From Fervidobacterium nodosum Rt17-B1 (GTDB taxonomy: Bacteria; Thermotogota; Thermotogae; Thermotogales; Fervidobacteriaceae), in NCBI RefSeq assembly GCF_000017545.1, contig NC_009718.1, positions 1,488,001 to 1,552,000 on the forward strand: 64,000 bases of DNA, written 5' to 3'. Under the pieces are notes generated by a model. It saw only the letters and a list, made by a program, of their open reading frames with translations, made no database searches and was not told the DNA's origin. A program made the position numbers and the translations under genes. Below, piece by piece: positions 1 through 64,000 of the stretch. Position 1 is the first letter of the stretch. The number at the start of each line of letters is the position of its first letter.

Positions 1-7
1 AATTTCC

Positions 8-865
8 ATGGGAAGTGAAAAACGCATTCGCCTTGTAAAAGAGTATTTTGTTTCCACAATTGGTGTGTTGATAACGGCTTTGGGTGTTGTGATTTTTCTA
101 ATTCCAAACAATATCGCAGCTGGTGGGGCATCTGGGTTGGCTATAGTTTTAAATAAATTCATTCATCTATCAGTTGGCGTTTGGATGTATTTGATAAATA
201 TAGTGTTATTTTTAATTGCGTTTATTTTGGTTGGTTTCGATTTTAGCTTCAAGACAATTTATTGTACCTTTATGTTCAACTTTTTCATCGATTTTTTCGA
301 CAGAATAATCCCAATTTACAAGTACAATGGCGATATGATTATCGCAGTGTTTTTTGGCGATATCTTGACAGCTATAGGTATGGCTTTGACTTTTTCTCAA
401 AATGCATCAACTGGAGGTACGGATATACTCGCGAAAATAATGAACAAATTCTTTGGGTTTCCAATGGGGCTTGGAATATTGGTACTTGATTTTTCCATAG
501 GTATGTCGGCGGGTTTCGCATACGATATAAATACTGGAATGTATTCTATATTGGCAATTATCGTGAATGGAACAACTATTGATTTTGTTTTGAAGGGTTT
601 GGAGTTGTCTATAAATGTTTGGATAGTTTCAGAAAAATACGAAGAGATTAAAGAATTCGTACTAAATGGGCTTAACAGAGGAGTCACTATATTCGATGCC
701 ACAGGTGGATATACTCAAAAGCCAAAAAAGATTCTCTTTGTGACGTTGAAAAGAAGAGAGTTACATGAATTGGTTACTAAAATAAGGGAGATAGATAAAG
801 AAGCGTTCTTTGTTGTAAATGAAGCGCCCATGGTTTTTGGGAATGGATTTAAAGAGATTGTGTAA
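8..865 (+). CDS. YitT family membrane protein
   Basis: A 285-residue integral membrane protein of the YitT family (DUF161 transmembrane part plus C-terminal DUF2179). About five hydrophobic helices fill residues 10-200, with the family-typical start of a Gly/Ala-rich loop (NNIAAGGASG) after the first helix. The soluble C-terminal part (about 205-285) is the DUF2179 domain, ending with the typical KEAFFVVNEA-like stretch. The biochemical role of the family is not settled; members are inner-membrane proteins. The first ATG lies only seven bases from the window edge, so its ribosome site and a possible upstream start cannot be judged. A bidirectional terminator follows directly. Confidence 0.9.
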   Translation: MGSEKRIRLVKEYFVSTIGVLITALGVVIFLIPNNIAAGGASGLAIVLNKFIHLSVGVWMYLINIVLFLIAFILVGFDFSFKTIYCTFMFNFFIDFFDRIIPIYKYNGDMIIAVFFGDILTAIGMALTFSQNASTGGTDILAKIMNKFFGFPMGLGILVLDFSIGMSAGFAYDINTGMYSILAIIVNGTTIDFVLKGLELSINVWIVSEKYEEIKEFVLNGLNRGVTIFDATGGYTQKPKKILFVTLKRRELHELVTKIREIDKEAFFVVNEAPMVFGNGFKEIV

Positions 866-881
866 ATTGTATAAAACAAAA

Positions 882-912
882 GCAAGAGCACGTAACGTGC
901 TCTTGCTTTTTG
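882..912. terminator. Bidirectional terminator between yitT and ferritin
   Basis: A near-perfect hairpin (arms GCAAGAGCACG and CGTGCTCTTGC, tiny TAA loop) is followed by a T run on the plus strand and preceded by an A run, so it can end both the yitT transcript and the convergent ferritin transcript. Confidence 0.85.
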
Positions 913-926
913 TAAGTATTTTAAAA

Positions 927-1415
927 TTATCCTCTTGAGCCAACTTCTTTATCGAGCATGTAAAGCGCAGTAGGAGAATCTTGTAATTTCTGGAGTTTCT
1001 TAAGTATAAGTTCTGTTTGAGCTTCTTCTTCAACTTGTTCTTTCACAAACCAATTCAAAAATTCTTGGGTCGCGTAATCATTTTCTTCTTTTGCAAGAGA
1101 ATAGATTTTGTTTATGCTTTCAGTTATAAATCTTTCGTGATTGTAAGCTGCTTCAAATGCTTTAAGCGGGCTTTCCCAATTTGATTGTGGTTTTTCAATC
1201 GCTGGGAGTTCAACTCTTCCACCACGTTCGTATATAAATTCGTATATCTTCATCGCATGACCAAGTTCTTCTCTGGCTTGTACTTTCATCCATTTTCCAA
1301 AACCTAAGAGGTCTATTGAGTCAAAGTAAGTTGCCATTGAAAGATACAGATATGAAGAAAAAATCTCTTTACCAACTTGTTCGTTTAATGCCTTAAGTAC
1401 TTTTTCGCTTATCAT
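927..1415 (-). CDS. ftn: Ferritin (non-haem)
   Basis: A 162-residue bacterial ferritin that oxidises Fe(II) and stores iron in a 24-subunit cage in the cytoplasm. The four-helix bundle shows ferroxidase-centre residues in typical places: a Glu near residue 17 in the first helix (GKEIFSSYLYLSMA), the REELGHAMK helix (Glu and His ligands) and a downstream QVEEEAQ helix. Length fits the FtnA family. A GGAGGG ribosome site precedes the ATG. It lies just downstream of the peroxiredoxin gene on the same strand (28-base gap) and probably shares its promoter, which pairs iron sequestration with peroxide removal. It converges on yitT. Confidence 0.93.
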   Translation of the reverse strand: MISEKVLKALNEQVGKEIFSSYLYLSMATYFDSIDLLGFGKWMKVQAREELGHAMKIYEFIYERGGRVELPAIEKPQSNWESPLKAFEAAYNHERFITESINKIYSLAKEENDYATQEFLNWFVKEQVEEEAQTELILKKLQKLQDSPTALYMLDKEVGSRG

Positions 1416-1443
1416 GTTTTTTCCCTCCTTTTTTTAAAAAAAC

Positions 1444-1899
1444 TTAACCTAAAACTTTTTGTATTTCTTCGTAAGGTGGTTCAACTGCTGGATTGTCCGT
1501 TACCCATTTATATATTACCACACCATCGTCAAGAACGAAAACTGCTCTTTTTGCCACTGTGTAATTTGGGATGTTGATGAAATTCTCATGTACACCACCG
1601 TATTGTTTTGCGACGTTCCCTCCAAAATCTGATAGCAATCTGAAGTTTAATTTGTTCTTTTCAGCGAATGCTTTGTTCGAGAATGGTGTATCAATGCTTA
1701 TTCCGAATACCGTTGCGTTAAGGTTGTTGAATTTTGCCATCATATCTCTGAATGTGCAAAGCTCTTTCTCACATACACTTGTGAATGCACCCGGATAAAA
1801 CGCAAGAACCACTTTTCCTTTTAATTCTGATAATTTAACAGGTTTCAATTCATGGTCAACCAATTCAAAATTTGGTGCTTTTTGTCCTAATTCTAACAT
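1444..1899 (-). CDS. bcp: Peroxiredoxin, PrxQ/BCP type
   Basis: A 151-residue AhpC/TSA-fold peroxiredoxin that reduces hydroperoxides in the cytoplasm. The active-site stretch PGAFTSVCEKELC has the peroxidatic Cys at residue 43 and a second Cys at 48. The C-x4-C spacing is that of atypical two-Cys PrxQ/BCP enzymes, so Cys48 is the likely resolving residue. Thr40 and the Arg later in the fold complete the usual catalytic set. GGAGGG sits eight bases before the ATG. It is the first gene of a two-gene unit with ferritin, driven by a near-consensus promoter upstream. Confidence 0.93.
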   Translation of the reverse strand: MLELGQKAPNFELVDHELKPVKLSELKGKVVLAFYPGAFTSVCEKELCTFRDMMAKFNNLNATVFGISIDTPFSNKAFAEKNKLNFRLLSDFGGNVAKQYGGVHENFINIPNYTVAKRAVFVLDDGVVIYKWVTDNPAVEPPYEEIQKVLG

Positions 1900-1939
1900 A
1901 TTTTTCCCTCCATTTGTTTAAAGTGATATTCTGTACTAT

Positions 1940-1968
1940 ATTATACCAAATCTAATTTTAACTGTCAA
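1940..1968 (-). promoter_or_regulatory. Sigma-A type promoter of peroxiredoxin-ferritin
   Basis: On the minus strand TTGACA (1968-1963) and TATAAT (1945-1940) are separated by exactly 17 bases. This is a perfect match to the housekeeping consensus, about 40 bases upstream of the peroxiredoxin start. No PerR or Fur box was recognised. Confidence 0.85.
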
Positions 1969-2048
1969 ATTTTATTTTTAATTTTTTGATTTGCATAGGG
2001 TATAATTAAAAATAATAATTGTCTAAAATTGCCTTGTGGGGTGATTAT

Positions 2049-3359
2049 ATGCTTTCTATGTATCTTTTTAAAAGAGACCTTAGGTTAGATGACAACAAAG
2101 CATTATTTGAAGCGCTAAAAAATTCATCTAAAATCATTCCGATTTTTGTATTCAATAAGACCATCCTTAAAGAATTCAACGCTTACAACCAAAAAGTTGG
2201 TTTTGTTGTCGATGTTTTGAAGAATATTTCTAAGAAGATAAATTTGTATGTTTTTCATGGAGAAGATGATGAGATATTAGAATTTTTGTTCTCAAAATAT
2301 AAACCAGATGCGCTTTATACAGCGCAATCATTTTCTTGGCAAGGTGAGGAGCGAGATAGGAATATTGAAAAAGTTTGTCGAAAGTGTAACGTGAAATTTC
2401 ATGCTGTGTTCGATAACTATCTTGCCGATTTTAGAAAGATACCGTACACCAAGGTATTCACCCCATTTTACAAAAAGTGGCTTGGGTATGTGGAGAGTCA
2501 GGAATATGAGATAAATATCGAAGAATTAAAAAGAAAGGTTGTGGCCCTTGATTTGGACACAATAGATACTATTCTGGTTAAGTTCCCAGAGCTAAATCAG
2601 AAGAATGAGGTATTTACTTACGATTATGGATTTGAGAGGTTGCGCAGTTATGATTTTGCTAAGTATCAAGAACAAAGAGATTTTCCAGGGCTTGATATGA
2701 GTTCTAGGTTATCGCCTTACATACGTTTTGGGGTTTTATCGATAAGAAAGATACACAATATCGCAAGTAAAGTTAGTCCAGAATTTGTTAGGCAATTAGC
2801 ATGGCGCGAGTTTTGGTATCATATAAAGTATAATTTTAGTGAGTTTAATAAGTTGGAATTTTTGGAAAAAAGAAGAAATGTGAGATGGAGATATGATGAA
2901 AAGCTATTTGAGAAATTTGTTAACGCTCAGACAGGATATCCAATTGTCGATGCTGGGATTAGGCAACTTAAACAGGAAAATTGGATGCATAACAGGGTCA
3001 GGCTAATCGTGGCTAATTTTTTAGTGAAAGATTTACTTATTGATTGGCGTATTGGCGAGAAGTTCTTCAGAGAGTACTTACTTGATTACGATGAGGTTTT
3101 AAACGTTGGCAATTGGCAATGGAGTGCTTCCGTTGGCCCAGACCCAAAACCCCTTAGGATATTTAATCCCATGATACAATCGGAAAAATTCGACCCAAAT
3201 TGTGAGTATATCAAAAAGTATATTCCTGAATTGAAGAATGAAGAAAATTACAAAATTCATAATCCACTGGAGTATAAGCTCAATTATTATGAGCCTATTG
3301 TAAATCACTATGAGGCAGTGCAAATAACCAAACGGTTGTATAAAGGTATGGATGTTTAA
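2049..3359 (+). CDS. phr: Deoxyribodipyrimidine photolyase (class I)
   Basis: A 436-residue FAD-dependent DNA photolyase that splits UV-induced pyrimidine dimers with blue light. The N-terminal Rossmann-like antenna domain opens with LFKRDLRLDDN. The C-terminal FAD domain holds WREFWYH, TGYPIVDAGIRQL, WMHNRVR and NVGNWQWSASVG, the latter including a Trp of the electron-transfer chain. The reading frame extends upstream to a TTG at 2019, but the ATG at 2049 is preceded by GGGGTGAT at good spacing and begins exactly where family members begin. A TATAAT lies at 2001-2006 without a clear -35. A terminator follows. Confidence 0.93.
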   Translation: MLSMYLFKRDLRLDDNKALFEALKNSSKIIPIFVFNKTILKEFNAYNQKVGFVVDVLKNISKKINLYVFHGEDDEILEFLFSKYKPDALYTAQSFSWQGEERDRNIEKVCRKCNVKFHAVFDNYLADFRKIPYTKVFTPFYKKWLGYVESQEYEINIEELKRKVVALDLDTIDTILVKFPELNQKNEVFTYDYGFERLRSYDFAKYQEQRDFPGLDMSSRLSPYIRFGVLSIRKIHNIASKVSPEFVRQLAWREFWYHIKYNFSEFNKLEFLEKRRNVRWRYDEKLFEKFVNAQTGYPIVDAGIRQLKQENWMHNRVRLIVANFLVKDLLIDWRIGEKFFREYLLDYDEVLNVGNWQWSASVGPDPKPLRIFNPMIQSEKFDPNCEYIKKYIPELKNEENYKIHNPLEYKLNYYEPIVNHYEAVQITKRLYKGMDV

Positions 3360-3386
3360 AGATTGATAGAAATAAGAAATAAAAAG

Positions 3387-3414
3387 TCTGTTGGTAATTC
3401 CAACAGATTTTTTT
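3387..3414 (+). terminator. Terminator of photolyase gene
   Basis: Eight-base stem TCTGTTGG/CCAACAGA with a five-base loop, followed by a run of seven T. Confidence 0.85.
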
Positions 3415-3649
3415 ATTTTAATTCTCAATTGAAGGGAAAGAAAGCTAAGAGTACAAAGCATTGAATAAAACAAAAAATTTTGGCTCTTTGTCAAGTAGTG
3501 GGGTGGGTATTCTGAATGCCCACCTTTTTAGCTTTTTCAAGCATACATTAAATGTTATTAATGTATATTATAGGCAATCAAATCTAAAAAAACTAATACC
3601 ACTTTTGCCCACTCATATAGTGGGTTTTTAAATATTCAACTTTTTCAAC

Positions 3650-4788
3650 TTATCTACCACAACTGTACAAAATCCTCTTCCTGAATCTTTCAAAATTCCT
3701 GTATCCAAATCCATTCCTCTTTAGTACCTTTATTTTGTTGTTAAAACCTTCTGTCATACTATTAGTATACGGAACATCAAATGCATTTACTATCTCCGAA
3801 AACCAGCTCCTAAAAACCTTTACACATCTCATAAATTCAGAAAGTCCACTTTGCTCTGCTCTCTCTATCCACTTTTTTAATACGAGTCTTGCTTCTTCAG
3901 AATTACTGCTCTTTAACACTCTCTTAAATTCTTCTTTGAGTTGATGGGCTTTCCTCAAATCTTGACTATACCAAAACATTACTTCTAATTCTTCTCTTTG
4001 CTCAGGCTCAAGTTCTTCATAATTCTTCAATAATAACTTCCTACTCCTCTTAAAATATCTCCTCAAATTACTTCCTAATTCCTTTTGTACCCTTTTCCTC
4101 ACATTTTCTAAAGCCCAATAAACGTATCGGGTAAAATGAAATTTGTCTATCACTATTTTAGCGTTTTTAAAATATGTTTTTGCTACCTCTACAAATGGTC
4201 TCCACATATCACAGATAAAATATTTTGCTTTCTATTTTTCAAAATCTCGATTATTTGCCCTTTTACAGGATCTACAAATATACATTGATATTTTGCTCCA
4301 CCTGCATTGCCTTTAAACTCGTCTACACATATTGCTTCAGAAGAAAACTCATCTACAGTTTGACCTGGATTTAATTTATCAAACAATCTCATAACTGTTG
4401 TCACTGAAACATTTGTGTGTTTTGCTATCTCTTTCATACTTGTTAAACTTCCAAGTTGACTTATAATATATGCTGCAAGTCTATTTGTCATCCTTTGAGA
4501 TTTGCCTATAAAACTTATGTGTTCAAAAAACTTCTTCCCACATGCTTTGCAGACATATCTTCTCTTTCTTATAATCAAATATGTTTTCTTGCCCATTATA
4601 GGTACGTCTTTTACCTTCTGTGTGTGATAATCATGTACCTTACTTGTAATATTACCACATTTAGGACATTTGTGGGGCTTTTGTACCTGACTTATGTGAA
4701 GTTCTATTTCACTTTCATTCTCATTCATTTGGTGAAGAATAATATCTTTCGATTTTAAAAGTTCAGTGATATAATTAGATTTGAGCAC
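3650..4788 (-). pseudogene. ISL3 transposase, single-base frameshift
   Basis: Two overlapping frames make up one ISL3 transposase. The N-terminal part (4788-4189) carries zinc-ribbon cysteines (CPKCG, CKACG), a helix-turn-helix and the first catalytic Asp (AICVDEF). The C-terminal part (4207-3650) carries the second Asp (IVIDKFHF) and the Glu (MTEGFNN). Adding one base in the T run at 4223-4226 (A run on the coding strand) restores NRKQKYFICDMW and one continuous protein of about 379 residues with a complete DDE triad. This is therefore either a recent inactivating deletion or a homopolymer sequencing error. Start is GTG at 4788. Confidence 0.85.
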
Positions 4789-4871
4789 TTATTCTGGATG
4801 CCTCCTTTCTTTTTGAGTGTTTTTTTTGTCATAAAACAGTTTTTATTATAGCAGGCATTCAGAATAAGTGC
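4785..4871 (-). repeat. 19-base inverted repeat over the ISL3 transposase start
   Basis: Positions 4785-4803 and 4853-4871 are inverted copies with one mismatch, separated by a 49-base AT-rich loop. The proximal arm includes the GTG start and most of the AGGAGGC ribosome site, so a transcript reading through from outside the element could fold and hide the start, while transcripts starting inside the loop would not. That role is inference from the geometry. Confidence 0.6.
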
Positions 4872-4915
4872 TATATTTTTTCCTTTTTACCCACCCCAAT
4901 ATTTATTATAGAGCC

Positions 4916-5439
4916 TTTTTTTTGGAAACTCTGAATTGCTATCTATTTGTTATTATGTGATATAATAGTTACGTAATCGTATAGGTGGTAATACTCGACT
5001 TAATACGATTTTCACAACGACTTCTTAGCTGAGATAACTGAAAAAAGGTTATGACGAGCTCATAATTTTCAAAACGAAAAACAGACTTTATAGTTTGTAG
5101 CCTTTGTCAAATTTTTCGCAATCATTAGCAAATCTAACAGCACATCTCCCTCGTGTGCTCAAAGTAGGTACATATCTTTAGTGATAACACAACGCGACGT
5201 GCTTTATAGTAAGATAACGTCCTTGCTTAAAAGAATTCTTCAGTTTTTCTTAACTAAATTGAAATATCCAGTGATGTAATAAAGTTAAATTGTAGTATAC
5301 ATCCATATTTGTTTGAGTAAGTTTGCTGCTGTTTTCCCTTGTTAGTGCATATTCATATTTTAATTGCGAATCAGAAAGAACCTTTCATTCCCGAAAGTGA
5401 ATCATTAGACTAAATAGATGTGCGTGGGAGAGATCAAAT
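4916..5439 (+). other. Intergenic region before the CRISPR effector gene
   Basis: No gene is visible in these 524 bases. A possible promoter lies at the left end (TTGCTA at 4936, TATAAT at 4961-4966, spacing 19), which would give a 5' leader of about 470 bases. An 8-base inverted repeat (4975-4982 with 5003-5010) lies near the start of that leader. I recognise no known structured RNA family. Confidence 0.35.
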
Positions 5440-7071
5440 GTGATAAAGGTGATTGGTTTTTTAGGTTCAGCTAGGTATGGTCCGAGCATTGCTTTAATAC
5501 AAGGAGAAAGAATTAATCAAAGAGTATTCCCTCTTGCGTTGATTGAGTACTATGTCAAAAAGGGAGAGAGAGTTGAAGGTATTTTTGCTTTGACGGAAGA
5601 AGCAGAGAAAAAATTCCAAGATGAAGTTGCGCCTTTTCTTGCTGAACTTGGAAATGTGAAGTACAGAACAATACGTGTAAGTGAGAACAAAACGCCATCT
5701 GAAACGATTGTTGATTTAATCAAAGGGATGACCGAAGTTTTCGAGGATGGGGATGAGGTCATTATAGATATAACACATGGCTTCAGATGGATGCCTGCGT
5801 CAGCTCTCGTCATTTCTATGTTTATCAAGCAAGTTAGAAAGAATGTAGGAATTAAGATAGTTTACGGTAATTACAAAAAGGAGTCAGAAATAACGGAACT
5901 ATGTGACATCTCATCGCTTATTGAGATAGCTGACTGGATATATTCCACAAGGTTATTCATTGAATACGGTTACGGAGAAGAATTAAGCAGACTGATAGAT
6001 ACAGCAAGAGAAAGAATATACAAGAACAGTACAGTCAAAGATAAACCGCGAAAACTCGGTGCGCTTGCTTCAAGGCTCTTGAGAGTATCTTATTCATTGA
6101 GGATTGGAAGTATAAAGCTTTTACGTGAATCGGTGCATGAGTTTCTTAAGCTTTTTGATTCAGGGGAAACAAAGGAATTTACAAAGATAGAAATCGAAAA
6201 GTTCGTTCCACATCTAAACTTGCTTATTGACTCGATAATCAACACCTACAAAAGGTTTGATTCGGGACGTAAAGATGTTCTGCTGGATGAGAAGGAATTG
6301 AAAACGGAAAGAGAGCTTATTAGCTTCTATTTAAAGACCGGCGACATAGGAATGGCTCTGAGGTTGTGCAGAGAGTATGTTATAAACTGTTATCTCTTCT
6401 GTTATGGGAAAGCAGACAAGGTTTTCGATCTGGCTTGTAGAGAAGCTGCTTTCTTGAATGCTGCTAAGAGCTCAAAGATTAATATCAGTATTATCAGAGA
6501 GTCAAGAAATCACGTTGCTCATTTCGCGTTTAATAAAGACAACAATCCAAGTGAGGAGAACGTCAGAAATGCGATACAAGCAGTAATTGCAGAGGAGGAC
6601 GTGTGTAAGCTGTTCAATCAAAAGAGTGAGGAGAGCAAATTAGCAGTCCTAACTCCGCTTGGCACAACTCCAGGAGCGCTGTACACAATTCTGAAGCATT
6701 ATACTCCAGACTTAGTTGTGGTAGTTACTTCTGAAAAAGGAAAATCGCTCATCGACGAGATTGTGGAAAAGGCTGAATACAAAAACAGAACAGAGGTGAT
6801 TGTAATCAGAGACCCATTTACGGGAATTGATGAAACAAAGGATGTTGTGGAACAAGCCACGGAGTATCTTGAAGATGTATCTGATGTGATTATCAATTTA
6901 ACCGGTGGAACTTCGCTTTTAGGATATATGATAGAGCGTGTGAGAGATAGAATTAGAAATGGTAAAAGAATAACGACAGTTCTTGCTGCGGATGAACGAC
7001 CGTATCAAGAACAAGTGCAAAATCCGTACGTAATAGGAAAGGTTATTGAGATTGAGCAAACAGAGTGCTGA
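5440..7071 (+). CDS. CRISPR cyclic-oligoadenylate effector, CARF-HEPN-CARF
   Basis: A 543-residue type III CRISPR ancillary protein. Residues 1-170 are a CARF domain of the TM1812/Csx1 type (GFLGSARYGP; the DxTHG motif as DITHGFR at 110-116). Residues about 290-395 are a HEPN ribonuclease domain with overlapping R-x4-H motifs (R353/H358 and R356/H361 in RESRNHVAH). Residues about 400-540 look like a second CARF domain (TPLGTTPGALY at 405-415 and NLTGGTSLLGY at 486-496, the Csm6/Csx1-style nucleotide-binding signatures). Known relatives bind cyclic oligoadenylate made by Cas10 and cut RNA. A second CARF at the C terminus is unusual for the DxTHG family. Start is GTG at 5440 (the overlapping ATG runs straight into TGA); GTGGGAGAG precedes it. 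It is the first gene of the locus. Confidence 0.8.
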   Translation: MIKVIGFLGSARYGPSIALIQGERINQRVFPLALIEYYVKKGERVEGIFALTEEAEKKFQDEVAPFLAELGNVKYRTIRVSENKTPSETIVDLIKGMTEVFEDGDEVIIDITHGFRWMPASALVISMFIKQVRKNVGIKIVYGNYKKESEITELCDISSLIEIADWIYSTRLFIEYGYGEELSRLIDTARERIYKNSTVKDKPRKLGALASRLLRVSYSLRIGSIKLLRESVHEFLKLFDSGETKEFTKIEIEKFVPHLNLLIDSIINTYKRFDSGRKDVLLDEKELKTERELISFYLKTGDIGMALRLCREYVINCYLFCYGKADKVFDLACREAAFLNAAKSSKINISIIRESRNHVAHFAFNKDNNPSEENVRNAIQAVIAEEDVCKLFNQKSEESKLAVLTPLGTTPGALYTILKHYTPDLVVVVTSEKGKSLIDEIVEKAEYKNRTEVIVIRDPFTGIDETKDVVEQATEYLEDVSDVIINLTGGTSLLGYMIERVRDRIRNGKRITTVLAADERPYQEQVQNPYVIGKVIEIEQTEC

Positions 7072-7100
7072 GGCTTTTTTCAAGTCGAGGGGGGGATTCA

Positions 7101-8534
7101 ATGTCGTTTTCCAATGTCATGGCGAATGACGTCAAAAAATACTTAGAATTTGTATCCGCTGGTGAAATAGAGATAGGTATGGTATTGCATGATTTCTCGC
7201 TCTTAAGTCCAAATATCCCCAATTATCAAAAAATATTCTTTGAAATCCTAAGGTACTTACTTAAGAAAGGTCTGGAGGAAGTTGCCGCAAGGTTATTCTC
7301 TATTGCTTCTAAATTGAGTTTGTCAGATAGTTATAGAATAGTCTCTTCCGAATATTTTGAAGCCAAGTTTCCAATAGTATACAACTCAAAAAAATCAATG
7401 ATAACATCTGCTTTGATTTTTCTATCACCTATTTCGTTCACAAACATACAAGGGAACAGACCGAATATCGAAATAATAGAAAAATTCTTGGGAAAAAACT
7501 TAGCTGTTGTTTTTCCTGAAGAGATTGTTGGAGATTCATACATGTTATCGATAACTATTGGCAGTTTGACTAAGAGGGTACCTGACCATATTGTATTTAC
7601 CGGTGGGATTCTTGAAGATGGAACGATAACATCAGCCGACAATATTCTTGAAAAAATCGAAGTTTGTCGTAGAAACGGATACGTCTTGATAACCTCAGAC
7701 GACGCAAAAAATGTAGTTGATCTGCAAAAATTCTTTGAAAAAAAGAAATATCATGTTCCTGTGTATATTTCGTTTAACTCTTCAAAGAATGACTATTGGG
7801 ATATGCTTTTCGAAGAGGTTAAAGAGAAATTTTACGTTGATGATATAAAGCTTTTTAAAAAGGTCTACAACCCGGAGTTCAAGTACATAAGCTCTGAACT
7901 AAGAGTTGAGGATTTCCAAGAAGAAATTGGCAAAGTAAAAAATATTTTGGATAGAATTATTTCCAGTTCTGGGATTCCACACATATCATTAAATGGTCCA
8001 GCAACATTTGCAATGGGACTTGGCATGGCAATAGGTTCTACCCATTTATTAGCTGTTTATCACTTCCAAGGTGAATATCATCTTGTACTAGACCTAACAG
8101 AACCTGAAAACTTGAGAAAGATAAAAGAACAAAAGAACAACATAAGATTTCTAAATTACCGAATAGAAGGAACAGGAAAAAGAGCAGCTTTCATAATCCA
8201 GATCGGATCTCACGACCCATACCCAGATGCAAAAAGTTATATACAAAGACATCTTCCTGACACTGCCATAGTTCACATCCGTGCAAACTCATCCGGAAAC
8301 TTACCGTTAGGAAATTGGACAGAATACGTCGCTGAATTATTTACCATAACCCAAAACACAAAATACATTCTCGGGTATGAAGAGGCGAGCTACTTTTTGA
8401 GCATCCCAGTTCCAATCGCGTTTGGCTTAGGCATGGCATTGGGAACTTATAAGCCCGGGAAAATTTATCACTACGACAGAGAAAGAGCTGATTATTTTGA
8501 GGTCATTGATATATCTAAATTGAGCAACAGATAA
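7101..8534 (+). CDS. calpL: CRISPR-associated Lon-SAVED protease (CalpL-like)
   Basis: A 477-residue protein with no membrane segment. The N-terminal 90 residues are helical. Residues about 95-200 match the Lon protease core: GDSYML aligns with the GPSAG serine motif (Ser146), and TGGILEDGTITSADNILEK aligns with the Lon TGEI...GGLKEK segment, putting the catalytic Lys at 185. Residues about 290-475 form a SAVED domain (GLGMAIGS, a second GLGMALGT, and IYHYDRE near the end). This is the CalpL architecture: in Sulfurihydrogenibium cA4 binding to SAVED activates proteolysis of CalpT. The start is ATG 7101 with a G-rich ribosome site, 29 bases after the CARF-HEPN-CARF gene. Its presumed partners lie about 11 kb away beyond the array. 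Confidence 0.85.
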   Translation: MSFSNVMANDVKKYLEFVSAGEIEIGMVLHDFSLLSPNIPNYQKIFFEILRYLLKKGLEEVAARLFSIASKLSLSDSYRIVSSEYFEAKFPIVYNSKKSMITSALIFLSPISFTNIQGNRPNIEIIEKFLGKNLAVVFPEEIVGDSYMLSITIGSLTKRVPDHIVFTGGILEDGTITSADNILEKIEVCRRNGYVLITSDDAKNVVDLQKFFEKKKYHVPVYISFNSSKNDYWDMLFEEVKEKFYVDDIKLFKKVYNPEFKYISSELRVEDFQEEIGKVKNILDRIISSSGIPHISLNGPATFAMGLGMAIGSTHLLAVYHFQGEYHLVLDLTEPENLRKIKEQKNNIRFLNYRIEGTGKRAAFIIQIGSHDPYPDAKSYIQRHLPDTAIVHIRANSSGNLPLGNWTEYVAELFTITQNTKYILGYEEASYFLSIPVPIAFGLGMALGTYKPGKIYHYDRERADYFEVIDISKLSNR

Positions 8535-8561
8535 TCTTTCCAAGAATTTTTTGAAACACTT

Positions 8562-8588
8562 GTCAGATTTTCCATATGCCCTCCGTTT
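8562..8588 (+). promoter_or_regulatory. Candidate CRISPR sigma-factor promoter, site A (cas1)
   Basis: GTCAGATTT (8562-8570) and CGTTT (8584-8588) lie between calpL and cas1. GTCAG and CGTT are 17 bases apart, and the -10 core is 46 bases before the cas1 ATG. The same bipartite motif recurs at three other starts in this locus. The CGTT core is typical of ECF sigma promoters. Which factor uses it is inferred, not shown. Confidence 0.6.
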
Positions 8589-8634
8589 AATTTAATGAAA
8601 AACAAACCAAGATAACTCCAGGAGGTCCGATGTT

Positions 8635-9624
8635 ATGGAAGCTCTATATGTTTTTAAAGACTCATATCTAAGAAAGAAAAGCTCTGCGCTTTACATAGAA
8701 CCAAAATCTGAGGACCAAAAGCCGATCTATGTTCCATTAAAAAACATATCTTCAATAATGGTGTTCTCTGAAATAGAAATGAACAAGAAGACTCTTGAAT
8801 TGTTCTCATATTCGCAGGTTCCTGTGTTCTTTTTTAACTACAACGGAGAATACATCGGTTGCTTCTATCCAGTTGAAGAAAACAAAACGGGAGAAATGCT
8901 ACTACTCCAACTGCAACACTATCAAGACTTGGAAAAGCGCATAATAATAGCACGAGAGATATTATACGGAGTGGCGGACAATATCTTGAAAATTTTGAAA
9001 AGTTACAAAAACGACTTTCCCGAGATAAACGAAAAAATCGAAATGATAGAGAAACTCAAAAAAACTTACCATCGGCAAGAAGAAATAGCTTCATTGATGG
9101 CTATAGAAGGCAATATACGCAAGAACTATTACGAAGCACTTGGTGTTATATTCTCGAAAAAAGATTTCACATTCCAAGAAAGAACAGCAAGACCTCCAGC
9201 GGACGAAATAAATGCGATGATTAGCTTTGGCAATACCATATTGTACAACGTCGTGCTTTCAGAAATATTCAAAACGTCGCTTGAACCTGCAATAAGTTTT
9301 CTGCACGAACCCAACAAAAGGAAATTCTCGTTACAGCTTGACATTGCAGAAATATTTAAACCTATCATTGTTGACCGAACAATTTTGACTCTTGTTAACC
9401 GTTCAATGATTAAGAAAGACGACTTTAAGAAAGTGGAAGGGGGGGTTTATCTTAACGAAACTGGGAAAAAGAAGTTTGTTAAAGCACTCGAGGAGAAATT
9501 ATCTGAAACTATTGACTACGAGAACGGTCAAAGAATGTCATGGAGAACGGTGATACGTTATGAATGCTACAAGCTCATCAGGCACTTGAAAGAAGAACAG
9601 GCTTACCAAGCATTTAGGTGGTAA
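8635..9624 (+). CDS. cas1: CRISPR integrase Cas1
   Basis: A 329-residue Cas1, the metal-dependent integrase that inserts new spacers with Cas2. The N-terminal beta domain is followed by the helical catalytic domain with the expected metal ligands: Glu158 (MAIEGN), His224 (FLHEPN), Asp236 and Glu239 (LDIAEIF). AGGAGG precedes the ATG. It opens the cas gene run but has its own candidate promoter (site A) in the 100-base gap after calpL. That suggests acquisition can be driven separately from the upstream effectors. Csm genes follow on the same strand. Confidence 0.95.
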   Translation: MEALYVFKDSYLRKKSSALYIEPKSEDQKPIYVPLKNISSIMVFSEIEMNKKTLELFSYSQVPVFFFNYNGEYIGCFYPVEENKTGEMLLLQLQHYQDLEKRIIIAREILYGVADNILKILKSYKNDFPEINEKIEMIEKLKKTYHRQEEIASLMAIEGNIRKNYYEALGVIFSKKDFTFQERTARPPADEINAMISFGNTILYNVVLSEIFKTSLEPAISFLHEPNKRKFSLQLDIAEIFKPIIVDRTILTLVNRSMIKKDDFKKVEGGVYLNETGKKKFVKALEEKLSETIDYENGQRMSWRTVIRYECYKLIRHLKEEQAYQAFRW

Positions 9625-9645
9625 GCAAAGTGAGGGGGCAGATAT

Positions 9646-12138
9646 ATGGCCATTAACAATGCAACACAGAAGTACAAAGATATGCTTTACCTTGCTTCGC
9701 TCTTTCACGACATCGGAAAATTCAGACAAAGAGCATCGATGGATGAAAAACTGAAGCGAAAGATAAAGGAAGAGTATGGATTTCAAATGTCTGAAAATTT
9801 AACAGGACTCGCTCATCAGTATGTTGGAGCGTACGTTTACAAGAGCTCAAAACTTCCTTACAGAGAGTTAGTCTCAGCCATTATCTCAAAACATCACGAA
9901 AGAATATCAACCATCACGAGTGAAAATGAATTGATCACCAGGGTTGTAAGTATAGCTGACAAACTCTCATCTGCCGAAAGAGAGGATTACGGTACTCAGT
10001 CAGATGTTAGAATAAAACTTATGAAATCAATAATCTCTACAGTCTCGCTAAGTGGTCGTTCTAAAGATGGTTATTTTAGAAAACTGTCCAAATTCTCTGA
10101 TGCATACGAACCTGTTAATGAAGAAGAAGCAGTTCGTACCAATTATGAAAAAGAATATGGAGCACTTTGGAAGGAGTTTGAACAATTAATTCAGGATCCT
10201 GAGTTTGAAGCATCAAACAATGAAGTCCTTGAAAGATTATACTATATTCTAAAAGAATACACATCAAATGTGCCTTCCGCTTTTTACTACAGTGAACCTG
10301 ATATATCTCTATTCTCGCATGCGACTTCAACGGCAGCGATAGCTGTAGCTCTCTACAAGCAATTCGAAGACGACTTGTTTGTAAAGCAGAATGACAGATT
10401 TATGAAAGCAGCTGGTATTCTTGACGGAATAGAAAACTTGGTACGTAAGTATTGGAAAAACGAAGCTTCTCAACCAGATGCCAGTGACAAGGAAGTATTC
10501 GGAGTAATAAAGGGTGACATATCTGGAATACAAGATTTTATATACAAAACCTCTTGGCAAAACGGTCTCAAAAAGCTTAGAGCCAGGTCATTCTTTATCG
10601 CATACCTTTCAGAAATCATAGCCAGATACATTATTGAGAAAGAAGGGCTGTACCAATCAAATATCCTTTACTGCGGTGGCGGGCACTTCTACTTGCTTGT
10701 TCCAGCCAAAACAATCGACAGGTTAGAGGAATACCAAAGGGATATAGATGAAAAAATGTACAAAGCGTTTGGAATAGACTTGGCTATTTTACTTGGTGGA
10801 ATAAAGATCAACATACACGACCTCATTGAATTCAAAGTCCATGACGAACTTGCAAAGATTCTTGAGGAAAAGAAAAACAAGAAATTTGAGAGCGTAATAG
10901 ACCTTGAAATGTTTATTCCTGAAGACTTCTCAGGTCCAAGATGTCCGTACTGCGGAAGAAAAATGCTGCAGATTACAAGAAAGGAAGAACAAGAAGAAGC
11001 ATTTGAGTGCGTATTTTGTGAATCTTTTGCTGAACTTGGGAGAAAACTTGCAAACTCAGATTATCTCAAAATAGAAAAATGCCCGGAGCTGATCACACCA
11101 CCAGCGAACGTAGACGAAGTTTTCAAGATGTTCGGTTACGAACTAAAATTCAGTGATAATCCAGACAAATTTGCCTTTGCGATTGACAAAAAGACATACG
11201 ACCAAAACAAGGCAATGTACTTTACAAAGATGGCAACCTACGTCTACAAAAAGTCCGATAAAGACTACGAAATGACAGCCGACCTTGAAACTATAGCACG
11301 TGAAGCAGAAGGAGTTAAGAGATGGGGGATCTTAAGAGGGGACGTTGACAACCTTGGAAGAATATTCCAAACACTACAAGTGTCTGATAAAGAGAAAAGA
11401 ACCCCGATATCGTTTGTTTCAACACTCTCGTCAGAACTTGAAGCGTTCTTCAGCATCGTTCTTGAAAGGATGGTGGTTGAGAAACACCCAAAATGCAATG
11501 TCATATACTCAGGCGGCGACGACTTCATGATACTCGGTCCATGGAGCGAATTACCACTACTTGCAAGAGATATAACAAATGAATTTAGAAAATACAGCAA
11601 AAATGATGAGTTATCGATATCCATGGCAATAGCAGTGGCACCTTCAAGAAAATTCCCGGTCTACAAACTTGGAACGCTGGCTGGTGAGTATCTGGACGAC
11701 AAAGCGAAATCATATAAACGCACGTACAATAACAAAGAATTAGAAAAATCAGCCATCTACATGTTCGGGGGGTATGTAGGTTGGGAGGAGTTTGATAAGG
11801 TCTACAAACTCAACCAGCAACTTGAAGACATTATTTCACAAGGTGTTACAAGGAATATACTGCACGTGCTGAGCGCTTTTCTTGATAAACAGCAAGAAGG
11901 TGAACAACCAAAGATTTGGCGGCTATATTATTACGTAGGAAGACTCATGGAAAGGCAGGAAAACAGAGAAACAAAAGCTCTGATTCAAAGGTTTTTCAAT
12001 GAAATACTGGAGGAAGGTAACAGCAGATTATATGATAAATTGGGATTGGTAATTAAGTGGGTTCACGACAAAACGCGTAAAGTTGAAAGTGATGAAAATG
12101 GAAAAGCTTCTCAAAACAGAATGATAACGGAGGTGTAA
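9646..12138 (+). CDS. csm1: Cas10/Csm1, type III-A large subunit and cOA synthase
   Basis: An 830-residue Cas10 of the Csm1 family. It has an N-terminal HD nuclease domain (FHDIGKF, His21-Asp22, and SKHHERI further on), a first Palm domain, a zinc-binding linker with two CxxC pairs (CPYCG at 433-436 and CVFC about 25 residues later), and a second Palm domain with GGDD at 623-626, the cyclase active site. Cas10 cuts single-stranded DNA through HD and makes cyclic oligoadenylate from ATP when target RNA is bound. Both HD and GGDD are intact, as needed to feed the CARF and SAVED effectors here. GAGGGGG precedes the ATG; the gene follows cas1 by 21 bases. Confidence 0.95.
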   Translation: MAINNATQKYKDMLYLASLFHDIGKFRQRASMDEKLKRKIKEEYGFQMSENLTGLAHQYVGAYVYKSSKLPYRELVSAIISKHHERISTITSENELITRVVSIADKLSSAEREDYGTQSDVRIKLMKSIISTVSLSGRSKDGYFRKLSKFSDAYEPVNEEEAVRTNYEKEYGALWKEFEQLIQDPEFEASNNEVLERLYYILKEYTSNVPSAFYYSEPDISLFSHATSTAAIAVALYKQFEDDLFVKQNDRFMKAAGILDGIENLVRKYWKNEASQPDASDKEVFGVIKGDISGIQDFIYKTSWQNGLKKLRARSFFIAYLSEIIARYIIEKEGLYQSNILYCGGGHFYLLVPAKTIDRLEEYQRDIDEKMYKAFGIDLAILLGGIKINIHDLIEFKVHDELAKILEEKKNKKFESVIDLEMFIPEDFSGPRCPYCGRKMLQITRKEEQEEAFECVFCESFAELGRKLANSDYLKIEKCPELITPPANVDEVFKMFGYELKFSDNPDKFAFAIDKKTYDQNKAMYFTKMATYVYKKSDKDYEMTADLETIAREAEGVKRWGILRGDVDNLGRIFQTLQVSDKEKRTPISFVSTLSSELEAFFSIVLERMVVEKHPKCNVIYSGGDDFMILGPWSELPLLARDITNEFRKYSKNDELSISMAIAVAPSRKFPVYKLGTLAGEYLDDKAKSYKRTYNNKELEKSAIYMFGGYVGWEEFDKVYKLNQQLEDIISQGVTRNILHVLSAFLDKQQEGEQPKIWRLYYYVGRLMERQENRETKALIQRFFNEILEEGNSRLYDKLGLVIKWVHDKTRKVESDENGKASQNRMITEV

Positions 12139-12141
12139 AGT

Positions 12142-12609
12142 ATGCCGGAAAACAGAAATAATCAACACTCAACAGCTCACCAAACCTCATCGCCTTTGCA
12201 AAAATTGTTTGAAACGGTTGAAAGGGTGTTTAAGGGTATCGACATTAAAAACATTGATGGTAGTGTTTACAACCAACTAAATACATATGCCCATGACATA
12301 GGAAAAGAGCTATCACTCAATTCATCTAAATTGCGAAAATTCTATAACCATATCAAAAAACTGGAAATGGAGATTAGTGATCACAATAGCATAGTAAGAA
12401 AGCTCAACAAATTCATTGCCATAATGATGTATGATGTGGGAAGGGAAAATAATGAAGAACTAAAGAACTTTGCTTTAGGTATGAAGAAACTCGTAGACTT
12501 AGTGAAGTCGAGTAATGAACACGAAATAAAGAAGTTTTACAACATTTTCCTTGATTTCTTCGAATCACTTGTAGCTTACCATAGATACTATCATCCGGAA
12601 AGGTCTTAA
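12142..12609 (+). CDS. csm2: Csm2, type III-A small subunit
   Basis: A 155-residue, mostly helical protein in the csm2 position, three bases after csm1 (GGAGGTG site). Family signatures such as LNTYAHDIGKELS, SSKLRKFYNHIKKLE and the C-terminal AYHRYYHPE are visible. Csm2 forms the inner filament of the Csm complex along the crRNA-target duplex. The first 20 residues are Ser/Gln/His-rich and probably disordered. Identity rests on position and sequence; Csm2 is a fast-evolving family. Confidence 0.88.
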   Translation: MPENRNNQHSTAHQTSSPLQKLFETVERVFKGIDIKNIDGSVYNQLNTYAHDIGKELSLNSSKLRKFYNHIKKLEMEISDHNSIVRKLNKFIAIMMYDVGRENNEELKNFALGMKKLVDLVKSSNEHEIKKFYNIFLDFFESLVAYHRYYHPERS

Positions 12610-12662
12610 ATCTTTTAGGTCGGAAATTTGCAAGAAAATAAAAGCATAAGGGAGGAAATGGT

Positions 12663-13391
12663 ATGGCAGTAAAATCTTTCAAAGGTAAATACATTGTCAA
12701 GGCTGATATAAGACTCATAACAGGGTTGCACATAGGCACGAGTAAAGATGACCTTGAAATAGGAGGACTTGATAACCCAGTCATCAAAGATCCCGAAGGA
12801 AAACCATACATCCCAGGTAGCACACTAAAAGGAAAACTAAGGGTGTTAAGTGAGTTCTTCAACGGAAAAGTGGATGAATCTGGTAAACCTCACGCATGTG
12901 ATGATGAGAAATGTGTCGTGTGTGGACTATTCGGTACAGGAATTCTTAGAACAGAGAGCAAAACACTTTATTTGAGAAGGCTCATAGTTAGAGATGCATA
13001 CATAGATCCAGAATCTTTGAAAGACCTGGAGGAATACTTGGAAACAAAATGGACAGAGGTGAAACACGAAAACATGATAAACAGACTAACATCAAGGGCT
13101 AATCCTCGACCTCAGGAGCGAGTTCCGGCAGGGGCAGTTTTCAAGGCAGAGTTTGTAGTCAATATATTTGAAGGAGACAACGAGGACTACCTGAATGAAC
13201 TCTTGAAAATAATGAAACTCTTGGAAGATGATTACATAGGTGGCAGTGGTTCAAGAGGTTACGGAAAAATAAAATTCGAGAACATAAAAATAATCAAAAG
13301 AGAAAAGGATTACTACACTGGAGATAAAGAAGAGAGAACGATTAAGGAGATCAAATGTTTAGAGGACGTGGCGATTAAGAGTTCACACTAA
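12663..13391 (+). CDS. csm3: Csm3, type III-A backbone RNase
   Basis: A 242-residue RAMP protein forming the Csm backbone and cutting target RNA at 6-nt steps. The catalytic Asp is Asp37 in IGGLDNPVI. The thumb and RAMP glycine loops are present (GSTLKGKLRVL and GGSGSRGYGKIKF). A cysteine cluster HACDDEKCVVCGLFG (about 79-93) fits the zinc site of Csm3. GGGAGG precedes the ATG. It sits between csm2 and csm4 in the canonical order, with short gaps. Confidence 0.95.
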   Translation: MAVKSFKGKYIVKADIRLITGLHIGTSKDDLEIGGLDNPVIKDPEGKPYIPGSTLKGKLRVLSEFFNGKVDESGKPHACDDEKCVVCGLFGTGILRTESKTLYLRRLIVRDAYIDPESLKDLEEYLETKWTEVKHENMINRLTSRANPRPQERVPAGAVFKAEFVVNIFEGDNEDYLNELLKIMKLLEDDYIGGSGSRGYGKIKFENIKIIKREKDYYTGDKEERTIKEIKCLEDVAIKSSH

Positions 13392-13435
13392 GCTCCGTAA
13401 GTTTCTTATCAATTCAAAACAAACTGTAGGATGTG

Positions 13436-14407
13436 ATGCATATGCTAACCTATCGGGTAAAGCTTAGATTCAAGGGACCGATTCATATTGGATACCTTGA
13501 TAGAGTATTTGAAGTTTCTGATGCTACGATTCATGCAGATACCATCTTCTCAGGGCTCATTAACTCTTATAACTTACTTTTCGGAAGTGAGAAAACTAAG
13601 GAACTACTTGGGAAAATAGACAATAGTCACTCAGAGCTACTTTTATCGTCGACATTCTTTTACGTAGGAGACAAATATTTTCTTCCAAAACCAAAGGGTG
13701 AAACATTTGGTTTAGAGAATAAAATTGAACAAGTTAAGAAAATTAAGAAGATTAAGTTCGTTGAAGACAAGGTATTACTGGAGAATTCATCGCTTAGCGA
13801 AGAAAACATAGATATACCCTTCATACTCTCAGGAAAAGCCGATGCAGCGATTGCGAAGTTCTATGAAGTTCTAGAACGTCCGAGAGTCATGGTTGCGCGG
13901 GATTATTCTCAATCGAACCTGTTTTATTTCTCTGAAGTCCATTTCAAAGAGGGCAGTGGGCTATGGTTTTACTTAAAAGTTAGCGACGATATAGAAAAAG
14001 AAGTATTGGCGGCTTTGAAACTGCTTTCCGATGAAGGAATAGGCGGAGACAGAACTTACGGCTTTGGCCAATTTGAGTATGATTTAACACAGGTGAATCT
14101 TCCAGAACAAGGAGAGAACTATTTACTTCTCTCACCATATATTCCAGATTCGGAAGATTACGAAGAAAACTCGAAAGAAATCACAAAGCTTGCAAAGGCG
14201 TACGAACTACGATACAGAACAGGTTACATCCACAACAGCGACAAAAAGGCAAAAAGAGTGACAATGTTCGCAGAAGGAAGTGTATTCACAAAACCAGTAA
14301 AAGGAAAAATACTTGACGTAACACCCGACAACTTCGAATACGATTACAGAATATACAGATACGGGAAAGCATTCCTACTCCCGTTTAAAGGGGGTACAAA
14401 CACATGA
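13436..14407 (+). CDS. csm4: Csm4, crRNA 5'-end binding RAMP
   Basis: A RAMP protein of about 323 residues at the csm4 position. It opens with the family-type strand YRVKLRFKGPIHIGY and HADTIFSGLINSY, and has the glycine loop DEGIGGDRTYGFGQFE (about residues 196-211) that holds the crRNA 5' tag and contacts Csm1. Three in-frame starts compete: GTG 13433, ATG 13436 and ATG 13442. GTAGG at 13426-13430 favours 13436. Its last codons overlap csm5 by four bases (ATGA), indicating translational coupling. Confidence 0.92.
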   Translation: MHMLTYRVKLRFKGPIHIGYLDRVFEVSDATIHADTIFSGLINSYNLLFGSEKTKELLGKIDNSHSELLLSSTFFYVGDKYFLPKPKGETFGLENKIEQVKKIKKIKFVEDKVLLENSSLSEENIDIPFILSGKADAAIAKFYEVLERPRVMVARDYSQSNLFYFSEVHFKEGSGLWFYLKVSDDIEKEVLAALKLLSDEGIGGDRTYGFGQFEYDLTQVNLPEQGENYLLLSPYIPDSEDYEENSKEITKLAKAYELRYRTGYIHNSDKKAKRVTMFAEGSVFTKPVKGKILDVTPDNFEYDYRIYRYGKAFLLPFKGGTNT

Positions 14408-15549
14408 GGTTGAGAATTGAGCCAGTCTCTCCTGTATATATAGGCTCAGGTGAGAAAATAGGTAAGTTTGAAATGCTAATTCGTGGTGACAAAACATACG
14501 TTTTAGATTTTGACAAACTAATGTCTAAGAACAATTTTGTGGAATATTTTGTTGCAAACATTGATATAATCCTTGAACCGTCAAAAAAAGACATAGCCCT
14601 GGAAAAAATATTCAAAGCTCTAAAAATGAACGTCGAAGATTATACAAAATTTGTCTTTCAAACCATCATGGATGAAGAGTCTGCCAAGACTTTACAGATT
14701 AGTAAATTCATACACTCAGCAAACAGAAGATACATCCCCGGAACATCGATTAAAGGTGCACTTCGAACGATGTTAATCAAGGCTACGTCACTAAGAGAAA
14801 AAATGACAAGAAAATTTGGAGATAACAATTCGGTCAACGACATCAGAAAAAATGCAATCGAATCTGAATTGGTAGGTTTTCCGCAGCAGTCCATATTTAA
14901 ATTTCTAAGAGTTTCGGATAGTACTTTCATCGATAGCAGATACATCAACGTGAAAAAGGTGGAGATAATTCACCTTTCAAATGTAAGGGCTCAGATACCG
15001 CAGTTTATCGAGGCATGGTTACCTGAAAACAATACAGACGGCCAGAGCAATTCTGTAGAGGTAACCGTCGAATTTAAGAACGACTTATACAGATTAGCGT
15101 TGGAAAAAAGAAATATTTCAAGAATATGTGCTATTCCAGAGCTCGCCGCAATACTTACGCAAAAGGACAAGTTTATTGCTGCAATGAAGAAGGCAAATAA
15201 CGAAGTTATTCGGATCGAGAAAGAAAAGATCAGTAAACTTAAAGATTTTTCAGATCAAAACAGGCAGCAGATAAAAAAAGTACTCCAAACTTTCTATGAT
15301 GATATCGAAGCTCAGAATGAGCAACTTCAAGACTCATTCTTCCTCAGACTTGGTGGACATACTGGATTTTATTCAAAGACAATTTTCGAGAAACCTCTTT
15401 CTGGAGAGCTGGTCAGATTCTTGGGAAGATTTGGATACAGAAATCTGAACATGAACGAATTTCCGATAACCACAAAAATTGTCTGGCTTTCGCCTTCTCC
15501 GAACGAAGTGAAGCCACTTGGATGGGTTAAAGTTACAGTCTTAGATTAA
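14404..15549 (+). CDS. csm5: Csm5, crRNA 3'-side RAMP
   Basis: A 381-residue Csm5, which caps the Csm complex at the 3' side of crRNA and recruits maturation nucleases. Family features: RIEPVSPVYIGSGEKIGKFE at the start, YIPGTSIKGALRTML (about 116-130), and the late glycine-rich LRLGGHTGFYSKT. The ATG overlaps the end of csm4. It is the last clear Csm subunit, so the complex encoded here (Csm1-5) is complete. Confidence 0.92.
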   Translation: MRLRIEPVSPVYIGSGEKIGKFEMLIRGDKTYVLDFDKLMSKNNFVEYFVANIDIILEPSKKDIALEKIFKALKMNVEDYTKFVFQTIMDEESAKTLQISKFIHSANRRYIPGTSIKGALRTMLIKATSLREKMTRKFGDNNSVNDIRKNAIESELVGFPQQSIFKFLRVSDSTFIDSRYINVKKVEIIHLSNVRAQIPQFIEAWLPENNTDGQSNSVEVTVEFKNDLYRLALEKRNISRICAIPELAAILTQKDKFIAAMKKANNEVIRIEKEKISKLKDFSDQNRQQIKKVLQTFYDDIEAQNEQLQDSFFLRLGGHTGFYSKTIFEKPLSGELVRFLGRFGYRNLNMNEFPITTKIVWLSPSPNEVKPLGWVKVTVLD

Positions 15550-15567
15550 CAAATTGGAGGAATGGAT

Positions 15568-16167
15568 TTGATTGAGATTATCACTGAATGGAACTTTCAG
15601 GCTCCAAGAACTATCACTACAGAGGATATTAAGTTAGTTTACAATACATTAGACGAAGAATTCTTGTCAGTTTCTCATTTTCTCTCTAAGAAATATTACC
15701 CTTACGAAAAAGGTTACTACGTCTTTGGAAAGACCTATTTGAAGATTCGAACCTATGAATCACGGGTTGGTTCCATTGCGAAGAAACTCATTAAGCTGTT
15801 CATAAACGGAACCAGCCCTTGTTCCATCTCAATACAAGAAATCAGTCCAAATTCAGAGGGGTTTATCATTGCAAACAAAGAACTTGGAGAACTAAACTAT
15901 GACGAAGTTTTATCACATATTGAGGATTGCTATTTTTCATTAGCAGAACGGTTATACAACGGTTTTTATCAGAAGAAGCTCATTCCAGTTATAACGAATT
16001 ACAAAAGCAATCTTTACCGAATCCAGCTTTTTGGCGATGAGAAAGTGATAGAATTATTCAATATCGTAGGGCTTAATATTTTTGGAAAAAGATTATTCTT
16101 CTACCACAAGGAAGAACTTGGGGAATTAGAAAAGCTCTCAAACAAAATTAAGGAGGTTTTAATTTGA
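15568..16167 (+). CDS. Unrecognised protein between csm5 and cas6
   Basis: A protein of about 199 residues that I cannot assign. It lies 18 bases after csm5 and overlaps cas6 by four bases (TTGA), so it is translated within the csm-cas6 operon. It is mixed alpha/beta, without signal peptide, membrane segment, Cys pairs or a nuclease motif that I can name; aromatic and Lys/Glu residues are frequent. The ATG at 15562 lies only one base after GGAGG; TTG 15568 has correct spacing and is preferred. It could be a divergent RAMP-like or accessory Csm factor, but nothing in the sequence proves that. Confidence 0.75.
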   Translation: MIEIITEWNFQAPRTITTEDIKLVYNTLDEEFLSVSHFLSKKYYPYEKGYYVFGKTYLKIRTYESRVGSIAKKLIKLFINGTSPCSISIQEISPNSEGFIIANKELGELNYDEVLSHIEDCYFSLAERLYNGFYQKKLIPVITNYKSNLYRIQLFGDEKVIELFNIVGLNIFGKRLFFYHKEELGELEKLSNKIKEVLI

Positions 16168-16907
16168 GGTTATATATCAAATTCAGCTTCGAACAGCTCG
16201 AACTTCCAACCGAATACAACAACATTTTGCAAGGGTTCGTATACAACATCATTAGTGAGGAGAAATACAGGAAATTCCTTCATGACAAAGGCTATCAACT
16301 CGGTAAACGAACTTACAAACTATTTAGCTTCTCAAGATTGCTTGGTAAATTCGAGCTTAATAAAGAAAATAAGACCATCAAGTTTTTAAACGAAGCGAAG
16401 TTGATAATATCTTCTTATGATACTTTACTTGCTGAGTTCATAATTGAAAAAGTAGGAACATTTGATAGCCTAAGAATAGGTCGTAATATTGTTCGACCAG
16501 AGAAAATCGAAATCTTTGAATTTCCACAAACCCAAAAAATCGTCGTATCAACAAAATCTCCAATAACAGTTTACTCGACGATCGAAAAAGATGACGGAAA
16601 GAAATTCACAAAATTTCATTCACCAAACGAAGATGATTTTATAAGGATTCTTAAAGAAAACCTTTTAAGAAAATACCAAACAATACACGAAACGCCGTTT
16701 AAAGGAGAGCTTCATATTGAAAACATAGCGGAAAAACCAAAAAAAGTGATATTGCAGTACAAGAACAGGAAGCTTGATGGATGGATAACCGTTCTAAAGC
16801 TCGAAGGGGATTACGAGATACTAAAAATAGCCTACGACACAGGATTAGGTTCCAAAAACTCTGCAGGATTTGGTTGCATCGAACTGGTAGACAAAGTACT
16901 GACTTAA
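16164..16907 (+). CDS. cas6: Cas6, crRNA-processing endoribonuclease
   Basis: A 247-residue Cas6 with the double-ferredoxin RAMP fold. It cuts the repeat RNA to make crRNAs with an 8-nt 5' tag. The diagnostic C-terminal glycine-rich loop reads GLGSKNSAGFGCIELV (about residues 228-243). A His in the N-terminal domain (FLHDKGY, near residue 39) is a possible catalytic residue. TTG start with AGGAGG at 16151-16156, overlapping the previous gene. It ends two bases before the stop of the reversed gene that follows. Confidence 0.92.
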   Translation: MRLYIKFSFEQLELPTEYNNILQGFVYNIISEEKYRKFLHDKGYQLGKRTYKLFSFSRLLGKFELNKENKTIKFLNEAKLIISSYDTLLAEFIIEKVGTFDSLRIGRNIVRPEKIEIFEFPQTQKIVVSTKSPITVYSTIEKDDGKKFTKFHSPNEDDFIRILKENLLRKYQTIHETPFKGELHIENIAEKPKKVILQYKNRKLDGWITVLKLEGDYEILKIAYDTGLGSKNSAGFGCIELVDKVLT

Positions 16908-16909
16908 GG

Positions 16910-17212
16910 TCAGTAGATTAAGTATCTGGAATTCCGTATAATACCACTTTCTTCAGCTGCTTCACGCAACTTGTATTTTGGTATCAAGTCTGAAAGGGCG
17001 ACAGTCTTAACATGTAATAAAGCATAGAAAGTTTTTGGATCCATATCACAGCCCAGTTTAATGGAAAACGAAAATGGCAACCGACCTTTGTATAATAGCT
17101 TACCGTTGAATATAATTGCACCCGGCATAGTTACTAAATCATCGCTAAGAAAGACATTTGCTACTTTACTATCAATCTCAATTATCAAATCGTTGAATCT
17201 CATTATAGCCAT
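16910..17212 (-). CDS. Small unknown protein, reversed inside the cas cluster
   Basis: A 100-residue frame on the opposite strand between cas6 and cas2. An excellent GGAGG site lies eight bases before its ATG, so it is very likely real. The product looks like a small beta-rich cytoplasmic protein (RFNDLIIEID, VTMPGAIIFNGKLLYKG). No known family is recognised. It is convergent with cas6 (two bases between stops) and its 5' region overlaps the cas2 upstream region. Its messenger would be antisense to any cas6-cas2 read-through. A second in-frame ATG (MRFND) three codons in is possible. Confidence 0.65.
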   Translation of the reverse strand: MAIMRFNDLIIEIDSKVANVFLSDDLVTMPGAIIFNGKLLYKGRLPFSFSIKLGCDMDPKTFYALLHVKTVALSDLIPKYKLREAAEESGIIRNSRYLIY

Positions 17213-17260
17213 TCTTTCTACCTCCGTTACAAAAAATTTGAAAGTGAGGTGTTTACGGTA

Positions 17261-17539
17261 ATGTCAAGGAGAATACTGCTTGTTTATGACGTCAACGAAA
17301 AAAGAGTGGCAAAAGTTCACAGATTGTTACTAAGATACTTAGTATGGCGGCAGAACTCAACTTTCGAAGGAAAACTAACCAATGGCGCTATAAAAGAAAT
17401 GATAAGAAAAATATCAAGATACATAAAACCTGAAGAAAATGATGGGGTTGCGATATATTACCTTTCCTCAAAAGACAGTGTAACAGTAGAAATTCTTGGA
17501 ACTGACAAAGGAAACAAATTCTCGAACTTTATAGAATAA
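17261..17539 (+). CDS. cas2: Cas2 (first copy)
   Basis: A 92-residue Cas2, partner of Cas1 in spacer integration. It has the Cas2 signature RILLVYDVNEKRVAKVHRLL, with Asp10 at the usual metal site, followed by RQNSTFEGKLT. The reading frame extends to GTG 17249, but ATG 17261 matches family N termini and has GAGGTG ten bases upstream. It faces the second cas2 head-on with 17 bases between stops and no obvious terminator. Confidence 0.92.
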   Translation: MSRRILLVYDVNEKRVAKVHRLLLRYLVWRQNSTFEGKLTNGAIKEMIRKISRYIKPEENDGVAIYYLSSKDSVTVEILGTDKGNKFSNFIE

Positions 17540-17556
17540 AGAGCCCTCTAAGTTTG

Positions 17557-17820
17557 TTACTCTATCATAGACTTTTCACCTTGCGCTTCCCCGATGATCA
17601 GCTTATGAGGCGCACTTCCTGTTTTTATTATGTAAAAATAAATACTGTCGTACTCTTCATCAATTACCTTTCTTAGCTCAGACTTTAACATACTATACTG
17701 CTCCTGAGTGAGATAACCTTCAAAAGCAGATCTAAGAACTTGGTGGAGATACTTTCGGCATATTTTCAAGACCTTTCGACACCGCCTCACTTCAACATCG
17801 TAGACAACTATAAAGTACAT
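17557..17820 (-). CDS. cas2: Cas2 (second copy, reverse strand)
   Basis: An 87-residue Cas2 read from the leader side: MYFIVVYDVEVRRCRKVL with Asp8, then RSAFEGYLTQEQ and DSIYFYIIKTG. The frame is open 33 codons further upstream, but ATG 17820 has GGGAGG and begins at the family N terminus. It is clearly diverged from the plus-strand cas2, so it is not a recent duplication. Candidate promoter site D lies 39 bases upstream on the same strand. Only one cas1 is present in the window. Confidence 0.9.
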   Translation of the reverse strand: MYFIVVYDVEVRRCRKVLKICRKYLHQVLRSAFEGYLTQEQYSMLKSELRKVIDEEYDSIYFYIIKTGSAPHKLIIGEAQGEKSMIE

Positions 17821-17857
17821 ACCCTTTCGTCCTCCCAATCTCATCTCTAAATTTAAA

Positions 17858-17883
17858 TAACGTGGAAAATACAGAGAACTGAC
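17858..17883 (-). promoter_or_regulatory. Candidate CRISPR sigma-factor promoter, site D (reverse cas2)
   Basis: On the minus strand GTCAG (17883-17879) and CGTTA (17862-17858) are 16 bases apart, the same spacing as sites B and C. CGTT is followed by ATTTAAATT. It lies 38 bases before the reverse cas2 start. Confidence 0.55.
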
Positions 17884-18354
17884 ACTGCATTTCGAATCAA
17901 TATGATATTCATTTTGCAATATAATAGCAATTGATAATTAATATCTCATCTGTAACACTAATTGAGATGATCGACAGTAATTCTAAAAACTTTTTATAGC
18001 ATATGTTAGCAAAAAAAAAAGAACAACAACCAACACTAAGTAATATAAAAGAGACATTATAGACACTCAAAAGTTACATACATCTTAATTTATATGGTAG
18101 CAACATTAACATATAGCTCGCTGAAAATTGGCAACTAGCGTCAAAACACGCTAAATGAACTTATGGTATGTAACAAATTTGTTAAGTTGAATTCTTGCTA
18201 CTAATCTTCTCACCTAGAACTCAAGACTTCTTTCTTGAAGAAACACTCGCAACTTCTTTATCTATGCTCTAACTTCACAGATCAGACGAATTTTACAAAT
18301 GTAACTATCAATTTTAACATAAAATGTTGTATATTATATATGAGGGATGGACGA
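17884..18354 (+). other. CRISPR leader region
   Basis: AT-rich, gene-free DNA between the reverse cas2 and the first repeat. Leader position is supported by decay of repeats at the opposite end of the array. At 18339-18351 it holds TATGAGGGATGGA, an exact 13-base copy of the second half of the repeat, three bases before the first full repeat. The promoter of the array was not pinned down. Confidence 0.7.
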
Positions 18355-19349
18355 GTTTTAGAAGTGACTATGAGGGATGGAAACAAAGATTTTTCGTTCC
18401 CTGTTGAAGTATGCTACTCGTTTTAGAAGTGACTATGAGGGATGGAAACTTGCCAACGCTAATTTGTTATCACCATTCTTGAGTGGTTTTAGAAGTGACT
18501 ATGAGGGATGGAAACATATCCGAAAGTTTTTGTAGCAGCTCGTCTGTCAGTTTTAGAAGTGACTATGAGGGATGGAAACACTTCCCTTTGTTCGCGAGAA
18601 ACTTCTTCAAGAACTTCAAGTTTTAGAAGTGACTATGAGGGATGGAAACCAAAGTATCTTCTTTACCAACCATACCCAACACCTCCTCTTAGGTTTTAGA
18701 AGTGACTATGAGGGATGGAAACGCCCTGGAGGCTTTGATGAGCTTGTCAATCTCTTCGGGTGTGTTTTAGAAGTGACTATGAGGGATGGAAACCCTAAAC
18801 CGGCCCCGCTTGTCTGCGGTCCAATCTATTTCGTTTTAGAAGTGACTATGAGGGATGGAAACTTCTTTGACGATCTGAATCAGTTCCTCTGTGATAATAG
18901 AAAGTTTGTTTTAGAAGTGACTATGAGGGATGGAAACTTGTTTGTTCCAATGAAAAGTAAACATCGACGACGTCTTCGGTTTTAGAAGTGACTATGAGGG
19001 ATGGAAACAAAGTTCTGAACTCTCCCTTCCCAACGTTAATGTAAGTTTTAGAAGTGACTATGAGGGATGGAAACTTGTACCCCCCCTTTAACAAGCTTCT
19101 TACTTCCTTTAAAAAAGTTTTAGAAGTGACTATGAGGGATGGAAACTTTAAAATTGCCTCATTTATAATTTTGTCTGGAACTGCGTTTTAGAAGTGACTA
19201 TGAGGGATGGAAACTCACTCAATAGTTTCTGTCTCCTAATATCCTACGAAACTGTTTTAGAAATAACTATAAAAATGGAAACAATAAAGATCTGGTCAAA
19301 GACCAGGCAAAATGCTAAAAAGGGTTTTAGAAGGAGCTATCAGGGATGG
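18355..19349 (+). CRISPR. CRISPR array, 13 intact and 2 decayed repeats
   Basis: Thirteen identical 30-base repeats (beginning GTTTTAGAAGTGAC, ending GGATGGAAAC) start at 18355, 18420, 18486, 18550, 18620, 18693, 18764, 18833, 18908, 18979, 19045, 19117 and 19185. A 29-base decayed repeat starts at 19254 and a further decayed one at 19324, which lacks the final AAAC. Spacers are 34-45 bases, variable as usual for type III. The GAAAC-like 3' end would give a typical 8-base crRNA tag. Leader is on the left. Long reading frames across the array are artefacts of the repeats. Confidence 0.97.
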
Positions 19350-19410
19350 TGTTTTTCTCAAGAGGGGTTTTTCTAACTAATCATGTTGTGATAGAAAGAA
19401 TGTTTGGTAG

Positions 19411-19438
19411 TTAAGTTCTTTTGTTTTTTTGATATAAT
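19411..19438 (+). promoter_or_regulatory. Probable housekeeping-type promoter of the sigma-factor operon
   Basis: TATAAT at 19433-19438 with a weak TTAAGT at 19411-19416 (spacing 16), 38 bases before the TTG start at 19477. There is no GTCAG/CGTT motif here, so the sigma factor gene does not appear to be under the same motif at its main promoter. Confidence 0.5.
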
Positions 19439-19476
19439 TGTCTTAGACAGGAGTGTTTGTTTTGGGGTGAGAAGAC

Positions 19477-19890
19477 TTGAAAAAGCTCGGAAGTTATAAG
19501 TTTTATTCTCAACTTGTCATTTTCTATCATCCAGCGAAGACGGTTGGAAGTTTTTTGAATCTTCCAGATGTGTATATGTCAAGGAGTGGTACGAGATCAT
19601 CAAGACCCGGGCTCTTGGAAGAAAAGGGCTCGCAAGTTCTTGTTGCCTTTCTTTCTACAAAGAATTATTCGGGTATAAGATTTAATTTGATAGACTGTTG
19701 TCCTTTGGCAAACGAGAGAATTTACGGAAACGAAAATTATATAATGAAATTCCATGGTGTTTCAGTCTTTAGGCTACCAGTTTTCTATATCAATAATTTA
19801 AAGCGAGAGAAGAAGATTGTCTTCGTTGCTGGTTGTTCCATTGATTTAGAGCATTGGAGTGATGAATGTGTCACAATTGAGAGATTTTAA
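19477..19890 (+). CDS. 137-residue protein ahead of the sigma factor
   Basis: First gene after the array; TTG start with GGGGTGAG seven bases upstream. It overlaps the sigma factor start by about 30 bases, so the two are probably translationally coupled. The product is beta-rich, and the stretch GTRSSRPGLLEE followed by QVLVAFLST has the rhythm of MazF/PemK-type barrels. I give this only as a possibility, because the MazF homologue in the published Calp system is CalpT itself. No membrane segment is visible; two adjacent Cys (DCCPLANE) and a later CSIDLEH are notable. Function unknown; context suggests a regulator or toxin in the CRISPR signalling operon. Confidence 0.7.
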   Translation: MKKLGSYKFYSQLVIFYHPAKTVGSFLNLPDVYMSRSGTRSSRPGLLEEKGSQVLVAFLSTKNYSGIRFNLIDCCPLANERIYGNENYIMKFHGVSVFRLPVFYINNLKREKKIVFVAGCSIDLEHWSDECVTIERF

Positions 19891-20572
19891 AAAAATTGGC
19901 CGATGTCTAAGATTGTATATTCGTACGGGAAACTTTTCTTCTGAATGTGAAGGTGTTATCAAGAGTTTCATTAGGCACATAATATATAACACACCTGGTT
20001 TTAGTTTTGGAGCTTCGCGTAGCTTATCCAACGATGCTTTAGTTGACGACATTTCCCAGGAGGTTTTGAGTGCTTTTTGGAATGTAAGACAGAGATTGGA
20101 ATCTATAACTGATGATGCTGCTCTGACTAATTATTTTATGAGATCTGTCAAAAATAAGATTCAAGACTATCGTCGCGCTAATATCAGGGCTTCAAGTGTT
20201 GTTTCATTGAATCAGTCAATTGCCTCGAATGATGATGAGTACTCTGAGATGCTCGATTTTGTGCCTGATAAAGGTTCTGAGATCGAGCAGTTCGATGAAG
20301 TCATTGCTGAATATATTTTTGACAGTTTCGTGAGCTATATGCGTAGTAAAGAAGCCGATATCTGCGATTATATTTTCTTTTCTTTATTAGCTCAAAGTAC
20401 ACACTTCAGAGAGTACAGTTCTACCGATGCAATGTATAAGGCTCATCAGAGGGCAAGGGATAGGGTAAAAGCATTTTTCGAGAAAGAGGTAAGTGTTTCA
20501 TACGGCGTGATAAAGAAGATTTTAAAAAGATTTGTGTCAGAAATTTGCGAGAGTTTACGTAATAATAATTGA
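19862..20572 (+). CDS. calpS: ECF-like sigma factor (CalpS-like)
   Basis: A 236-residue sigma-70 family protein. Region 2 is clear: VDDISQEVLSAFWNVRQRL (about 62-80) corresponds to the DLxQEVFLRxW core-binding helix, and NYFMRSVKNKIQDYRR (about 91-106) to the -10 recognition helix. The C-terminal third (about 165-225, with STDAMYKAHQRARDRVKAF) fits region 4. No N-terminal region 1 or membrane part, as in ECF factors. In the published Calp pathway the ECF factor CalpS is held by CalpT and released when CalpL cuts CalpT. Here it is followed by a candidate CalpT. ATG 19862 is chosen; GTG 19859 just before it is equally possible. Confidence 0.75.
   Translation: MNVSQLRDFKKIGRCLRLYIRTGNFSSECEGVIKSFIRHIIYNTPGFSFGASRSLSNDALVDDISQEVLSAFWNVRQRLESITDDAALTNYFMRSVKNKIQDYRRANIRASSVVSLNQSIASNDDEYSEMLDFVPDKGSEIEQFDEVIAEYIFDSFVSYMRSKEADICDYIFFSLLAQSTHFREYSSTDAMYKAHQRARDRVKAFFEKEVSVSYGVIKKILKRFVSEICESLRNNN
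20536..20561 (+). promoter_or_regulatory. Weak candidate promoter, site E (CalpT-like gene)
   Basis: GTCAG at 20536-20540 and CGTA at 20558-20561 (spacing 17), followed by ATAATAATTG. It lies inside the 3' end of the sigma gene, 66 bases before the CalpT-like start. The final -10 base differs from the other sites, and coding sequence could produce this by chance. Confidence 0.3.
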
Positions 20573-20627
20573 AGCAAAAGTACGCAGCAGTTGTTAAAGC
20601 AAGTGACTCACGTTTGGAGGTGTTCTT

Positions 20628-21425
20628 ATGAAAAAATTGAAAGAAATATTTGACAATTATAAAAGCATTTCGAAAGTGATAGAAAAGCCTTACGAGGTTG
20701 GAATAGAAAGACTTGAGATTGGGGATATCTTTGTAGTCTATGCCGAAGATCTTGTCTATGGTGTTGTTATAGAAGAATTAGACGGCGTTTACAATGCAAT
20801 CTTTCTAACAAGTGAACTGATATTAGGAGGTCCGGGGTACAAAGTTAAAGTGAACCATTTGGTTTCAGCGTTGAAAGTGACACCAATAAATTTTTACGTA
20901 ATTCCTGAACTTGTTAAGTATTGTGAGGTCATAGGAAAGGTACAAGATTTGGAGACCTTGAAAGAAAACTTCAGAAAGCTGACGGAGAGAGAATACAAAG
21001 GTGTCTGGAAAAGCTTCTATGAATGGGAAACTAAACGTATAGGTATTTTCTATGACGCGTTTTTGGAATATATTAGCACTCAAGAGGAAACGAAAAAGGC
21101 ACTTGATAAAGACGAACTTGATAAAGACGAAATAATAATTGATTTACGAAAGTTTTTTGATGTTGATGAAATCAAGAAGAGAATTACAGAAGTTGCTGCT
21201 GCCGCCTCAAACATTTTGAGCAAAGAAGATTATATATTACAGAGCGAAAATGGCGTTCTTTCCTTGTTCTTTTCCGACGAGTTTGTTGGCAAGAATGTTG
21301 AGGTTAAGCTTTTCAACAAGATAATCTTTTCAGGACCCGCTCCGAACGTTTTGAAAATTGATTTGCATACCGATGCTCCTGTAAGCATAATTTCTGAGAA
21401 GCTCGAAGTTGTTCTGACAGAATAA
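20628..21425 (+). CDS. CalpT-like protein, candidate anti-sigma factor and protease substrate
   Basis: A 265-residue cytoplasmic protein directly after the sigma factor (55-base gap, GGAGGTG site). The N-terminal part has short strands like a MazF/PemK barrel (LEIGDIFVVYAEDLVYGVVIEEL, about 30-52). A helical, charged middle (about 105-185) contains the tandem LDKDELDKDE, and a beta-rich C-terminal domain (about 200-265) follows. In the described Calp operon CalpT is a MazF homologue that binds CalpS and is cleaved by CalpL. Position and N-terminal fold fit, but sequence recognition is weak. The charged repeat around 160-170 would be an accessible place for cleavage. A strong terminator ends the operon. 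Confidence 0.55.
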   Translation: MKKLKEIFDNYKSISKVIEKPYEVGIERLEIGDIFVVYAEDLVYGVVIEELDGVYNAIFLTSELILGGPGYKVKVNHLVSALKVTPINFYVIPELVKYCEVIGKVQDLETLKENFRKLTEREYKGVWKSFYEWETKRIGIFYDAFLEYISTQEETKKALDKDELDKDEIIIDLRKFFDVDEIKKRITEVAAAASNILSKEDYILQSENGVLSLFFSDEFVGKNVEVKLFNKIIFSGPAPNVLKIDLHTDAPVSIISEKLEVVLTE

Positions 21426-21483
21426 TGTTTGGATTTCAATATTTCGTTATCATATAGACTCTTAATCTTTTTCTGAATAGCTC

Positions 21484-21512
21484 GGTGTGTGCTTTACGCA
21501 CACACCTTTTTT
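21484..21512 (+). terminator. Terminator of the sigma-factor operon
   Basis: Nine-base stem GGTGTGTGC/GCACACACC with a five-base loop and six T. Confidence 0.9.
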
Positions 21513-21612
21513 GTTTATTAGGAATTCGCTATCCACTTTATTTTGCCTTGTTTAATCGTTCTTGTTTTTGGCAAGCATTTTGATTTTCTCCAAGATTTCT
21601 TAGAAAGCATCT

Positions 21613-21638
21613 GTCAGATTTCACCAGTTACGACGTTT
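21613..21638 (+). promoter_or_regulatory. Candidate CRISPR sigma-factor promoter, site B
   Basis: GTCAGATTT (21613-21621) and CGTTT (21634-21638), with 16 bases between GTCAG and CGTT, then ATTATAGTG. It lies 95 bases before the exported-protein gene at 21734 and shares nine -35 region bases with sites A and C. Confidence 0.6.
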
Positions 21639-21733
21639 ATTATAGTGACCCTCAAAAATCTTTGCTAGTAATGGTTCTTTTGAAGCCGGTACGGAATTTC
21701 TAAAGTTCCAACTTCTTGTGGAGGTGGATAGTA

Positions 21734-22291
21734 GTGGTTAGAAAGGGGATAGTTATTACTTGTTTTCTATTCACAATCTCTATTTTCTTCAGTTTACAAG
21801 CATGTGTTGGCACTTTCGATGATCCATTACACGGCTGGACAATTTCGAGCAAGAAAGACCCTATGACTGGAAAAGAGAGTTGGTATGCTATTTCACCTGA
21901 GGTAAAATCGCTCGAAATAATGACCTTTCCATATTCAGGCACAAAAGCGAGGTTAGTCGTTGCAACAGATGGACAAACAGAATGGACGTACATATGGTTC
22001 AACAATGCACCCAACATCGTAGATTTCGACTTTGGGAGTGGGGGATACCTTATTATAAACACGCGCATAAAATGGGATAACCAAGAACCGGAATACGCTA
22101 CGTTTTACAAAGAACCGCTGAGTAACTTCTTGAATTTTGGAAACGATGTGTATATCATTGACAAAATCCTGAACCACGAAAAACTGACGGTCGAACTCAA
22201 TTGGTACAGCCAAGGATATGTGCATTTTGAATTCCCACTTGCAGGTGGCAAAGAAGCAGTTAAGCAGATAAGAAGTAAGTTCAATAAATGA
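21734..22291 (+). CDS. Exported protein or lipoprotein of unknown function
   Basis: A 185-residue protein with an N-terminal hydrophobic helix (residues about 6-22) ending in SLQAC, a possible lipobox, so it is probably exported and lipid-anchored. The mature part is beta-rich and begins TFDDPLHGWTISSKKDPMTGKESWYA; I recognise no family with a known activity. The start is GTG 21734, 7 bases after GGAGGTGG. Candidate promoter site B lies upstream, and a second exported-protein gene follows after 84 bases. Its place behind the CRISPR sigma operon makes it a candidate target gene. Confidence 0.75.
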   Translation: MVRKGIVITCFLFTISIFFSLQACVGTFDDPLHGWTISSKKDPMTGKESWYAISPEVKSLEIMTFPYSGTKARLVVATDGQTEWTYIWFNNAPNIVDFDFGSGGYLIINTRIKWDNQEPEYATFYKEPLSNFLNFGNDVYIIDKILNHEKLTVELNWYSQGYVHFEFPLAGGKEAVKQIRSKFNK

Positions 22292-22375
22292 TAAGTAATT
22301 GTTTGGTTTCATTTTGCGTTCCGTACCGGCAACTTTTTTCAAAATTCATAAACTTCAGGGGAGGTTGGAAGGTAT

Positions 22376-23209
22376 ATGAAAGGTCTTAAGGGAAGCATAT
22401 GGATCATTATCACGCTATTAACTCTCTTTGGAACAACTTTGCTTGCAGAAACAGAATCAGCAACAAGCGCTAGTTTGGCGGTTGTAGAGAACGAAGAAAT
22501 AAGAATAATTGTAGACTTGGAGAGCTATGCAGGAACGCTATTTGACATTTTGGCAAATACAAAAGTCTTGCGTTTAACAATTACTAACAAGACAGGACTA
22601 CCTTTGAAAATCATATGGGACGAATCTCTATTCACTGACAACTACGGGAAACCCGTCAAACTAATTCGTGAAGGTCAAAAGTTCATAGACGCAACGCGTG
22701 CTCAGGTTCCGACAGTAATCTTGCCGAATTCTACACTTTCAATTATTGCAGTCCCAGAGAGTCACATTTATTACTCAGGTGGTTGGCAAGTTCTTGGAAT
22801 CTCCGGAATTGTTTCCAATAGAAAGTTGTTTGTTACATACGAAGTTAATGATAAAAAGAAGTACATAGAAACAAGTATAATAATAGAATTGCCATCGAAA
22901 TCTTCTAAAAACCAAAAAACAAGGATCACTTTTCCATTTTTCAATATTCTCTACCCTTTTTCTGACAAAGAAGGAAACATAACAAGTTACAAAGGCTTCT
23001 CGGCACTTCTCTTTGGATACGTGGAAAAGAACTATTATGGATCTATGAAATTCAACTCATGGAACAACTTCTGGCATTGGGGAACGGCATTTATTGTACT
23101 CCCATATATAGGTATAGGAACTGAATATGTCAACGGTGATGGAACATTTGCATTTTCGCTTTTTACATTGTATATAGTCCCATTCTTTGAATTTTCAGTT
23201 TCATTCTAA
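22376..23209 (+). CDS. Exported protein of unknown function
   Basis: A 277-residue protein with a typical signal peptide (hydrophobic residues about 8-22, cleavage likely after LLAET or nearby). Residues about 30-170 are an immunoglobulin-like beta domain (LRLTITNKTGLPLKIIWD, then VTYEVNDKKKYIETSIIIEL). The C-terminal 100 residues are aromatic and Gly-rich (FGYVEKNYYGS, FWHWGTAFIVLPYIGIG) and may form membrane-associated strands or helices. GGGGAGG precedes the ATG. No family assignment. It probably forms a transcription unit with the preceding exported-protein gene. Confidence 0.75.
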   Translation: MKGLKGSIWIIITLLTLFGTTLLAETESATSASLAVVENEEIRIIVDLESYAGTLFDILANTKVLRLTITNKTGLPLKIIWDESLFTDNYGKPVKLIREGQKFIDATRAQVPTVILPNSTLSIIAVPESHIYYSGGWQVLGISGIVSNRKLFVTYEVNDKKKYIETSIIIELPSKSSKNQKTRITFPFFNILYPFSDKEGNITSYKGFSALLFGYVEKNYYGSMKFNSWNNFWHWGTAFIVLPYIGIGTEYVNGDGTFAFSLFTLYIVPFFEFSVSF

Positions 23210-23233
23210 TTTTGATACCTTTTTCTTCTCCTC

Positions 23234-23262
23234 AACCGCCTCTATATTTGAGGCGGTTTTTC
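23234..23262 (+). terminator. Terminator after the exported-protein genes
   Basis: Nine-base stem AACCGCCTC/GAGGCGGTT with a seven-base loop, running into TTTTT. Confidence 0.88.
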
Positions 23263-23285
23263 CTTTGAAAAGTTGAAAAAGTTAT

Positions 23286-23311
23286 GTCAGATTTTGCCGA
23301 TTCTTACGTTT
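23286..23311 (+). promoter_or_regulatory. Candidate CRISPR sigma-factor promoter, site C
   Basis: GTCAGATTT (23286-23294) and CGTTT (23307-23311), 16 bases between GTCAG and CGTT, followed by TATATATTG. It lies 47 bases before the 40-codon basic ORF, a distance like that of sites A and D. Confidence 0.6.
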
Positions 23312-23358
23312 TATATATTGTAAACTACCAGAAAAGCTTCTAGTTGGGAGGTATTCCT

Positions 23359-23481
23359 TTGATTAGGAGGAAAGAGGAAAAACGTGTGAGAAGAAGAATT
23401 CGTAAACACCGTCTTCCTGTTTGGGTACCTATTAAAAAGAGAGGATTATTAGAAAGGTTAGGTTTAATTAGACCGTCGTGA
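23359..23481 (+). CDS. Small, highly basic 40-residue protein
   Basis: A short ORF with a strong GGGAGGT site six bases before its TTG start. The product is 40 residues with about 18 Arg/Lys (RRKEEKRVRRRIRKHR, then LPVWVPIKKRG), no acidic patch and no Cys. Such a protein would be expected to bind nucleic acid or a negatively charged surface; no family is recognised. It sits between a terminator and the amidotransferase gene and has the candidate promoter site C upstream, so it may be part of the CRISPR sigma regulon. Confidence 0.65.
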   Translation: MIRRKEEKRVRRRIRKHRLPVWVPIKKRGLLERLGLIRPS

Positions 23482-23556
23482 TATCTCAATATCTTTGCGG
23501 CTTACTTATGCGGTTATTCTGTTAAGTATTAAACTTTAGAAGAGGAGGTCTTTTCG

Positions 23557-24237
23557 GTGTGTAGATTAGCCATTTTCAACAACATGGGTATAAAAGGAAC
23601 ATGGTTGGACATGCTTACTCTATCAAGAGGCGGAGATGGAAACGGGTTTGTTAGCTCAGAAGAGATAGAACCAAGACGCTACAAAATTGGCAAAACAAAA
23701 GATTTCTTAGTGAACGATTTGCATGTCAAGAAATGGTTCATTGGTGAAAACTACGCATATGAGCACGCAGGTTTAGAAATTTCTTGGCTTGTTTTTCACA
23801 CGAGGTATGCAACGGTTGGAAGCGTTGACCTTGAACACGTTCATCCATTTGTTGTAAGAAATGAAAATAGAATTGTGTTGCTCATGCAGAACGGACACGA
23901 ACCAGATAACATACAGCAATTGGCAGAAGAAACTGGAATATTCTTTGACGGAACTGATTACAGAACAATGGCACGAATAATTGCGGAAACAGGAGACAGT
24001 TGGCACCTAACCAAAACACGAAGCAACTGGTTTGTCTTTGTCTTTGAAAAAGCTGAAAACAAGTGGTATCTGAACGTTGCTTCATTTAGACCGTACGACC
24101 CACTTCATTTCTACGGGGATTTTAAAGGTTCTTTCTACATATCTTCAGAAAAATTAGAATCAGATCAAGAGACAAAGACATTAGAAGGTCTCTTAAGATT
24201 TGAAGTATCAAAAGAAAAATTGAAACTCCTTGTCTAA
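23557..24237 (+). CDS. Class II glutamine amidotransferase-like protein
   Basis: A 226-residue Ntn-hydrolase domain of the class II glutamine amidotransferase type. The N terminus is MCRLAIF, so Cys2 becomes the N-terminal nucleophile after Met removal. HTRYATVGS (about residues 88-96) and HVHPFVV match the conserved glutaminase core (compare YafJ-type proteins). There is no synthase domain, so the acceptor of the ammonia, or whether it has another Ntn activity, is unknown. The GTG start follows AGGAGG. It lies 75 bases after the small basic ORF with no terminator between, so both could be transcribed from site C. Confidence 0.85.
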   Translation: MCRLAIFNNMGIKGTWLDMLTLSRGGDGNGFVSSEEIEPRRYKIGKTKDFLVNDLHVKKWFIGENYAYEHAGLEISWLVFHTRYATVGSVDLEHVHPFVVRNENRIVLLMQNGHEPDNIQQLAEETGIFFDGTDYRTMARIIAETGDSWHLTKTRSNWFVFVFEKAENKWYLNVASFRPYDPLHFYGDFKGSFYISSEKLESDQETKTLEGLLRFEVSKEKLKLLV

Positions 24238-24312
24238 AACAACTTATTAGAGCTAATGCCTTTGGTTAGAAAGTATAATATGTAAAGAATTGATTTATTC
24301 TTTTTCACATCG

Positions 24313-24341
24313 CATGGCTTCGGTACTCCACCGAAGCCATG
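24313..24341. repeat. Palindromic hairpin, copy 1 of a dispersed element
   Basis: Twelve-base perfect stem CATGGCTTCGGT/ACCGAAGCCATG with a five-base loop, preceded by TTCACATCG. There is no T run, so it is not a classical terminator for the plus strand. A close relative lies at 38239-38265 and a decayed one near 36483-36516. Confidence 0.55.
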
Positions 24342-24442
24342 CCGAGTGAAAACTTTATAAGATAATTTTTTCCGTTCCACTTCCGTGGGCAAGTCCAATT
24401 TACAAGCTTCTGAGTAAGCAATACAGTTGTAAAATTAAGGTA

Positions 24443-27400
24443 CTATTCTCCGAGTAACTCTGACAGAAAGTTTATAACATACTTTCTCTTTAAGGAATCA
24501 TGACAGTATTGGTTTTTGTAGTTTCGTAGACAACCATAACAGCTTGAATCACCGTCTGTACCACCGCATTCGCAGTTTTTAACAATGTTTAGGGTTTCAT
24601 AAAGTATCTTCGTAAAATTGTCCTCGTTAGCTATTCTTTTGACATGTCCTGCTCCTCCGGGAAAATCGTCAAAGAGAACTAATGCTGGACTCCCTAGAGC
24701 ACCTTGATAGTAATATAACGTACCATCAATGTCTTGGCGTTCTATTTCTAAAGCTTTACTTGTTCCCTCGATTAGCCCGTACAACATTGATAACCAAAAG
24801 GCTTCGTCTGTATTGATGAGCTCTGGGATTTTTATAATACATATGTCGGTCTTGAATTCGTAACCTAATGCGTATCTTTCGAAAGAACCTGTGCATTCTT
24901 TGCCATAAGGATTCCTATGAGTTCGAGAATACTTATTATTGTATATCTCTGCATAACCACATTTTTTGCAGACTATAAAACCGCGCATTCCGGCGTTATT
25001 TATAACCGCAAGTTTTCCACTTCCTGCTGATATTTGTATAATAAAACCGTTCTTTTCCAAGGTTATTGGTTCGTCAATTTTCTCTTCCTGAGCAAAGTGA
25101 TAACGCGTGGTGTAAGTTCTTTCGGGTTTTGTCATACTAGGTTTCCTTGGTTTTTCTGATATGAAACCAAATTCTGGGGTTATAAAAATTCCTTTTTGTT
25201 TCAGTTTTGAACCGCAATATTTGCATGTATCGAATGTGTCATGTTTTTCTGCTATATCGCTGAAGTATCTCTTACATTTATCACAGATACCGTATCGATA
25301 TGTTATTGGTTCTCTGTCAGGTAGTTTTTTAATATATCTGCTTGTCCAGAGTTTTCCACCAGCTATGACTTCGCTGTCGGGTGCGTATTCAGATATGGCA
25401 ATTTTCAGATCTCTTGTGAGCTCAAGCCCCTTTGCCTCATCGCCGTAATGATCTATAATCAACTCGACAACGTCTACTGGAAAGCCATATTTCGGAATCA
25501 CGTTACTCTGCGAGAGATAATCTATTATGTTCTTATTTTCAAGTGTGTTAATGATTCTGCTTACTTCATCTGCTCTTCTGTGTTGACGATTGTTGGAGTA
25601 TTCTCTTTCTATGGTTTTTAGTTCTTCTATGTCACTTAATATTCTTCTTTCGGCTTTTGTTAATACACCGTCTTTACCTATAAACTCATTAATCCACTCC
25701 CAGTTTTGAATACCTATTTCCATTTGTATGTCTTTTGGAACTATTCTTTCTAATCTCTCTTTCAATTCTTGAGGTTTGTTATGCAGGAATTCTCTCAATA
25801 CCTCCGTTATAGGTTTATCTTTTTCGAAAAAGTTTTTAACTGTGCCGTAATAATAAGGATTCTCCTTCCAAAATAGCGAGAGTACGACTGAGTGAATGTG
25901 TCTTTTGATTATTTTCTCGTTCCTTAATTCAAAATGTGGTGGCTTTATTTTTCCTTCAACCATTCTGAAAGGTTCAGAAAAATGTGAAAAATCGTGTGAA
26001 CGTGCTTGTGCAAATGTAAGTGCGAAGGCCGTTGATGATATTCTTCGTCCAGCACGTCCTACTCTTTGCACATAGTTTGAAGGGGTGGGTGGGACGTTTC
26101 GTAAAAATACGACCTCAAGTTCACCAACATCGACTCCCAATTCAAATGTTGTGCTACAGCTCAGTATGTTTATTTCTCCTTTGTTAAATTTTGCTTGGAT
26201 TTCAGCAGCGGTGTCTGTGGTAAGTTGTGCGGTGTGTTCTTTCACCTTCATGCTTATCGGAGGTATTGTCAAGAAAAGTTTTCTATAGTGATTATTTTCC
26301 AATTCTTCAGAAATATTGATTTCAACTAGTTGCCCATCACAACGATACGATGGGCAAACACCCTGAACATTGTAAATGGATATCTTGTTACATTTTGTAC
26401 ATCTGTAGACCTTGCTGGATTTGTCAACTTCCAGGGGTACTATTTTCCAGTAACTTAAATCAAGGCGATAGCCATTCTTGGGGTCTCCTGAGAGGAAACT
26501 AGTTTGTGGAACTAAGAACTTATGCCATATGTCTGAAAGGAATTTTATGGCTTCATCCGTTGTTTTTTCTTCTCCCTTTACAGCGGCTAGGCGCATCAAA
26601 AAGTCTACCCTTGAATTGATTTTGTTTTCATAAGGAATCCAACTTAGCACTTTTTTCGTTCGCTCTTCATTTCCTTTAACGTATTTAAAACAAATATCTT
26701 TATTCAGTGGTGCAAAGAACTCGTCATTACGATCTACAATGTCGGGAAATTTCACAGCACCATATTTTCGTATGGTATCGAGCAATACGAATAGAAGATC
26801 ATTTGCTTCGTTTTCAGTTAGCTCTACGAACTGTTTGCGTAAAGCTGGTGGAAGTTGATTATTCGATAACAACGGCTTAAAACTTAATACCCCTAGACTG
26901 GTTAAACTTGTTTCTCCGCCACGTTCCAAAAATTCATTAAGAACATACTTCCATGCAATTTCCTCCAATTCCTGGGGACTGTATTCTTTAAAGATTCCAG
27001 ATTCTTGCATTATTCTTTTAAGATACCTCGCAAGATCATTTATTCTCCACTCATTCTTAATAATCTCATCCGCAAATCGTTCAATAGTCATTGCTAATAG
27101 TCGTTTTTGTAGTATTAGATTGTATGAATTCTCTAAATATACGGAGAAGAACGCAGCATCCTGTCGGCTATCCGAAAAGATCAACATTCTCTTTTTAGTT
27201 TCTGCAGAATTTGGTACTGATGGGACATACCATCCATCATCTGAGTTCAGCTCTAATTTTGGATTTTCTCTCTCGCCGGTATGTTGGTAAAGAGCTGTGG
27301 CTAAAACACTTGTTGCAGCCTCACTTCCAAGGATCAATCGTCTGACAATTGATGAACTGGGGTTAATGCTGCCGCATGCAGGACACTTATGAATGATTCC

Positions 27401-29251
27401 TTCACGAGTTGAGGCCTTGATAACTTTGACGTGGTATTGAGTTCCACAACTGCAAAATTCTCCACTTTCGTTCGCCTGTCTTATGGCACCACATTTTCCA
27501 CAAAGAATGTACTCATTGTCGAGATCTTCTTGTTGTTCGTTATTGTCTAACAATATCATTTCATCCTCGTTATCCGGAGCAAGGGATGTTGTTGGTACTA
27601 GGAAGAATTTTAGACTCTTCATGTCTTCGAAAAATCGTTTGCCAGGCTGGTTCAGATACAACAAGTTATCCCTTGTATTGAGCTCACCTACTATGTAAAG
27701 TGAGTTACATTTGGAACAGGTGGCAATCTCGAAACACCGGAACTCTTTGTCATCAGTCCACTCTCGCCTATTTAAGTAAAGTTTTATTTTCGGAAATAGT
27801 GATATGAACCCGCCTTCGAGCGCACGTATAAACAGATGATACCTTACAGGAAGGAGTGGTTGCGAATTTTCATCCAGTTTGGCGTTGCTTGCAACATGCA
27901 CTAAGGCTGACAAATTTTTGTAATTGAATTCATCGTTATCGGATGTAAATATTCTTCTCGCCATGTCCTCAAAATACTCAGGCTTTTCCTCTATTATGTT
28001 TTGAAGCTGAACAATTCTTTTATCATCTTTGAGGACTAGATACAAAAACTTCTGCCAATTGTCTTCACAGTTGTTTCTTACGTTCTCAATCACATACTCA
28101 GGAATTCCATGTTTCTTTCCTTCAATTATTAGTTTTTCAATAACTAAATTTTGATTACTTTCATTTTCAATAATTTCTGACCAAGCCGCATAGAGGGATT
28201 CTTCCGGTTCACCCCACGGTTGACTAGAAATATTGAGCTTTTTCTTCTTACCTGTGATAATATCTTGTCTCTTTGGATCTGTTTTAATCCACTCAAATTT
28301 TTCGTCAAACAGTTGTTCAGCGAACTTTGCTACTTCTTCGAATTCTTCGTTGTTTTCACTTGCAAGTGTTGCACTTGTTCCTATGCATTGAATTTTTTCT
28401 TTTTGACCTTTAGTTACTCGATCCTTTAATCTTCTAAGCAGCATTGAGAACTCGATGCCTTTTGAGCCTGAATAAATGTGAATTTCATCTACGACAATGA
28501 ATTTCCATTCAGAAGCGTGTTTTCCATCAAAAAATACATTATCGTCAGGTCTTAGGAGTAAGTATTCAAGCATTGCATAGTTTGTTATTAGAATGTGAGG
28601 AGGTTTCTTTTGCATCATTTCCCTGGATAACAGTTCATTCACTAATCTATTTTCGTTAGGATTCATTTTTTGGAATTTTTCTATAGCTCTAGATTCAGTG
28701 CTTTCCGTTTCCCCTGTGTAGCTACCAAAGGTTATATCTGGATAATTCTTCAAGACTTGACGTAGGCGCTTTAGCTGGTCGTTAGCTAGTGCATTCATAG
28801 GATACAGGATGAGTGCTCTTACACCGGGAGTAAGCCGACCAATTTCTTTCTGTCTCATAAGGTAACTCAGAATTGGTATCAAAAATGACTCAGTTTTTCC
28901 ACTTCCTGTGCCTGTTGAAATTATGACATTTCTCTTATCTACTACAATTTTTCTTATTGCTTCTTCTTGATGAATGTACAGATGTCTGTCAAGAGGCAAG
29001 GCATTAGATGAAAGTTTAAGAAACTCTCGTGAAAGGATACCTTCTTCGATTAGTTCTATTAGCTTCTTACCTGTTTCAAATGGTGGTGTTGCCTCTAAGA
29101 TGGGGCCTTTAACAAATTTTTTCTTATTTATTAGTTCGCTTCTAAGTTGTTCCCTAAGTTCAGGGTCGTTAAATGAAAACGTAGTTGTTAAATAATCAAT
29201 GTAACGATTTACAACTGTCCGTGTTGTTTCAATTGGATCAAGCCTGTGCAT
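24443..29251 (-). CDS. Large DEAD/DEAH helicase with DUF1998 (DruE-like)
   Basis: A 1602-residue superfamily 2 helicase. Walker A is STGTGSGKTE (about 112-121), with motif II DEIH, motif III SATLA and motif VI QRVGRAGRR (about 1060). Several zinc-binding Cys clusters follow each other (CSKCN, CGKCG...CSCG, CPACG, CTKCN, CDKCK...CKYCG, CKKCG), and the C terminus has the DUF1998/MZB Cys cluster CECGG...CYGCLRNY. Proteins of this build include DruE of Druantia and MrfA-like helicases. Its start overlaps the end of the 1240-residue gene upstream, so they are coupled. The pairing of a giant unknown protein with this helicase is like Druantia type III (DruH-DruE); that assignment is inference. Confidence 0.75.
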   Translation of the reverse strand: MHRLDPIETTRTVVNRYIDYLTTTFSFNDPELREQLRSELINKKKFVKGPILEATPPFETGKKLIELIEEGILSREFLKLSSNALPLDRHLYIHQEEAIRKIVVDKRNVIISTGTGSGKTESFLIPILSYLMRQKEIGRLTPGVRALILYPMNALANDQLKRLRQVLKNYPDITFGSYTGETESTESRAIEKFQKMNPNENRLVNELLSREMMQKKPPHILITNYAMLEYLLLRPDDNVFFDGKHASEWKFIVVDEIHIYSGSKGIEFSMLLRRLKDRVTKGQKEKIQCIGTSATLASENNEEFEEVAKFAEQLFDEKFEWIKTDPKRQDIITGKKKKLNISSQPWGEPEESLYAAWSEIIENESNQNLVIEKLIIEGKKHGIPEYVIENVRNNCEDNWQKFLYLVLKDDKRIVQLQNIIEEKPEYFEDMARRIFTSDNDEFNYKNLSALVHVASNAKLDENSQPLLPVRYHLFIRALEGGFISLFPKIKLYLNRREWTDDKEFRCFEIATCSKCNSLYIVGELNTRDNLLYLNQPGKRFFEDMKSLKFFLVPTTSLAPDNEDEMILLDNNEQQEDLDNEYILCGKCGAIRQANESGEFCSCGTQYHVKVIKASTREGIIHKCPACGSINPSSSIVRRLILGSEAATSVLATALYQHTGERENPKLELNSDDGWYVPSVPNSAETKKRMLIFSDSRQDAAFFSVYLENSYNLILQKRLLAMTIERFADEIIKNEWRINDLARYLKRIMQESGIFKEYSPQELEEIAWKYVLNEFLERGGETSLTSLGVLSFKPLLSNNQLPPALRKQFVELTENEANDLLFVLLDTIRKYGAVKFPDIVDRNDEFFAPLNKDICFKYVKGNEERTKKVLSWIPYENKINSRVDFLMRLAAVKGEEKTTDEAIKFLSDIWHKFLVPQTSFLSGDPKNGYRLDLSYWKIVPLEVDKSSKVYRCTKCNKISIYNVQGVCPSYRCDGQLVEINISEELENNHYRKLFLTIPPISMKVKEHTAQLTTDTAAEIQAKFNKGEINILSCSTTFELGVDVGELEVVFLRNVPPTPSNYVQRVGRAGRRISSTAFALTFAQARSHDFSHFSEPFRMVEGKIKPPHFELRNEKIIKRHIHSVVLSLFWKENPYYYGTVKNFFEKDKPITEVLREFLHNKPQELKERLERIVPKDIQMEIGIQNWEWINEFIGKDGVLTKAERRILSDIEELKTIEREYSNNRQHRRADEVSRIINTLENKNIIDYLSQSNVIPKYGFPVDVVELIIDHYGDEAKGLELTRDLKIAISEYAPDSEVIAGGKLWTSRYIKKLPDREPITYRYGICDKCKRYFSDIAEKHDTFDTCKYCGSKLKQKGIFITPEFGFISEKPRKPSMTKPERTYTTRYHFAQEEKIDEPITLEKNGFIIQISAGSGKLAVINNAGMRGFIVCKKCGYAEIYNNKYSRTHRNPYGKECTGSFERYALGYEFKTDICIIKIPELINTDEAFWLSMLYGLIEGTSKALEIERQDIDGTLYYYQGALGSPALVLFDDFPGGAGHVKRIANEDNFTKILYETLNIVKNCECGGTDGDSSCYGCLRNYKNQYCHDSLKRKYVINFLSELLGE

Positions 29252-32200
29252 GTTCTTCCTCCCTCAGAGTTATTAATAAGCCGTCAGGAAGTATGACATA
29301 TCCTTCTTTGTTACACTTTTCATGCTCTCTGTGATCAGAAAAAAGGCTCTTACATTTTTTGCAATACATAATTCCATCGCCTTGTGAATCTTCAATCTCG
29401 GTTATTCTGAACTTTCCGTTCAATAGGCTATTCCAGTTAACTGTAAAGTTCCAAAAGGAATTGTCAAGAATGTCTTTCCTTTGTTGACTGCAGAGTCGTC
29501 CCCTAAATCTTCTACCAGTTAGCGAATCTTCTACTAGTGGTTCTATGTCCTGTATCCAGTATTGAGCATTTGTTGGAAGTTCTTCGCTTTCTGATTCAAC
29601 TCCTTCAATATCCAGAATTCTGATTCTTTTGATTCCTTTTACAACTTCTTCTATAATCTTTTTTGGATTTACGAGTTGAACGATGAATGAACTTCTTATA
29701 GATGGTTCCATACCTGAATCTCTCCAGGGATCCTCAATTTCGAATTGAAAAACATATTTCCCTGGTTCGATCTGCTCCAGATAATTCTCGAAGTTTAATG
29801 CGTATTCTCCGTCTTTGATTTTCCAGCGCCATTCCGGAAACTCTTTATTTAGCTTTCTAATAGACAAAACTCTGTCTGTTGCTTTTCCCAAATCTTTCCA
29901 TTGGATATGTAGAACAGGAGGGTTATCTGTAGAAATTTCTATTAAGAAGCTCTTAACTTCCCACAGCAATCGTATATTTGCTACTAGTACTTGCCCTATT
30001 ATGTTCTTGTTTTCGTCTTTAAAACCCAAGTATAACCCAGTGGTAGTAACTTTTTCCTGAGAGTGGAGTTCATATAGAATATCAGTCATTTCCTGAAGGT
30101 TAAACTTGACCACATCATCACCAATTCTTTTTCCTGTTATGTAAAAGTCTGTAGACCCAAGGTAAAGAAAAGGTTTCGTCTTAAGTAAGTAGGATGGGAG
30201 TTTAACTTGAAAGCTTCTTAGGTCATCAAACCAAACTTCCTTTGGGGTGGTCGTCCATTCTTCGTCTTCTGAAAACTTCCAATTTATTCTTGGAACGTTG
30301 AGGTTAAATGTGGTTTCGTAAATCATTTTTGCTCTATCAATCGAATTGTAGAATTCAACTGTGAGGTTCACGTTTTCTCTCTGACGATCTGTTCGAAGGA
30401 TTTTAACTAAATCGCTGCCCTCAAGTTGTACGTTCTTGTCTATGTCAGTAACTTTGAAGGGTATATCAGACTTTAATAGAATTTCACTGTCAGATTCATT
30501 ATTGTTTGAGAAATACCTTTCTAAGCTGACAGTTAAATTTGGGACTAAAACAAATTCCTGATTCCAAATAGGAACCATGTCTTTTATTAATGACAACCTA
30601 AAGGAACCATACATTTGCTTTGTTAGTAAACTTAGTGGAATTTCAATTGTACGACCTGCAAAGCCTTGGCCAATGAGTTCTTTTACTGGTTTGGATATAA
30701 CTTGACCCGTTTCATCAACAAGATTTATATAGTATAATCTTATATCTTCATCTTTTCTGATAGAGAAAACAAAGCTTGGACTAAATGTGGAATAGATTTG
30801 TTTTCCGTCCAGGCTTATCCATTCGACTATCTTAACTCCGTGTAATTGTGGTTCAGTATTTATCATTCTTTCTAGTCTTCCAAAGGTCTTACCATCCTTT
30901 TCTAGGATTATTGATTCAACGTCTCTCAGATTAAGGCAAGTATATTCATAGTCATTCCATCCAGCAATAAGTTGTTCCCTTTCAATAACAATATCGGGAA
31001 TCACTTTGCATCCTGCTTTTGTTACTAAATAGATGGTATCGTACTTTTCCGGAATTTCATCACCAATAATAAGTTTCATTTCCGGGCTAAATAGCATATA
31101 ATCTCGGTTAAGTTTGAGCACCCATTTTTTTATTTCAATGTGAGAATCCATATCTTCTATCAAGAATTCATAGTTTTCACATGGTTTAGCTAAATGCTCT
31201 ATGATAGCTTTGGTGCGATACATGTCACCAGCACGTCGATAACGTAGTTGCTTTGTTCCAAGTATAATATTGTCACCCTTTATCTTGAATTCCCACGTCC
31301 CAAGTTTATCGCAATCGCATATTACTTGCTCCGGTAAGATTACTTGTATACTTTTGCCTGTTGGGTCAAGTCTCATGGTGGGTTTTCTAAACCGGCTATG
31401 TGGTTTATCACTCTCTTCGTATAAGTTTTCATCTTCTTGATAACGATTGAAATTCCTGGTGGTTCGTACAATGTACCTTACAGTGTTGGTCATGGCTAAA
31501 CTAAGTTTTTGCTCAAGCGATTCTTTTATTCTTGTTTTTAACCTGCTTGGTAAATTAATATCTTCAATTCTTTCACTTCTCACTATCCTCTTTAACAAAT
31601 TGAGACTTTCGTAAATGAATCTCTCTGCAACTTCCCTACCCTGGAGTATGAAGATTCGAACAGGCTCAGGAAGTAAACTCAATAGATTGTTTGTACGAAT
31701 GTTGATAAGCTCATGATTCGCAATTTCATTTTGAATACTTTGAAGCTCTTCTTTAATCAACTGCATATTCATTTCATAGTTAAATATCACAGGTAGGCAA
31801 TTAGTCATATCATGCAAATCTTGGTGAGAATAGCGTTGTAGTCTCTCTTGTTCTAAGTCGTTTATTTTCTTTCTCAGTTCTTTTTGCTTTTCTAAGAACT
31901 GGAGTCCTTCGATGATTTCGCCTGGATATACATTTTTAAGCTTTTCTTCGAAATCGCTAAGGCTTTCTGCTCTTTTCTTGCTTAATTCCTCCCTCAGATT
32001 TTTCAAAACTTCATTGGCAATTTGATTGTTAATGTTTACAAGGTCTATAATGCTTTTCGAGCTTGTAGACATTCTAACAAACTTAAGGTTTGTTGCTTGC
32101 GTGTTATCTTTGATATACTCTTCCATAATGAGCAAGCGTTTAAGTATTTCGAGATCTAATTGTTCTATTTTCATGCATAGCTCACTTTTTTTGCTGAAAA

Positions 32201-32960
32201 TCTCGAGAATTTCATTAATTTTGCTGAACAGGTCGTCAAAGTCTTTTTTCTTCTTTATATAATCGTTGAGATTTGCTATCAACTCATCTACCAATTGTGA
32301 TTGTGATAATGCCTTCCTTAATTCTGTCAGCTTTCCAAGGGTTTCATATAGTGGAAACAACTCCAAAGTTCGAGTAAGTTTTGCTTCACGTTCTATCAAT
32401 TCTTCTAAAGTATTTCTTGCCATCAGATTTTGAGATTCTCTTCGCCATTGTTCGACAATTGGTTGGACATTTGCAAAAGACAAGTCATCTCCTGATAATT
32501 CTTTCTTATAAAGATTATAGATGAAATTGAAATAGTCATCTATATATACGTTTGCAACACATCCATGTGCCAACACTGGTGTGACATATCGTAATCCTCC
32601 AGTGAAAAACATCATATCATGTTGTCTTAAGGTGCTTAGGAAAATTTCACCCAGCTTTCGTTGAACAGCTATCTCTTCGAAAGGTATGTTGAGAACCTCG
32701 TAAACATGTGCCCAAAAGTTTCCATTATATTTTAGGATTCCGGTCCAGACGAGAAATGTTGAAATAGCAAGGGAACCGGTAGAAAACTCTTCCACTTCGA
32801 AAATACATTCTCTGATTATTTTAGTAATGCATGTATAATCTTCCTCGTCGAAATCAATGAGCCCAAATACTTTTGGTTTACTTTCGGAGTTTAATATATC
32901 TTCAAAAAAATGTTCGAGCTCTTCTAAAGTTCTAAACCTATCCAAGGATAGTATGCTCAT
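29238..32960 (-). CDS. Giant partner of the DUF1998 helicase (DruH-like)
   Basis: A 1240-residue protein with no catalytic motif that I can name. Residues about 1-160 are globular; about 180-460 are helical and charged, likely coiled coil (KKKDFDDLFSKINEILEIF and following heptads). About 540-1180 are a series of beta domains of immunoglobulin-like rhythm. The last 50 residues hold a small zinc site (CKKCKSLFSDHREHEKC). It overlaps the helicase by 14 bases and precedes it, the gene order of DruH and DruE. It could also be a partner protein from another helicase-based defence system. GAGGAG precedes the ATG. Confidence 0.65.
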   Translation of the reverse strand: MSILSLDRFRTLEELEHFFEDILNSESKPKVFGLIDFDEEDYTCITKIIRECIFEVEEFSTGSLAISTFLVWTGILKYNGNFWAHVYEVLNIPFEEIAVQRKLGEIFLSTLRQHDMMFFTGGLRYVTPVLAHGCVANVYIDDYFNFIYNLYKKELSGDDLSFANVQPIVEQWRRESQNLMARNTLEELIEREAKLTRTLELFPLYETLGKLTELRKALSQSQLVDELIANLNDYIKKKKDFDDLFSKINEILEIFSKKSELCMKIEQLDLEILKRLLIMEEYIKDNTQATNLKFVRMSTSSKSIIDLVNINNQIANEVLKNLREELSKKRAESLSDFEEKLKNVYPGEIIEGLQFLEKQKELRKKINDLEQERLQRYSHQDLHDMTNCLPVIFNYEMNMQLIKEELQSIQNEIANHELINIRTNNLLSLLPEPVRIFILQGREVAERFIYESLNLLKRIVRSERIEDINLPSRLKTRIKESLEQKLSLAMTNTVRYIVRTTRNFNRYQEDENLYEESDKPHSRFRKPTMRLDPTGKSIQVILPEQVICDCDKLGTWEFKIKGDNIILGTKQLRYRRAGDMYRTKAIIEHLAKPCENYEFLIEDMDSHIEIKKWVLKLNRDYMLFSPEMKLIIGDEIPEKYDTIYLVTKAGCKVIPDIVIEREQLIAGWNDYEYTCLNLRDVESIILEKDGKTFGRLERMINTEPQLHGVKIVEWISLDGKQIYSTFSPSFVFSIRKDEDIRLYYINLVDETGQVISKPVKELIGQGFAGRTIEIPLSLLTKQMYGSFRLSLIKDMVPIWNQEFVLVPNLTVSLERYFSNNNESDSEILLKSDIPFKVTDIDKNVQLEGSDLVKILRTDRQRENVNLTVEFYNSIDRAKMIYETTFNLNVPRINWKFSEDEEWTTTPKEVWFDDLRSFQVKLPSYLLKTKPFLYLGSTDFYITGKRIGDDVVKFNLQEMTDILYELHSQEKVTTTGLYLGFKDENKNIIGQVLVANIRLLWEVKSFLIEISTDNPPVLHIQWKDLGKATDRVLSIRKLNKEFPEWRWKIKDGEYALNFENYLEQIEPGKYVFQFEIEDPWRDSGMEPSIRSSFIVQLVNPKKIIEEVVKGIKRIRILDIEGVESESEELPTNAQYWIQDIEPLVEDSLTGRRFRGRLCSQQRKDILDNSFWNFTVNWNSLLNGKFRITEIEDSQGDGIMYCKKCKSLFSDHREHEKCNKEGYVILPDGLLITLREEEHAQA

Positions 32961-33288
32961 AAAATCGCACTCCTCATGTGTCTTATAACAATTATAACAT
33001 ATTTGTATGTTTTTTATGTATCGAATAAATTAACTTTATCTGGCCTCATAACACACGCGATGTCTTTTTAATAGCTGCGAGTGTAAAGGAAACCTGTTTC
33101 TTAAAAGGATAGTTTTAATTGTAAAAAAGCGTAAGAGTCTCGACTAGGTGACGTAAAAATAATCCTACAAATTTTATAAGACGTTCCTGATGGATTGGTA
33201 TAAAGTTACTTGTGTTATTATTTATTATGGCTTCTGTTATATAATATTTTTGTACCTCAGAATTTAAGTCAGAAGGGTTTGGTAAATC
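32961..33288. promoter_or_regulatory. Divergent promoter region of the defence island
   Basis: A 328-base AT-rich gap between two divergent large genes. On the minus strand TATAAT lies about 30-40 bases before the 32960 start. On the plus strand TATAAT lies near 33240, about 50 bases before the PLD-helicase ATG. A minus-strand frame across 33115-33318 has no ribosome site and no recognisable product. No operator was identified. Confidence 0.4.
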
Positions 33289-35835
33289 ATGGTCGAAGAC
33301 AGTCGGAAATTTAGACAACCTTATTCAACAAAAAGCCTGCTTCCATCGTGTTTCATCGGAGGAAACGATTTGTTTTTGAAAGAAATCAGCGAGACTATAT
33401 TAAAGGCTATTGAGATAGATATAATTGTTTCGTTTGTTCTCAAATCAGGTGTTGAGTTGTTGCTTGAACCGTTAAAGAAAGCAAGTTCAAATAGTGCAAA
33501 AGTGCGGGTGTTAACGAGTACTTATTTGAATATAACCGAACCTTCCGCACTTGTTCTCTTGAAAGATTCTCTTGGTGACAATTTAGATTTGCGGGTCTTT
33601 AAGTATGAAGATAAACATTTTCATCCGAAAGCGTATATTTTTGAGTTCACAAATGGCGATGGAGAGCTCTTCGTTGGGTCTTCAAATATTTCCAAGGATG
33701 CTCTGACTGGTGGTATAGAGTGGAATTATAGAATTTCAAAAAGCGCAAATCCTGAACATTTTGAGTATTTCAAGAAAGCTTTCTTTGACTTGTTTGAAAA
33801 TCACAGCGTCTTAGTCGATGATAAGTTCATCGAGCAATATGCTGAAAAGTGGGCAGCCAAAAAGTCTGACTCCGAGTATGAAGGTTTGAAAAATTTGGAA
33901 AAGGATATTTACGTTTTTGAGTCGGATGAATGTGAAACTAATTTGGAGGAAATGGAAGGTATTGAACAAAGTAAGTCTGAGCTGTCCAATTTACCCATCA
34001 TTCCTAACGAGGTTCAGCAGGAAGTTTTGAGGGAGTTGAATAATACAAGAGCAGAAGGATTCACAAAAGCGCTTGTCGTTTTGGCTACAGGGGTTGGGAA
34101 GACTTTCCTCGCAGCATTTGATTCTATGCAATTCAACAGAGTTTTTTTCATTGCACACAGAGAGGAGATACTAAAACAAGCGAAGAGCACGTTTGAGAAA
34201 GTACGCCCAACATCTCGCATGGGCTTTTTCACCTCTTCAGGGAAAGATACAGATGCTGATATCGTTTTTGCTTCTGTGTTCACAATTGGCAAAGAAGAAT
34301 ATCTGAACGATGATTACTTCCCGCCGGACTATTTTGACTACATAATAATTGACGAGTTCCACCATGCTGCGGCTGAGAGTTACAAAAAGCTCTTGAGTTA
34401 TTTCAATCCTAAGTTCTTGCTTGGCCTTACTGCAACACCTGAAAGAATGGATGGTAAGGATGTATTCGAAATATGCGACTACAACGTTGTGTATGATTTA
34501 AGGCTACCGGATGCCATTAATAGAGGATACTTAGTTCCTTTCCACTATTACGGAATCTATGATGAAACCGACTTTTCAAAGATTCCAATTATAGACGGTC
34601 ATTACAAAGAAGACGAGCTTGAAAAAGCATTAATGCTCCATAAAAGAGCTGATTTAGTGTTGCAAAAGTATGTAAAATATGGTAGAAAGCGGGCAATAGG
34701 TTTTTGCGTTTCTCGAAACCATGCCGAATACATGGCTGATTACTTTAACAAGAACGGTGTAAATGCATGTGCCGTTTACAGCGGTGAACAAGGTAGAAAT
34801 GCTCTTCCAAGATGGGAAGCTATAGAAAAACTCAAAAATAGAGAAATAGATGTGATTTTCACCGTAGACGTCTTCAATGAAGGTGTCGATATTCCTGAGA
34901 TAGAAATGGTCATGTTCCTAAGACCTACAGAATCTACTACCGTTTTCATCCAGCAACTTGGGAGAGGTTTGAGAAAAGCTAAAGGTAAGAAATACTTGAT
35001 AGTGCTCGATTTTATAGGCAACTATAAGAATGCTGTTCTTGTTCCGTTTATACTTACACAGAAAGAGTACGATATTAGCTTGCTGAGAAGAGAACTTGAT
35101 ACAAAAAAACTAAGCGAAGTACTGGAACTCCCCAAAGGTTGCGAAGTTGAATTTGAATTCAAAGTTGTTGACCTCATTAGGAAGATGGCAAAAGAATTGC
35201 AGCAGATAGAAGAAATCATCTTTAACGAGTATCTTAGAATAAAGGAATTCTTGGGTCACAAGCCTTTGAGGCACGAGTTCTATAAATATGTAGAAAAAGT
35301 TGTATATAACAACATACGTAGAAACTCGAAACTGAACATCCTGAGAGATTATATTGCGTTTCTTAACAACCACGGAGAGCTCGATGAAAATGAAAGAGCT
35401 ATTTGCAATACTATTGCTCATAGGTTTATAAACTTCATAGAGACTACTAATATGACAAAAAGTTATAAAATGCCAGTTTTACTTGCGTTTTATAACAATG
35501 GAAACCCGAAATTATGCGTAACTTCAGATGATATTTATATGAGCTTTAAGGAATTTTATTCCAATCCATCCAATGCTGTCGACTTAAAAATGCACAGCTC
35601 CACGAGAGATTTTGAAACATGGGGAAAAGATGAATGGGTGAAGCTTTCAAGAAAGACCCCTGAGCATTTTCTTGAGCAAACACACGGAGAATTCTTCAAG
35701 AGAAAAGGTGAGCTGTTTTGCCTGAATGAAGAACTTGCGAGGTTCTTTAATAATAAAGCATTTATAGAACACTTTAGAGATGCAATTGAGTACAGGACAA
35801 TAAGGTACTACAAGGAGAGGATAAAGCATGGATAG
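33289..35835 (+). CDS. PLD-nuclease / DEAD-box helicase fusion
   Basis: An 848-residue protein combining an N-terminal phospholipase-D-like nuclease domain (FHPKAYIFE with H-x-K near residue 112, then GSSNIS) with an SF2 helicase: ATGVGKT (about 265-271), DEFHH (about 353), TATPERMDG, and QQLGRGLRKAKGK (about 553). A C-terminal DUF3427-like region follows. Such PLD-helicase proteins occur in restriction and defence islands and may cut DNA during translocation. The ribosome site before the ATG is weak (AGAAGGG). It overlaps the methyltransferase gene by eight bases, and a divergent promoter region separates it from the helicase pair. Confidence 0.82.
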   Translation: MVEDSRKFRQPYSTKSLLPSCFIGGNDLFLKEISETILKAIEIDIIVSFVLKSGVELLLEPLKKASSNSAKVRVLTSTYLNITEPSALVLLKDSLGDNLDLRVFKYEDKHFHPKAYIFEFTNGDGELFVGSSNISKDALTGGIEWNYRISKSANPEHFEYFKKAFFDLFENHSVLVDDKFIEQYAEKWAAKKSDSEYEGLKNLEKDIYVFESDECETNLEEMEGIEQSKSELSNLPIIPNEVQQEVLRELNNTRAEGFTKALVVLATGVGKTFLAAFDSMQFNRVFFIAHREEILKQAKSTFEKVRPTSRMGFFTSSGKDTDADIVFASVFTIGKEEYLNDDYFPPDYFDYIIIDEFHHAAAESYKKLLSYFNPKFLLGLTATPERMDGKDVFEICDYNVVYDLRLPDAINRGYLVPFHYYGIYDETDFSKIPIIDGHYKEDELEKALMLHKRADLVLQKYVKYGRKRAIGFCVSRNHAEYMADYFNKNGVNACAVYSGEQGRNALPRWEAIEKLKNREIDVIFTVDVFNEGVDIPEIEMVMFLRPTESTTVFIQQLGRGLRKAKGKKYLIVLDFIGNYKNAVLVPFILTQKEYDISLLRRELDTKKLSEVLELPKGCEVEFEFKVVDLIRKMAKELQQIEEIIFNEYLRIKEFLGHKPLRHEFYKYVEKVVYNNIRRNSKLNILRDYIAFLNNHGELDENERAICNTIAHRFINFIETTNMTKSYKMPVLLAFYNNGNPKLCVTSDDIYMSFKEFYSNPSNAVDLKMHSSTRDFETWGKDEWVKLSRKTPEHFLEQTHGEFFKRKGELFCLNEELARFFNNKAFIEHFRDAIEYRTIRYYKERIKHG

Positions 35836-36418
35836 AACGCTGGATTATTACAATAAGAACGCGAAGAAGTTTTTCGAGGATACAATAAACGTCGATATGA
35901 GCTTTTTGTATCAGATGTTCTTAAAATACATCCCAGCCAGAGGGAAGATTCTTGATTTGGGTTCTGGTTCGGGAAGGGATACAAAATACTTTCTGGAACG
36001 AGGTTTTTCTGTTGTTGCTACTGACGCTTCGCCTGAGATGGTAAAGATATCGACCGAATACACAGGAATCCAAACACTTCACATGAGTTTTGATGAGCTG
36101 AACTTTGTTGAAGAATTTGATGGTGTCTGGGCTTGTGCATCGCTTTTGCATGTTAAGAGAAGCGAAATAGATGATATCCTATACAAGATACGCCGAGCAC
36201 TCAAGCCTAATGGAATACTCTATGCTTCTTTCAAATACGGTAACAAAGAAGAATACAGAGAAGATGGAAGGTATTTCAACTACTACGACGAAGATGCTTT
36301 TTCTGAATTGCTGAAAAATCATCCATACTTCAAGCTCTTAGAAACCGCAATCACAACAGATGTAAGAAAAGACAGGGCGAACGAAAAGTGGTTGAATGTG
36401 ATATTGAAAAGAGTATAA
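35828..36418 (+). CDS. Class I SAM-dependent methyltransferase
   Basis: A 196-residue methyltransferase of the COG2227/UbiE-like type. Motif I is DLGSGSGRD (about 39-47), motif II VVATDASPEMV, and motif IV WACASLLHV. It lacks the NPPY-type motif of DNA adenine methylases, so it is probably not a restriction modification enzyme; the substrate is unknown. Its ATG lies within the end of the PLD-helicase gene (eight-base overlap), so the two are translated together. A hairpin and then IS remnants follow. Confidence 0.82.
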   Translation: MDRTLDYYNKNAKKFFEDTINVDMSFLYQMFLKYIPARGKILDLGSGSGRDTKYFLERGFSVVATDASPEMVKISTEYTGIQTLHMSFDELNFVEEFDGVWACASLLHVKRSEIDDILYKIRRALKPNGILYASFKYGNKEEYREDGRYFNYYDEDAFSELLKNHPYFKLLETAITTDVRKDRANEKWLNVILKRV

Positions 36419-36540
36419 GTCAAGGCTCAAACATTTTAACTTGCCAATGAAAGTGGAAAAGACAAAATTATATTGTTAACCCCTCAAACCGCACGTCAGT
36501 GGTACCCCACCAAAGCTATGTTCTTTAATCTAATCTGACT

Positions 36541-36604
36541 CCTTTCTTAGCCAAAGAGAACACCCTCTTGTTGGTTATATTTTACCACATTCGAGGGTGT
36601 TTTC
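36541..36604 (-). mobile_element. Relic of an IS3-type element end, with hairpin
   Basis: Read on the minus strand, TATAACCAACAAG...TTTGGCTAAGAAAG matches the end and first codons of the IS3-family remnant at 40007-40045. An AACACCCTC/GAGGGTGTT stem (36559-36567 with 36593-36601) followed by TTT may serve as terminator for the methyltransferase transcript. The flanking stretch 36483-36516 resembles a decayed copy of the palindrome at 24313. Confidence 0.45.
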
Positions 36605-36817
36605 TGTGTATTATTAAGGTCCTGCACTGAATATCATCTGTTCCATGATGATTTGGAAAAAACAGTTGAAAATGTTATAATTATAAAAACTGATGTTCTT
36701 GTAACTGTTACGTAAATCTACCTGAAAGGACATGTACTTCAAGGTATTGGGCTGAACATTTCACTGGCTAAAGAGCTCTTTCACTTGGTAGAGCTTGTTC
36801 TGCTTGGTGGGGGTAAC

Positions 36818-38098
36818 ATGACAAAAGCCGAGAGAATTAGGCAAGCTATCCAACAAACTAAACAAAGACATAAAGAGCAAGTTCCAGTGGTCTATGAACT
36901 GAAAGTAAATCTCAACTCGCTATCTAAGGCAGATAGAAAGAATCTGATTGCCTTGTTCTCTGAAGCTAAGTGGTTGTACAATCACATTGTAGCTGATATT
37001 GACAATAGGCTCAAATATGAATCATATAAACTGTCAGAAGTTGAAGTCAAAGTAGGGGATAAGTTTGAAACAAGACCAATCATTAATCTATCTTCTCAAA
37101 TGAAACAGTCCATAGTAGAAAGAATTCAGAGGAACTTGTACGCATTACACAGCTCGAAAGAGAAAGGTAATAAAGTAGGTGCTCTGAAGTTTAAAAGAGA
37201 AGTAAACAGCATACCACTTAAACAATACGGGAAGACTTTTAAATTTACGAACGAGCAGAAAACGAAAGTTAAATTACAAGGGTTCAACAAACCAATTCGT
37301 GTACTCGGAGGTCACCAGATACCAGAGGATGCCGAAATTGCAAAAGCAGAGCTTGTGAGAAAAGCAAGTGGGATATACCTGCATGTGACATGCTACATTG
37401 GCAAAGAAGATTTCCTAAAGGTTTGGCAAAACAGAGTTAATCGCAAGCAAATAGTCAAACGACGGGAGTGGAAAACATTTAATCAAGCAGCAGCAATAGA
37501 TTTCAAACCAACGGGAGTAGTTCTTTCCAATGGATTGAAAATAGAATGGAAGATAGAAGAAACACCAAGACTGAAAAGGTTGCAGCGGACATTATCATGC
37601 AAGAAGAAGGGTTCAAGAAATAGGCAAAAAGTCAAACAAAAGGTTAGGAAAGAATATGAACATATAGTAAACGTAAGGCAGGATGTAGTTAATAAAGTAA
37701 TCTCATTGCTATACAGGTACGATACACTAATCTACCAAGACGATAACATCCAGGCATGGCACAAGGGGAGTTTTGGCAAATCAATACAAACGAGTGCAGT
37801 AGGGATGATAAAGCGAGGACTGAGGGACAGCCTTCGAGTCTCTACTGTACTCATAGATAGATTCCAACCTACCACGAAGACTTGCAGCCGGTGTGGCAAC
37901 GTACAGAGCTTAGAACTCTCTGACAGAGTATACAAATGTCCTGCTTGTGGCAGTGAACTGGATCGTGACTTAAACGCAACCTATAATATGCTGAAGTTCG
38001 TAGGGCTGGACCGGTCCGAAGTAAAGCCTGTGGAGCACGAGACCGCTGTCAAGATTTTTGGGGCCAACCCAAAGGTCTTGATAAGTTTCGTGCAATGA
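36818..38098 (+). CDS. tnpB: TnpB (IS605-type RNA-guided nuclease-like protein)
   Basis: A 426-residue TnpB of IS200/IS605 elements, with no TnpA nearby. The RuvC-like core shows AAIDFKPTG (first Asp) and DRDLNATYNML (third Asp), with a zinc ribbon CSRCG...CPACG between. At the second site, where most TnpB have Glu in an EDL-like motif, the sequence is IYQDDNIQAW. Related TnpB groups carry QDE here, so activity is possible but uncertain. ATG 36818 is chosen for its GGTGGGGG site. TnpB cuts DNA guided by an omega RNA from its own 3' end. Confidence 0.82.
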   Translation: MTKAERIRQAIQQTKQRHKEQVPVVYELKVNLNSLSKADRKNLIALFSEAKWLYNHIVADIDNRLKYESYKLSEVEVKVGDKFETRPIINLSSQMKQSIVERIQRNLYALHSSKEKGNKVGALKFKREVNSIPLKQYGKTFKFTNEQKTKVKLQGFNKPIRVLGGHQIPEDAEIAKAELVRKASGIYLHVTCYIGKEDFLKVWQNRVNRKQIVKRREWKTFNQAAAIDFKPTGVVLSNGLKIEWKIEETPRLKRLQRTLSCKKKGSRNRQKVKQKVRKEYEHIVNVRQDVVNKVISLLYRYDTLIYQDDNIQAWHKGSFGKSIQTSAVGMIKRGLRDSLRVSTVLIDRFQPTTKTCSRCGNVQSLELSDRVYKCPACGSELDRDLNATYNMLKFVGLDRSEVKPVEHETAVKIFGANPKVLISFVQ

Positions 38099-38141
38099 AG
38101 CAGGAAGCCAATCCCTTAAAAGGGGTAGGAGGAGGTCAAGA
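37950..38141 (+). ncRNA. Probable omega RNA / right end of the IS605-type element
   Basis: The 3' end of tnpB and the following 43 bases are GC-richer than the surroundings and hold AATCCCTT and AAGGGG arms before GGAGGAGGTCA, a pattern typical of TnpB right ends that encode the scaffold of the guide RNA. The boundary near 38141 is estimated. The left end was not found. Confidence 0.4.
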
Positions 38142-38530
38142 TAATATTTCAAAGTGATAGAAATGATGTCCACTATGAACCCACTTTTGAAAGCTTGAAA
38201 GGTGAAAAATCGTATTCCTGACTAACTCTTCACATCACATGGCTTCGGTTCTTTACCGGAGCCATTTGTTTTAATTTCTTCTGATGCTACTTCCCGTTGT
38301 AGAATTTTATATACTTTTCTATCGACCTCCTACATAAAATTATGGTATAAATATTCTAGTTAAAAGATAGGTAAGGACAGAACAACTTCTCTCATTTTGG
38401 CTTTCAAGTAATTTGTAGAATCTGTTGACTGTTCAATCATAGTAAGTTAGTTGGGTTTGCAACCCTTGTCATACTGGAGATTTTGTTCAGCAGGCACTTG
38501 CCTTTTATTCCAATCAAAGGAGGTCATGCC
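38142..38530 (+). other. Non-coding stretch with palindrome copy 2
   Basis: No gene is seen in these 389 bases. At 38239-38265 an ATGGCTTCGG/CCGGAGCCAT hairpin preceded by TTCACATC matches the element at 24313 in stem and flank. The remainder, up to the IS110 start, may hold the left part of that element. Confidence 0.4.
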
Positions 38531-39352
38531 ATGGATAGTAAAGTTTTTTCTGTTTTCGTAGGTATTGATGTTTCCAATGGTAACTTTAATGCCTGCGTAA
38601 TTCACAATCCCAATTCCATCATCTTTGAGAAAGATTTTGAGATATCTAACCAAGGTTTTTCCTCATTTGCTGAAAGTCTTTCTTCTTTTCCCAAAGACTC
38701 CATCGTTTTAACATTAGAATCTACTGCGTGCAACCAAGTCAATTTGCTTTCGTTCCTTGTTAAAGATTTCTCTTGCGTTGCCTTTAAACCTTTGAATGTT
38801 AAAGATTCTCCTTGTGATTCTTTTAGAAAGACCGAGAACGAGAAATCCCATGCTTACTCTATTGCTTGTACTTTGTTTTATTTTCAAGAACAACTTTCTT
38901 CTTCCTCATTCCTTGATACTGAGTTTCGTGATGTTGTTATAGAACGTGAGAGAGTTATCCAAGAGATTTCAGAATCCAAGAGTGAGATCAAACAACTTCT
39001 TATTGTCCTTTTCCCTGAACTCGAAAGGTTTACTAATATCTACAGTGATTCTACTTTAGAATTTCTTCTCTCTTTTCCTTCTGCTAAAGCAATACAGAAA
39101 ACTTCTCTCGAAGCCTTAAAAGCTTATTATTCAGAAGCTATCGGCAGGGAACCAAATATTTCTCCAGTCTTTCTAAAAGAACTCGCAGATAACTCTATTG
39201 CTCAGTACTGGCCCTTGAACGAGAAGTTACTCATCCACGAAATTGAAAGACTCAGATTATACCAACAACAACTTAAAGAATACGAAGGGATACTTACCCA
39301 ATTTTGCGAGTGTTATTCAATTGATGTGAGCAATTTAAATAATAATGGCTGA
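38531..39352 (+). pseudogene. IS110-family transposase, truncated
   Basis: A 273-residue N-terminal part of an IS110 (DEDD) transposase: VGIDVSNGNF holds the first Asp and LTLESTACN the Glu. The position of the usual K-T-D-x-x-D-A motif reads KTENEKSHAYS, so the later acidic residues look altered. The C-terminal Transposase_20 domain with its catalytic Ser is missing. The frame ends soon after 39300, replaced by unrelated sequence. AGGAGG precedes ATG 38531. Full-length relatives are near 400 residues. Confidence 0.8.
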
Positions 39353-39461
39353 AAAAGTTTTCAGGTTAGTCCATACCAGTTTGTTATCTTGAATTATCAT
39401 CAAATACAGCTTCGCTTTGCTGTTCTTCTTTTGTCGCTTTTTTTTGTGTAATTTTTATTCC

Positions 39462-40017
39462 TTATCCGTGCACATAGTCCATATCTTTCATTATTCTGTA
39501 TACCTTTTTATGGTTTATCATCATCCCTTCGTTTCTTAGCTCCATTGTTATTCTTCTGTATCCGTATGTTCTATTGTGCTTGAAGTATATCTCCTTTATC
39601 CTTTCTTTTAGTTCCTTATCTTTGTCTTTCTTATTTATCGCTCGGTAATATGCATTTATTGATATGTTTGCTATTTCACACAACAACTTGATGCTGAATT
39701 CTGTGCTTAGTTGATTGTTTCTGCCTTTGCTCTTTTATCTTTTTCTTTAACCTGTCTTTCCATGATTAATTTCAAATACGCTTCCTCTGCTTTTGACATT
39801 TCCAGCTGTTTTTCATGTGCTTGTTTCTTTGGTCTTCCTCTTTTCATTTCCACGTTTCCATGGGTAAGGTAGTTCTTTATCCACATTATTACTCTACCTT
39901 CGTCGATGCCTAAGATGCAATCTTGTTCTTTTGAAGATGCTTTTCCAAATAGAGTCTGATAACTTCTTGTTTCAGTCCAGAAGGATATTTCGTGAATTTC
40001 TGAGCTTTCTTAGCCAA
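39462..40017 (-). pseudogene. IS3-family transposase remnant (OrfA frameshifted, OrfB truncated)
   Basis: On the minus strand, OrfA starts with TTG at 40017 (AKKAQKFTKYPSGLKQEVIRL...) and shifts frame in the middle. It continues as LGIDEGRVIMWIKNYLTHG and KRGRPKKQ to a stop at 39707. OrfB follows (FSIKLLCEIANISINAYYRA, then TYGYRRITMELRNEG) but stops at 39462 after about 80 residues, before the DDE core. The element is dead. Confidence 0.8.
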
Positions 40018-40142
40018 ATAAAACCCCCCCTTGTTGGTTATGATTTTGTTAACCAAAGGTATTGATAAATTTCAAAAATCATATTATCTTCTTAAAGAGG
40101 GGACACCCCCCAACCAACTCTCGACAAAGGAGGTATCCCGAT

Positions 40143-41093
40143 ATGAACAACTCAACGCTCTCTTGTCCAAAATGCGGTTCCACCAGCTTATACAAAAACG
40201 GTCATGACAAATACGGTAACCAACAATTCCTTTGCAAACTCTGCCATCATTCTTTCAAACTCTCCCATTCTCAAAAACGCAAAAACTTCCCTTTCCCTTA
40301 TCCCAAATGCACTTCTTGTGGTAAATCTATGCAAATTTACAAAGTCCGTCGCTCTTTCGTTGTCTTCCGTTGTAGAGCTTGTCGTACCAAAGATAGAGTA
40401 CCTTTTAACCTCCCCGAACCAGTCACCCTTATTCCTGAGAAATTTAAATATTTCCGCTTCCCTATCTTTTTCGTCTTAAAGGCTTTTGTTTTGTATATGA
40501 AACACAATATGTCTTATCGCTCTCTTGCTCATTCTCTTAATATCAAAGTATCTCATGTCACCATATACAAATGGGTTATTAAATTGTGTACTTTATTCTC
40601 TGTACTTTTTCCAACATTTACCATCGAAAATGTTTTCTCAGTTCATGCTGATGAAACTGTTCTTGTGTTCAAAGAACAAAAGTACTATGTTTGGCTATTA
40701 GTTGATCACGAAACTAACTTAATTCTTTGTTGGCATGTCTCAAAGTATCGTGATATGGGACAAGTCAAAGTATTGCTCGAGAAGTTCTTTGGTAATTCAA
40801 AACCTAGAAACATTGAACTTATTACTGATGGACTTGGTGCATATGAAAGTGCAGTAAAGCTGTTGTTCAGAAATATCAATCACGTAGTGGTACCGCTCGG
40901 TAAAAACAATCAATGTGAATCTAAGTTTTCATTGTTGAAAGACTTTTTCCGACTCAAGCGAGGGCTGAAGAATACGAAGAACTTAGCGAAATATATTCAA
41001 GGATTTTGTGTAGTGAAGAATCTTTGGAAAACGCACAATGGCAATATCAATCGCATTCTTTCACAATTACACTCTTTCATCACTACAAGTTAA
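40143..41093 (+). CDS. DDE transposase, IS6/IS240-like with zinc ribbons
   Basis: A 316-residue transposase. The N terminus has two zinc ribbons (CPKCG...CKLCH; CTSCG...CRACR) and a helix-turn-helix (SYRSLAHSLNIKVSHVTIYKW). The catalytic core is complete: Asp in SVHADETVLVF, Asp in ELITDGLGAYE, and Glu in NNQCESKFSLLKDFFR. The frame is open from 40062, but ATG 40143 follows GGAGG at good spacing. It appears intact, unlike the neighbouring elements. Terminal inverted repeats were not found with certainty; GTTAAC occurs near both candidate ends. Confidence 0.78.
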   Translation: MNNSTLSCPKCGSTSLYKNGHDKYGNQQFLCKLCHHSFKLSHSQKRKNFPFPYPKCTSCGKSMQIYKVRRSFVVFRCRACRTKDRVPFNLPEPVTLIPEKFKYFRFPIFFVLKAFVLYMKHNMSYRSLAHSLNIKVSHVTIYKWVIKLCTLFSVLFPTFTIENVFSVHADETVLVFKEQKYYVWLLVDHETNLILCWHVSKYRDMGQVKVLLEKFFGNSKPRNIELITDGLGAYESAVKLLFRNINHVVVPLGKNNQCESKFSLLKDFFRLKRGLKNTKNLAKYIQGFCVVKNLWKTHNGNINRILSQLHSFITTS

Positions 41094-41186
41094 CACTATC
41101 GTTTTCACTCTTTTTTGGTTTTTTCTTGTTAATATTTTACATCTAAGGTAAATAAGTGTCAATTAGAGTAAAGTATGTAAAAAAGA

Positions 41187-41213
41187 CAAAGAGCGGAATA
41201 TAACCGCTCTTTG
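41187..41213 (-). terminator. Terminator of the TPR gene
   Basis: Ten-base stem CAAAGAGCGG/CCGCTCTTTG with a seven-base loop. On the minus strand it is followed by TCTTTTTT. Confidence 0.85.
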
Positions 41214-41252
41214 TTTGGATGTTTTATATCAATATTTTTTCAATGAATTATT

Positions 41253-42854
41253 TTATGCTTTTCTTATTTTATCCATTATTTCAACGAAAAATCCGACAGT
41301 TTTTCTGAGCATTTCGTTTTTTATGTTCTTAATCTCTTCTTTTGTTGGAAAGTATCCAATGGCTTTTACGAGGTTGAGTGTGAATTCAGCGTAATTTGTG
41401 ATTTCTGCATCGAAGAAGTTATCCAACGGTTGATTGAGTAGTTGAAGCAATTGCTTAGAAAAGTCGAAGTGTAGTTCATCAATTTCCGGATGGATGTCTT
41501 CTATAAAATGGTCAACGTTGCTTTCGTTAGAGAGTATGTATTGGTAAAGTCTTAGAATGGTAGTTGTACAAGCTAATGGAAGTCCTGTACCTATTGTCGC
41601 AATTGTTAATATCGTTGCGTTCTTTTCCATTATAATTGGGTCTGTACCCGCTATGTACATTCCTGAGAGTATGTACGGGAAGTTTTCAAAGTTTGGGTTG
41701 TGATTATCGAATGGTTGAATGTTTATTTTTGTAATTTCAGCGAATTTGTCTATCAATATATTTCCATCATCGTCCGTTGATTCTATGATTATTTCCAATT
41801 CTTTTTCAAATGGGAATTTCACTTTTTCTAAGACACTTTCCGCCTTTTTCATTTCGTTGATGTATTCACTTTCAAAGTCTTTCTTGCCAACGTAAAATTG
41901 TATCCTTTCAAAATTTTCTGGGAAGTGTTCTTCTATTTTTTTGAATGTTTCGTATGCTTCTTCGTAAAGTCCAAGTCTTCTTTGGAGTATGCCAAGTTCG
42001 TTTAAGACTTCTGGTGTCTGGACTTCTTTTGATAAATCCAATAATATTTTGTAAGCTTCCATATGTTTGCCCAATTTTGTAAGTGTATAAGCGAGATTGT
42101 AGGTAATCTCAGCTTTTTTACCGGTGCTAAGTCCCAATTTGAATATTTCTTCGGCTTTTTCGTATTGTTGCCTAAGGTTGTATAAAACACCTAATCTGAG
42201 GTATGCCTCTGGCATGGGTTCGATTTCGAGCCCTTCTTTTGTTGCATACTGGTGCAGTTTGTCGCGTGCGATTATGGATTTGTAAAACATCTCCGCATCG
42301 TCAAGTTGACCGAGCTCCATGTAAGTATCGCCTATTTTCAATAGAGGCAATAAGAAGTTTGGGTCTTTTTCGTAAGCTTTTCTGTACGCTTCTATTGCAT
42401 CTTCGTAATCTTTTTCTGCGAATAGTACGTTACCTAGTTCATAGTAAGCTAAGGCAAAGTCTGGGTTAAGTGTTAAAGCTTGTTTGAATTCGATTTCAGC
42501 GAATTCATAGTTCCCCATTTTTGCTTGGAGTAATGCGTTGTAGAAATGGTAACGATAGTCGTAATGGAGTTCTTTTACTTTTTTTAGTATTTCTTCAGCT
42601 TCTGCGTAATTTTTTTCGTTTAGCAAAACTTTGAATTTTTCATAGTAAAAATATACAAGGTAAGATAACCAATAGTCACTTTTCTCAACCTTGTACTGTT
42701 CTTCTAAGCCTCTGAGTATAACATCGAGTGGAATGTTATCTTGGTCAGTTATTAATGGCAAATCTTCCGCTAAAACTGGTAATTTAACAGGTAAGTTCAA
42801 TCGTTTTGCCACATCAACTTTGATTGGTAAATAAACAAGTACTTTTATAGCCAA
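41253..42854 (-). CDS. TPR-repeat protein
   Basis: A 533-residue cytoplasmic protein with no signal peptide. Residues about 65-330 are a run of tetratricopeptide repeats (for example NYEFAEIEFKQALTLNPDFALAYYELG and DYEDAIEAYRKAYEKDPNF). The C-terminal 180 residues are a separate alpha/beta domain without recognised motifs. TPR arrays mediate protein-protein contact; the partner is unknown. It stands alone between a terminator and the divergent MFS gene, and marks the return from IS debris to core chromosome. Confidence 0.88.
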   Translation of the reverse strand: MAIKVLVYLPIKVDVAKRLNLPVKLPVLAEDLPLITDQDNIPLDVILRGLEEQYKVEKSDYWLSYLVYFYYEKFKVLLNEKNYAEAEEILKKVKELHYDYRYHFYNALLQAKMGNYEFAEIEFKQALTLNPDFALAYYELGNVLFAEKDYEDAIEAYRKAYEKDPNFLLPLLKIGDTYMELGQLDDAEMFYKSIIARDKLHQYATKEGLEIEPMPEAYLRLGVLYNLRQQYEKAEEIFKLGLSTGKKAEITYNLAYTLTKLGKHMEAYKILLDLSKEVQTPEVLNELGILQRRLGLYEEAYETFKKIEEHFPENFERIQFYVGKKDFESEYINEMKKAESVLEKVKFPFEKELEIIIESTDDDGNILIDKFAEITKINIQPFDNHNPNFENFPYILSGMYIAGTDPIIMEKNATILTIATIGTGLPLACTTTILRLYQYILSNESNVDHFIEDIHPEIDELHFDFSKQLLQLLNQPLDNFFDAEITNYAEFTLNLVKAIGYFPTKEEIKNIKNEMLRKTVGFFVEIMDKIRKA

Positions 42855-42956
42855 TCACCTCCGATGGTTTTTCTTTCTTGTTGTAACATCAAATAATTAT
42901 ACACCAATTTTGTCTGATTTTCGATTGTATTTGTACTTTTATTTTTTTGTCATCAA

Positions 42957-42985
42957 TAGACAATAAGTGTAATGTATGGTAAAAT
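42957..42985 (+). promoter_or_regulatory. Promoter of the MFS transporter gene
   Basis: TAGACA (42957-42962) and TAAAAT (42980-42985) are 17 bases apart, 22 bases before the GTG start at 43008. Confidence 0.65.
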
Positions 42986-43007
42986 ACAAAATTGGGAGGT
43001 GGTAAAT

Positions 43008-44282
43008 GTGGTAAGTTTAGACAGTGTAATAGAACAAAAGATCGCGCCTAACTATCAAAAGAAAATGCTTTTTATTACTTCTCTGATGTGGATGTTTGAC
43101 GCAGCGGGAGTTTTGGTTTTGTCTTTTACTTTACCGAATATATCGAAAGAATGGAATTTATCGGTTTCAACTTCTGCTAATGTTATCAGCTCCACATTCG
43201 TTGGTATGCTTATAGGTGCACTGAGTGTTGGAATAGTTTCTGATATGTTTGGTAGGAAGCTTTCCAATATTCTTTATTTCTTATTTACTGTTATTTTCAC
43301 AGCGTTGCTGGGGTTTACAAAAGATGTTGGCACTTTTATTGTACTTCGTTTGTTGGCAGGTATCGGTTACGGTGGCCTTATGCCATCTGTGAATGCTTAT
43401 ATGGCTGAATTTACAGGTAGGGGATTAAGAGGGGCGTACCTGGTTCTTCTTGAAGCTAGCTGGGCTATTGGAAGTATAATCATTGGATTGATTTCTGTTT
43501 TAACGGTTGGTGTTAGTTGGAGGATAAGTTACTATGTTTTCTTGATAGGTATTTTGTTGCTTCCAATGTTGTTTAAACTTCCCGAATCACCGAGGTTTGT
43601 TTTCAAAAAGTCTGGTAAAGAAAAGCTAGAAAAGGTGTTTTCGATTAAAATAGAAGATAACATAGAGCCTATTCCCGAATCGAAAGTAGGTGTAATTGAT
43701 ATACTTAAGGGTGCTTATTTTAAACGTACTGTAATGATATGGATTCAATGGTTTACGGTGAGTTTTGTTTACTATACGCTATTTTCATGGGCGCCTAAGA
43801 TATTCGCTCAGCAGGGACTAAGTGCGACTAAATCTCTGTGGTTTACTTTCTTTATGATGGTTGCACAACTTCCAGGATATCTTTCTGCGGCTTATTTTAT
43901 AGAGAAGATTGGAAGGAAAAAATCTTTGGTTGTTTACACGCTCGGTATGGCTATTACTTCTATTATATGGGCATTCGTTAGTTCGACGGTTCAATTGGTA
44001 ATTGTTGCTTTACTTTTATCGTTCTTCACGTTGGGCGTTTGGGGGTTAGTTTACGCATACACACCAGAACTTTATCCAACAGCGATGAGGGGAACTGGGA
44101 ATGGCATGGCGGGGGTTATAGCAAGGATTGCAGGTATATTGGCTCCTCAGTACGGTGGTTTTATGCTCGCCAATAATAAATCGTTCCTTGAGATTTTTGG
44201 TTACCTTGCTTTACTTTCTATTATCTCATCAATTATCGCAGGGATAATGGGCGTTGAAACAAAACAGAAAGATATATTTTAA
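43008..44282 (+). CDS. MFS transporter (sugar/organic acid porter type)
   Basis: A 424-residue 12-helix major facilitator. It carries the conserved loop 2-3 motif SDMFGRK, its second-half counterpart EKIGRKK, and PESPRFV after helix 6, which places it in the sugar/aromatic acid porter branch. The substrate cannot be read from the sequence; its position just before the FMN riboswitch is not enough to call it a flavin transporter. The reading frame extends to 42972, but GTG 43008 with GGGAGGTGG is preferred. Confidence 0.88.
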   Translation: MVSLDSVIEQKIAPNYQKKMLFITSLMWMFDAAGVLVLSFTLPNISKEWNLSVSTSANVISSTFVGMLIGALSVGIVSDMFGRKLSNILYFLFTVIFTALLGFTKDVGTFIVLRLLAGIGYGGLMPSVNAYMAEFTGRGLRGAYLVLLEASWAIGSIIIGLISVLTVGVSWRISYYVFLIGILLLPMLFKLPESPRFVFKKSGKEKLEKVFSIKIEDNIEPIPESKVGVIDILKGAYFKRTVMIWIQWFTVSFVYYTLFSWAPKIFAQQGLSATKSLWFTFFMMVAQLPGYLSAAYFIEKIGRKKSLVVYTLGMAITSIIWAFVSSTVQLVIVALLLSFFTLGVWGLVYAYTPELYPTAMRGTGNGMAGVIARIAGILAPQYGGFMLANNKSFLEIFGYLALLSIISSIIAGIMGVETKQKDIF

Positions 44283-44294
44283 AATGTAATATGG

Positions 44295-44467
44295 TATAAT
44301 ATATTTCGAAAAGGCGAAAATATTCAGGGTACTCTCGGGGCAGGGTGAAATTCCCGACCGGCGGTGAAAGCCCGCGAGCCTTCCGAAAGTTTTTAAGTTT
44401 TTTGTAGGAAGGTTGATCCGGTGGAATTCCGGAGCCGACGGTGAAAGTCCGGATGGGAGAGAGTACC
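44295..44467 (+). promoter_or_regulatory. Promoter and FMN riboswitch of the rib operon
   Basis: TGG-TATAAT (extended -10, 44295-44300) is followed by a complete FMN aptamer (RFN element) from about 44327 to 44467. Conserved blocks GGGCAGGGTGAAATTCCC, CCGGCGGTGAAAGCC, ATCCGGTG and GACGGTGAAAGTCCGGATGG are all present, and P1 closes GGGTACTCTC with GAGAGAGTACC. It senses flavin mononucleotide and controls the terminator that follows. Repression at high FMN is the rule for the family. Confidence 0.97.
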
Positions 44468-44513
44468 AAGAGCATTTGCTATTGTGCTCAGATGTTAAAT
44501 GGTTAGTAATCAA

Positions 44514-44550
44514 GCCCCGAGAGTAAAAAGACTCTCGGGGCGTTTATTTT
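44514..44550 (+). terminator. Riboswitch-controlled terminator
   Basis: Eleven-base stem GCCCCGAGAGT/ACTCTCGGGGC with a six-base loop, then GTTTATTTTT. Its 3' arm is identical to the 5' strand of the aptamer P1 region (44331-44341), so either copy can pair with the arm at 44514-44524. This is the switch between antiterminator and terminator. Confidence 0.9.
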
Positions 44551-44566
44551 TGATTCTTCAAAAGGG

Positions 44567-45664
44567 GTGATTTTTCTGAACGAAGATAAGGTTCATGAAA
44601 GATTTATGAAACTTGCCATAGTTATTGCAAAGAAAGGTATTGGGTTTGTAAATCCTAACCCACCTGTTGGTGCCGTTATTGTTAAAGACGGTAAGATTTT
44701 GAGTATGGGATATCACAAATACTATGGTGGGTACCATGCTGAAAGGGATGCGATATTGTCTGCTTTAAACGCAGGGATTGATATTTCCGGTTCAACTATG
44801 TACGTAACTCTTGAACCGTGCGACCACTATGGCAAGACACCACCGTGTACCGATTTGATAATTCAGTCTGGAATAAAGGAGGTTTACATAGCTTGCACGG
44901 ACCCTAATCCAATTAGTGGAAACGGTGCTGAGAAATTGCGAAAAAATGGTGTGGATGTGCACATCGGCTTACTCGAGGAAGAAGCGAGAGAATTGGCAAA
45001 GTTCTTTTTTAAGTCCGTTGAGACTGGGATTCCATATGTTACGTTAAAATACGCTGCTACGCTTGATGGGAAAATCGCGGATGTTAACGGAAACTCTAAA
45101 TGGATTACAGATGAGTTGAGGAAGGTTGTTCACAAATTGAGAAGTGAACATATGGCGGTTTTAGTGGGCGCAGGTACGGTTATTAAAGATAATCCGACGC
45201 TCAACGTTAGGTTTTTAAAAAGCAAGAAGAGGAATCCTATAAAAGTTGTGCTTGATAAAAGAGGTGTTATTTTTGAAAAGATAAAAGATTTGAACGTATT
45301 TCAAGGCGAAAAGGTGATTGTTTTTACGGAAAAGCAAGTGAGTGCTCCTGAGCTCAATGGAGTGAATGGAGTGAAGATATTTAATGTTTTGGAACCGATT
45401 GAGATTCTTAAGACACTTTACAAGGAAGAACGTGTAGATTCTGTGCTAGTAGAAGGTGGGAGCGAGATTTTCAGCCAATTTTTGCCCTTTGCCGATGAGA
45501 TTTATGGTTTTTACGGATTGAAAGCTTTGGGTAAAGGTAAAGGTATTTTTGAAAATATAGTGAATTTTATAGATTCCCCTTTCGATTTTTCGATTAAGCA
45601 TTTTAAAGTTTCGAAGAATAAGAAAGAATTCTTGGTGGTGATGAAGAGATGTTCACAGGGATAA
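44567..45664 (+). CDS. ribD: Riboflavin biosynthesis RibD (deaminase/reductase)
   Basis: A 365-residue bifunctional enzyme for the second and third riboflavin steps. The N-terminal deaminase has zinc motifs HAERDA and PCDHYGKTPPC. The C-terminal reductase (from about 150) has TLKYAATLDGKIA and VEGGSEI. GTG 44567 overlaps the G-rich AAGGGGTGA, which looks like the ribosome site itself. The protein would then start nearer residue 4, where the only codon with good spacing is CTG 44576; family members do begin near that point (NEDKVHERFMKLA). The end overlaps ribE by 16 bases. Confidence 0.92.
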   Translation: MIFLNEDKVHERFMKLAIVIAKKGIGFVNPNPPVGAVIVKDGKILSMGYHKYYGGYHAERDAILSALNAGIDISGSTMYVTLEPCDHYGKTPPCTDLIIQSGIKEVYIACTDPNPISGNGAEKLRKNGVDVHIGLLEEEARELAKFFFKSVETGIPYVTLKYAATLDGKIADVNGNSKWITDELRKVVHKLRSEHMAVLVGAGTVIKDNPTLNVRFLKSKKRNPIKVVLDKRGVIFEKIKDLNVFQGEKVIVFTEKQVSAPELNGVNGVKIFNVLEPIEILKTLYKEERVDSVLVEGGSEIFSQFLPFADEIYGFYGLKALGKGKGIFENIVNFIDSPFDFSIKHFKVSKNKKEFLVVMKRCSQG

Positions 45665-46242
45665 TACAAAAGGTAGCAAAGGGAGTTTTGGTGGGGAATA
45701 GGTTGAAAATTGAGCGTTGTTGGGGAGATTTATCACTGGGAGAGAGTATTGCCATTAACGGTGTTTGTCTTACACTTACAGATTTTGACGATTCGTTTAT
45801 GTATTTCGATGTTGGGGCGGAAACGTTGAAGTTAACTAATATTAAATACGAGAAGTTATTTAATTTGGAAAGGGCTTTGAAACTTGGAGATTCTGTTTCT
45901 GGACATTTTGTGACTGGTCATGTCGATGGTATGGTGAAGCTTATAGCTAAGCATATATACGATAAAACATTGTATCTTACTTTCTCAATGCCAAAGGAAA
46001 GATGGGGAGTTGTTAAGAAAGGTTCTATAGCTTTGAACGGAGTTAGTCTTACTATCGCGAATGCATCTCTTGATACTTTTACTGTTCAACTTATACCACA
46101 CACAATAGAAAATACGACGTTTAAATTTATTACCTCTGGTTCCTATGTCAACTATGAGATTGATGTATTAGCAAGGTTTATTCATAATGAATTAAATAAT
46201 CTTGAGAAGGGGTATAAGGATGGGATGATGTATGAGTATTGA
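45649..46242 (+). CDS. ribE: Riboflavin synthase alpha chain
   Basis: A 197-residue riboflavin synthase, which turns two lumazines into riboflavin. It has the typical MFTGIIQ start and the two tandem barrel halves, with INGVCLTL and ALNGVSLTIA plus GHFVTGHVDG. The ATG lies inside the end of ribD and its own end overlaps ribBA, so the operon is tightly coupled. Confidence 0.95.
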   Translation: MFTGIIQKVAKGVLVGNRLKIERCWGDLSLGESIAINGVCLTLTDFDDSFMYFDVGAETLKLTNIKYEKLFNLERALKLGDSVSGHFVTGHVDGMVKLIAKHIYDKTLYLTFSMPKERWGVVKKGSIALNGVSLTIANASLDTFTVQLIPHTIENTTFKFITSGSYVNYEIDVLARFIHNELNNLEKGYKDGMMYEY

Positions 46243-47422
46243 ATTGGGTATTTTGAAGGATTTGAGGGAGTATTTTCTTTCGGGTAAACCACTTATATTA
46301 ATTGATGAGAATAGAGAAAAAGAAGGGGATTTTGTTTATCCAGCCGAGCTTATCGATGAGAGTATGGTTGAATTTTTTGTCAGGTATGGTAAAGGGCTTT
46401 TTTGTTTGGTTGCACCGGAAGGTGATTTACTGAGCAGAGGATTTTTCAAGTTGCCCACGAATTACGGCGCAAATTATTTTATTCCAATAGATTTTGGTGA
46501 TGGTACAGGGATAAGTGCGTATGAAAGGGCGGTAACTTGCAGGGCGTTGGCTAATAGAGACAAAAAAATAAGTGAATTTAGGTATCCAGGTCATGTGATG
46601 TTGATTGGTTCGCAGGATTTTTCCAAAAGGCGTGGGCACAGCGAATCTTCGGTTGAGCTCATGAAAATGTGTGGATTTAAGCCTTACTCTGTTATTGTTG
46701 AAATTTTAAACGAGAGAGGCGACTCGCATGATTTTGATTATTTAAGTAAATTAGCTGAGAAGTTTGAATTGAAGACTATGAGTATTAAAGATGTATGGAG
46801 ACTTTACGTTTTAAGTAATGAACTTATCAAGATTAAATCCACTGCGAAATTACCAACCGAATATGGGATATTTGAAATTGTTTCTTTTGACAATAAATTA
46901 GATTACAAAGAGCATTTTGCGCTTGTTAAGCGATGGCAAGGTGTGCCACTTGTAAGGATTCACTCTGAATGTGTGACTGGCGATTGCTTATCTTCTCTAA
47001 GGTGTGATTGCGGCTCGCAACTTGGTAAAGCTTTGAAGATGATAGAAAAAGATGGAGGAGTGCTTATTTACCTTAGGCAGGAAGGGAGGGATATAGGTTT
47101 AAGCGCAAAAATAAGTGCTTATGAACTTCAAGATAAAGGGTTGGATACGTACGAGGCGAATGTAAAACTGGGGTTTAAACCTGACCAGCGCGATTATGCA
47201 GCGGCAAGTCAGATATTAAAAGCACTTGGCATTGATAAAGTAAGGCTTTTAACGAATAATCCAAACAAGGTTAAGGCTTTAGAAAGTTATGGGATAAGCG
47301 TCGTTGAACGTGTGAGCCTTTATGGGAAAGTAACGAAATTCAATGTGAGTTATCTAAAGACTAAGGTAGAAAAATTTGGTCATTTGATAGAGATTGAAGG
47401 GTCAAAGGAGGTCAATTTATGA
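46232..47422 (+). CDS. ribBA: RibBA: DHBP synthase / GTP cyclohydrolase II
   Basis: A 396-residue fusion providing both entry enzymes of riboflavin synthesis. The N-terminal DHBP synthase (1-200) shows DENREKEGDFV, FGDGTGISAYERA and RRGHSESSVEL. It is somewhat diverged (usual T-x-x-D runs are altered) but keeps the metal and phosphate residues. The C-terminal GTP cyclohydrolase II has RIHSECVTGDCLSSLRCDCG with the three zinc Cys, and LRQEGRDIGL. It overlaps ribH by four bases (ATGA). Confidence 0.93.
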   Translation: MSIELGILKDLREYFLSGKPLILIDENREKEGDFVYPAELIDESMVEFFVRYGKGLFCLVAPEGDLLSRGFFKLPTNYGANYFIPIDFGDGTGISAYERAVTCRALANRDKKISEFRYPGHVMLIGSQDFSKRRGHSESSVELMKMCGFKPYSVIVEILNERGDSHDFDYLSKLAEKFELKTMSIKDVWRLYVLSNELIKIKSTAKLPTEYGIFEIVSFDNKLDYKEHFALVKRWQGVPLVRIHSECVTGDCLSSLRCDCGSQLGKALKMIEKDGGVLIYLRQEGRDIGLSAKISAYELQDKGLDTYEANVKLGFKPDQRDYAAASQILKALGIDKVRLLTNNPNKVKALESYGISVVERVSLYGKVTKFNVSYLKTKVEKFGHLIEIEGSKEVNL

Positions 47423-47910
47423 GCAACGGTTACAAAAATTACAAAGTAATTGAAGGCGGTTTTTCAGGAGAAGGTTTGCGTTTTGGGATAGTTTTGTCAA
47501 GGTTTAATAGTACCGTTACTGAAAGGCTTCTTGAGGGTGCTGTAGATTGTTTGACAAGGCATGGTGTGAGATACGAAGACATCGAAGTTGTTAGAGTGCC
47601 GGGAAGTATGGAAGTTGCGTATGCACTTAATTTGATGACAAAGCAGGAGGAACGATACGATGGGATAATTGTATTAGCTGCTGTTATCCAAGGTGAGACT
47701 TACCATTTCAATATTGTCGCTAATGAAATAGGAAAGGTTGTTGCTCAATTTAATATGACTTCGAAGATTCCTATCACTTTTGGCGTGTTGACAACGGATA
47801 CTGTAGAACAAGCTTTGAATAGAGCTGGAATAAAGAGTGGTAACAAAGGGTTTGAAGCAGCTATGGCTGCGTTGGAGATGGTGAATTTGAAAAAGGCTTT
47901 TAATGGTTGA
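47419..47910 (+). CDS. ribH: Lumazine synthase
   Basis: A 163-residue 6,7-dimethyl-8-ribityllumazine synthase. SRFNSTVTERLLEGA, VPGSMEVAYA, AAVIQGETYHFN (with the active-site His) and FGVLTTDTVEQA are all family hallmarks. AAAGGAGG precedes the ATG. It is the last gene of ribD-ribE-ribBA-ribH, closed by a bidirectional terminator. Confidence 0.96.
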   Translation: MSNGYKNYKVIEGGFSGEGLRFGIVLSRFNSTVTERLLEGAVDCLTRHGVRYEDIEVVRVPGSMEVAYALNLMTKQEERYDGIIVLAAVIQGETYHFNIVANEIGKVVAQFNMTSKIPITFGVLTTDTVEQALNRAGIKSGNKGFEAAMAALEMVNLKKAFNG

Positions 47911-47915
47911 TAAAA

Positions 47916-47955
47916 ATTAAAGGCTTCGGTCTTTTTCCGAAGCCTTTAATTTTTG
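47916..47955. terminator. Bidirectional terminator between rib and thi operons
   Basis: Fourteen-base stem ATTAAAGGCTTCGG/CCGAAGCCTTTAAT with T runs on both strands; serves the convergent rib and thi operons. Confidence 0.9.
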
Positions 47956-49191
47956 CTATTCTGAAATGCCAACGATTATTTTTATTTTCTGTATTACTTC
48001 TTGAGGATTTCTTCCGAATACTCTTATCATCGCTTCTTTTCCATACCAACCTTCATCGTAAATGATATCGGGAAGCTCTTCTGTTTTTTCTAAGGCGTAT
48101 TTTATCATCCATTGCATGGAACTTCCATCGCTGTTTTTAATCTCTTCAGGTTCTAAGTTTCTATCGTATTTAAATACTTTCAGACCTTGTTTCAGAGCGT
48201 TTTCTATGTATTTTTCTTCGTATCTCACATTGCTTACACATCTTACGTAAGGTTTGAACGACTTTGCCGTTATAGCCATTCTTGCTGTGTGCGATTTGTC
48301 ATTAAAAGACGGGTCTGAGACAAAGCACGCTTTTCCTTCCTTTAGTCTTATTCTCCCTGGAAATTTAGCCACGTCTTCTTCGCATTGCGACCATGGAAGT
48401 GCGTAAGAGATATTTTGGCCAACTTCTGGAATAGTTAAGTGGCCTATCTTTTCTATTTCTTCCTTCACGATTCTTAGGCTTTCTAATGCGTCGTATTTCA
48501 TCCACTCACGGGCGAGTTTTTCACTTTGCACTTGCTGTATTTCCGTACTTCTTTCTAGAATTTTGCTCATTACAATCATCGCAGATTGAATAGCCTCTTC
48601 CACGGGGTAATCCATAGATAGAAATCCTGTGAAAATGCTTGTGAAAGCACATCCAGTTCCGTGGAATGATGAACCTTTAGGTCCTTTAATTCTTTTTGTC
48701 TTCATCTCTTTGTCATTATAGTAAACGCTAATGTATTCTCCTTCGGTATGGCCGTACGTTACAATAAATTTTTCTGAAGGTTTAACATCTAACTCTTGCG
48801 CTTCTTTGTTGTTTAAAACAATGTAATCGGCGTAATCAAAATTTTCTTTAACGATTTCTCTTTGCTCAAATTCGTACCCAGAACTTGCTTTGAGAACAAT
48901 GTTCCAAACAATTTTTGCATCTGGGTATTTTTCTCGAATGAGTTTGACCATTTCAGGAGATATGAGCCCTATTTTTATATAATCAGGCTTGGGAAGAACT
49001 GTTAGCTCTGAATCTATTTCTTCCCATTTTCTGAATTTTGCCAGAAAGACTTTCTCGCTATTTTGAACTGTATAAGCACTAACAACTCCTATCGCACTTA
49101 TTCCAAGCAAAGATAACGATTTTATATCCTGTAAAATCCCTGCTCCCGCCGATGGGTCAAATCCAGATACGACAAGTACTGTATTTGACAT
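47956..49191 (-). CDS. thiD: ThiD-ThiN fusion (HMP-P kinase / thiamine-phosphate synthase)
   Basis: A 411-residue fusion. The N-terminal 230 residues are a ribokinase-fold HMP/HMP-P kinase (SGFDPSAGAGILQDI near the start, KGSSFHGTGCAFTSI at the anion hole). The C-terminal 180 residues are a ThiN domain (PWSQCEEDVAKFPGRI, ISYALPW before it, and SDGSSMQWMI), which couples HMP-PP and thiazole phosphate in organisms lacking ThiE. ATG 49191 has GGGAGGCGG just upstream; the longer frame is not needed. Last gene of the thi operon. Confidence 0.93.
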   Translation of the reverse strand: MSNTVLVVSGFDPSAGAGILQDIKSLSLLGISAIGVVSAYTVQNSEKVFLAKFRKWEEIDSELTVLPKPDYIKIGLISPEMVKLIREKYPDAKIVWNIVLKASSGYEFEQREIVKENFDYADYIVLNNKEAQELDVKPSEKFIVTYGHTEGEYISVYYNDKEMKTKRIKGPKGSSFHGTGCAFTSIFTGFLSMDYPVEEAIQSAMIVMSKILERSTEIQQVQSEKLAREWMKYDALESLRIVKEEIEKIGHLTIPEVGQNISYALPWSQCEEDVAKFPGRIRLKEGKACFVSDPSFNDKSHTARMAITAKSFKPYVRCVSNVRYEEKYIENALKQGLKVFKYDRNLEPEEIKNSDGSSMQWMIKYALEKTEELPDIIYDEGWYGKEAMIRVFGRNPQEVIQKIKIIVGISE

Positions 49192-49193
49192 AT

Positions 49194-49961
49194 TTACACC
49201 GCCTCCCAATACTCTAAGAGCTTACTCAATTCATTTGGACAATCGTTTGATGGCTCGATTACCAAATCTATATCTAATTTTTTAACTTGGGCTATAAGCT
49301 CAAGTATCTTTTTGAATTGTAAAGAATCCCCCCACGGCGCATGGTGACATTTGTTGTATGTTTCAATATCAGCGTAATAAAGATGGTATTCTTTGGTGTA
49401 CTCGATTGTTTGATTGAGAAAGTCTATGGGATCAAGCATGTAATACTCAGTGTCTATGAGTAAATGGCCGATATCTATGCATAACTTAGTGTTGGTTTCT
49501 TTCGCGAGCCATACATAATCTTGTGGATTATGGAAATAATCATTTAAATATACATTTTCAATTCTAGTTTCTATAATTCGATTTAAATTTACGATATGGT
49601 TTATCGCTTGATTTACTATCTTTTCCTTTTTCCAATTATCCTTCTGCTTTGCGTTTGGAAAGTGGATTACTATATATTCTGCGCCTATGTTTTTTGCAAA
49701 TTTACCACAAAATACGTTCGTTATGTATGTGTCTATTCTCAAATCTTCTAAGAGGTGCGTTGGGAATGGATGCGTTTCTTTGTATTTGTATATAAACGGT
49801 GCATGTATTCCAAATGTCGCGTTTCGTTTTTTTAGGAAGTTTAAGACTGTCTCAACATCTTGTTGCTTAAAAAATGTGAGTTCGTAATGTGATGATACCG
49901 GTAAAGTTTCTATTTTTTCGATATTTGCCCTTATCATGCTTGTTGATATGCCTTTTCGCAT
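49194..49961 (-). CDS. TIM-barrel sugar isomerase/epimerase-like protein in thi operon
   Basis: A 255-residue AP-endonuclease-2/xylose-isomerase-like TIM barrel. Metal-site residues are visible: Glu in SHYELTFFK, His in YIVIHFPN, Asp and His in CIDIGHLL, His/Asp in YYADIETYNK and Glu in LVIEPSND. Its substrate is unknown. It lies between thiC and thiDN with no spare bases, so it is co-expressed with thiamine synthesis and may handle a phosphosugar or precursor of that pathway. GGGG precedes the ATG. Confidence 0.82.
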   Translation of the reverse strand: MRKGISTSMIRANIEKIETLPVSSHYELTFFKQQDVETVLNFLKKRNATFGIHAPFIYKYKETHPFPTHLLEDLRIDTYITNVFCGKFAKNIGAEYIVIHFPNAKQKDNWKKEKIVNQAINHIVNLNRIIETRIENVYLNDYFHNPQDYVWLAKETNTKLCIDIGHLLIDTEYYMLDPIDFLNQTIEYTKEYHLYYADIETYNKCHHAPWGDSLQFKKILELIAQVKKLDIDLVIEPSNDCPNELSKLLEYWEAV

Positions 49962-49984
49962 TTTTTATCCCCTTTTGATTTTAT

Positions 49985-51262
49985 TTATTTTGCGTATTCG
50001 TTAGCTATTTTTATTGCGCAAAAAGGACCACACATCGAACAGCCTTTTTCTTCGTATGGTCTTTTCTTTAAGTAATCTTTAGCTTTTTCAGAGTGGATAG
50101 CCAATTCGAACATCTTCTCCCAATCAAATTTACTCCTTGCTATGGCCATTTGTTTTTCGAGTTCTAAGGCTTTTTTGTTTCCACGAGCCACATCGGCTAT
50201 CGTTGCTGCTATTTTTGAAGCTATAACACCTTCTTTGACATCTTCAACAGTTGGAAGTGAAACATGCTCAGATGGTGTTACATAACACAGGAAATCGGCA
50301 CCATAGTAAGCTGCCAAAGCTCCTCCAATAGCGCTAACTATATGGTCGTATCCAACACCTCTATCTGTGGGGAGGGGACCTAATAAAAATATTGGAGCAC
50401 CTTTTCCCACTTTTTTCATCAATTTCACGTTCATCTCTATATCATTGAGTGGTACGTGTCCAGGACCCTCTAACATGACTTGTACGCCTTTTTCCCAAGC
50501 TCTTTCAACCAATTCGCGCATAACGAACAATTCTTCCAATTGTTGATGGTCAGTGGCATCAAGAATAGCGCCGGGTCTCATGCCATCACCTAAGCTAAGC
50601 GTTACGTCGTATTCTCTAGCTATATCTAATATCTCGTCGAAATACTCATAGAAAGGATTTTCTTTGTTATTTTTTATCATCCAGCCTGTGACAATCGCTC
50701 CCCCGCGACTAACTATTTTTAGTATTCTTTGGTTGTTTTTAACCTTTTCAAGCACGTTTTTCGTTATTCCAACGTGAATGGTCATGAAGTCTATACCATC
50801 TTCTGCGTGCGATTTAACCATATCTATGAAATCTTTCTCTGAGAAATCTACAACGTTTTTTCCAGATTTGTACGAAAGAACAGCGGAATCGTAAATTGGT
50901 ACTGAACCAACCGGCACAGGGCTCATTTCGACTAAAATTCTTCTCATTTCCTTTAAATCTCCCCACGTGGAGAGTACCATGACGGAATCCGCACCAGAGT
51001 CTATAGCTACTTTTAACTTTTCGATTTCTTCTTCAAGTGAACTATAGCCAAGTGATGTTCCAATGTTTGCGTTAACTTTTACAGAAAATCCTTCACCGAC
51101 AACCATTGGTCTTGATATTTTGTGGATTTTGTTTTTTGGTATAACGGCTTTTCCAGAAGAAAGTTTTTCTAATATTTCTTTAACATCTACACCCTCATAT
51201 TCTGCACAAATTGACATTTCTGGAGATATTTGAGATTTTCTTGCCATTTCAAGTTGTGTCAT
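49985..51262 (-). CDS. thiC: HMP-P synthase ThiC
   Basis: A 425-residue radical SAM enzyme turning aminoimidazole ribotide into HMP phosphate. It has [35 protein letters not shown] and the C-terminal [4Fe-4S] motif CSMCGPFC (C-x2-C-x4-C). It is the short anaerobe-type ThiC. Start ATG 51262 overlaps the thi4 stop as ATGA. Confidence 0.96.
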
Positions 51263-52086
51263 ACTCTCACCCACATCTTATCTTCTGAGGTTTCTATTCT
51301 TTTCAGCTCTTCTTCTATCAATTCAGCAGCGCGAAGACCAGACATTATCATTCCACCGAAAATTGGCCCCATTCTTGGTCCACCACCGACACTTACCGCC
51401 GCCATGCCCATGACGTAAAGACCGGGGTAAATTTCTTTTGTGTTTTCAACGACGAATTTTTCACCATTCTCAGCGTCCATTGGAAATTCGTATTCAACAA
51501 CTCCGCATGAGCAAAGGTTTTCCGAAGAACCTTTTACAGAATTAATTATTCCTCTTTTGGAGAGTAATCTGACGAGATTTGCTGGATGTCCCGTGCCGTC
51601 AACTGTGAATTTAGCTACAACCGTTATAGGGTCGACGTGTAATTTTTCCTTTATAGTTGGCATCCAGTTTATGACAACACCGGATATTCTTTCATTGTAC
51701 ATAACAAGGTCTTCAACGAATACGTTATTGAATATATACGCACCATTTTTCGTTGCGTTGTAAAGCATTGCGGAAGCAAAGTGCACGGCATCAACAACGA
51801 TGAACTCATCTTCCTTTTTGTACTTAATATGATGTTCCTTCAAATACCATTCGAGTTCACTTTCCAAAACTAGTTCATTGAACATCATTCCACCGCCCCA
51901 AATACCTCCGCCAGGTTCGTTTTTCGCCTCAAAAATCGCTACTTTTCTACCATTTTTGGCAAGTTCTGTGGCAAGAGCAAGGGCGCTTGGCCCACATCCA
52001 GCTATAGCTACATCTACATTCAGCACATCGTTTAGTTTTTGGAAGTAATGCTTTACGATAAGTTGGGAAATCTTTAAGTCTTTCAT
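51259..52086 (-). CDS. thi4: Thiazole synthase Thi4 (archaeal/anaerobe type)
   Basis: A 275-residue Thi4 making the thiazole precursor from NAD and glycine. The NAD-binding start reads [20 protein letters not shown], then [15 protein letters not shown] and, near the end, [20 protein letters not shown]. At the place of the sulphur-donating Cys of yeast Thi4 this protein has DGTGHPANL with His, the signature of sulphide-using, multi-turnover Thi4. The frame is open 42 codons upstream into the leader; ATG 52086 has GGGAGGAG at correct distance. First gene of the TPP-controlled operon. Confidence 0.92.
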
Positions 52087-52122
52087 ACTCATCTCCTCCC
52101 TGTTTTGAAGTTTTTTACAATA

Positions 52123-52157
52123 AAAAATCCCTCCGAATTTTCTTCGGAGGGATTTTT
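52123..52157 (-). terminator. Terminator downstream of the TPP riboswitch
   Basis: Hairpin AATCCCTCCGA/TCGGAGGGATT extended by A/T pairs, with a T run on the minus strand just before thi4. The same GGAGGGATT occurs at the 3' side of the aptamer, allowing mutually exclusive pairing. Confidence 0.88.
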
Positions 52158-52202
52158 GTTTTGATATTTCATTTTGCTTATTTAACTTTTTTACAATAAT
52201 TA

Positions 52203-52307
52203 CCACTCCCAATCCCTCCGCCGGTATTACCCGGATCAGGTTCGTAGGGTCGAGGGATTGCCTCCCTCCTCTCAGCCCCGCAGTATGGAGCTCCCCTTGG
52301 GAGAATA
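52203..52307 (-). promoter_or_regulatory. TPP riboswitch (THI element)
   Basis: On the minus strand the conserved TPP aptamer blocks appear in order: GGGGAGCTCC, GCGGGGCTGAGAG, then ACCCTACGAACCTGATCCGG and GTAATACCGGCG, closing with GGGATTGGGAG. It senses thiamine pyrophosphate and controls thi4-thiC-TIM barrel-thiDN through the downstream terminator. Confidence 0.97.
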
Positions 52308-52325
52308 TTCACTTTTTCTAATTTG

Positions 52326-52354
52326 ATTTTATCTTACCTATATCTGTATGTCAA
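52326..52354 (-). promoter_or_regulatory. Promoter of the thi operon
   Basis: Minus strand TTGACA (52354-52349) and TAAAAT (52331-52326), spacing 17, directly upstream of the TPP riboswitch. Confidence 0.85.
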
Positions 52355-52415
52355 TTGCCGATTTTTGGTGAATTTGTTTGATTATTTGTATTTTGATAGC
52401 TCAGAATCGATTCAA

Positions 52416-52754
52416 TCAACCCAAAGCGCCTAATTTTCTTCCGCCGATTATATGGAAGTGTATGTGGTGAACTTCTTGACCAGCGTCTTTGCCATTGTTT
52501 TGGACGATTCTATAGCTTTCGAGGTTTTGGTCTTTTGTTACTTTTTTTATCACTTCAAATAGTTTCCACATGTTTTTAGAATCTTCTTCGGAAAGGTCGT
52601 TTATTGTCGCAATGTGTTTTTTGTATATCGCAAGCAGATGAACAGGAGCGACTGGGCGAATGTCTTTGATAACGATAAAGTCATTGTCTTCGTATACTTT
52701 TTCAGAAGGTATTTGCCCATCGATTATTTTGCAAAATACACAATCATTCATCAT
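52416..52754 (-). CDS. HIT-family nucleotide hydrolase
   Basis: A 112-residue HIT protein of the HINT branch. It has the zinc-type start CVFCKIIDG and the catalytic triad motif HHIHFHIIGG. HINT proteins hydrolyse nucleotide phosphoramidates. Start chosen at ATG 52754 after GGGGGTGAAA; a second ATG follows immediately. It lies just after the exported beta-helix gene on the same strand (25-base gap). Confidence 0.92.
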   Translation of the reverse strand: MMNDCVFCKIIDGQIPSEKVYEDNDFIVIKDIRPVAPVHLLAIYKKHIATINDLSEEDSKNMWKLFEVIKKVTKDQNLESYRIVQNNGKDAGQEVHHIHFHIIGGRKLGALG

Positions 52755-52779
52755 TTTCACCCCCACAATCTGAAAGATT

Positions 52780-54060
52780 TCATTTTTTAATTTTGTTTAT
52801 TGTTTTTATCTTACTTTCAAGGTTGTAATATTTTCCATTGCCTACGTTGAGCGCGTTTGCACTTGTATTGAATAAGTAGATTATTGAATAATCATCAATA
52901 TCAATTTGGTTTAATTCAGAATTTTTTGATTTAACTAATCCACCTTTTAGAATTTTCAGCGATGAAATTTTCGAATTAACTATGTTCAGCTCAGAAAGAT
53001 CCGAGATTTCAGAGTTGTCTATTTGAGAGTCGTACATGATTACTTTGGAAAGTAGAGAAGTCACGAAGGTGTTTACTACAGAGTTGTTTATATATACTTT
53101 TCCGCAATTTTGGATGTTTAGGTTTTCTATCTTTGAGTTTATTATATACACAGCGTAAGCGCCATTTATTGTTACATTTTGAAGCTCAGAATTTCTTATG
53201 ACGACAAAATTTGGTAGTACTAAATTGGCATTGTTGGCCTTCGCGTTATCAAGAAAGATTAAAGCCCCTATATCGGAGTTTATGTTTGTAGTGTAAGCAT
53301 TCCCATTTAAGTAAAGTATGCCACTTTGGGTTACGCTTAATCTTCCGCTTTCGAGGATAGTTATTGGACCTGTTGATATGAATGAACCTTTGATGTTTAG
53401 CTCAGAATTGAGCGCGTTCATTATAACCACGCCTTCCTCAAGTATGAGCCCACTTTGTTCGTTTAGAATAACTTTGCTCAGGAGTCTGTAAGGTGATTTT
53501 GAAGAGAGTAAGAATTTTTTCCCAGATATGTTTGTTATTGGGACTTGGGAATCTAGTATGTCTAGTTTTTCAAGTAGTGGAGGGATGAATATAACATCGG
53601 AGATATTACCGAATTCATCTTCAAATACCGCGATTTGAGGATTTTCAGACAAGGTTACTTCCGTGCTCTTTACCGGATTTCCTAACGAACGGTTGGTTGG
53701 ATTAATTACTAAAGCCGCTTTGGTGAATGTATAAGCATACAAAGATTGGGTAACTTCAATAGGTTCTTTGTCTGGTTGTGTCTTAACTTCCACGGTGTAT
53801 GTCTTGTTGTCTATTGTAATTTTTCTTTCACCATCTTTAAGGAGCATTCCATCTAAAAAGGTGTACGGATAATTTTTTCCGTCGACTTTTATAGTCTTAT
53901 TTAACTCTATTTTTTTAATTCCCAATTTTGAAGGTATCGATTGAGAAGCCTCGGCGGCGTACACCACCGAGGATGCAAAGAATGTGAATATTGTTAATAT
54001 TAGAATCTTATAAACAAAAGATTTTCTAAATGTTTCTATGTTTAATCTTTTAATAGTCAT
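52780..54060 (-). CDS. Exported protein with beta-helix-like repeats
   Basis: A 426-residue protein with a signal peptide (hydrophobic about 15-32, SSVVYAAEA cleavage region). Residues about 190-410 are a ladder of short repeats with Asn and hydrophobic positions (for example INSKIENLNIQNCGKVYINNSVV, LNIVNSKISSLKILKGGLV) that would stack as a parallel beta-helix with an Asn ladder. No catalytic residues are obvious. It probably lies in the periplasm or on the cell surface. It lies between ileS and the HIT gene with small gaps, but function is unknown. Confidence 0.8.
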   Translation of the reverse strand: MTIKRLNIETFRKSFVYKILILTIFTFFASSVVYAAEASQSIPSKLGIKKIELNKTIKVDGKNYPYTFLDGMLLKDGERKITIDNKTYTVEVKTQPDKEPIEVTQSLYAYTFTKAALVINPTNRSLGNPVKSTEVTLSENPQIAVFEDEFGNISDVIFIPPLLEKLDILDSQVPITNISGKKFLLSSKSPYRLLSKVILNEQSGLILEEGVVIMNALNSELNIKGSFISTGPITILESGRLSVTQSGILYLNGNAYTTNINSDIGALIFLDNAKANNANLVLPNFVVIRNSELQNVTINGAYAVYIINSKIENLNIQNCGKVYINNSVVNTFVTSLLSKVIMYDSQIDNSEISDLSELNIVNSKISSLKILKGGLVKSKNSELNQIDIDDYSIIYLFNTSANALNVGNGKYYNLESKIKTINKIKK

Positions 54061-54065
54061 GTTTT

Positions 54066-56807
54066 TTATTTTCTTTCCCCTCTCAGCACTGCGCTACACC
54101 TTGGACAGGTTTCTGGGTGATTTTCATCTTTTCCTGTATCTGGATGGTATTTCCAACATCTTTGACATTTTTGACCTTCCGCATGTTCAACTAATACAGT
54201 CACAAGCTGCCCGTTTATACCATCTGATAGTTCGTTTAATATAGAGACTTTTGATACGATAAAGAAGTCTTCCAGCATATCGGCATATTTTTCAAGTAAT
54301 TGACCAATTTCGCTGTTTTTAGGTTCGATTTTAACATGTGCGTCAAGTGAGTGACCGATTACATCAGAAGAACGTGCGTTTTCGAGTGCTTTTAGAACGT
54401 CGTCTCTAACAAGCAGCAGTTGTTGGAATTCTTCGAGTAAGTTTTCATTGATAAATTCTTTTCTCACTTCTGGCCAATTTTCAAGGTGTACGCTTTCATA
54501 CTTTTTCAGAGGACTTTCTTGGTAAGCTTCTTCAGCTGTAAATGGCATAATTGGCGCAAGGATTTTGATAAGTGCTTCGAGGATGTAATAAAGTACTGTT
54601 TGCGCAGACCTTCTGTAAATTGAGTCTTTGGCTTCAACGTAAAGTCTGTCTTTAAGTATGTCAAGATAGATGGAACTTAATTCTGTAGTACAGTATTTTA
54701 CTGTTGCGTTGTAAACTTTTGAGTATTCGAATTCTTCGTAATATTGTGTTACTTGTTCAATGTATTTCTGTAATCTTCCAAGTGCCCATTTGTCAAGTGG
54801 GAGTAGTTTTTCGTATGGTAAGATATCATTTTCTGTGAAGTCGTAAAGGTTGCTAAGTAAGTATCTGAGCGTGTTTCTAAGTTTTCTATATACTTCAACT
54901 TGTTGTTCTATTATATTCTTTCCAACCCTTATGTTATCAAAGAAGTCGGTGCTTGCCACCCATAGTCTTAGTATGTCCGCACCGTATTTATTTACAATTT
55001 CCATTGGGTCGATTACGTTTCCAAGTGATTTACTCATTTTTCTGCCTTGTTCGTCTTTGATAAATCCGTGCGTAACAACTGTTTTGAATGGCGCATTTCC
55101 TGTCTTTGCTGTTGCGAGGAATATTGAGCTTTGGAACCATCCTCTGTGTTGGTCATCGCCTTCCAAGTACAAGTCAACGGGGAATTTCTCACCCTTTGAC
55201 CTTATAACCGCTTCCCAAGAACAACCTGAATCAATCCAAACGTCTAATGTGTCGTAAGTCTTTTCAAATTCTTTGCTTCCGCACTTTGGGCAGGAGAAAT
55301 CAGATGGTATAAGTTCTTTTATGTCAAGTTCGAACCAAGCGTCAGTACCTTTTTCTTTGACTATATTCGCAAAGTGTTCTATAACTTTTGGATCGAGTGT
55401 AACTTCGTCGCATGACTTACATTTTACTGCGGGGATTGGTACACCCCAAACTCTTTGTCTTGATATAGTCCAGTCAGGTCTTTCTTGGACCATCGCGGTG
55501 ATTCTATTTTCTCCCCATGATGGGTACCATTTTACTTTCTTTATTTGTTCAAGAACTTTTCCCCTTAAGTTGTTTTTGTTGACAGAGATAAACCATTGAG
55601 GTGTTGCACGGAACATAACGGGACCTTTACAGCGCCAGCAATGTGGATAACTATGGCTAATTTTTCCAAATTTTATCAATGCCCCTGCTTTTTCTAAATC
55701 TTCGACTACTACTTTGTTTGCGTCCCAGATTTTCAATCCTTCGTACTTTCCAGCTTCTTTTGTGAATTTTCCTTCGTCATCGACTGGCGATAAGATTGGG
55801 AGGTTGTATTTTAAACCAGTCTGATAGTCTTCTTCACCGTGTCCAGGCGCTGTATGGACACAACCAGTACCATCTTCAAGGGTAACGTAATCGGCGAGTA
55901 CGATAACGGAAGTTCTGTCGTACAAAGGATGTTTTGTTAATTTGCCTTCTAAGGTTTTTCCCAAGAATTTTTCGGTTACTTGGAATTCGATACCTGTTTC
56001 TGAAGCGAATTTTTGCAATAGACCATCGGCGACAATCCAGTATTCGTTTCCAACTTTGATTTTCAAATATTCGTATTCTGGATGGAGCGCTATTGCAACG
56101 TTTGCAGGAATTGTCCAAGGTGTTGTTGTCCAGATGACAACGTATGTATCTGGTTGGTCAACCATTTGGAATTTTACGTATATTGATGGAGATTCGTGGT
56201 CGTGGTATTCGATTTCTGCTTCCGCAAGCGCGGTTCTACAAGTTGGGCACCAGTAAACTGGTTTGTTGCCACGATAGACATTCCCATTTTCAACCAATGT
56301 TTTGAATACATCTAATATGTGGTACTCGTAGTCTGGTGTGAGTGTTATGTATGGATGCTCCCAATCGCCTTTCACGCCAAGTCTTTTAAACTCTTCTCTT
56401 TGAATATCCACGTATTTTAAAGCGAATTCTTTACAAAGTTTTCTTATTTCAACTGGAGATTTTTTCTTTGCTTCTTCGCCAAGGGTTGTTGTGACTCTGT
56501 GCTCGATTGGAAGACCGTGTGTATCCCATCCAGGTACGTATGGGACTCTGTAACCACGCATCGTTTTGTATCTTGTTACGAAATCTTTCAAAATTTTGTT
56601 CATTGCGGTACCAAGATGGATATCTCCATTTGCGTAAGGAGGTCCATCATGGAGCAAATACGTTGGAGCACCTTCGCGGGTCTCAAGCGTTTTTTTGTAA
56701 ATTTCTTTCTCTTCCCAGTATTTAAGCATGTTTGGTTCTTTTTGGACTAAATTTGCTTTCATTTGGAAGTTGGTCTGTGGCAAGTTCAATGTTTCTTTGT
56801 AATCCAA
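54066..56807 (-). CDS. ileS: Isoleucyl-tRNA synthetase
   Basis: A 913-residue class I synthetase. HIGH motif appears as [12 protein letters not shown], the KMSKS loop as [10 protein letters not shown], the CP1 editing domain in between ([12 protein letters not shown]), and the C-terminal zinc site CQRCW...CPRCSA. The frame is open to 56915, but TTG 56807 follows AGGAGGTG at good spacing and begins at [12 protein letters not shown] like other IleRS. The gap upstream is too short for a T-box and none is seen. Confidence 0.96.
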
Positions 56808-56872
56808 TTCAAACACCTCCTGATTTTGCTTAGAATTTATATGATAATTATTATATTTGTATATATAAAGAC

Positions 56873-56900
56873 AAAAAGGGGTGAGTGCCCACCCCTTTTT
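56873..56900. terminator. Terminator between response regulator and ileS
   Basis: Eleven-base stem AAAAAGGGGTG/CACCCCTTTTT, six-base loop; acts on the minus-strand response regulator transcript. Confidence 0.8.
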
Positions 56901-56919
56901 GTCTGGTGTGGGCACTATA

Positions 56920-57276
56920 TCACATGTTAATTAAACGGCTTATTATTTCTTTTAATTCTGTCAAGTCAGAAGATTTAACAACGTAAGCATCAGCGGCCCA
57001 AGAAGCCATATCACTTTTGTAATGCGAATAAGCGGTTAACAATACTAATTTAACATCACGCTTTATTTCTCTCAATTTTCCGGCAAGTTCAAGTCCGTTC
57101 ATTCCTGGCATTTCTATATCAATCGTTACAAGATCGTATGTTTTTTCTGTGAATTTTCTTAGGGCTTCTTCTCCATTTGCCGCTTCATCTACGTCATAGC
57201 CAGCATCGGTAAGCTCTTCCGTAACCAATAGTCTCATGTTTGGTTCATCTTCCACGACAAGAATCCTTTTGGGCAT
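56920..57276 (-). CDS. Stand-alone response regulator receiver
   Basis: A 118-residue CheY-like receiver domain without an output domain. Acidic pocket VEDEP near the N terminus, phospho-acceptor Asp in VTIDIEMPG (about residue 53), Thr in LLTAYS, and Lys in YVVKSSD complete the set. No histidine kinase is adjacent. Such single-domain regulators work in chemotaxis, sporulation-like relays or as phosphate shuttles; the partner is not in view. AAGGGGG precedes the ATG. Confidence 0.9.
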
Positions 57277-57342
57277 ATATCCTACCCCCTTTCTTGGGGA
57301 TATTATACCACAATACTGATAGTTTTTTCAATAATTTTAATT

Positions 57343-59868
57343 TTACTTGTACATTACCATCGCGGATATGGATTTTACAGTTATTTTTCCACTAACTTGA
57401 TACAATACTTTTGTACCTGCGTTTTGTTGGTCGACTACTACGTTCCATGTGCCTTCTGGTAATGTAAAATCTTGGTCTTTTGTATCACCGTTGTATATGA
57501 CGAGTATCTCTTTCCAGCTATCGTTTTCATCTTTGATTGTAAAGGCAACCATTTTCCTTGTGGTTGGCAAAAATGTGATTTTCTTTTTTATATCATCTGC
57601 TGTTCTTTGTCTGAATGCTGGATGAGCTTTTCTGATTTCTATGAGTCCTTTGTAGTAATTGAAGACATCTATGAATTCTGCTTTTCTTGCATAATCAAGA
57701 CCGTTTATTGAAATTGGTGAGTTATATGAATTTTCATCACCTTTTTTGGTTCTTGCAAAATCTTGGCCAGCGTGTAAGAATGGTATACCTTGAGAAGTTA
57801 ATAGTATGGCTCCAGCTAATTTTTGAGCGTTTTTGAGCATTTCTTCTGTCCATTTTATGTTTGTATCTGCTTGAGCTGCTAAGTAATTTTTATCCCAAAG
57901 TGTGTGGTTATCATGGCATGCAACGTAATTAATTGTTTCTTCTGGGTCTTTTGCAAAGCTTCTTATTACATCGTCGTACTCAATGCTTCCGACAACGCCA
58001 CGTTTGATCGCTGTTTCTTTTGCAAGCGCGCCCATTAAGAAACCTTTGACTGTTGCGTTGAACACGGAACCCCTCATAGCGTCTCTGAATTCATCGTTAA
58101 ATGCAGCGATGTGTGTTCCACCAACATCTGATTTTCCGAATCTTATTGGAGCACCCCAACCACCCCATGGTTCACCGTAGAGCAATATCGTTGGATCTAT
58201 AGCGTGCAATTCTTTTTCCAAATCTAGCATTGTTTTCTTATCCATGAGACCCATTTGGTCGAATCTGAATCCATCAACATGGTATTCTAATACCCACCAC
58301 TTCAATGTATCAATAACGTATTTTCTAAGCATTGGTCTTTCTGTTGCCATGACATTTCCAACGCCGCTTTCGTTCAAATAAGCGCCTGTCTTATCGATTC
58401 TGTAGAAATAGTAAGGGACCGCTGTGTCAAATGGTGAAAGAACGCCGATACCAAATGTATGTGGGAATACCATATCGAGTATTACTCTTATTCCATTTTC
58501 GTGTAATGCTTTGACCATTTGCTTGACTTCGTTTATCCTAACGTGTGGGTCAATTGGGTTTGTTGAGTATCTACCTTCTGGTACTGTGAATAAGTAAGGA
58601 TCGTATCCCCAATTGTAGCTCTTTTCAAAATCTCTTTCTGATTCATCACCTGTGTAGAAATCAAACATTGGAAGGATATGCACATGCGTAACGCCTAATT
58701 CAACAAGGTGGTCTAAACCAGTTGTAACGCCATTTGGTCCTCTTGTACCCTTTTCGGTAAGGCCAAGGTATGTAGCTTTATTTTTGACATTGGAGTTGTC
58801 AAGTCCTGTCATATCTGCAATATGAATTTCGTAGATTATAGCGTCTTCAAGAGCTTTCATGGTTGGTCTTACATCTTTATCCCAGTCAGATGGGTTTGTC
58901 TTTTTCAGATCTATGATTGCGCTCTTTGCAGAGTTTTTCGTGACTGCTTTGGAGAAGTAATCTACTCCTTCCCTATACTCTCCGTAACTGAAATATCTTA
59001 TTCTATAGAACCAACCTTCCCAATCACCATCGAGAACGGCTTCCCACGCGCCATTTCCGATGTATTTCATAGGTACGACTTTTGTAGGTTCTTTGTCATC
59101 CCAATTTTTGTAAAGTAGTAAATCTACTGTCTTTGAGACAGGAGACCATACTCTGATTGTAGTTTTAGTTGGAGAATACTCAAAACCAAGTGGACCATCG
59201 TAGTATATTTTGTCTAAGATTTCCATCATGATTACTCTTGCTGGTTTGTAGCCTTCGATTTCAACTTGGACATCTTTGTTGACTTCGTCAAGCTTTATTG
59301 GTTCAGCAAGAGTGATTTTTACGTGGTTTGTTTTTGATATATCCGTTGGATTTGCTTTTTCAACCTTTGCAACTTTTCTTTCAACACCGTCGACTGTAAC
59401 TTTTGCGCTAACTTTTGTAGTATCAACTTGTCCTGTTAAGTAAGCTTCGATAACATCCTGTGCTCTAGCTTGAGCGAAAAGTACTCTTGGGCTTGTATCT
59501 GGCTTTGTTGTGTATATCTGTTCGATACCTTGCAACAACCACACCTCCGCTTTTCCATCTTTTATCGATATAAATCTATCCATCGCAACATCTTTTTCCT
59601 TCCATTCATTAAGTCTAACAATGATTCCAACTTTTGTCAAAGTTTCGTCGAATTTAACTCTTGCTACGACACCGAAATCATCTTTTTCAGTAAATTGATA
59701 TGCCGCGCCGTCTTTAGAGATAGGCTCTACCCACCAAATCCATAGGTTCCAACCATCGTAATTACCATCCCAGCGATGATAATGGATGACCAGTTCTGTT
59801 GCTGCGTATGAGAAAACAACAGCTAATAAAAATAGAAAAACAAGAGCTTTCTTAGAAAAATTAACCAT
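57343..59868 (-). CDS. pulA: Secreted type I pullulanase
   Basis: An 841-residue exported alpha-glucan debranching enzyme cutting alpha-1,6 bonds. A signal peptide (about 1-22) is followed by a CBM41 starch-binding domain ([20 protein letters not shown]), a linker domain, CBM48 and the GH13 barrel. The barrel has the type I signature YNWGYDP, the nucleophile in VDGFRFDQM, the acid/base in [10 protein letters not shown] and the stabiliser in [12 protein letters not shown] 59868 follows GGAGGTG. It is divergent from pstS, with a possible operator palindrome between. Confidence 0.95.
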
Positions 59869-59954
59869 AGTAGCACCTCCTATTTTTGAGTTTGAAGAAT
59901 TTTGAAAATTCCAATATAAATTATACATTACTTATTCAATTTTTGCATATTTTT

Positions 59955-59970
59955 TTGGAATCATTTCCAA
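59955..59970. promoter_or_regulatory. Palindrome between pulA and pstS
   Basis: TTGGAA-TCAT-TTCCAA, a perfect 6-base inverted repeat in the divergent intergenic region. It could be an operator for either gene or a chance AT-rich palindrome. Confidence 0.25.
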
Positions 59971-60064
59971 ATTTTCTTAATATTTCTTAACGTTTCAAAA
60001 TTTTTTCCAAATAATTCTATTAGAAAATTAAGCTGTAAACTTCAAAAACTGGGAGGTGCATATT

Positions 60065-60901
60065 ATGAGAAGATTTTTATTAGGTATTTTGGTTTTAGTT
60101 CTCGCTTTAAACATTTTTGCAGTGGATAAGAATACTTTAGTTATCAAAGGTTCAAACACGTTACTTGATGTTGCGCAACTTTGGGTTGAGGAATTCAACA
60201 AACTTTATCCCGAAATAAAAGTTACACTTGAAGGCGCAGGTAGTTCTACGGGTATAGCTGCTTTATTCAACAATACAACGGATATCGCCAACTCAAGTAG
60301 ATGGCTTAAGAATTCAGAAGTGCAGAATATGTTCAATCAGAAAAAGTGGCTTGCCCCTATTTTGGTTGCGTGGGACGGTATAGCGATAGTTGTACACAAA
60401 GATATTCAGATGAAGAATATAACAATCCAACAATTGAAAGATATTTACACTGGGAAAATAACAAGGTGGAACCAAATTGATCCAAATCTTCCAGCGAGAG
60501 ATATAGTAGCGTTTTCGAGAAATACGGCTTCTGGTACATTCGAGGTCTTTAAAGAAAAGGTTTTAGGTGATGAAAAGATGTCTCCAAGGGTAAGGATGTT
60601 GGAATCATCTATGGCAGAACTTGAAACAGTAGCAAAAACACCATTTTCAATAGCTTATTTTGGCGTTGGATATGTTGATCCGAACCAAGTTAAGGTTCTC
60701 ACAGTAAATGGCATTTCGCCATCAAAGCAAAATATATTGGCTGGTAAATACCCACTTTCAAGACCGCTCTTTGTGTTCGTGGATGTAACAAACGGTTGGC
60801 CGGAAGAAGGTCCAGTCGCAGAATATCTTAAGTTCATAATGTCAAAGAAAGGACAAGAATTGGTTGAAAAAGCAGGCTTTGTCGCAGCGTTAGGTCAGTA
60901 A
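60065..60901 (+). CDS. pstS: Phosphate-binding protein PstS
   Basis: A 278-residue periplasmic phosphate receptor with signal peptide (about 1-20). Phosphate-contact stretches are typical: IKGSNTLLDVA, EGAGSSTGIAAL, SSRWLKNSE and FSRNTASGTFEVF. ATG 60065 lies eight bases after GGGAGG. First gene of pstSCAB-phoU; an intercistronic hairpin follows. Confidence 0.94.
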   Translation: MRRFLLGILVLVLALNIFAVDKNTLVIKGSNTLLDVAQLWVEEFNKLYPEIKVTLEGAGSSTGIAALFNNTTDIANSSRWLKNSEVQNMFNQKKWLAPILVAWDGIAIVVHKDIQMKNITIQQLKDIYTGKITRWNQIDPNLPARDIVAFSRNTASGTFEVFKEKVLGDEKMSPRVRMLESSMAELETVAKTPFSIAYFGVGYVDPNQVKVLTVNGISPSKQNILAGKYPLSRPLFVFVDVTNGWPEEGPVAEYLKFIMSKKGQELVEKAGFVAALGQ

Positions 60902-60915
60902 TAAGGAATATACAC

Positions 60916-60962
60916 AAGGTAGATGGTTATGCGGATATTTGAAAGCAACCATCTACCTTTTC
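60916..60962 (+). terminator. Intercistronic hairpin after pstS
   Basis: Thirteen-base stem AAGGTAGATGGTT/AACCATCTACCTT with an 18-base loop, followed only by TTTCAT. Probably a leaky terminator or RNA stabiliser that makes the binding protein more abundant than the permease, as is usual in such operons. Confidence 0.7.
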
Positions 60963-61014
60963 ATATAAATCTAAATAATTTAAAAATTAAAACCTTTTTA
61001 GAAAGGAGATTCAC

Positions 61015-61878
61015 ATGAATCGAGCTTTAAAAGATAGAGTTAGGAACCTGCTGCTAATTGTACCTGCGATATTGGCAATAAGCACTCTCTTTGGAATATA
61101 TGTGTATCTCATTAAAGAATCTCTTCCTGCCCTAAAAAATGTTGGGGCAGAACTTTTTCTTTCGAATCAATGGTATCCTGTTTGGGATCCTCCAGAATTT
61201 GGAATGCGAAATCTTATAGTAAATTCAATATTGATAACCGTACTTGGTTCATTATTGGTTTTACCAATAGCTTATTTTATAGCTTTATATCTCCATGGTT
61301 ACGCTTATTTTAGAGAAAAATATGTAATACGGAGGATATTTGAATATCTATCTGGTATTCCTTCCGTGATAATAGCTTTTGTGCTTTTAGATTTTGCGAG
61401 CCCGCTTTTTCCAAAAATTGGTATATACTCGCCTCAAAATTTACTCCTTGCGCTCATAGGACTTTTCTTTTTGACTATACCTATTGCCACTATACTCATT
61501 CTTGAATCTTTAGATAACGTACCACGCGAATTAGAAGAAGCAAGTGCCGCGCTTGGAGCAAACGAGTTCAAAACTTACACAAAAGTTACTTCCAAAGCAG
61601 CTCTTCCTGGTATTATGAACGCAATTGTCCTTACGGCCAATAGGATTGTGGGAGAAACGATAGTGGTTTTATTACTTGGTGGAGGAGCTTCAATAGTACC
61701 TCAAAAGTTAACTGACCCGATGAAAACATTGACGGCCGCAATAGCAAGTGAAATGCCAGAAACAGCACGAGGCTCTATGCATTATCATGCTCTTTTTGCC
61801 GCTGGATTTATACTCATAATCTTTTCCACTATTTTTGAAATTGTTTCAATTTCCATTTTAAGGAGGCATAAGAAATGA
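61015..61878 (+). CDS. pstC: Phosphate ABC permease PstC
   Basis: A 287-residue inner-membrane permease with six helices. The cytoplasmic EAA loop reads LEEASAALGANEFKTYTKV, and the periplasmic segment after helix 1 is typical for PstC. It overlaps pstA by four bases. GAAAGGAG precedes the ATG. Confidence 0.92.
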   Translation: MNRALKDRVRNLLLIVPAILAISTLFGIYVYLIKESLPALKNVGAELFLSNQWYPVWDPPEFGMRNLIVNSILITVLGSLLVLPIAYFIALYLHGYAYFREKYVIRRIFEYLSGIPSVIIAFVLLDFASPLFPKIGIYSPQNLLLALIGLFFLTIPIATILILESLDNVPRELEEASAALGANEFKTYTKVTSKAALPGIMNAIVLTANRIVGETIVVLLLGGGASIVPQKLTDPMKTLTAAIASEMPETARGSMHYHALFAAGFILIIFSTIFEIVSISILRRHKK

Positions 61879-62726
61879 ATGAGATAAATGTAAATGAGCT
61901 TGTTATTAATAGTAAATCATCCAAGAAAAATAAAAGAGCGAATGTGTTTTTGAGGATTTTAACGTATTTAATTTCTTTGATGATAATTGTTTTGTTTTTG
62001 CTTGCCTTTATACCAGGTTTAAAATACTGGAATTTAACGTTTTTTGCTCAATTTCCTAAAGATGGAATGACAGGTGGAGGAATTTTCCCAGCTATTCTTG
62101 GGTCTTTGCTTTTAACGTTAACGGCACTTGCGATAAGTATACCTCTTGGTATCTTACTTGGTGTTGTTTTGTCTGAATACAATCTTGAATATATAAAGTT
62201 CGTTGTGACTATTCTTAGCGGAATTCCCTCAGTTGTTTATGGGCTTTTCGGTCTTGGGCTTTTTTGTATAACTATGGGAATGCGCACGTCTATTTTAGCT
62301 GGTGGATTAACATTATCACTCCTTGTTTTGCCTGTCATTTCATCATCAGTTTACGAAACGATGAGGGCAATTCCTATGGAATTGAGAGAAGCTGCTTACG
62401 CACTTGGCGCGAAGAAAAGTGAAGTGATCTTTGAAATGCTGTTGCCCGCAGCAAAAAAATCCATATTGACAGTTTCTTTCGTTTCTGCGGGAAGGGCGAT
62501 AGGAGAAACTGCACCGTTGATACTCACTGCAGCGGTATTTTATGCGACCGACCTTCCAAGAAATTTACTTTCACCAGTCATGACACTGCCAACACATTTG
62601 TATTTCTTAGCGGCAGCCTACGGTGAGAAGGCACGTTGGATGGCAGAGGGAACAGCGTCCGTTCTTATAGTTTTCGTTATATTAGTCTACACATTAGCAT
62701 TTATGTTTAGGAGGGAAGAGAGATGA
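61875..62726 (+). CDS. pstA: Phosphate ABC permease PstA
   Basis: A 283-residue permease pairing with PstC. Six helices, ILSGIPSVVYGLFGLG in the core, and the EAA loop LREAAYALGAKKSEVIFEM. The ATG overlaps the stop of pstC and its own end overlaps pstB, so the three are coupled. Confidence 0.93.
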   Translation: MNEINVNELVINSKSSKKNKRANVFLRILTYLISLMIIVLFLLAFIPGLKYWNLTFFAQFPKDGMTGGGIFPAILGSLLLTLTALAISIPLGILLGVVLSEYNLEYIKFVVTILSGIPSVVYGLFGLGLFCITMGMRTSILAGGLTLSLLVLPVISSSVYETMRAIPMELREAAYALGAKKSEVIFEMLLPAAKKSILTVSFVSAGRAIGETAPLILTAAVFYATDLPRNLLSPVMTLPTHLYFLAAAYGEKARWMAEGTASVLIVFVILVYTLAFMFRREER

Positions 62727-63493
62727 AGAATATTTCTAATGAGCTTGTTTTGGATATAAAGGATTTTAACGCTTATTATGGTGCAAAGAAAGCTGTAAAA
62801 AATGCAAATTTAAAAATATACAAGAACAAAATTACCGCGATTATGGGACCTTCTGGATGTGGGAAGTCCACACTTTTGAGAAGTATAAATAGGATAAATG
62901 ATTTAATACCAGATTTCAAGGTTGATGGTGAAATTCTATTCCATGGAAAGAATATATACGATAAAGATGTTGATATTTATACTTTACGCAGGAAGATAGG
63001 GATGGTTTTCCAAAAACCAACACCGTTTCCCATGTCTATATATGATAATATAGCTTATGGATTGAAACTTATCGGTATAACAGATAAAAAGGAAATAAAA
63101 GAAAAAGTTAAGTGGTCCCTTGAAAAAGCAGCGCTTTGGGACGAAGTTAAGGCGGAGTTGGATAAGAGTGCGTTGAGATTATCAGGAGGTCAACAACAAA
63201 GATTGTGTATAGCACGGGCTATAGCTATCGAACCAGAGGTAATTCTCTTCGATGAGCCAACGTCCGCGCTTGACCCTGTAGCCACCCAAAAGATAGAAAG
63301 TTTAATTGAAGAATTAGCTGAAGAGTTTACGATAGTTATAGTGACTCACAATATAGGTCAAGCATCTAGAATTTCAGATTACACAGTTTTCATGTATCAA
63401 GGTGAAATCGTTGAACAAAATTATACCGCTGAAATTTTACGAAATCCACAGCATGAAATCACTCAGCAGTTTTTAAGTGGTAAAATTGGATAG
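62723..63493 (+). CDS. pstB: Phosphate ABC ATPase PstB
   Basis: A 256-residue ATPase: Walker A GPSGCGKST, Q-loop VFQKPTPFPMSIYDN (PstB-specific), signature LSGGQQQR, Walker B ILFDEPTSALDP, and His switch IVTHN. It powers phosphate uptake. The GGAGGGAAGAG site lies within the end of pstA. Confidence 0.96.
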   Translation: MKNISNELVLDIKDFNAYYGAKKAVKNANLKIYKNKITAIMGPSGCGKSTLLRSINRINDLIPDFKVDGEILFHGKNIYDKDVDIYTLRRKIGMVFQKPTPFPMSIYDNIAYGLKLIGITDKKEIKEKVKWSLEKAALWDEVKAELDKSALRLSGGQQQRLCIARAIAIEPEVILFDEPTSALDPVATQKIESLIEELAEEFTIVIVTHNIGQASRISDYTVFMYQGEIVEQNYTAEILRNPQHEITQQFLSGKIG

Positions 63494-63540
63494 AGAAATG
63501 AAAAATAAAAATTTAAAAGTTTAATAGGGAGGAAAATAAA

Positions 63541-64000
63541 ATGGTTGAAATGAGACATCATTTTGAGAAAGAATTTTCATTACTTAGAGCGGAACTTGTA
63601 AAGATGGTATCTTTGGTAAGTGATTCTGTTGATATATCTTCAAAGGCTTTCGAGAACCTTGATAAAAGCCTTGCAATAAAAGTTATAGAATTAGACGATG
63701 AAATTGATAATCTCAACAGGGAGATAGAAAATCTCGTTTACGATATAATTGCAAGGTTTAATCCATTGGGGAAGGATCTTAGATATGTTGTTGCGGCTAT
63801 GAAGCTCTCAAATAACTTGGAGCGTATTGCCGACCACTCTTGTAATTTTGCGGAAAGAACTATATGGATAGTTGAACACTTGCCAGATTTTAAACCATCT
63901 ATGCTTGTTAAAGAGATGTTTGGAGTAGTTATAGGGATGCTACAAAAGACAGTTATAGCTTTCTCCAAAAGAGATGTGAATTTAGCTATCGAAACATGGA
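63541..64000 (+). CDS. phoU: PhoU, phosphate signalling protein (partial)
   Basis: The first 153 codons of a PhoU, running off the window. ATG 63541 follows GGAGGAAAATAAA. Helical PhoU signatures are visible: HHFEKEFSLLRAELVKM, ELDDEIDNLNREIENL (metal-binding E-x3-D region) and LSNNLERIADHSCNFAER. It links Pst transport to phosphate signalling. It lies 47 bases after pstB. Confidence 0.93.
   Translation, partial: MVEMRHHFEKEFSLLRAELVKMVSLVSDSVDISSKAFENLDKSLAIKVIELDDEIDNLNREIENLVYDIIARFNPLGKDLRYVVAAMKLSNNLERIADHSCNFAERTIWIVEHLPDFKPSMLVKEMFGVVIGMLQKTVIAFSKRDVNLAIETW

Follow-up and report, generated by a model that had tools for sequence, protein, structure and literature searches.

The CalpL alarm protease of the type III CRISPR system in Fervidobacterium nodosum Rt17-B1, a thermophilic member of the Thermotogota, probably frees a sigma factor, CalpS, for a small gene set of its own. 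Within the window (the whole stretch of 64,000 nucleotides analysed), one bipartite sequence, TGTCAG-N16/17-CGT(A/T)n, recurs at site B (21612) and site C (23285), which stand ahead of four genes, B1, B2, C1 and C2. Judged by sequence comparison, B and C very probably serve as promoters for CalpS, with the four genes as its targets, since the motif recurs in Calp-positive Thermotogota and is found in Calp-negative genomes only inside coding genes, one transferred island excepted. We hold more tentatively a wider proposal, namely that type III CRISPR signalling also reaches the cell envelope. On this view the CalpS regulon of Thermotogota would, during infection, induce exported lipoproteins and barrel proteins acting outside the cytoplasm, alongside Cas1/Cas2, the Csm complex and a pulse of anti-sigma factor that limits itself and comes from a promoter inside the sigma gene.

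The CRISPR locus and its Calp genes

Published work has established the chain from cA4 through CalpL and CalpT to CalpS in other species. The corresponding genes of the window are the following.

5440 to 7071, forward strand: csx1 (CARF-HEPN-CARF), first gene of the sensor unit (PADLOC CARF_HEPN_CARF, E 7.7e-240).
7065 to 8534, forward strand: calpL, Lon-SAVED protease and cA4 sensor (PADLOC SAVED_LON 7.5e-192, full length; Pfam SAVED 1.8e-10).
8635 to 9624, forward strand: cas1, with a homologue in the same place in G059, G068, G069 and G070 (67-77% identity).
9646 to 16907, forward strand: cas10-csm2-csm3-csm4-csm5-unknown-cas6, put down as expressed with cas1; gene order conserved, the smaller csm genes being named from position and homology.
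17249 to 17539, forward strand: first copy of cas2, conserved beside cas1 or the array in relatives.
17557 to 17820, reverse strand: second cas2, an 87 aa Cas2-like protein; relatives also have a second copy.
19859 to 20572, forward strand: calpS, ECF-like sigma factor (Sigma70_r2 E 4.2e-4, below the Pfam cut-off).
20628 to 21425, forward strand: calpT, anti-sigma factor (PADLOC CRISPR-T 5.4e-32, Unk_02 1.1e-100).

The genes that mark a CalpL/CalpT/CalpS system are present: a Lon-SAVED fusion, a CRISPR-T anti-sigma factor beside an ECF-like sigma factor, and an adjacent type III cas10 (9646-12138; PADLOC Cas10a 5.5e-108). The operon partnership of calpT with the ECF-like sigma gene is conserved in the relatives examined, and calpS homologues occur in 14 of 103 Thermotogota genomes. 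Alignment of CalpL against all GTDB species matched only two Thermosipho loci.

A putative promoter motif before the proposed target genes

Five copies of the motif, with a spacer of 16-17 nt upstream of the output genes that form the proposed CalpS regulon, were located along with two intrinsic terminators, which part the B unit from calpT and from the C unit.

8561 to 8592, forward strand: site A, putative CalpS promoter of the cas1-cas10-csm operon, TGTCAG-N17-CGTTTAATT; kept before cas1 in G068, G069 and G070.
17854 to 17884, reverse strand: site D, putative CalpS promoter driving the second cas2, TGTCAG-N16-CGTTATTTA; likewise before the corresponding cas2 in G068.
20535 to 20567, forward strand: site E, putative CalpS promoter inside calpS, upstream of calpT, TGTCAG-N17-CGTAATAAT; spacing as in site A.
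21484 to 21506, forward strand: intrinsic terminator after calpT.
21612 to 21642, forward strand: site B, putative CalpS promoter of B1-B2, TGTCAG-N16-CGTTTATTA; kept before the B1 orthologues in G069 and G070.
23234 to 23258, forward strand: intrinsic terminator after B2.
23285 to 23315, forward strand: site C, putative CalpS promoter of C1-C2, TGTCAG-N16-CGTTTTATA; an identical copy stands in the G067 island.

Sites A, B and C were verified in the window. An earlier note on this DNA had placed B before an exported pair and C before a basic reading frame and an amidotransferase-like gene, and this gene order was verified; B and C do exist, with the start of B now at 21612, while sites D (17884, reverse strand) and E (20535) had been overlooked. 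The strict form of the motif, TGTCAGATTT-N12/13-CGTTTWW, has three matches in the whole 1.95 Mb genome, all in the CRISPR locus and on the forward strand. The relaxed form, TGTCAGNYHYN12-13CGTWWWW, has four, again all in the CRISPR locus, and these sit before cas1 (A), the second cas2 (D), the exported pair (B) and C1-C2 (C). In Markov-shuffled windows the relaxed form gave a mean of 0.02 matches, with a maximum of 1 in 300. The genome counts and the shuffles rule out a chance repeat. Simple sigma-70 scans gave no excess.

The 45 genomes of the order that were scanned comprise 15 with Calp and 30 without; intergenic matches ahead of genes were found in 9 of the former and 1 of the latter (Fisher p 4.8e-5, kinship ignored). 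The one Calp-negative genome is G067, where the match lies in the transferred island; the remaining six matches in Calp-negative genomes are all within long reading frames. The motif also precedes the same genes elsewhere, namely cas1 in G068, G069 and G070, B1 in G069 and G070 (with the -35 and -10 boxes kept and the spacer different) and cas2 in G068, and under a relaxed scan also cas2 in G069 and G070. In other genera, too, the putative CalpS targets that carry the motif repeatedly include exported proteins: a family of 122-126 aa with the motif adjoins cas2-cas1 in G078, G079 and G083, and its homologue in G085 carries the motif 530 kb from the CRISPR locus. RNase H genes with the motif occupy unlinked positions in G077, G078 and G079. 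By these positions, the motif tracks genes and not merely the CRISPR locus.

That the motif is a genus-wide element was considered and rejected, as it follows Calp and not genus. Recognition by another host ECF sigma factor or regulator would fit some Calp-positive genomes that lack obvious intergenic sites (no clear one was seen in the stretches examined of G059, G064, G076, G080 and G084), but we consider it very improbable, given that the motif follows the Calp locus rather than the genus and that a frozen copy is embedded within calpS itself. Binding of CalpS to the TGTCAG-N16/17-CGT(A/T)n motif is in our judgement highly likely.

A putative promoter inside calpS

Site E lies within the 3' end of calpS, ahead of calpT. 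The Arg codon at its -10 position is CGT, a rare Arg codon, in all 10 divergent genes compared (background 9%), and the Ser codon at its -35 position is TCA in 11 of 11 (background 25%); at other conserved Arg columns of calpS the codons vary. Two synonymous sites are in this way frozen across divergent genomes, which is what a promoter within a gene would demand. Site E would drive calpT, making CalpT a brake on the response.

The exported pair B1 and B2

21685 to 21696, forward strand: GCCGGTACGGAA, left arm of an inverted repeat bracketing B1.
21734 to 22291, forward strand: B1, exported lipoprotein with an IalB-like fold (lipobox Cys; AF2 pLDDT 86.5; 3dtd Z 12.4).
22319 to 22330, reverse strand: right arm of the inverted repeat around B1.
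22376 to 23209, forward strand: B2, exported (signal peptide), with an Ig-like domain and a C-terminal small beta-barrel ending in Phe.

The signal peptide of B1 ends in a lipobox (L..C) whose Cys is invariant in the four closest orthologues. At the sequence level B1 has no Pfam or NCBIfam match and resembles only phrog_1848 (function unknown) at 6e-7, while six chains of IalB, the invasion-associated protein B of Bartonella (3dtd), head its structure matches (137 residues, 3.1 A). The two proteins share this fold at 9-10% identity, B1 differing as a lipoprotein under a putative CRISPR promoter, and no functional link is implied. B1 relatives in two distant genomes, G005 and G048, lack the lipobox Cys. 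They also have no cas gene nearby, so the fold family cannot be called CRISPR-specific. For the C-terminus of B2, eight strands are predicted, and the last two residues are SF; the best structure matches of the barrel are PsbO and hemophilin-type barrels (Z 7-8, in a model of pTM 0.52). The barrel could sit in the outer membrane. The two domains of B2 are separate in many genomes, and 28 of 103 match the B2 profile.

G069 and G070, two further Fervidobacterium species, keep the pair together with Calp and under the same putative promoter, at 47-53% protein identity. The earlier claim that the four genes are an output of the sigma pathway is very probable. In G067, G069 and G070, B1-B2 adjoin CARF effector genes. 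Apart from G067, full-length B2 without Calp was found only in G053, where it stands first in a type III-B operon that lacks CalpL; in G012 the barrel domain by itself opens an apparent type I-B operon. Viral relatives were found for none of B1, B2 and C2, phage matches for neither B1 nor C2, and on plasmids only the Ig domain matched (Marinitoga piezophila, Stanieria), with no CalpL.

C1, C2 and a transferred island

23359 to 23481, forward strand: C1, a 40-residue basic reading frame with a TTG start and a good ribosome-binding site.
23557 to 24237, forward strand: C2, a stand-alone class II glutamine-amidotransferase-like (Ntn) protein.

The basic character of C1 held on recounting, at 11 Arg and 5 Lys (16) instead of the earlier estimate of about 18. 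The earlier suggestion that this peptide may act on nucleic acid or polymerase gained no support. C2, previously read as an amidotransferase-like Ntn hydrolase, does retain the residues of the glutamine site, namely the N-terminal Cys (Cys2), HTRYAT at 81, QNG at 111 and GTD at 132. It shares these positions with the class II amidotransferases PurF and GlmS, from which it differs in being 226 aa long, without a synthase domain and below the Pfam and NCBIfam cut-offs (GATase_6 2.7e-4, 21.4 bits vs 27; purF 18 vs 350; PurF 1ao0, 0.003).

C1 and C2 occur in only two genomes, this one and G067. The island B1-B2-C1-C2 is 93.8% identical between them over 2.5 kb, as against 71-76% in the aligned flanks, which indicates that it moved recently between the two; its C part is identical, and this sole other copy of the predicted C1 frame is nucleotide-identical over the compared stretch. 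Transposase-like genes lie near the island. G067 has the module without CalpL or CalpS, together with a type III-A system, and is the only genome with all four genes and no Calp; regular occurrence of the set in genomes free of CalpL or type III systems was therefore not seen.

The four genes might be passenger cargo of a mobile island on which the promoter lies by chance, as the transfer (93.8% over 2.5 kb) and the transposase-like genes close by would allow. We rate this rather improbable, because retention of B1-B2 and the same promoter at 47-53% identity in G069 and G070 speaks for an old association and because B2 homologues lie in cas operons of other families. For C1-C2 alone the cargo reading may hold, and a role of these two genes in defence is speculative and seems to us unlikely.

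A possible envelope response

By Pfam and PADLOC, none of B1, B2, C1 and C2 is a cas gene, in agreement with the earlier note. B1, B2 and C2 likewise gave no CARF or SAVED match in Pfam or PADLOC, and C1, too short at 40 aa, had no Pfam match; without cOA-sensing domains, the four would be transcriptionally induced outputs and not CARF/SAVED effectors. In the proposed chain, phage RNA would activate Cas10, which would make cA4; cA4 would activate CalpL, which would cleave CalpT; and CalpS, once released, would bring RNA polymerase to the TGTCAG-N16/17-CGT(A/T)n promoters. Output would rise for the Csm complex and Cas1 (A), the second Cas2 (D), the CalpT brake (E), B1-B2 (B) and C1-C2 (C). B1 and B2 would then change the envelope of the infected cell, the most likely effect being less further phage entry, or an envelope guarded while adaptation and interference are boosted. 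A CalpS regulon of sites A to E with an envelope-altering B1-B2 is, as a whole, the explanation that we favour and consider likely. Its envelope part, drawn from signal peptides and folds, is speculative, and an antiviral function of the exported pair there is plausible.

Envelope genes are commonly under the control of ECF sigma factors. The CalpS promoters could accordingly be real, with B1-B2 and C1-C2 serving envelope or metabolic housekeeping (stress repair) after infection and not being antiviral in themselves. This is a serious possibility, though not one we would expect; the fold of B1 is that of IalB, a known envelope protein, and C2 resembles a metabolic amidotransferase, but B2 and B2-type barrels are found right within cas operons that have no Calp system, and CARF effector genes adjoin B1-B2 in G067, G069 and G070. 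The exported pair might instead be toxic, killing or arresting the infected cell in an abortive infection at the envelope. Control by an alarm promoter would suit a harmful product, and release of CalpS of another species reportedly arrests growth of E. coli. No pore-like or hydrolase signature was found in B1 or B2, however, and we think toxicity improbable. The ring nuclease activity of CalpL (PMC11417357) and the predicted CalpT brake also argue against it, pointing to a reversible response.

Comparison with known systems

The system shares with the CalpL/CalpT/CalpS of Sulfurihydrogenibium and others the Lon-SAVED protease, the CRISPR-T anti-sigma factor and the ECF-like sigma factor beside a type III locus. 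In PMC11417357, PMC12751052 and PMC11229360 the outputs are described as a transcriptional response only, and neither the CalpS promoter nor its target genes are given. Proposed here are a CalpS promoter, including one inside calpS driving calpT, and its conserved targets in adaptation, interference, the anti-sigma brake and exported proteins, making the response directly testable. In archaea, Csa3 (CARF-HTH) exerts cOA-linked control of cas and adaptation genes (PMC9704534), but as a DNA-binding CARF protein and not as a protease-released sigma factor.

The closest precedent is the type III-E CASP-sigma system (Cas7-11-Csx29-Csx30), where a CRISPR-activated protease also frees a sigma factor, and where motifs precede cas1 and two unknown genes, one for a predicted membrane protein (PMC10028731). 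Protease, sensor and anti-sigma factor are all different here, and the putative targets are a lipoprotein, an Ig-barrel protein, cas2 and calpT, with RNase H in relatives. CRISPR is generally regarded as acting inside the cytoplasm, and exported outputs, if true, would be an unusual feature of it. Built independently, the Calp system would be a second CRISPR circuit of protease and sigma factor, and it would converge, as III-E CASP does, on cas1 and membrane or exported genes.

Organization of the locus and distribution of the motif

The genome of F. nodosum Rt17-B1 consists of one contig of 1,948,941 bases. Its CRISPR locus is listed below, with sites A-E marking copies of a putative CalpS promoter motif, TGTCAG-N16/17-CGT(A/T)n.

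csx1, encoding a CARF-HEPN-CARF protein, heads the order
calpL, encoding a Lon-SAVED protease, after csx1 and followed by site A
cas1-cas10-csm2-5-cas6, after site A
Two cas2 genes on opposite strands, after cas6 and followed by the CRISPR arrays
17884, minus strand: site D, preceding the second cas2
137-aa ORF (19477-19890), calpS, calpT and a terminator, after the CRISPR arrays
20535-20567: site E, TGTCAGAAAT-N13-CGTAATAAT, in the last codons (3' end) of calpS, upstream of calpT
Site B, B1, B2 and a terminator, after the calpT terminator
Site C, C1 and C2, after the B2 terminator, at the end of the order

CalpL and the anti-sigma factor CalpT matched their PADLOC models (7.5e-192 and 5.4e-32, respectively). 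The sigma factor CalpS gave only a weak match to sigma-70 region 2 (4.2e-4); it is the operon partner of CalpT, a pairing that is conserved. The 137-aa ORF directly upstream of calpS had no match in Pfam, PADLOC, NCBIfam or PHROGs, is kept in nine other Calp loci, and could be the system's fourth component.

The genome contains three copies of TGTCAGATTT-N12/13-CGTTTWW, all within the CRISPR locus and each upstream of a gene. Sites B and C, proposed in the earlier note, are thus real. The looser TGTCAGNYHYN12-13CGTWWWW has four copies genome-wide, all in the locus, site D being the fourth; a mean of 0.02 matches was obtained in Markov-shuffled windows.

CalpS homologues were found in 14 of 103 Thermotogota genomes, and the putative promoter motif is conserved together with the Calp system. 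It precedes cas1 in three relatives of the genus, cas2 in G068, and the B1-B2 orthologues in G069 and G070 (52 and 47% identity), where a relaxed scan also placed it upstream of a cas2. Extra DNA separates calpL from cas1 in G070, and the motif is still with cas1. Within the order, 45 genomes were compared, and an intergenic match ahead of a gene was seen in 9/15 Calp-positive versus 1/30 other genomes (Fisher p 4.8e-5, genomes being counted without correction for kinship and the close pairs G069/G070 and G078/G079 not being independent samples). Calp-negative genomes have six other matches, all of them within coding genes. No clear intergenic site was present in the stretches read of Calp-positive G059, G064, G076, G080 and G084. 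G076 carries three SAVED or Lon-SAVED-like matches to CalpL, two of them adjoining (L031 = G076:C13, and G076:C4).

A putative promoter within calpS

The spacing of site E equals that of site A. When 12 divergent CalpS genes were aligned, the Arg of site E proved to be encoded by CGT in all 10 genes having that residue (CGT is 9% of Arg codons) and its Ser by TCA in 11/11 (background 25%). No other synonymous sites in calpS are nearly as frozen as these two columns, codons being mixed at its other conserved Arg columns; in G068 and G069 the -35 box opens with A instead of T. The frozen codons, best explained by selection on a protein-coding promoter, tie the motif to CalpS independently of flanking genes. 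Since such a promoter lies upstream of calpT, active CalpS is predicted to renew its own inhibitor, and site E is likely a dual-coding promoter providing negative feedback.

Genes behind sites B and C

The description of B1 as a possible lipoprotein and B2 as an exported Ig-like protein was borne out. B1 has a lipobox Cys invariant across its four closest orthologues, and its predicted structure (pLDDT 86.5) matches Bartonella IalB (Z 12.4; 137 residues at 3.1 A), the next matches being far lower. B2 carries a signal peptide, with residues 28-175 forming an Ig-like domain and residues 175-277 a small C-terminal barrel that has SF at its end; with Z not exceeding 8.6 (Ig part) and 7.9 (barrel), its structural matches are middling and do not point to a function. 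In G053 (L111), full-length B2 stands at the head of a type III-B operon (lipoprotein-B2-cas1-cas2-cas2-cas6-cmr genes), and in G012 (L113) the barrel alone heads an apparent type I-B operon, with cas names assigned by reading sequences rather than by HMMs; CalpL is absent from both genomes. B2 and its barrel possibly represent an exported CRISPR-linked family.

The C1 ORF has the 40 residues previously noted, with 16 Arg/Lys instead of about 18 and a net charge of +13. It is known only from F. nodosum and G067, C1-C2 being too rare for generalising. C2, noted before as an amidotransferase-like Ntn hydrolase, is likely one of glutaminase type, because it retains the N-terminal Cys, HTRYAT, NG and D; its class II amidotransferase matches are weak.

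G067, in which neither CalpL nor CalpS was found, is the only one of the 30 Calp-negative genomes with an intergenic pre-gene match, and it bears a transferred copy of B1-B2-site C-C1-C2. This island is 93.8% identical between the two genomes, its C part being identical, versus 71-76% for the aligned flanks, and G067 has a related type III-A cas10. The cas10 frame of G067, in a type III-A locus without CalpL, is apparently broken by a stop (L148, G067:C10:61029-63575). The island ends on the right in a strong hairpin (GCATGGCTTCGG...CCGAAGCCATGC, 24313-24344). In both genomes B1 is flanked by GCCGGTACGGAA (here 21685-21696) and its reverse complement (22319-22330), a pair without further copies in either.

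A degraded B2-type barrel remnant near the G068 CRISPR arrays (L026, G068:C1:1071169-1071490) suggests that the module was lost there.

Other putative targets in relatives

An exported protein of 125-126 aa, followed by cas2-cas1, stands behind the motif in G078, G079 and G083. G085 has a homologue of this protein under the motif 530 kb from its CRISPR locus, and further sites upstream of cas2 and of an exported barrel-like 210-aa protein. Sites unlinked to the CRISPR locus precede RNase H genes in G078 (L046, G078:C6) and G079 (L047, G079:C3) and, in G077 (L143, G077:C23), the gene for a YdjM-like membrane protein, whose transcription unit also includes an RNase H gene. Genes for exported or membrane proteins thus recur behind the motif as a class beside cas1 and cas2.

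An RNase H-like gene also adjoins the type III array of G067 (G067:C10:69656). In G073 (L142, G073:C29, 850-1143) a site precedes an Arg/Gly/Tyr-rich protein of 97 residues, small and basic like C1.

Proposed mechanism and known systems

In other systems, CalpL activated by cA4 cleaves CalpT and thereby frees CalpS (PMC11417357, PMC12751052). Here, CalpS would recognise TGTCAG-N16/17-CGT and, once freed, would boost the interference complex, Cas1, the second Cas2, CalpT and the exported genes. The preferred reading, held tentatively, is that the exported pair alters the envelope, limiting further entry or shielding the cell during spacer acquisition. The most similar published model is the III-E CASP-sigma system, in which motifs lie upstream of cas1 and two unknown genes, one encoding a predicted membrane protein, and for which a parallel with CRISPR-T was suggested by its authors (PMC10028731).
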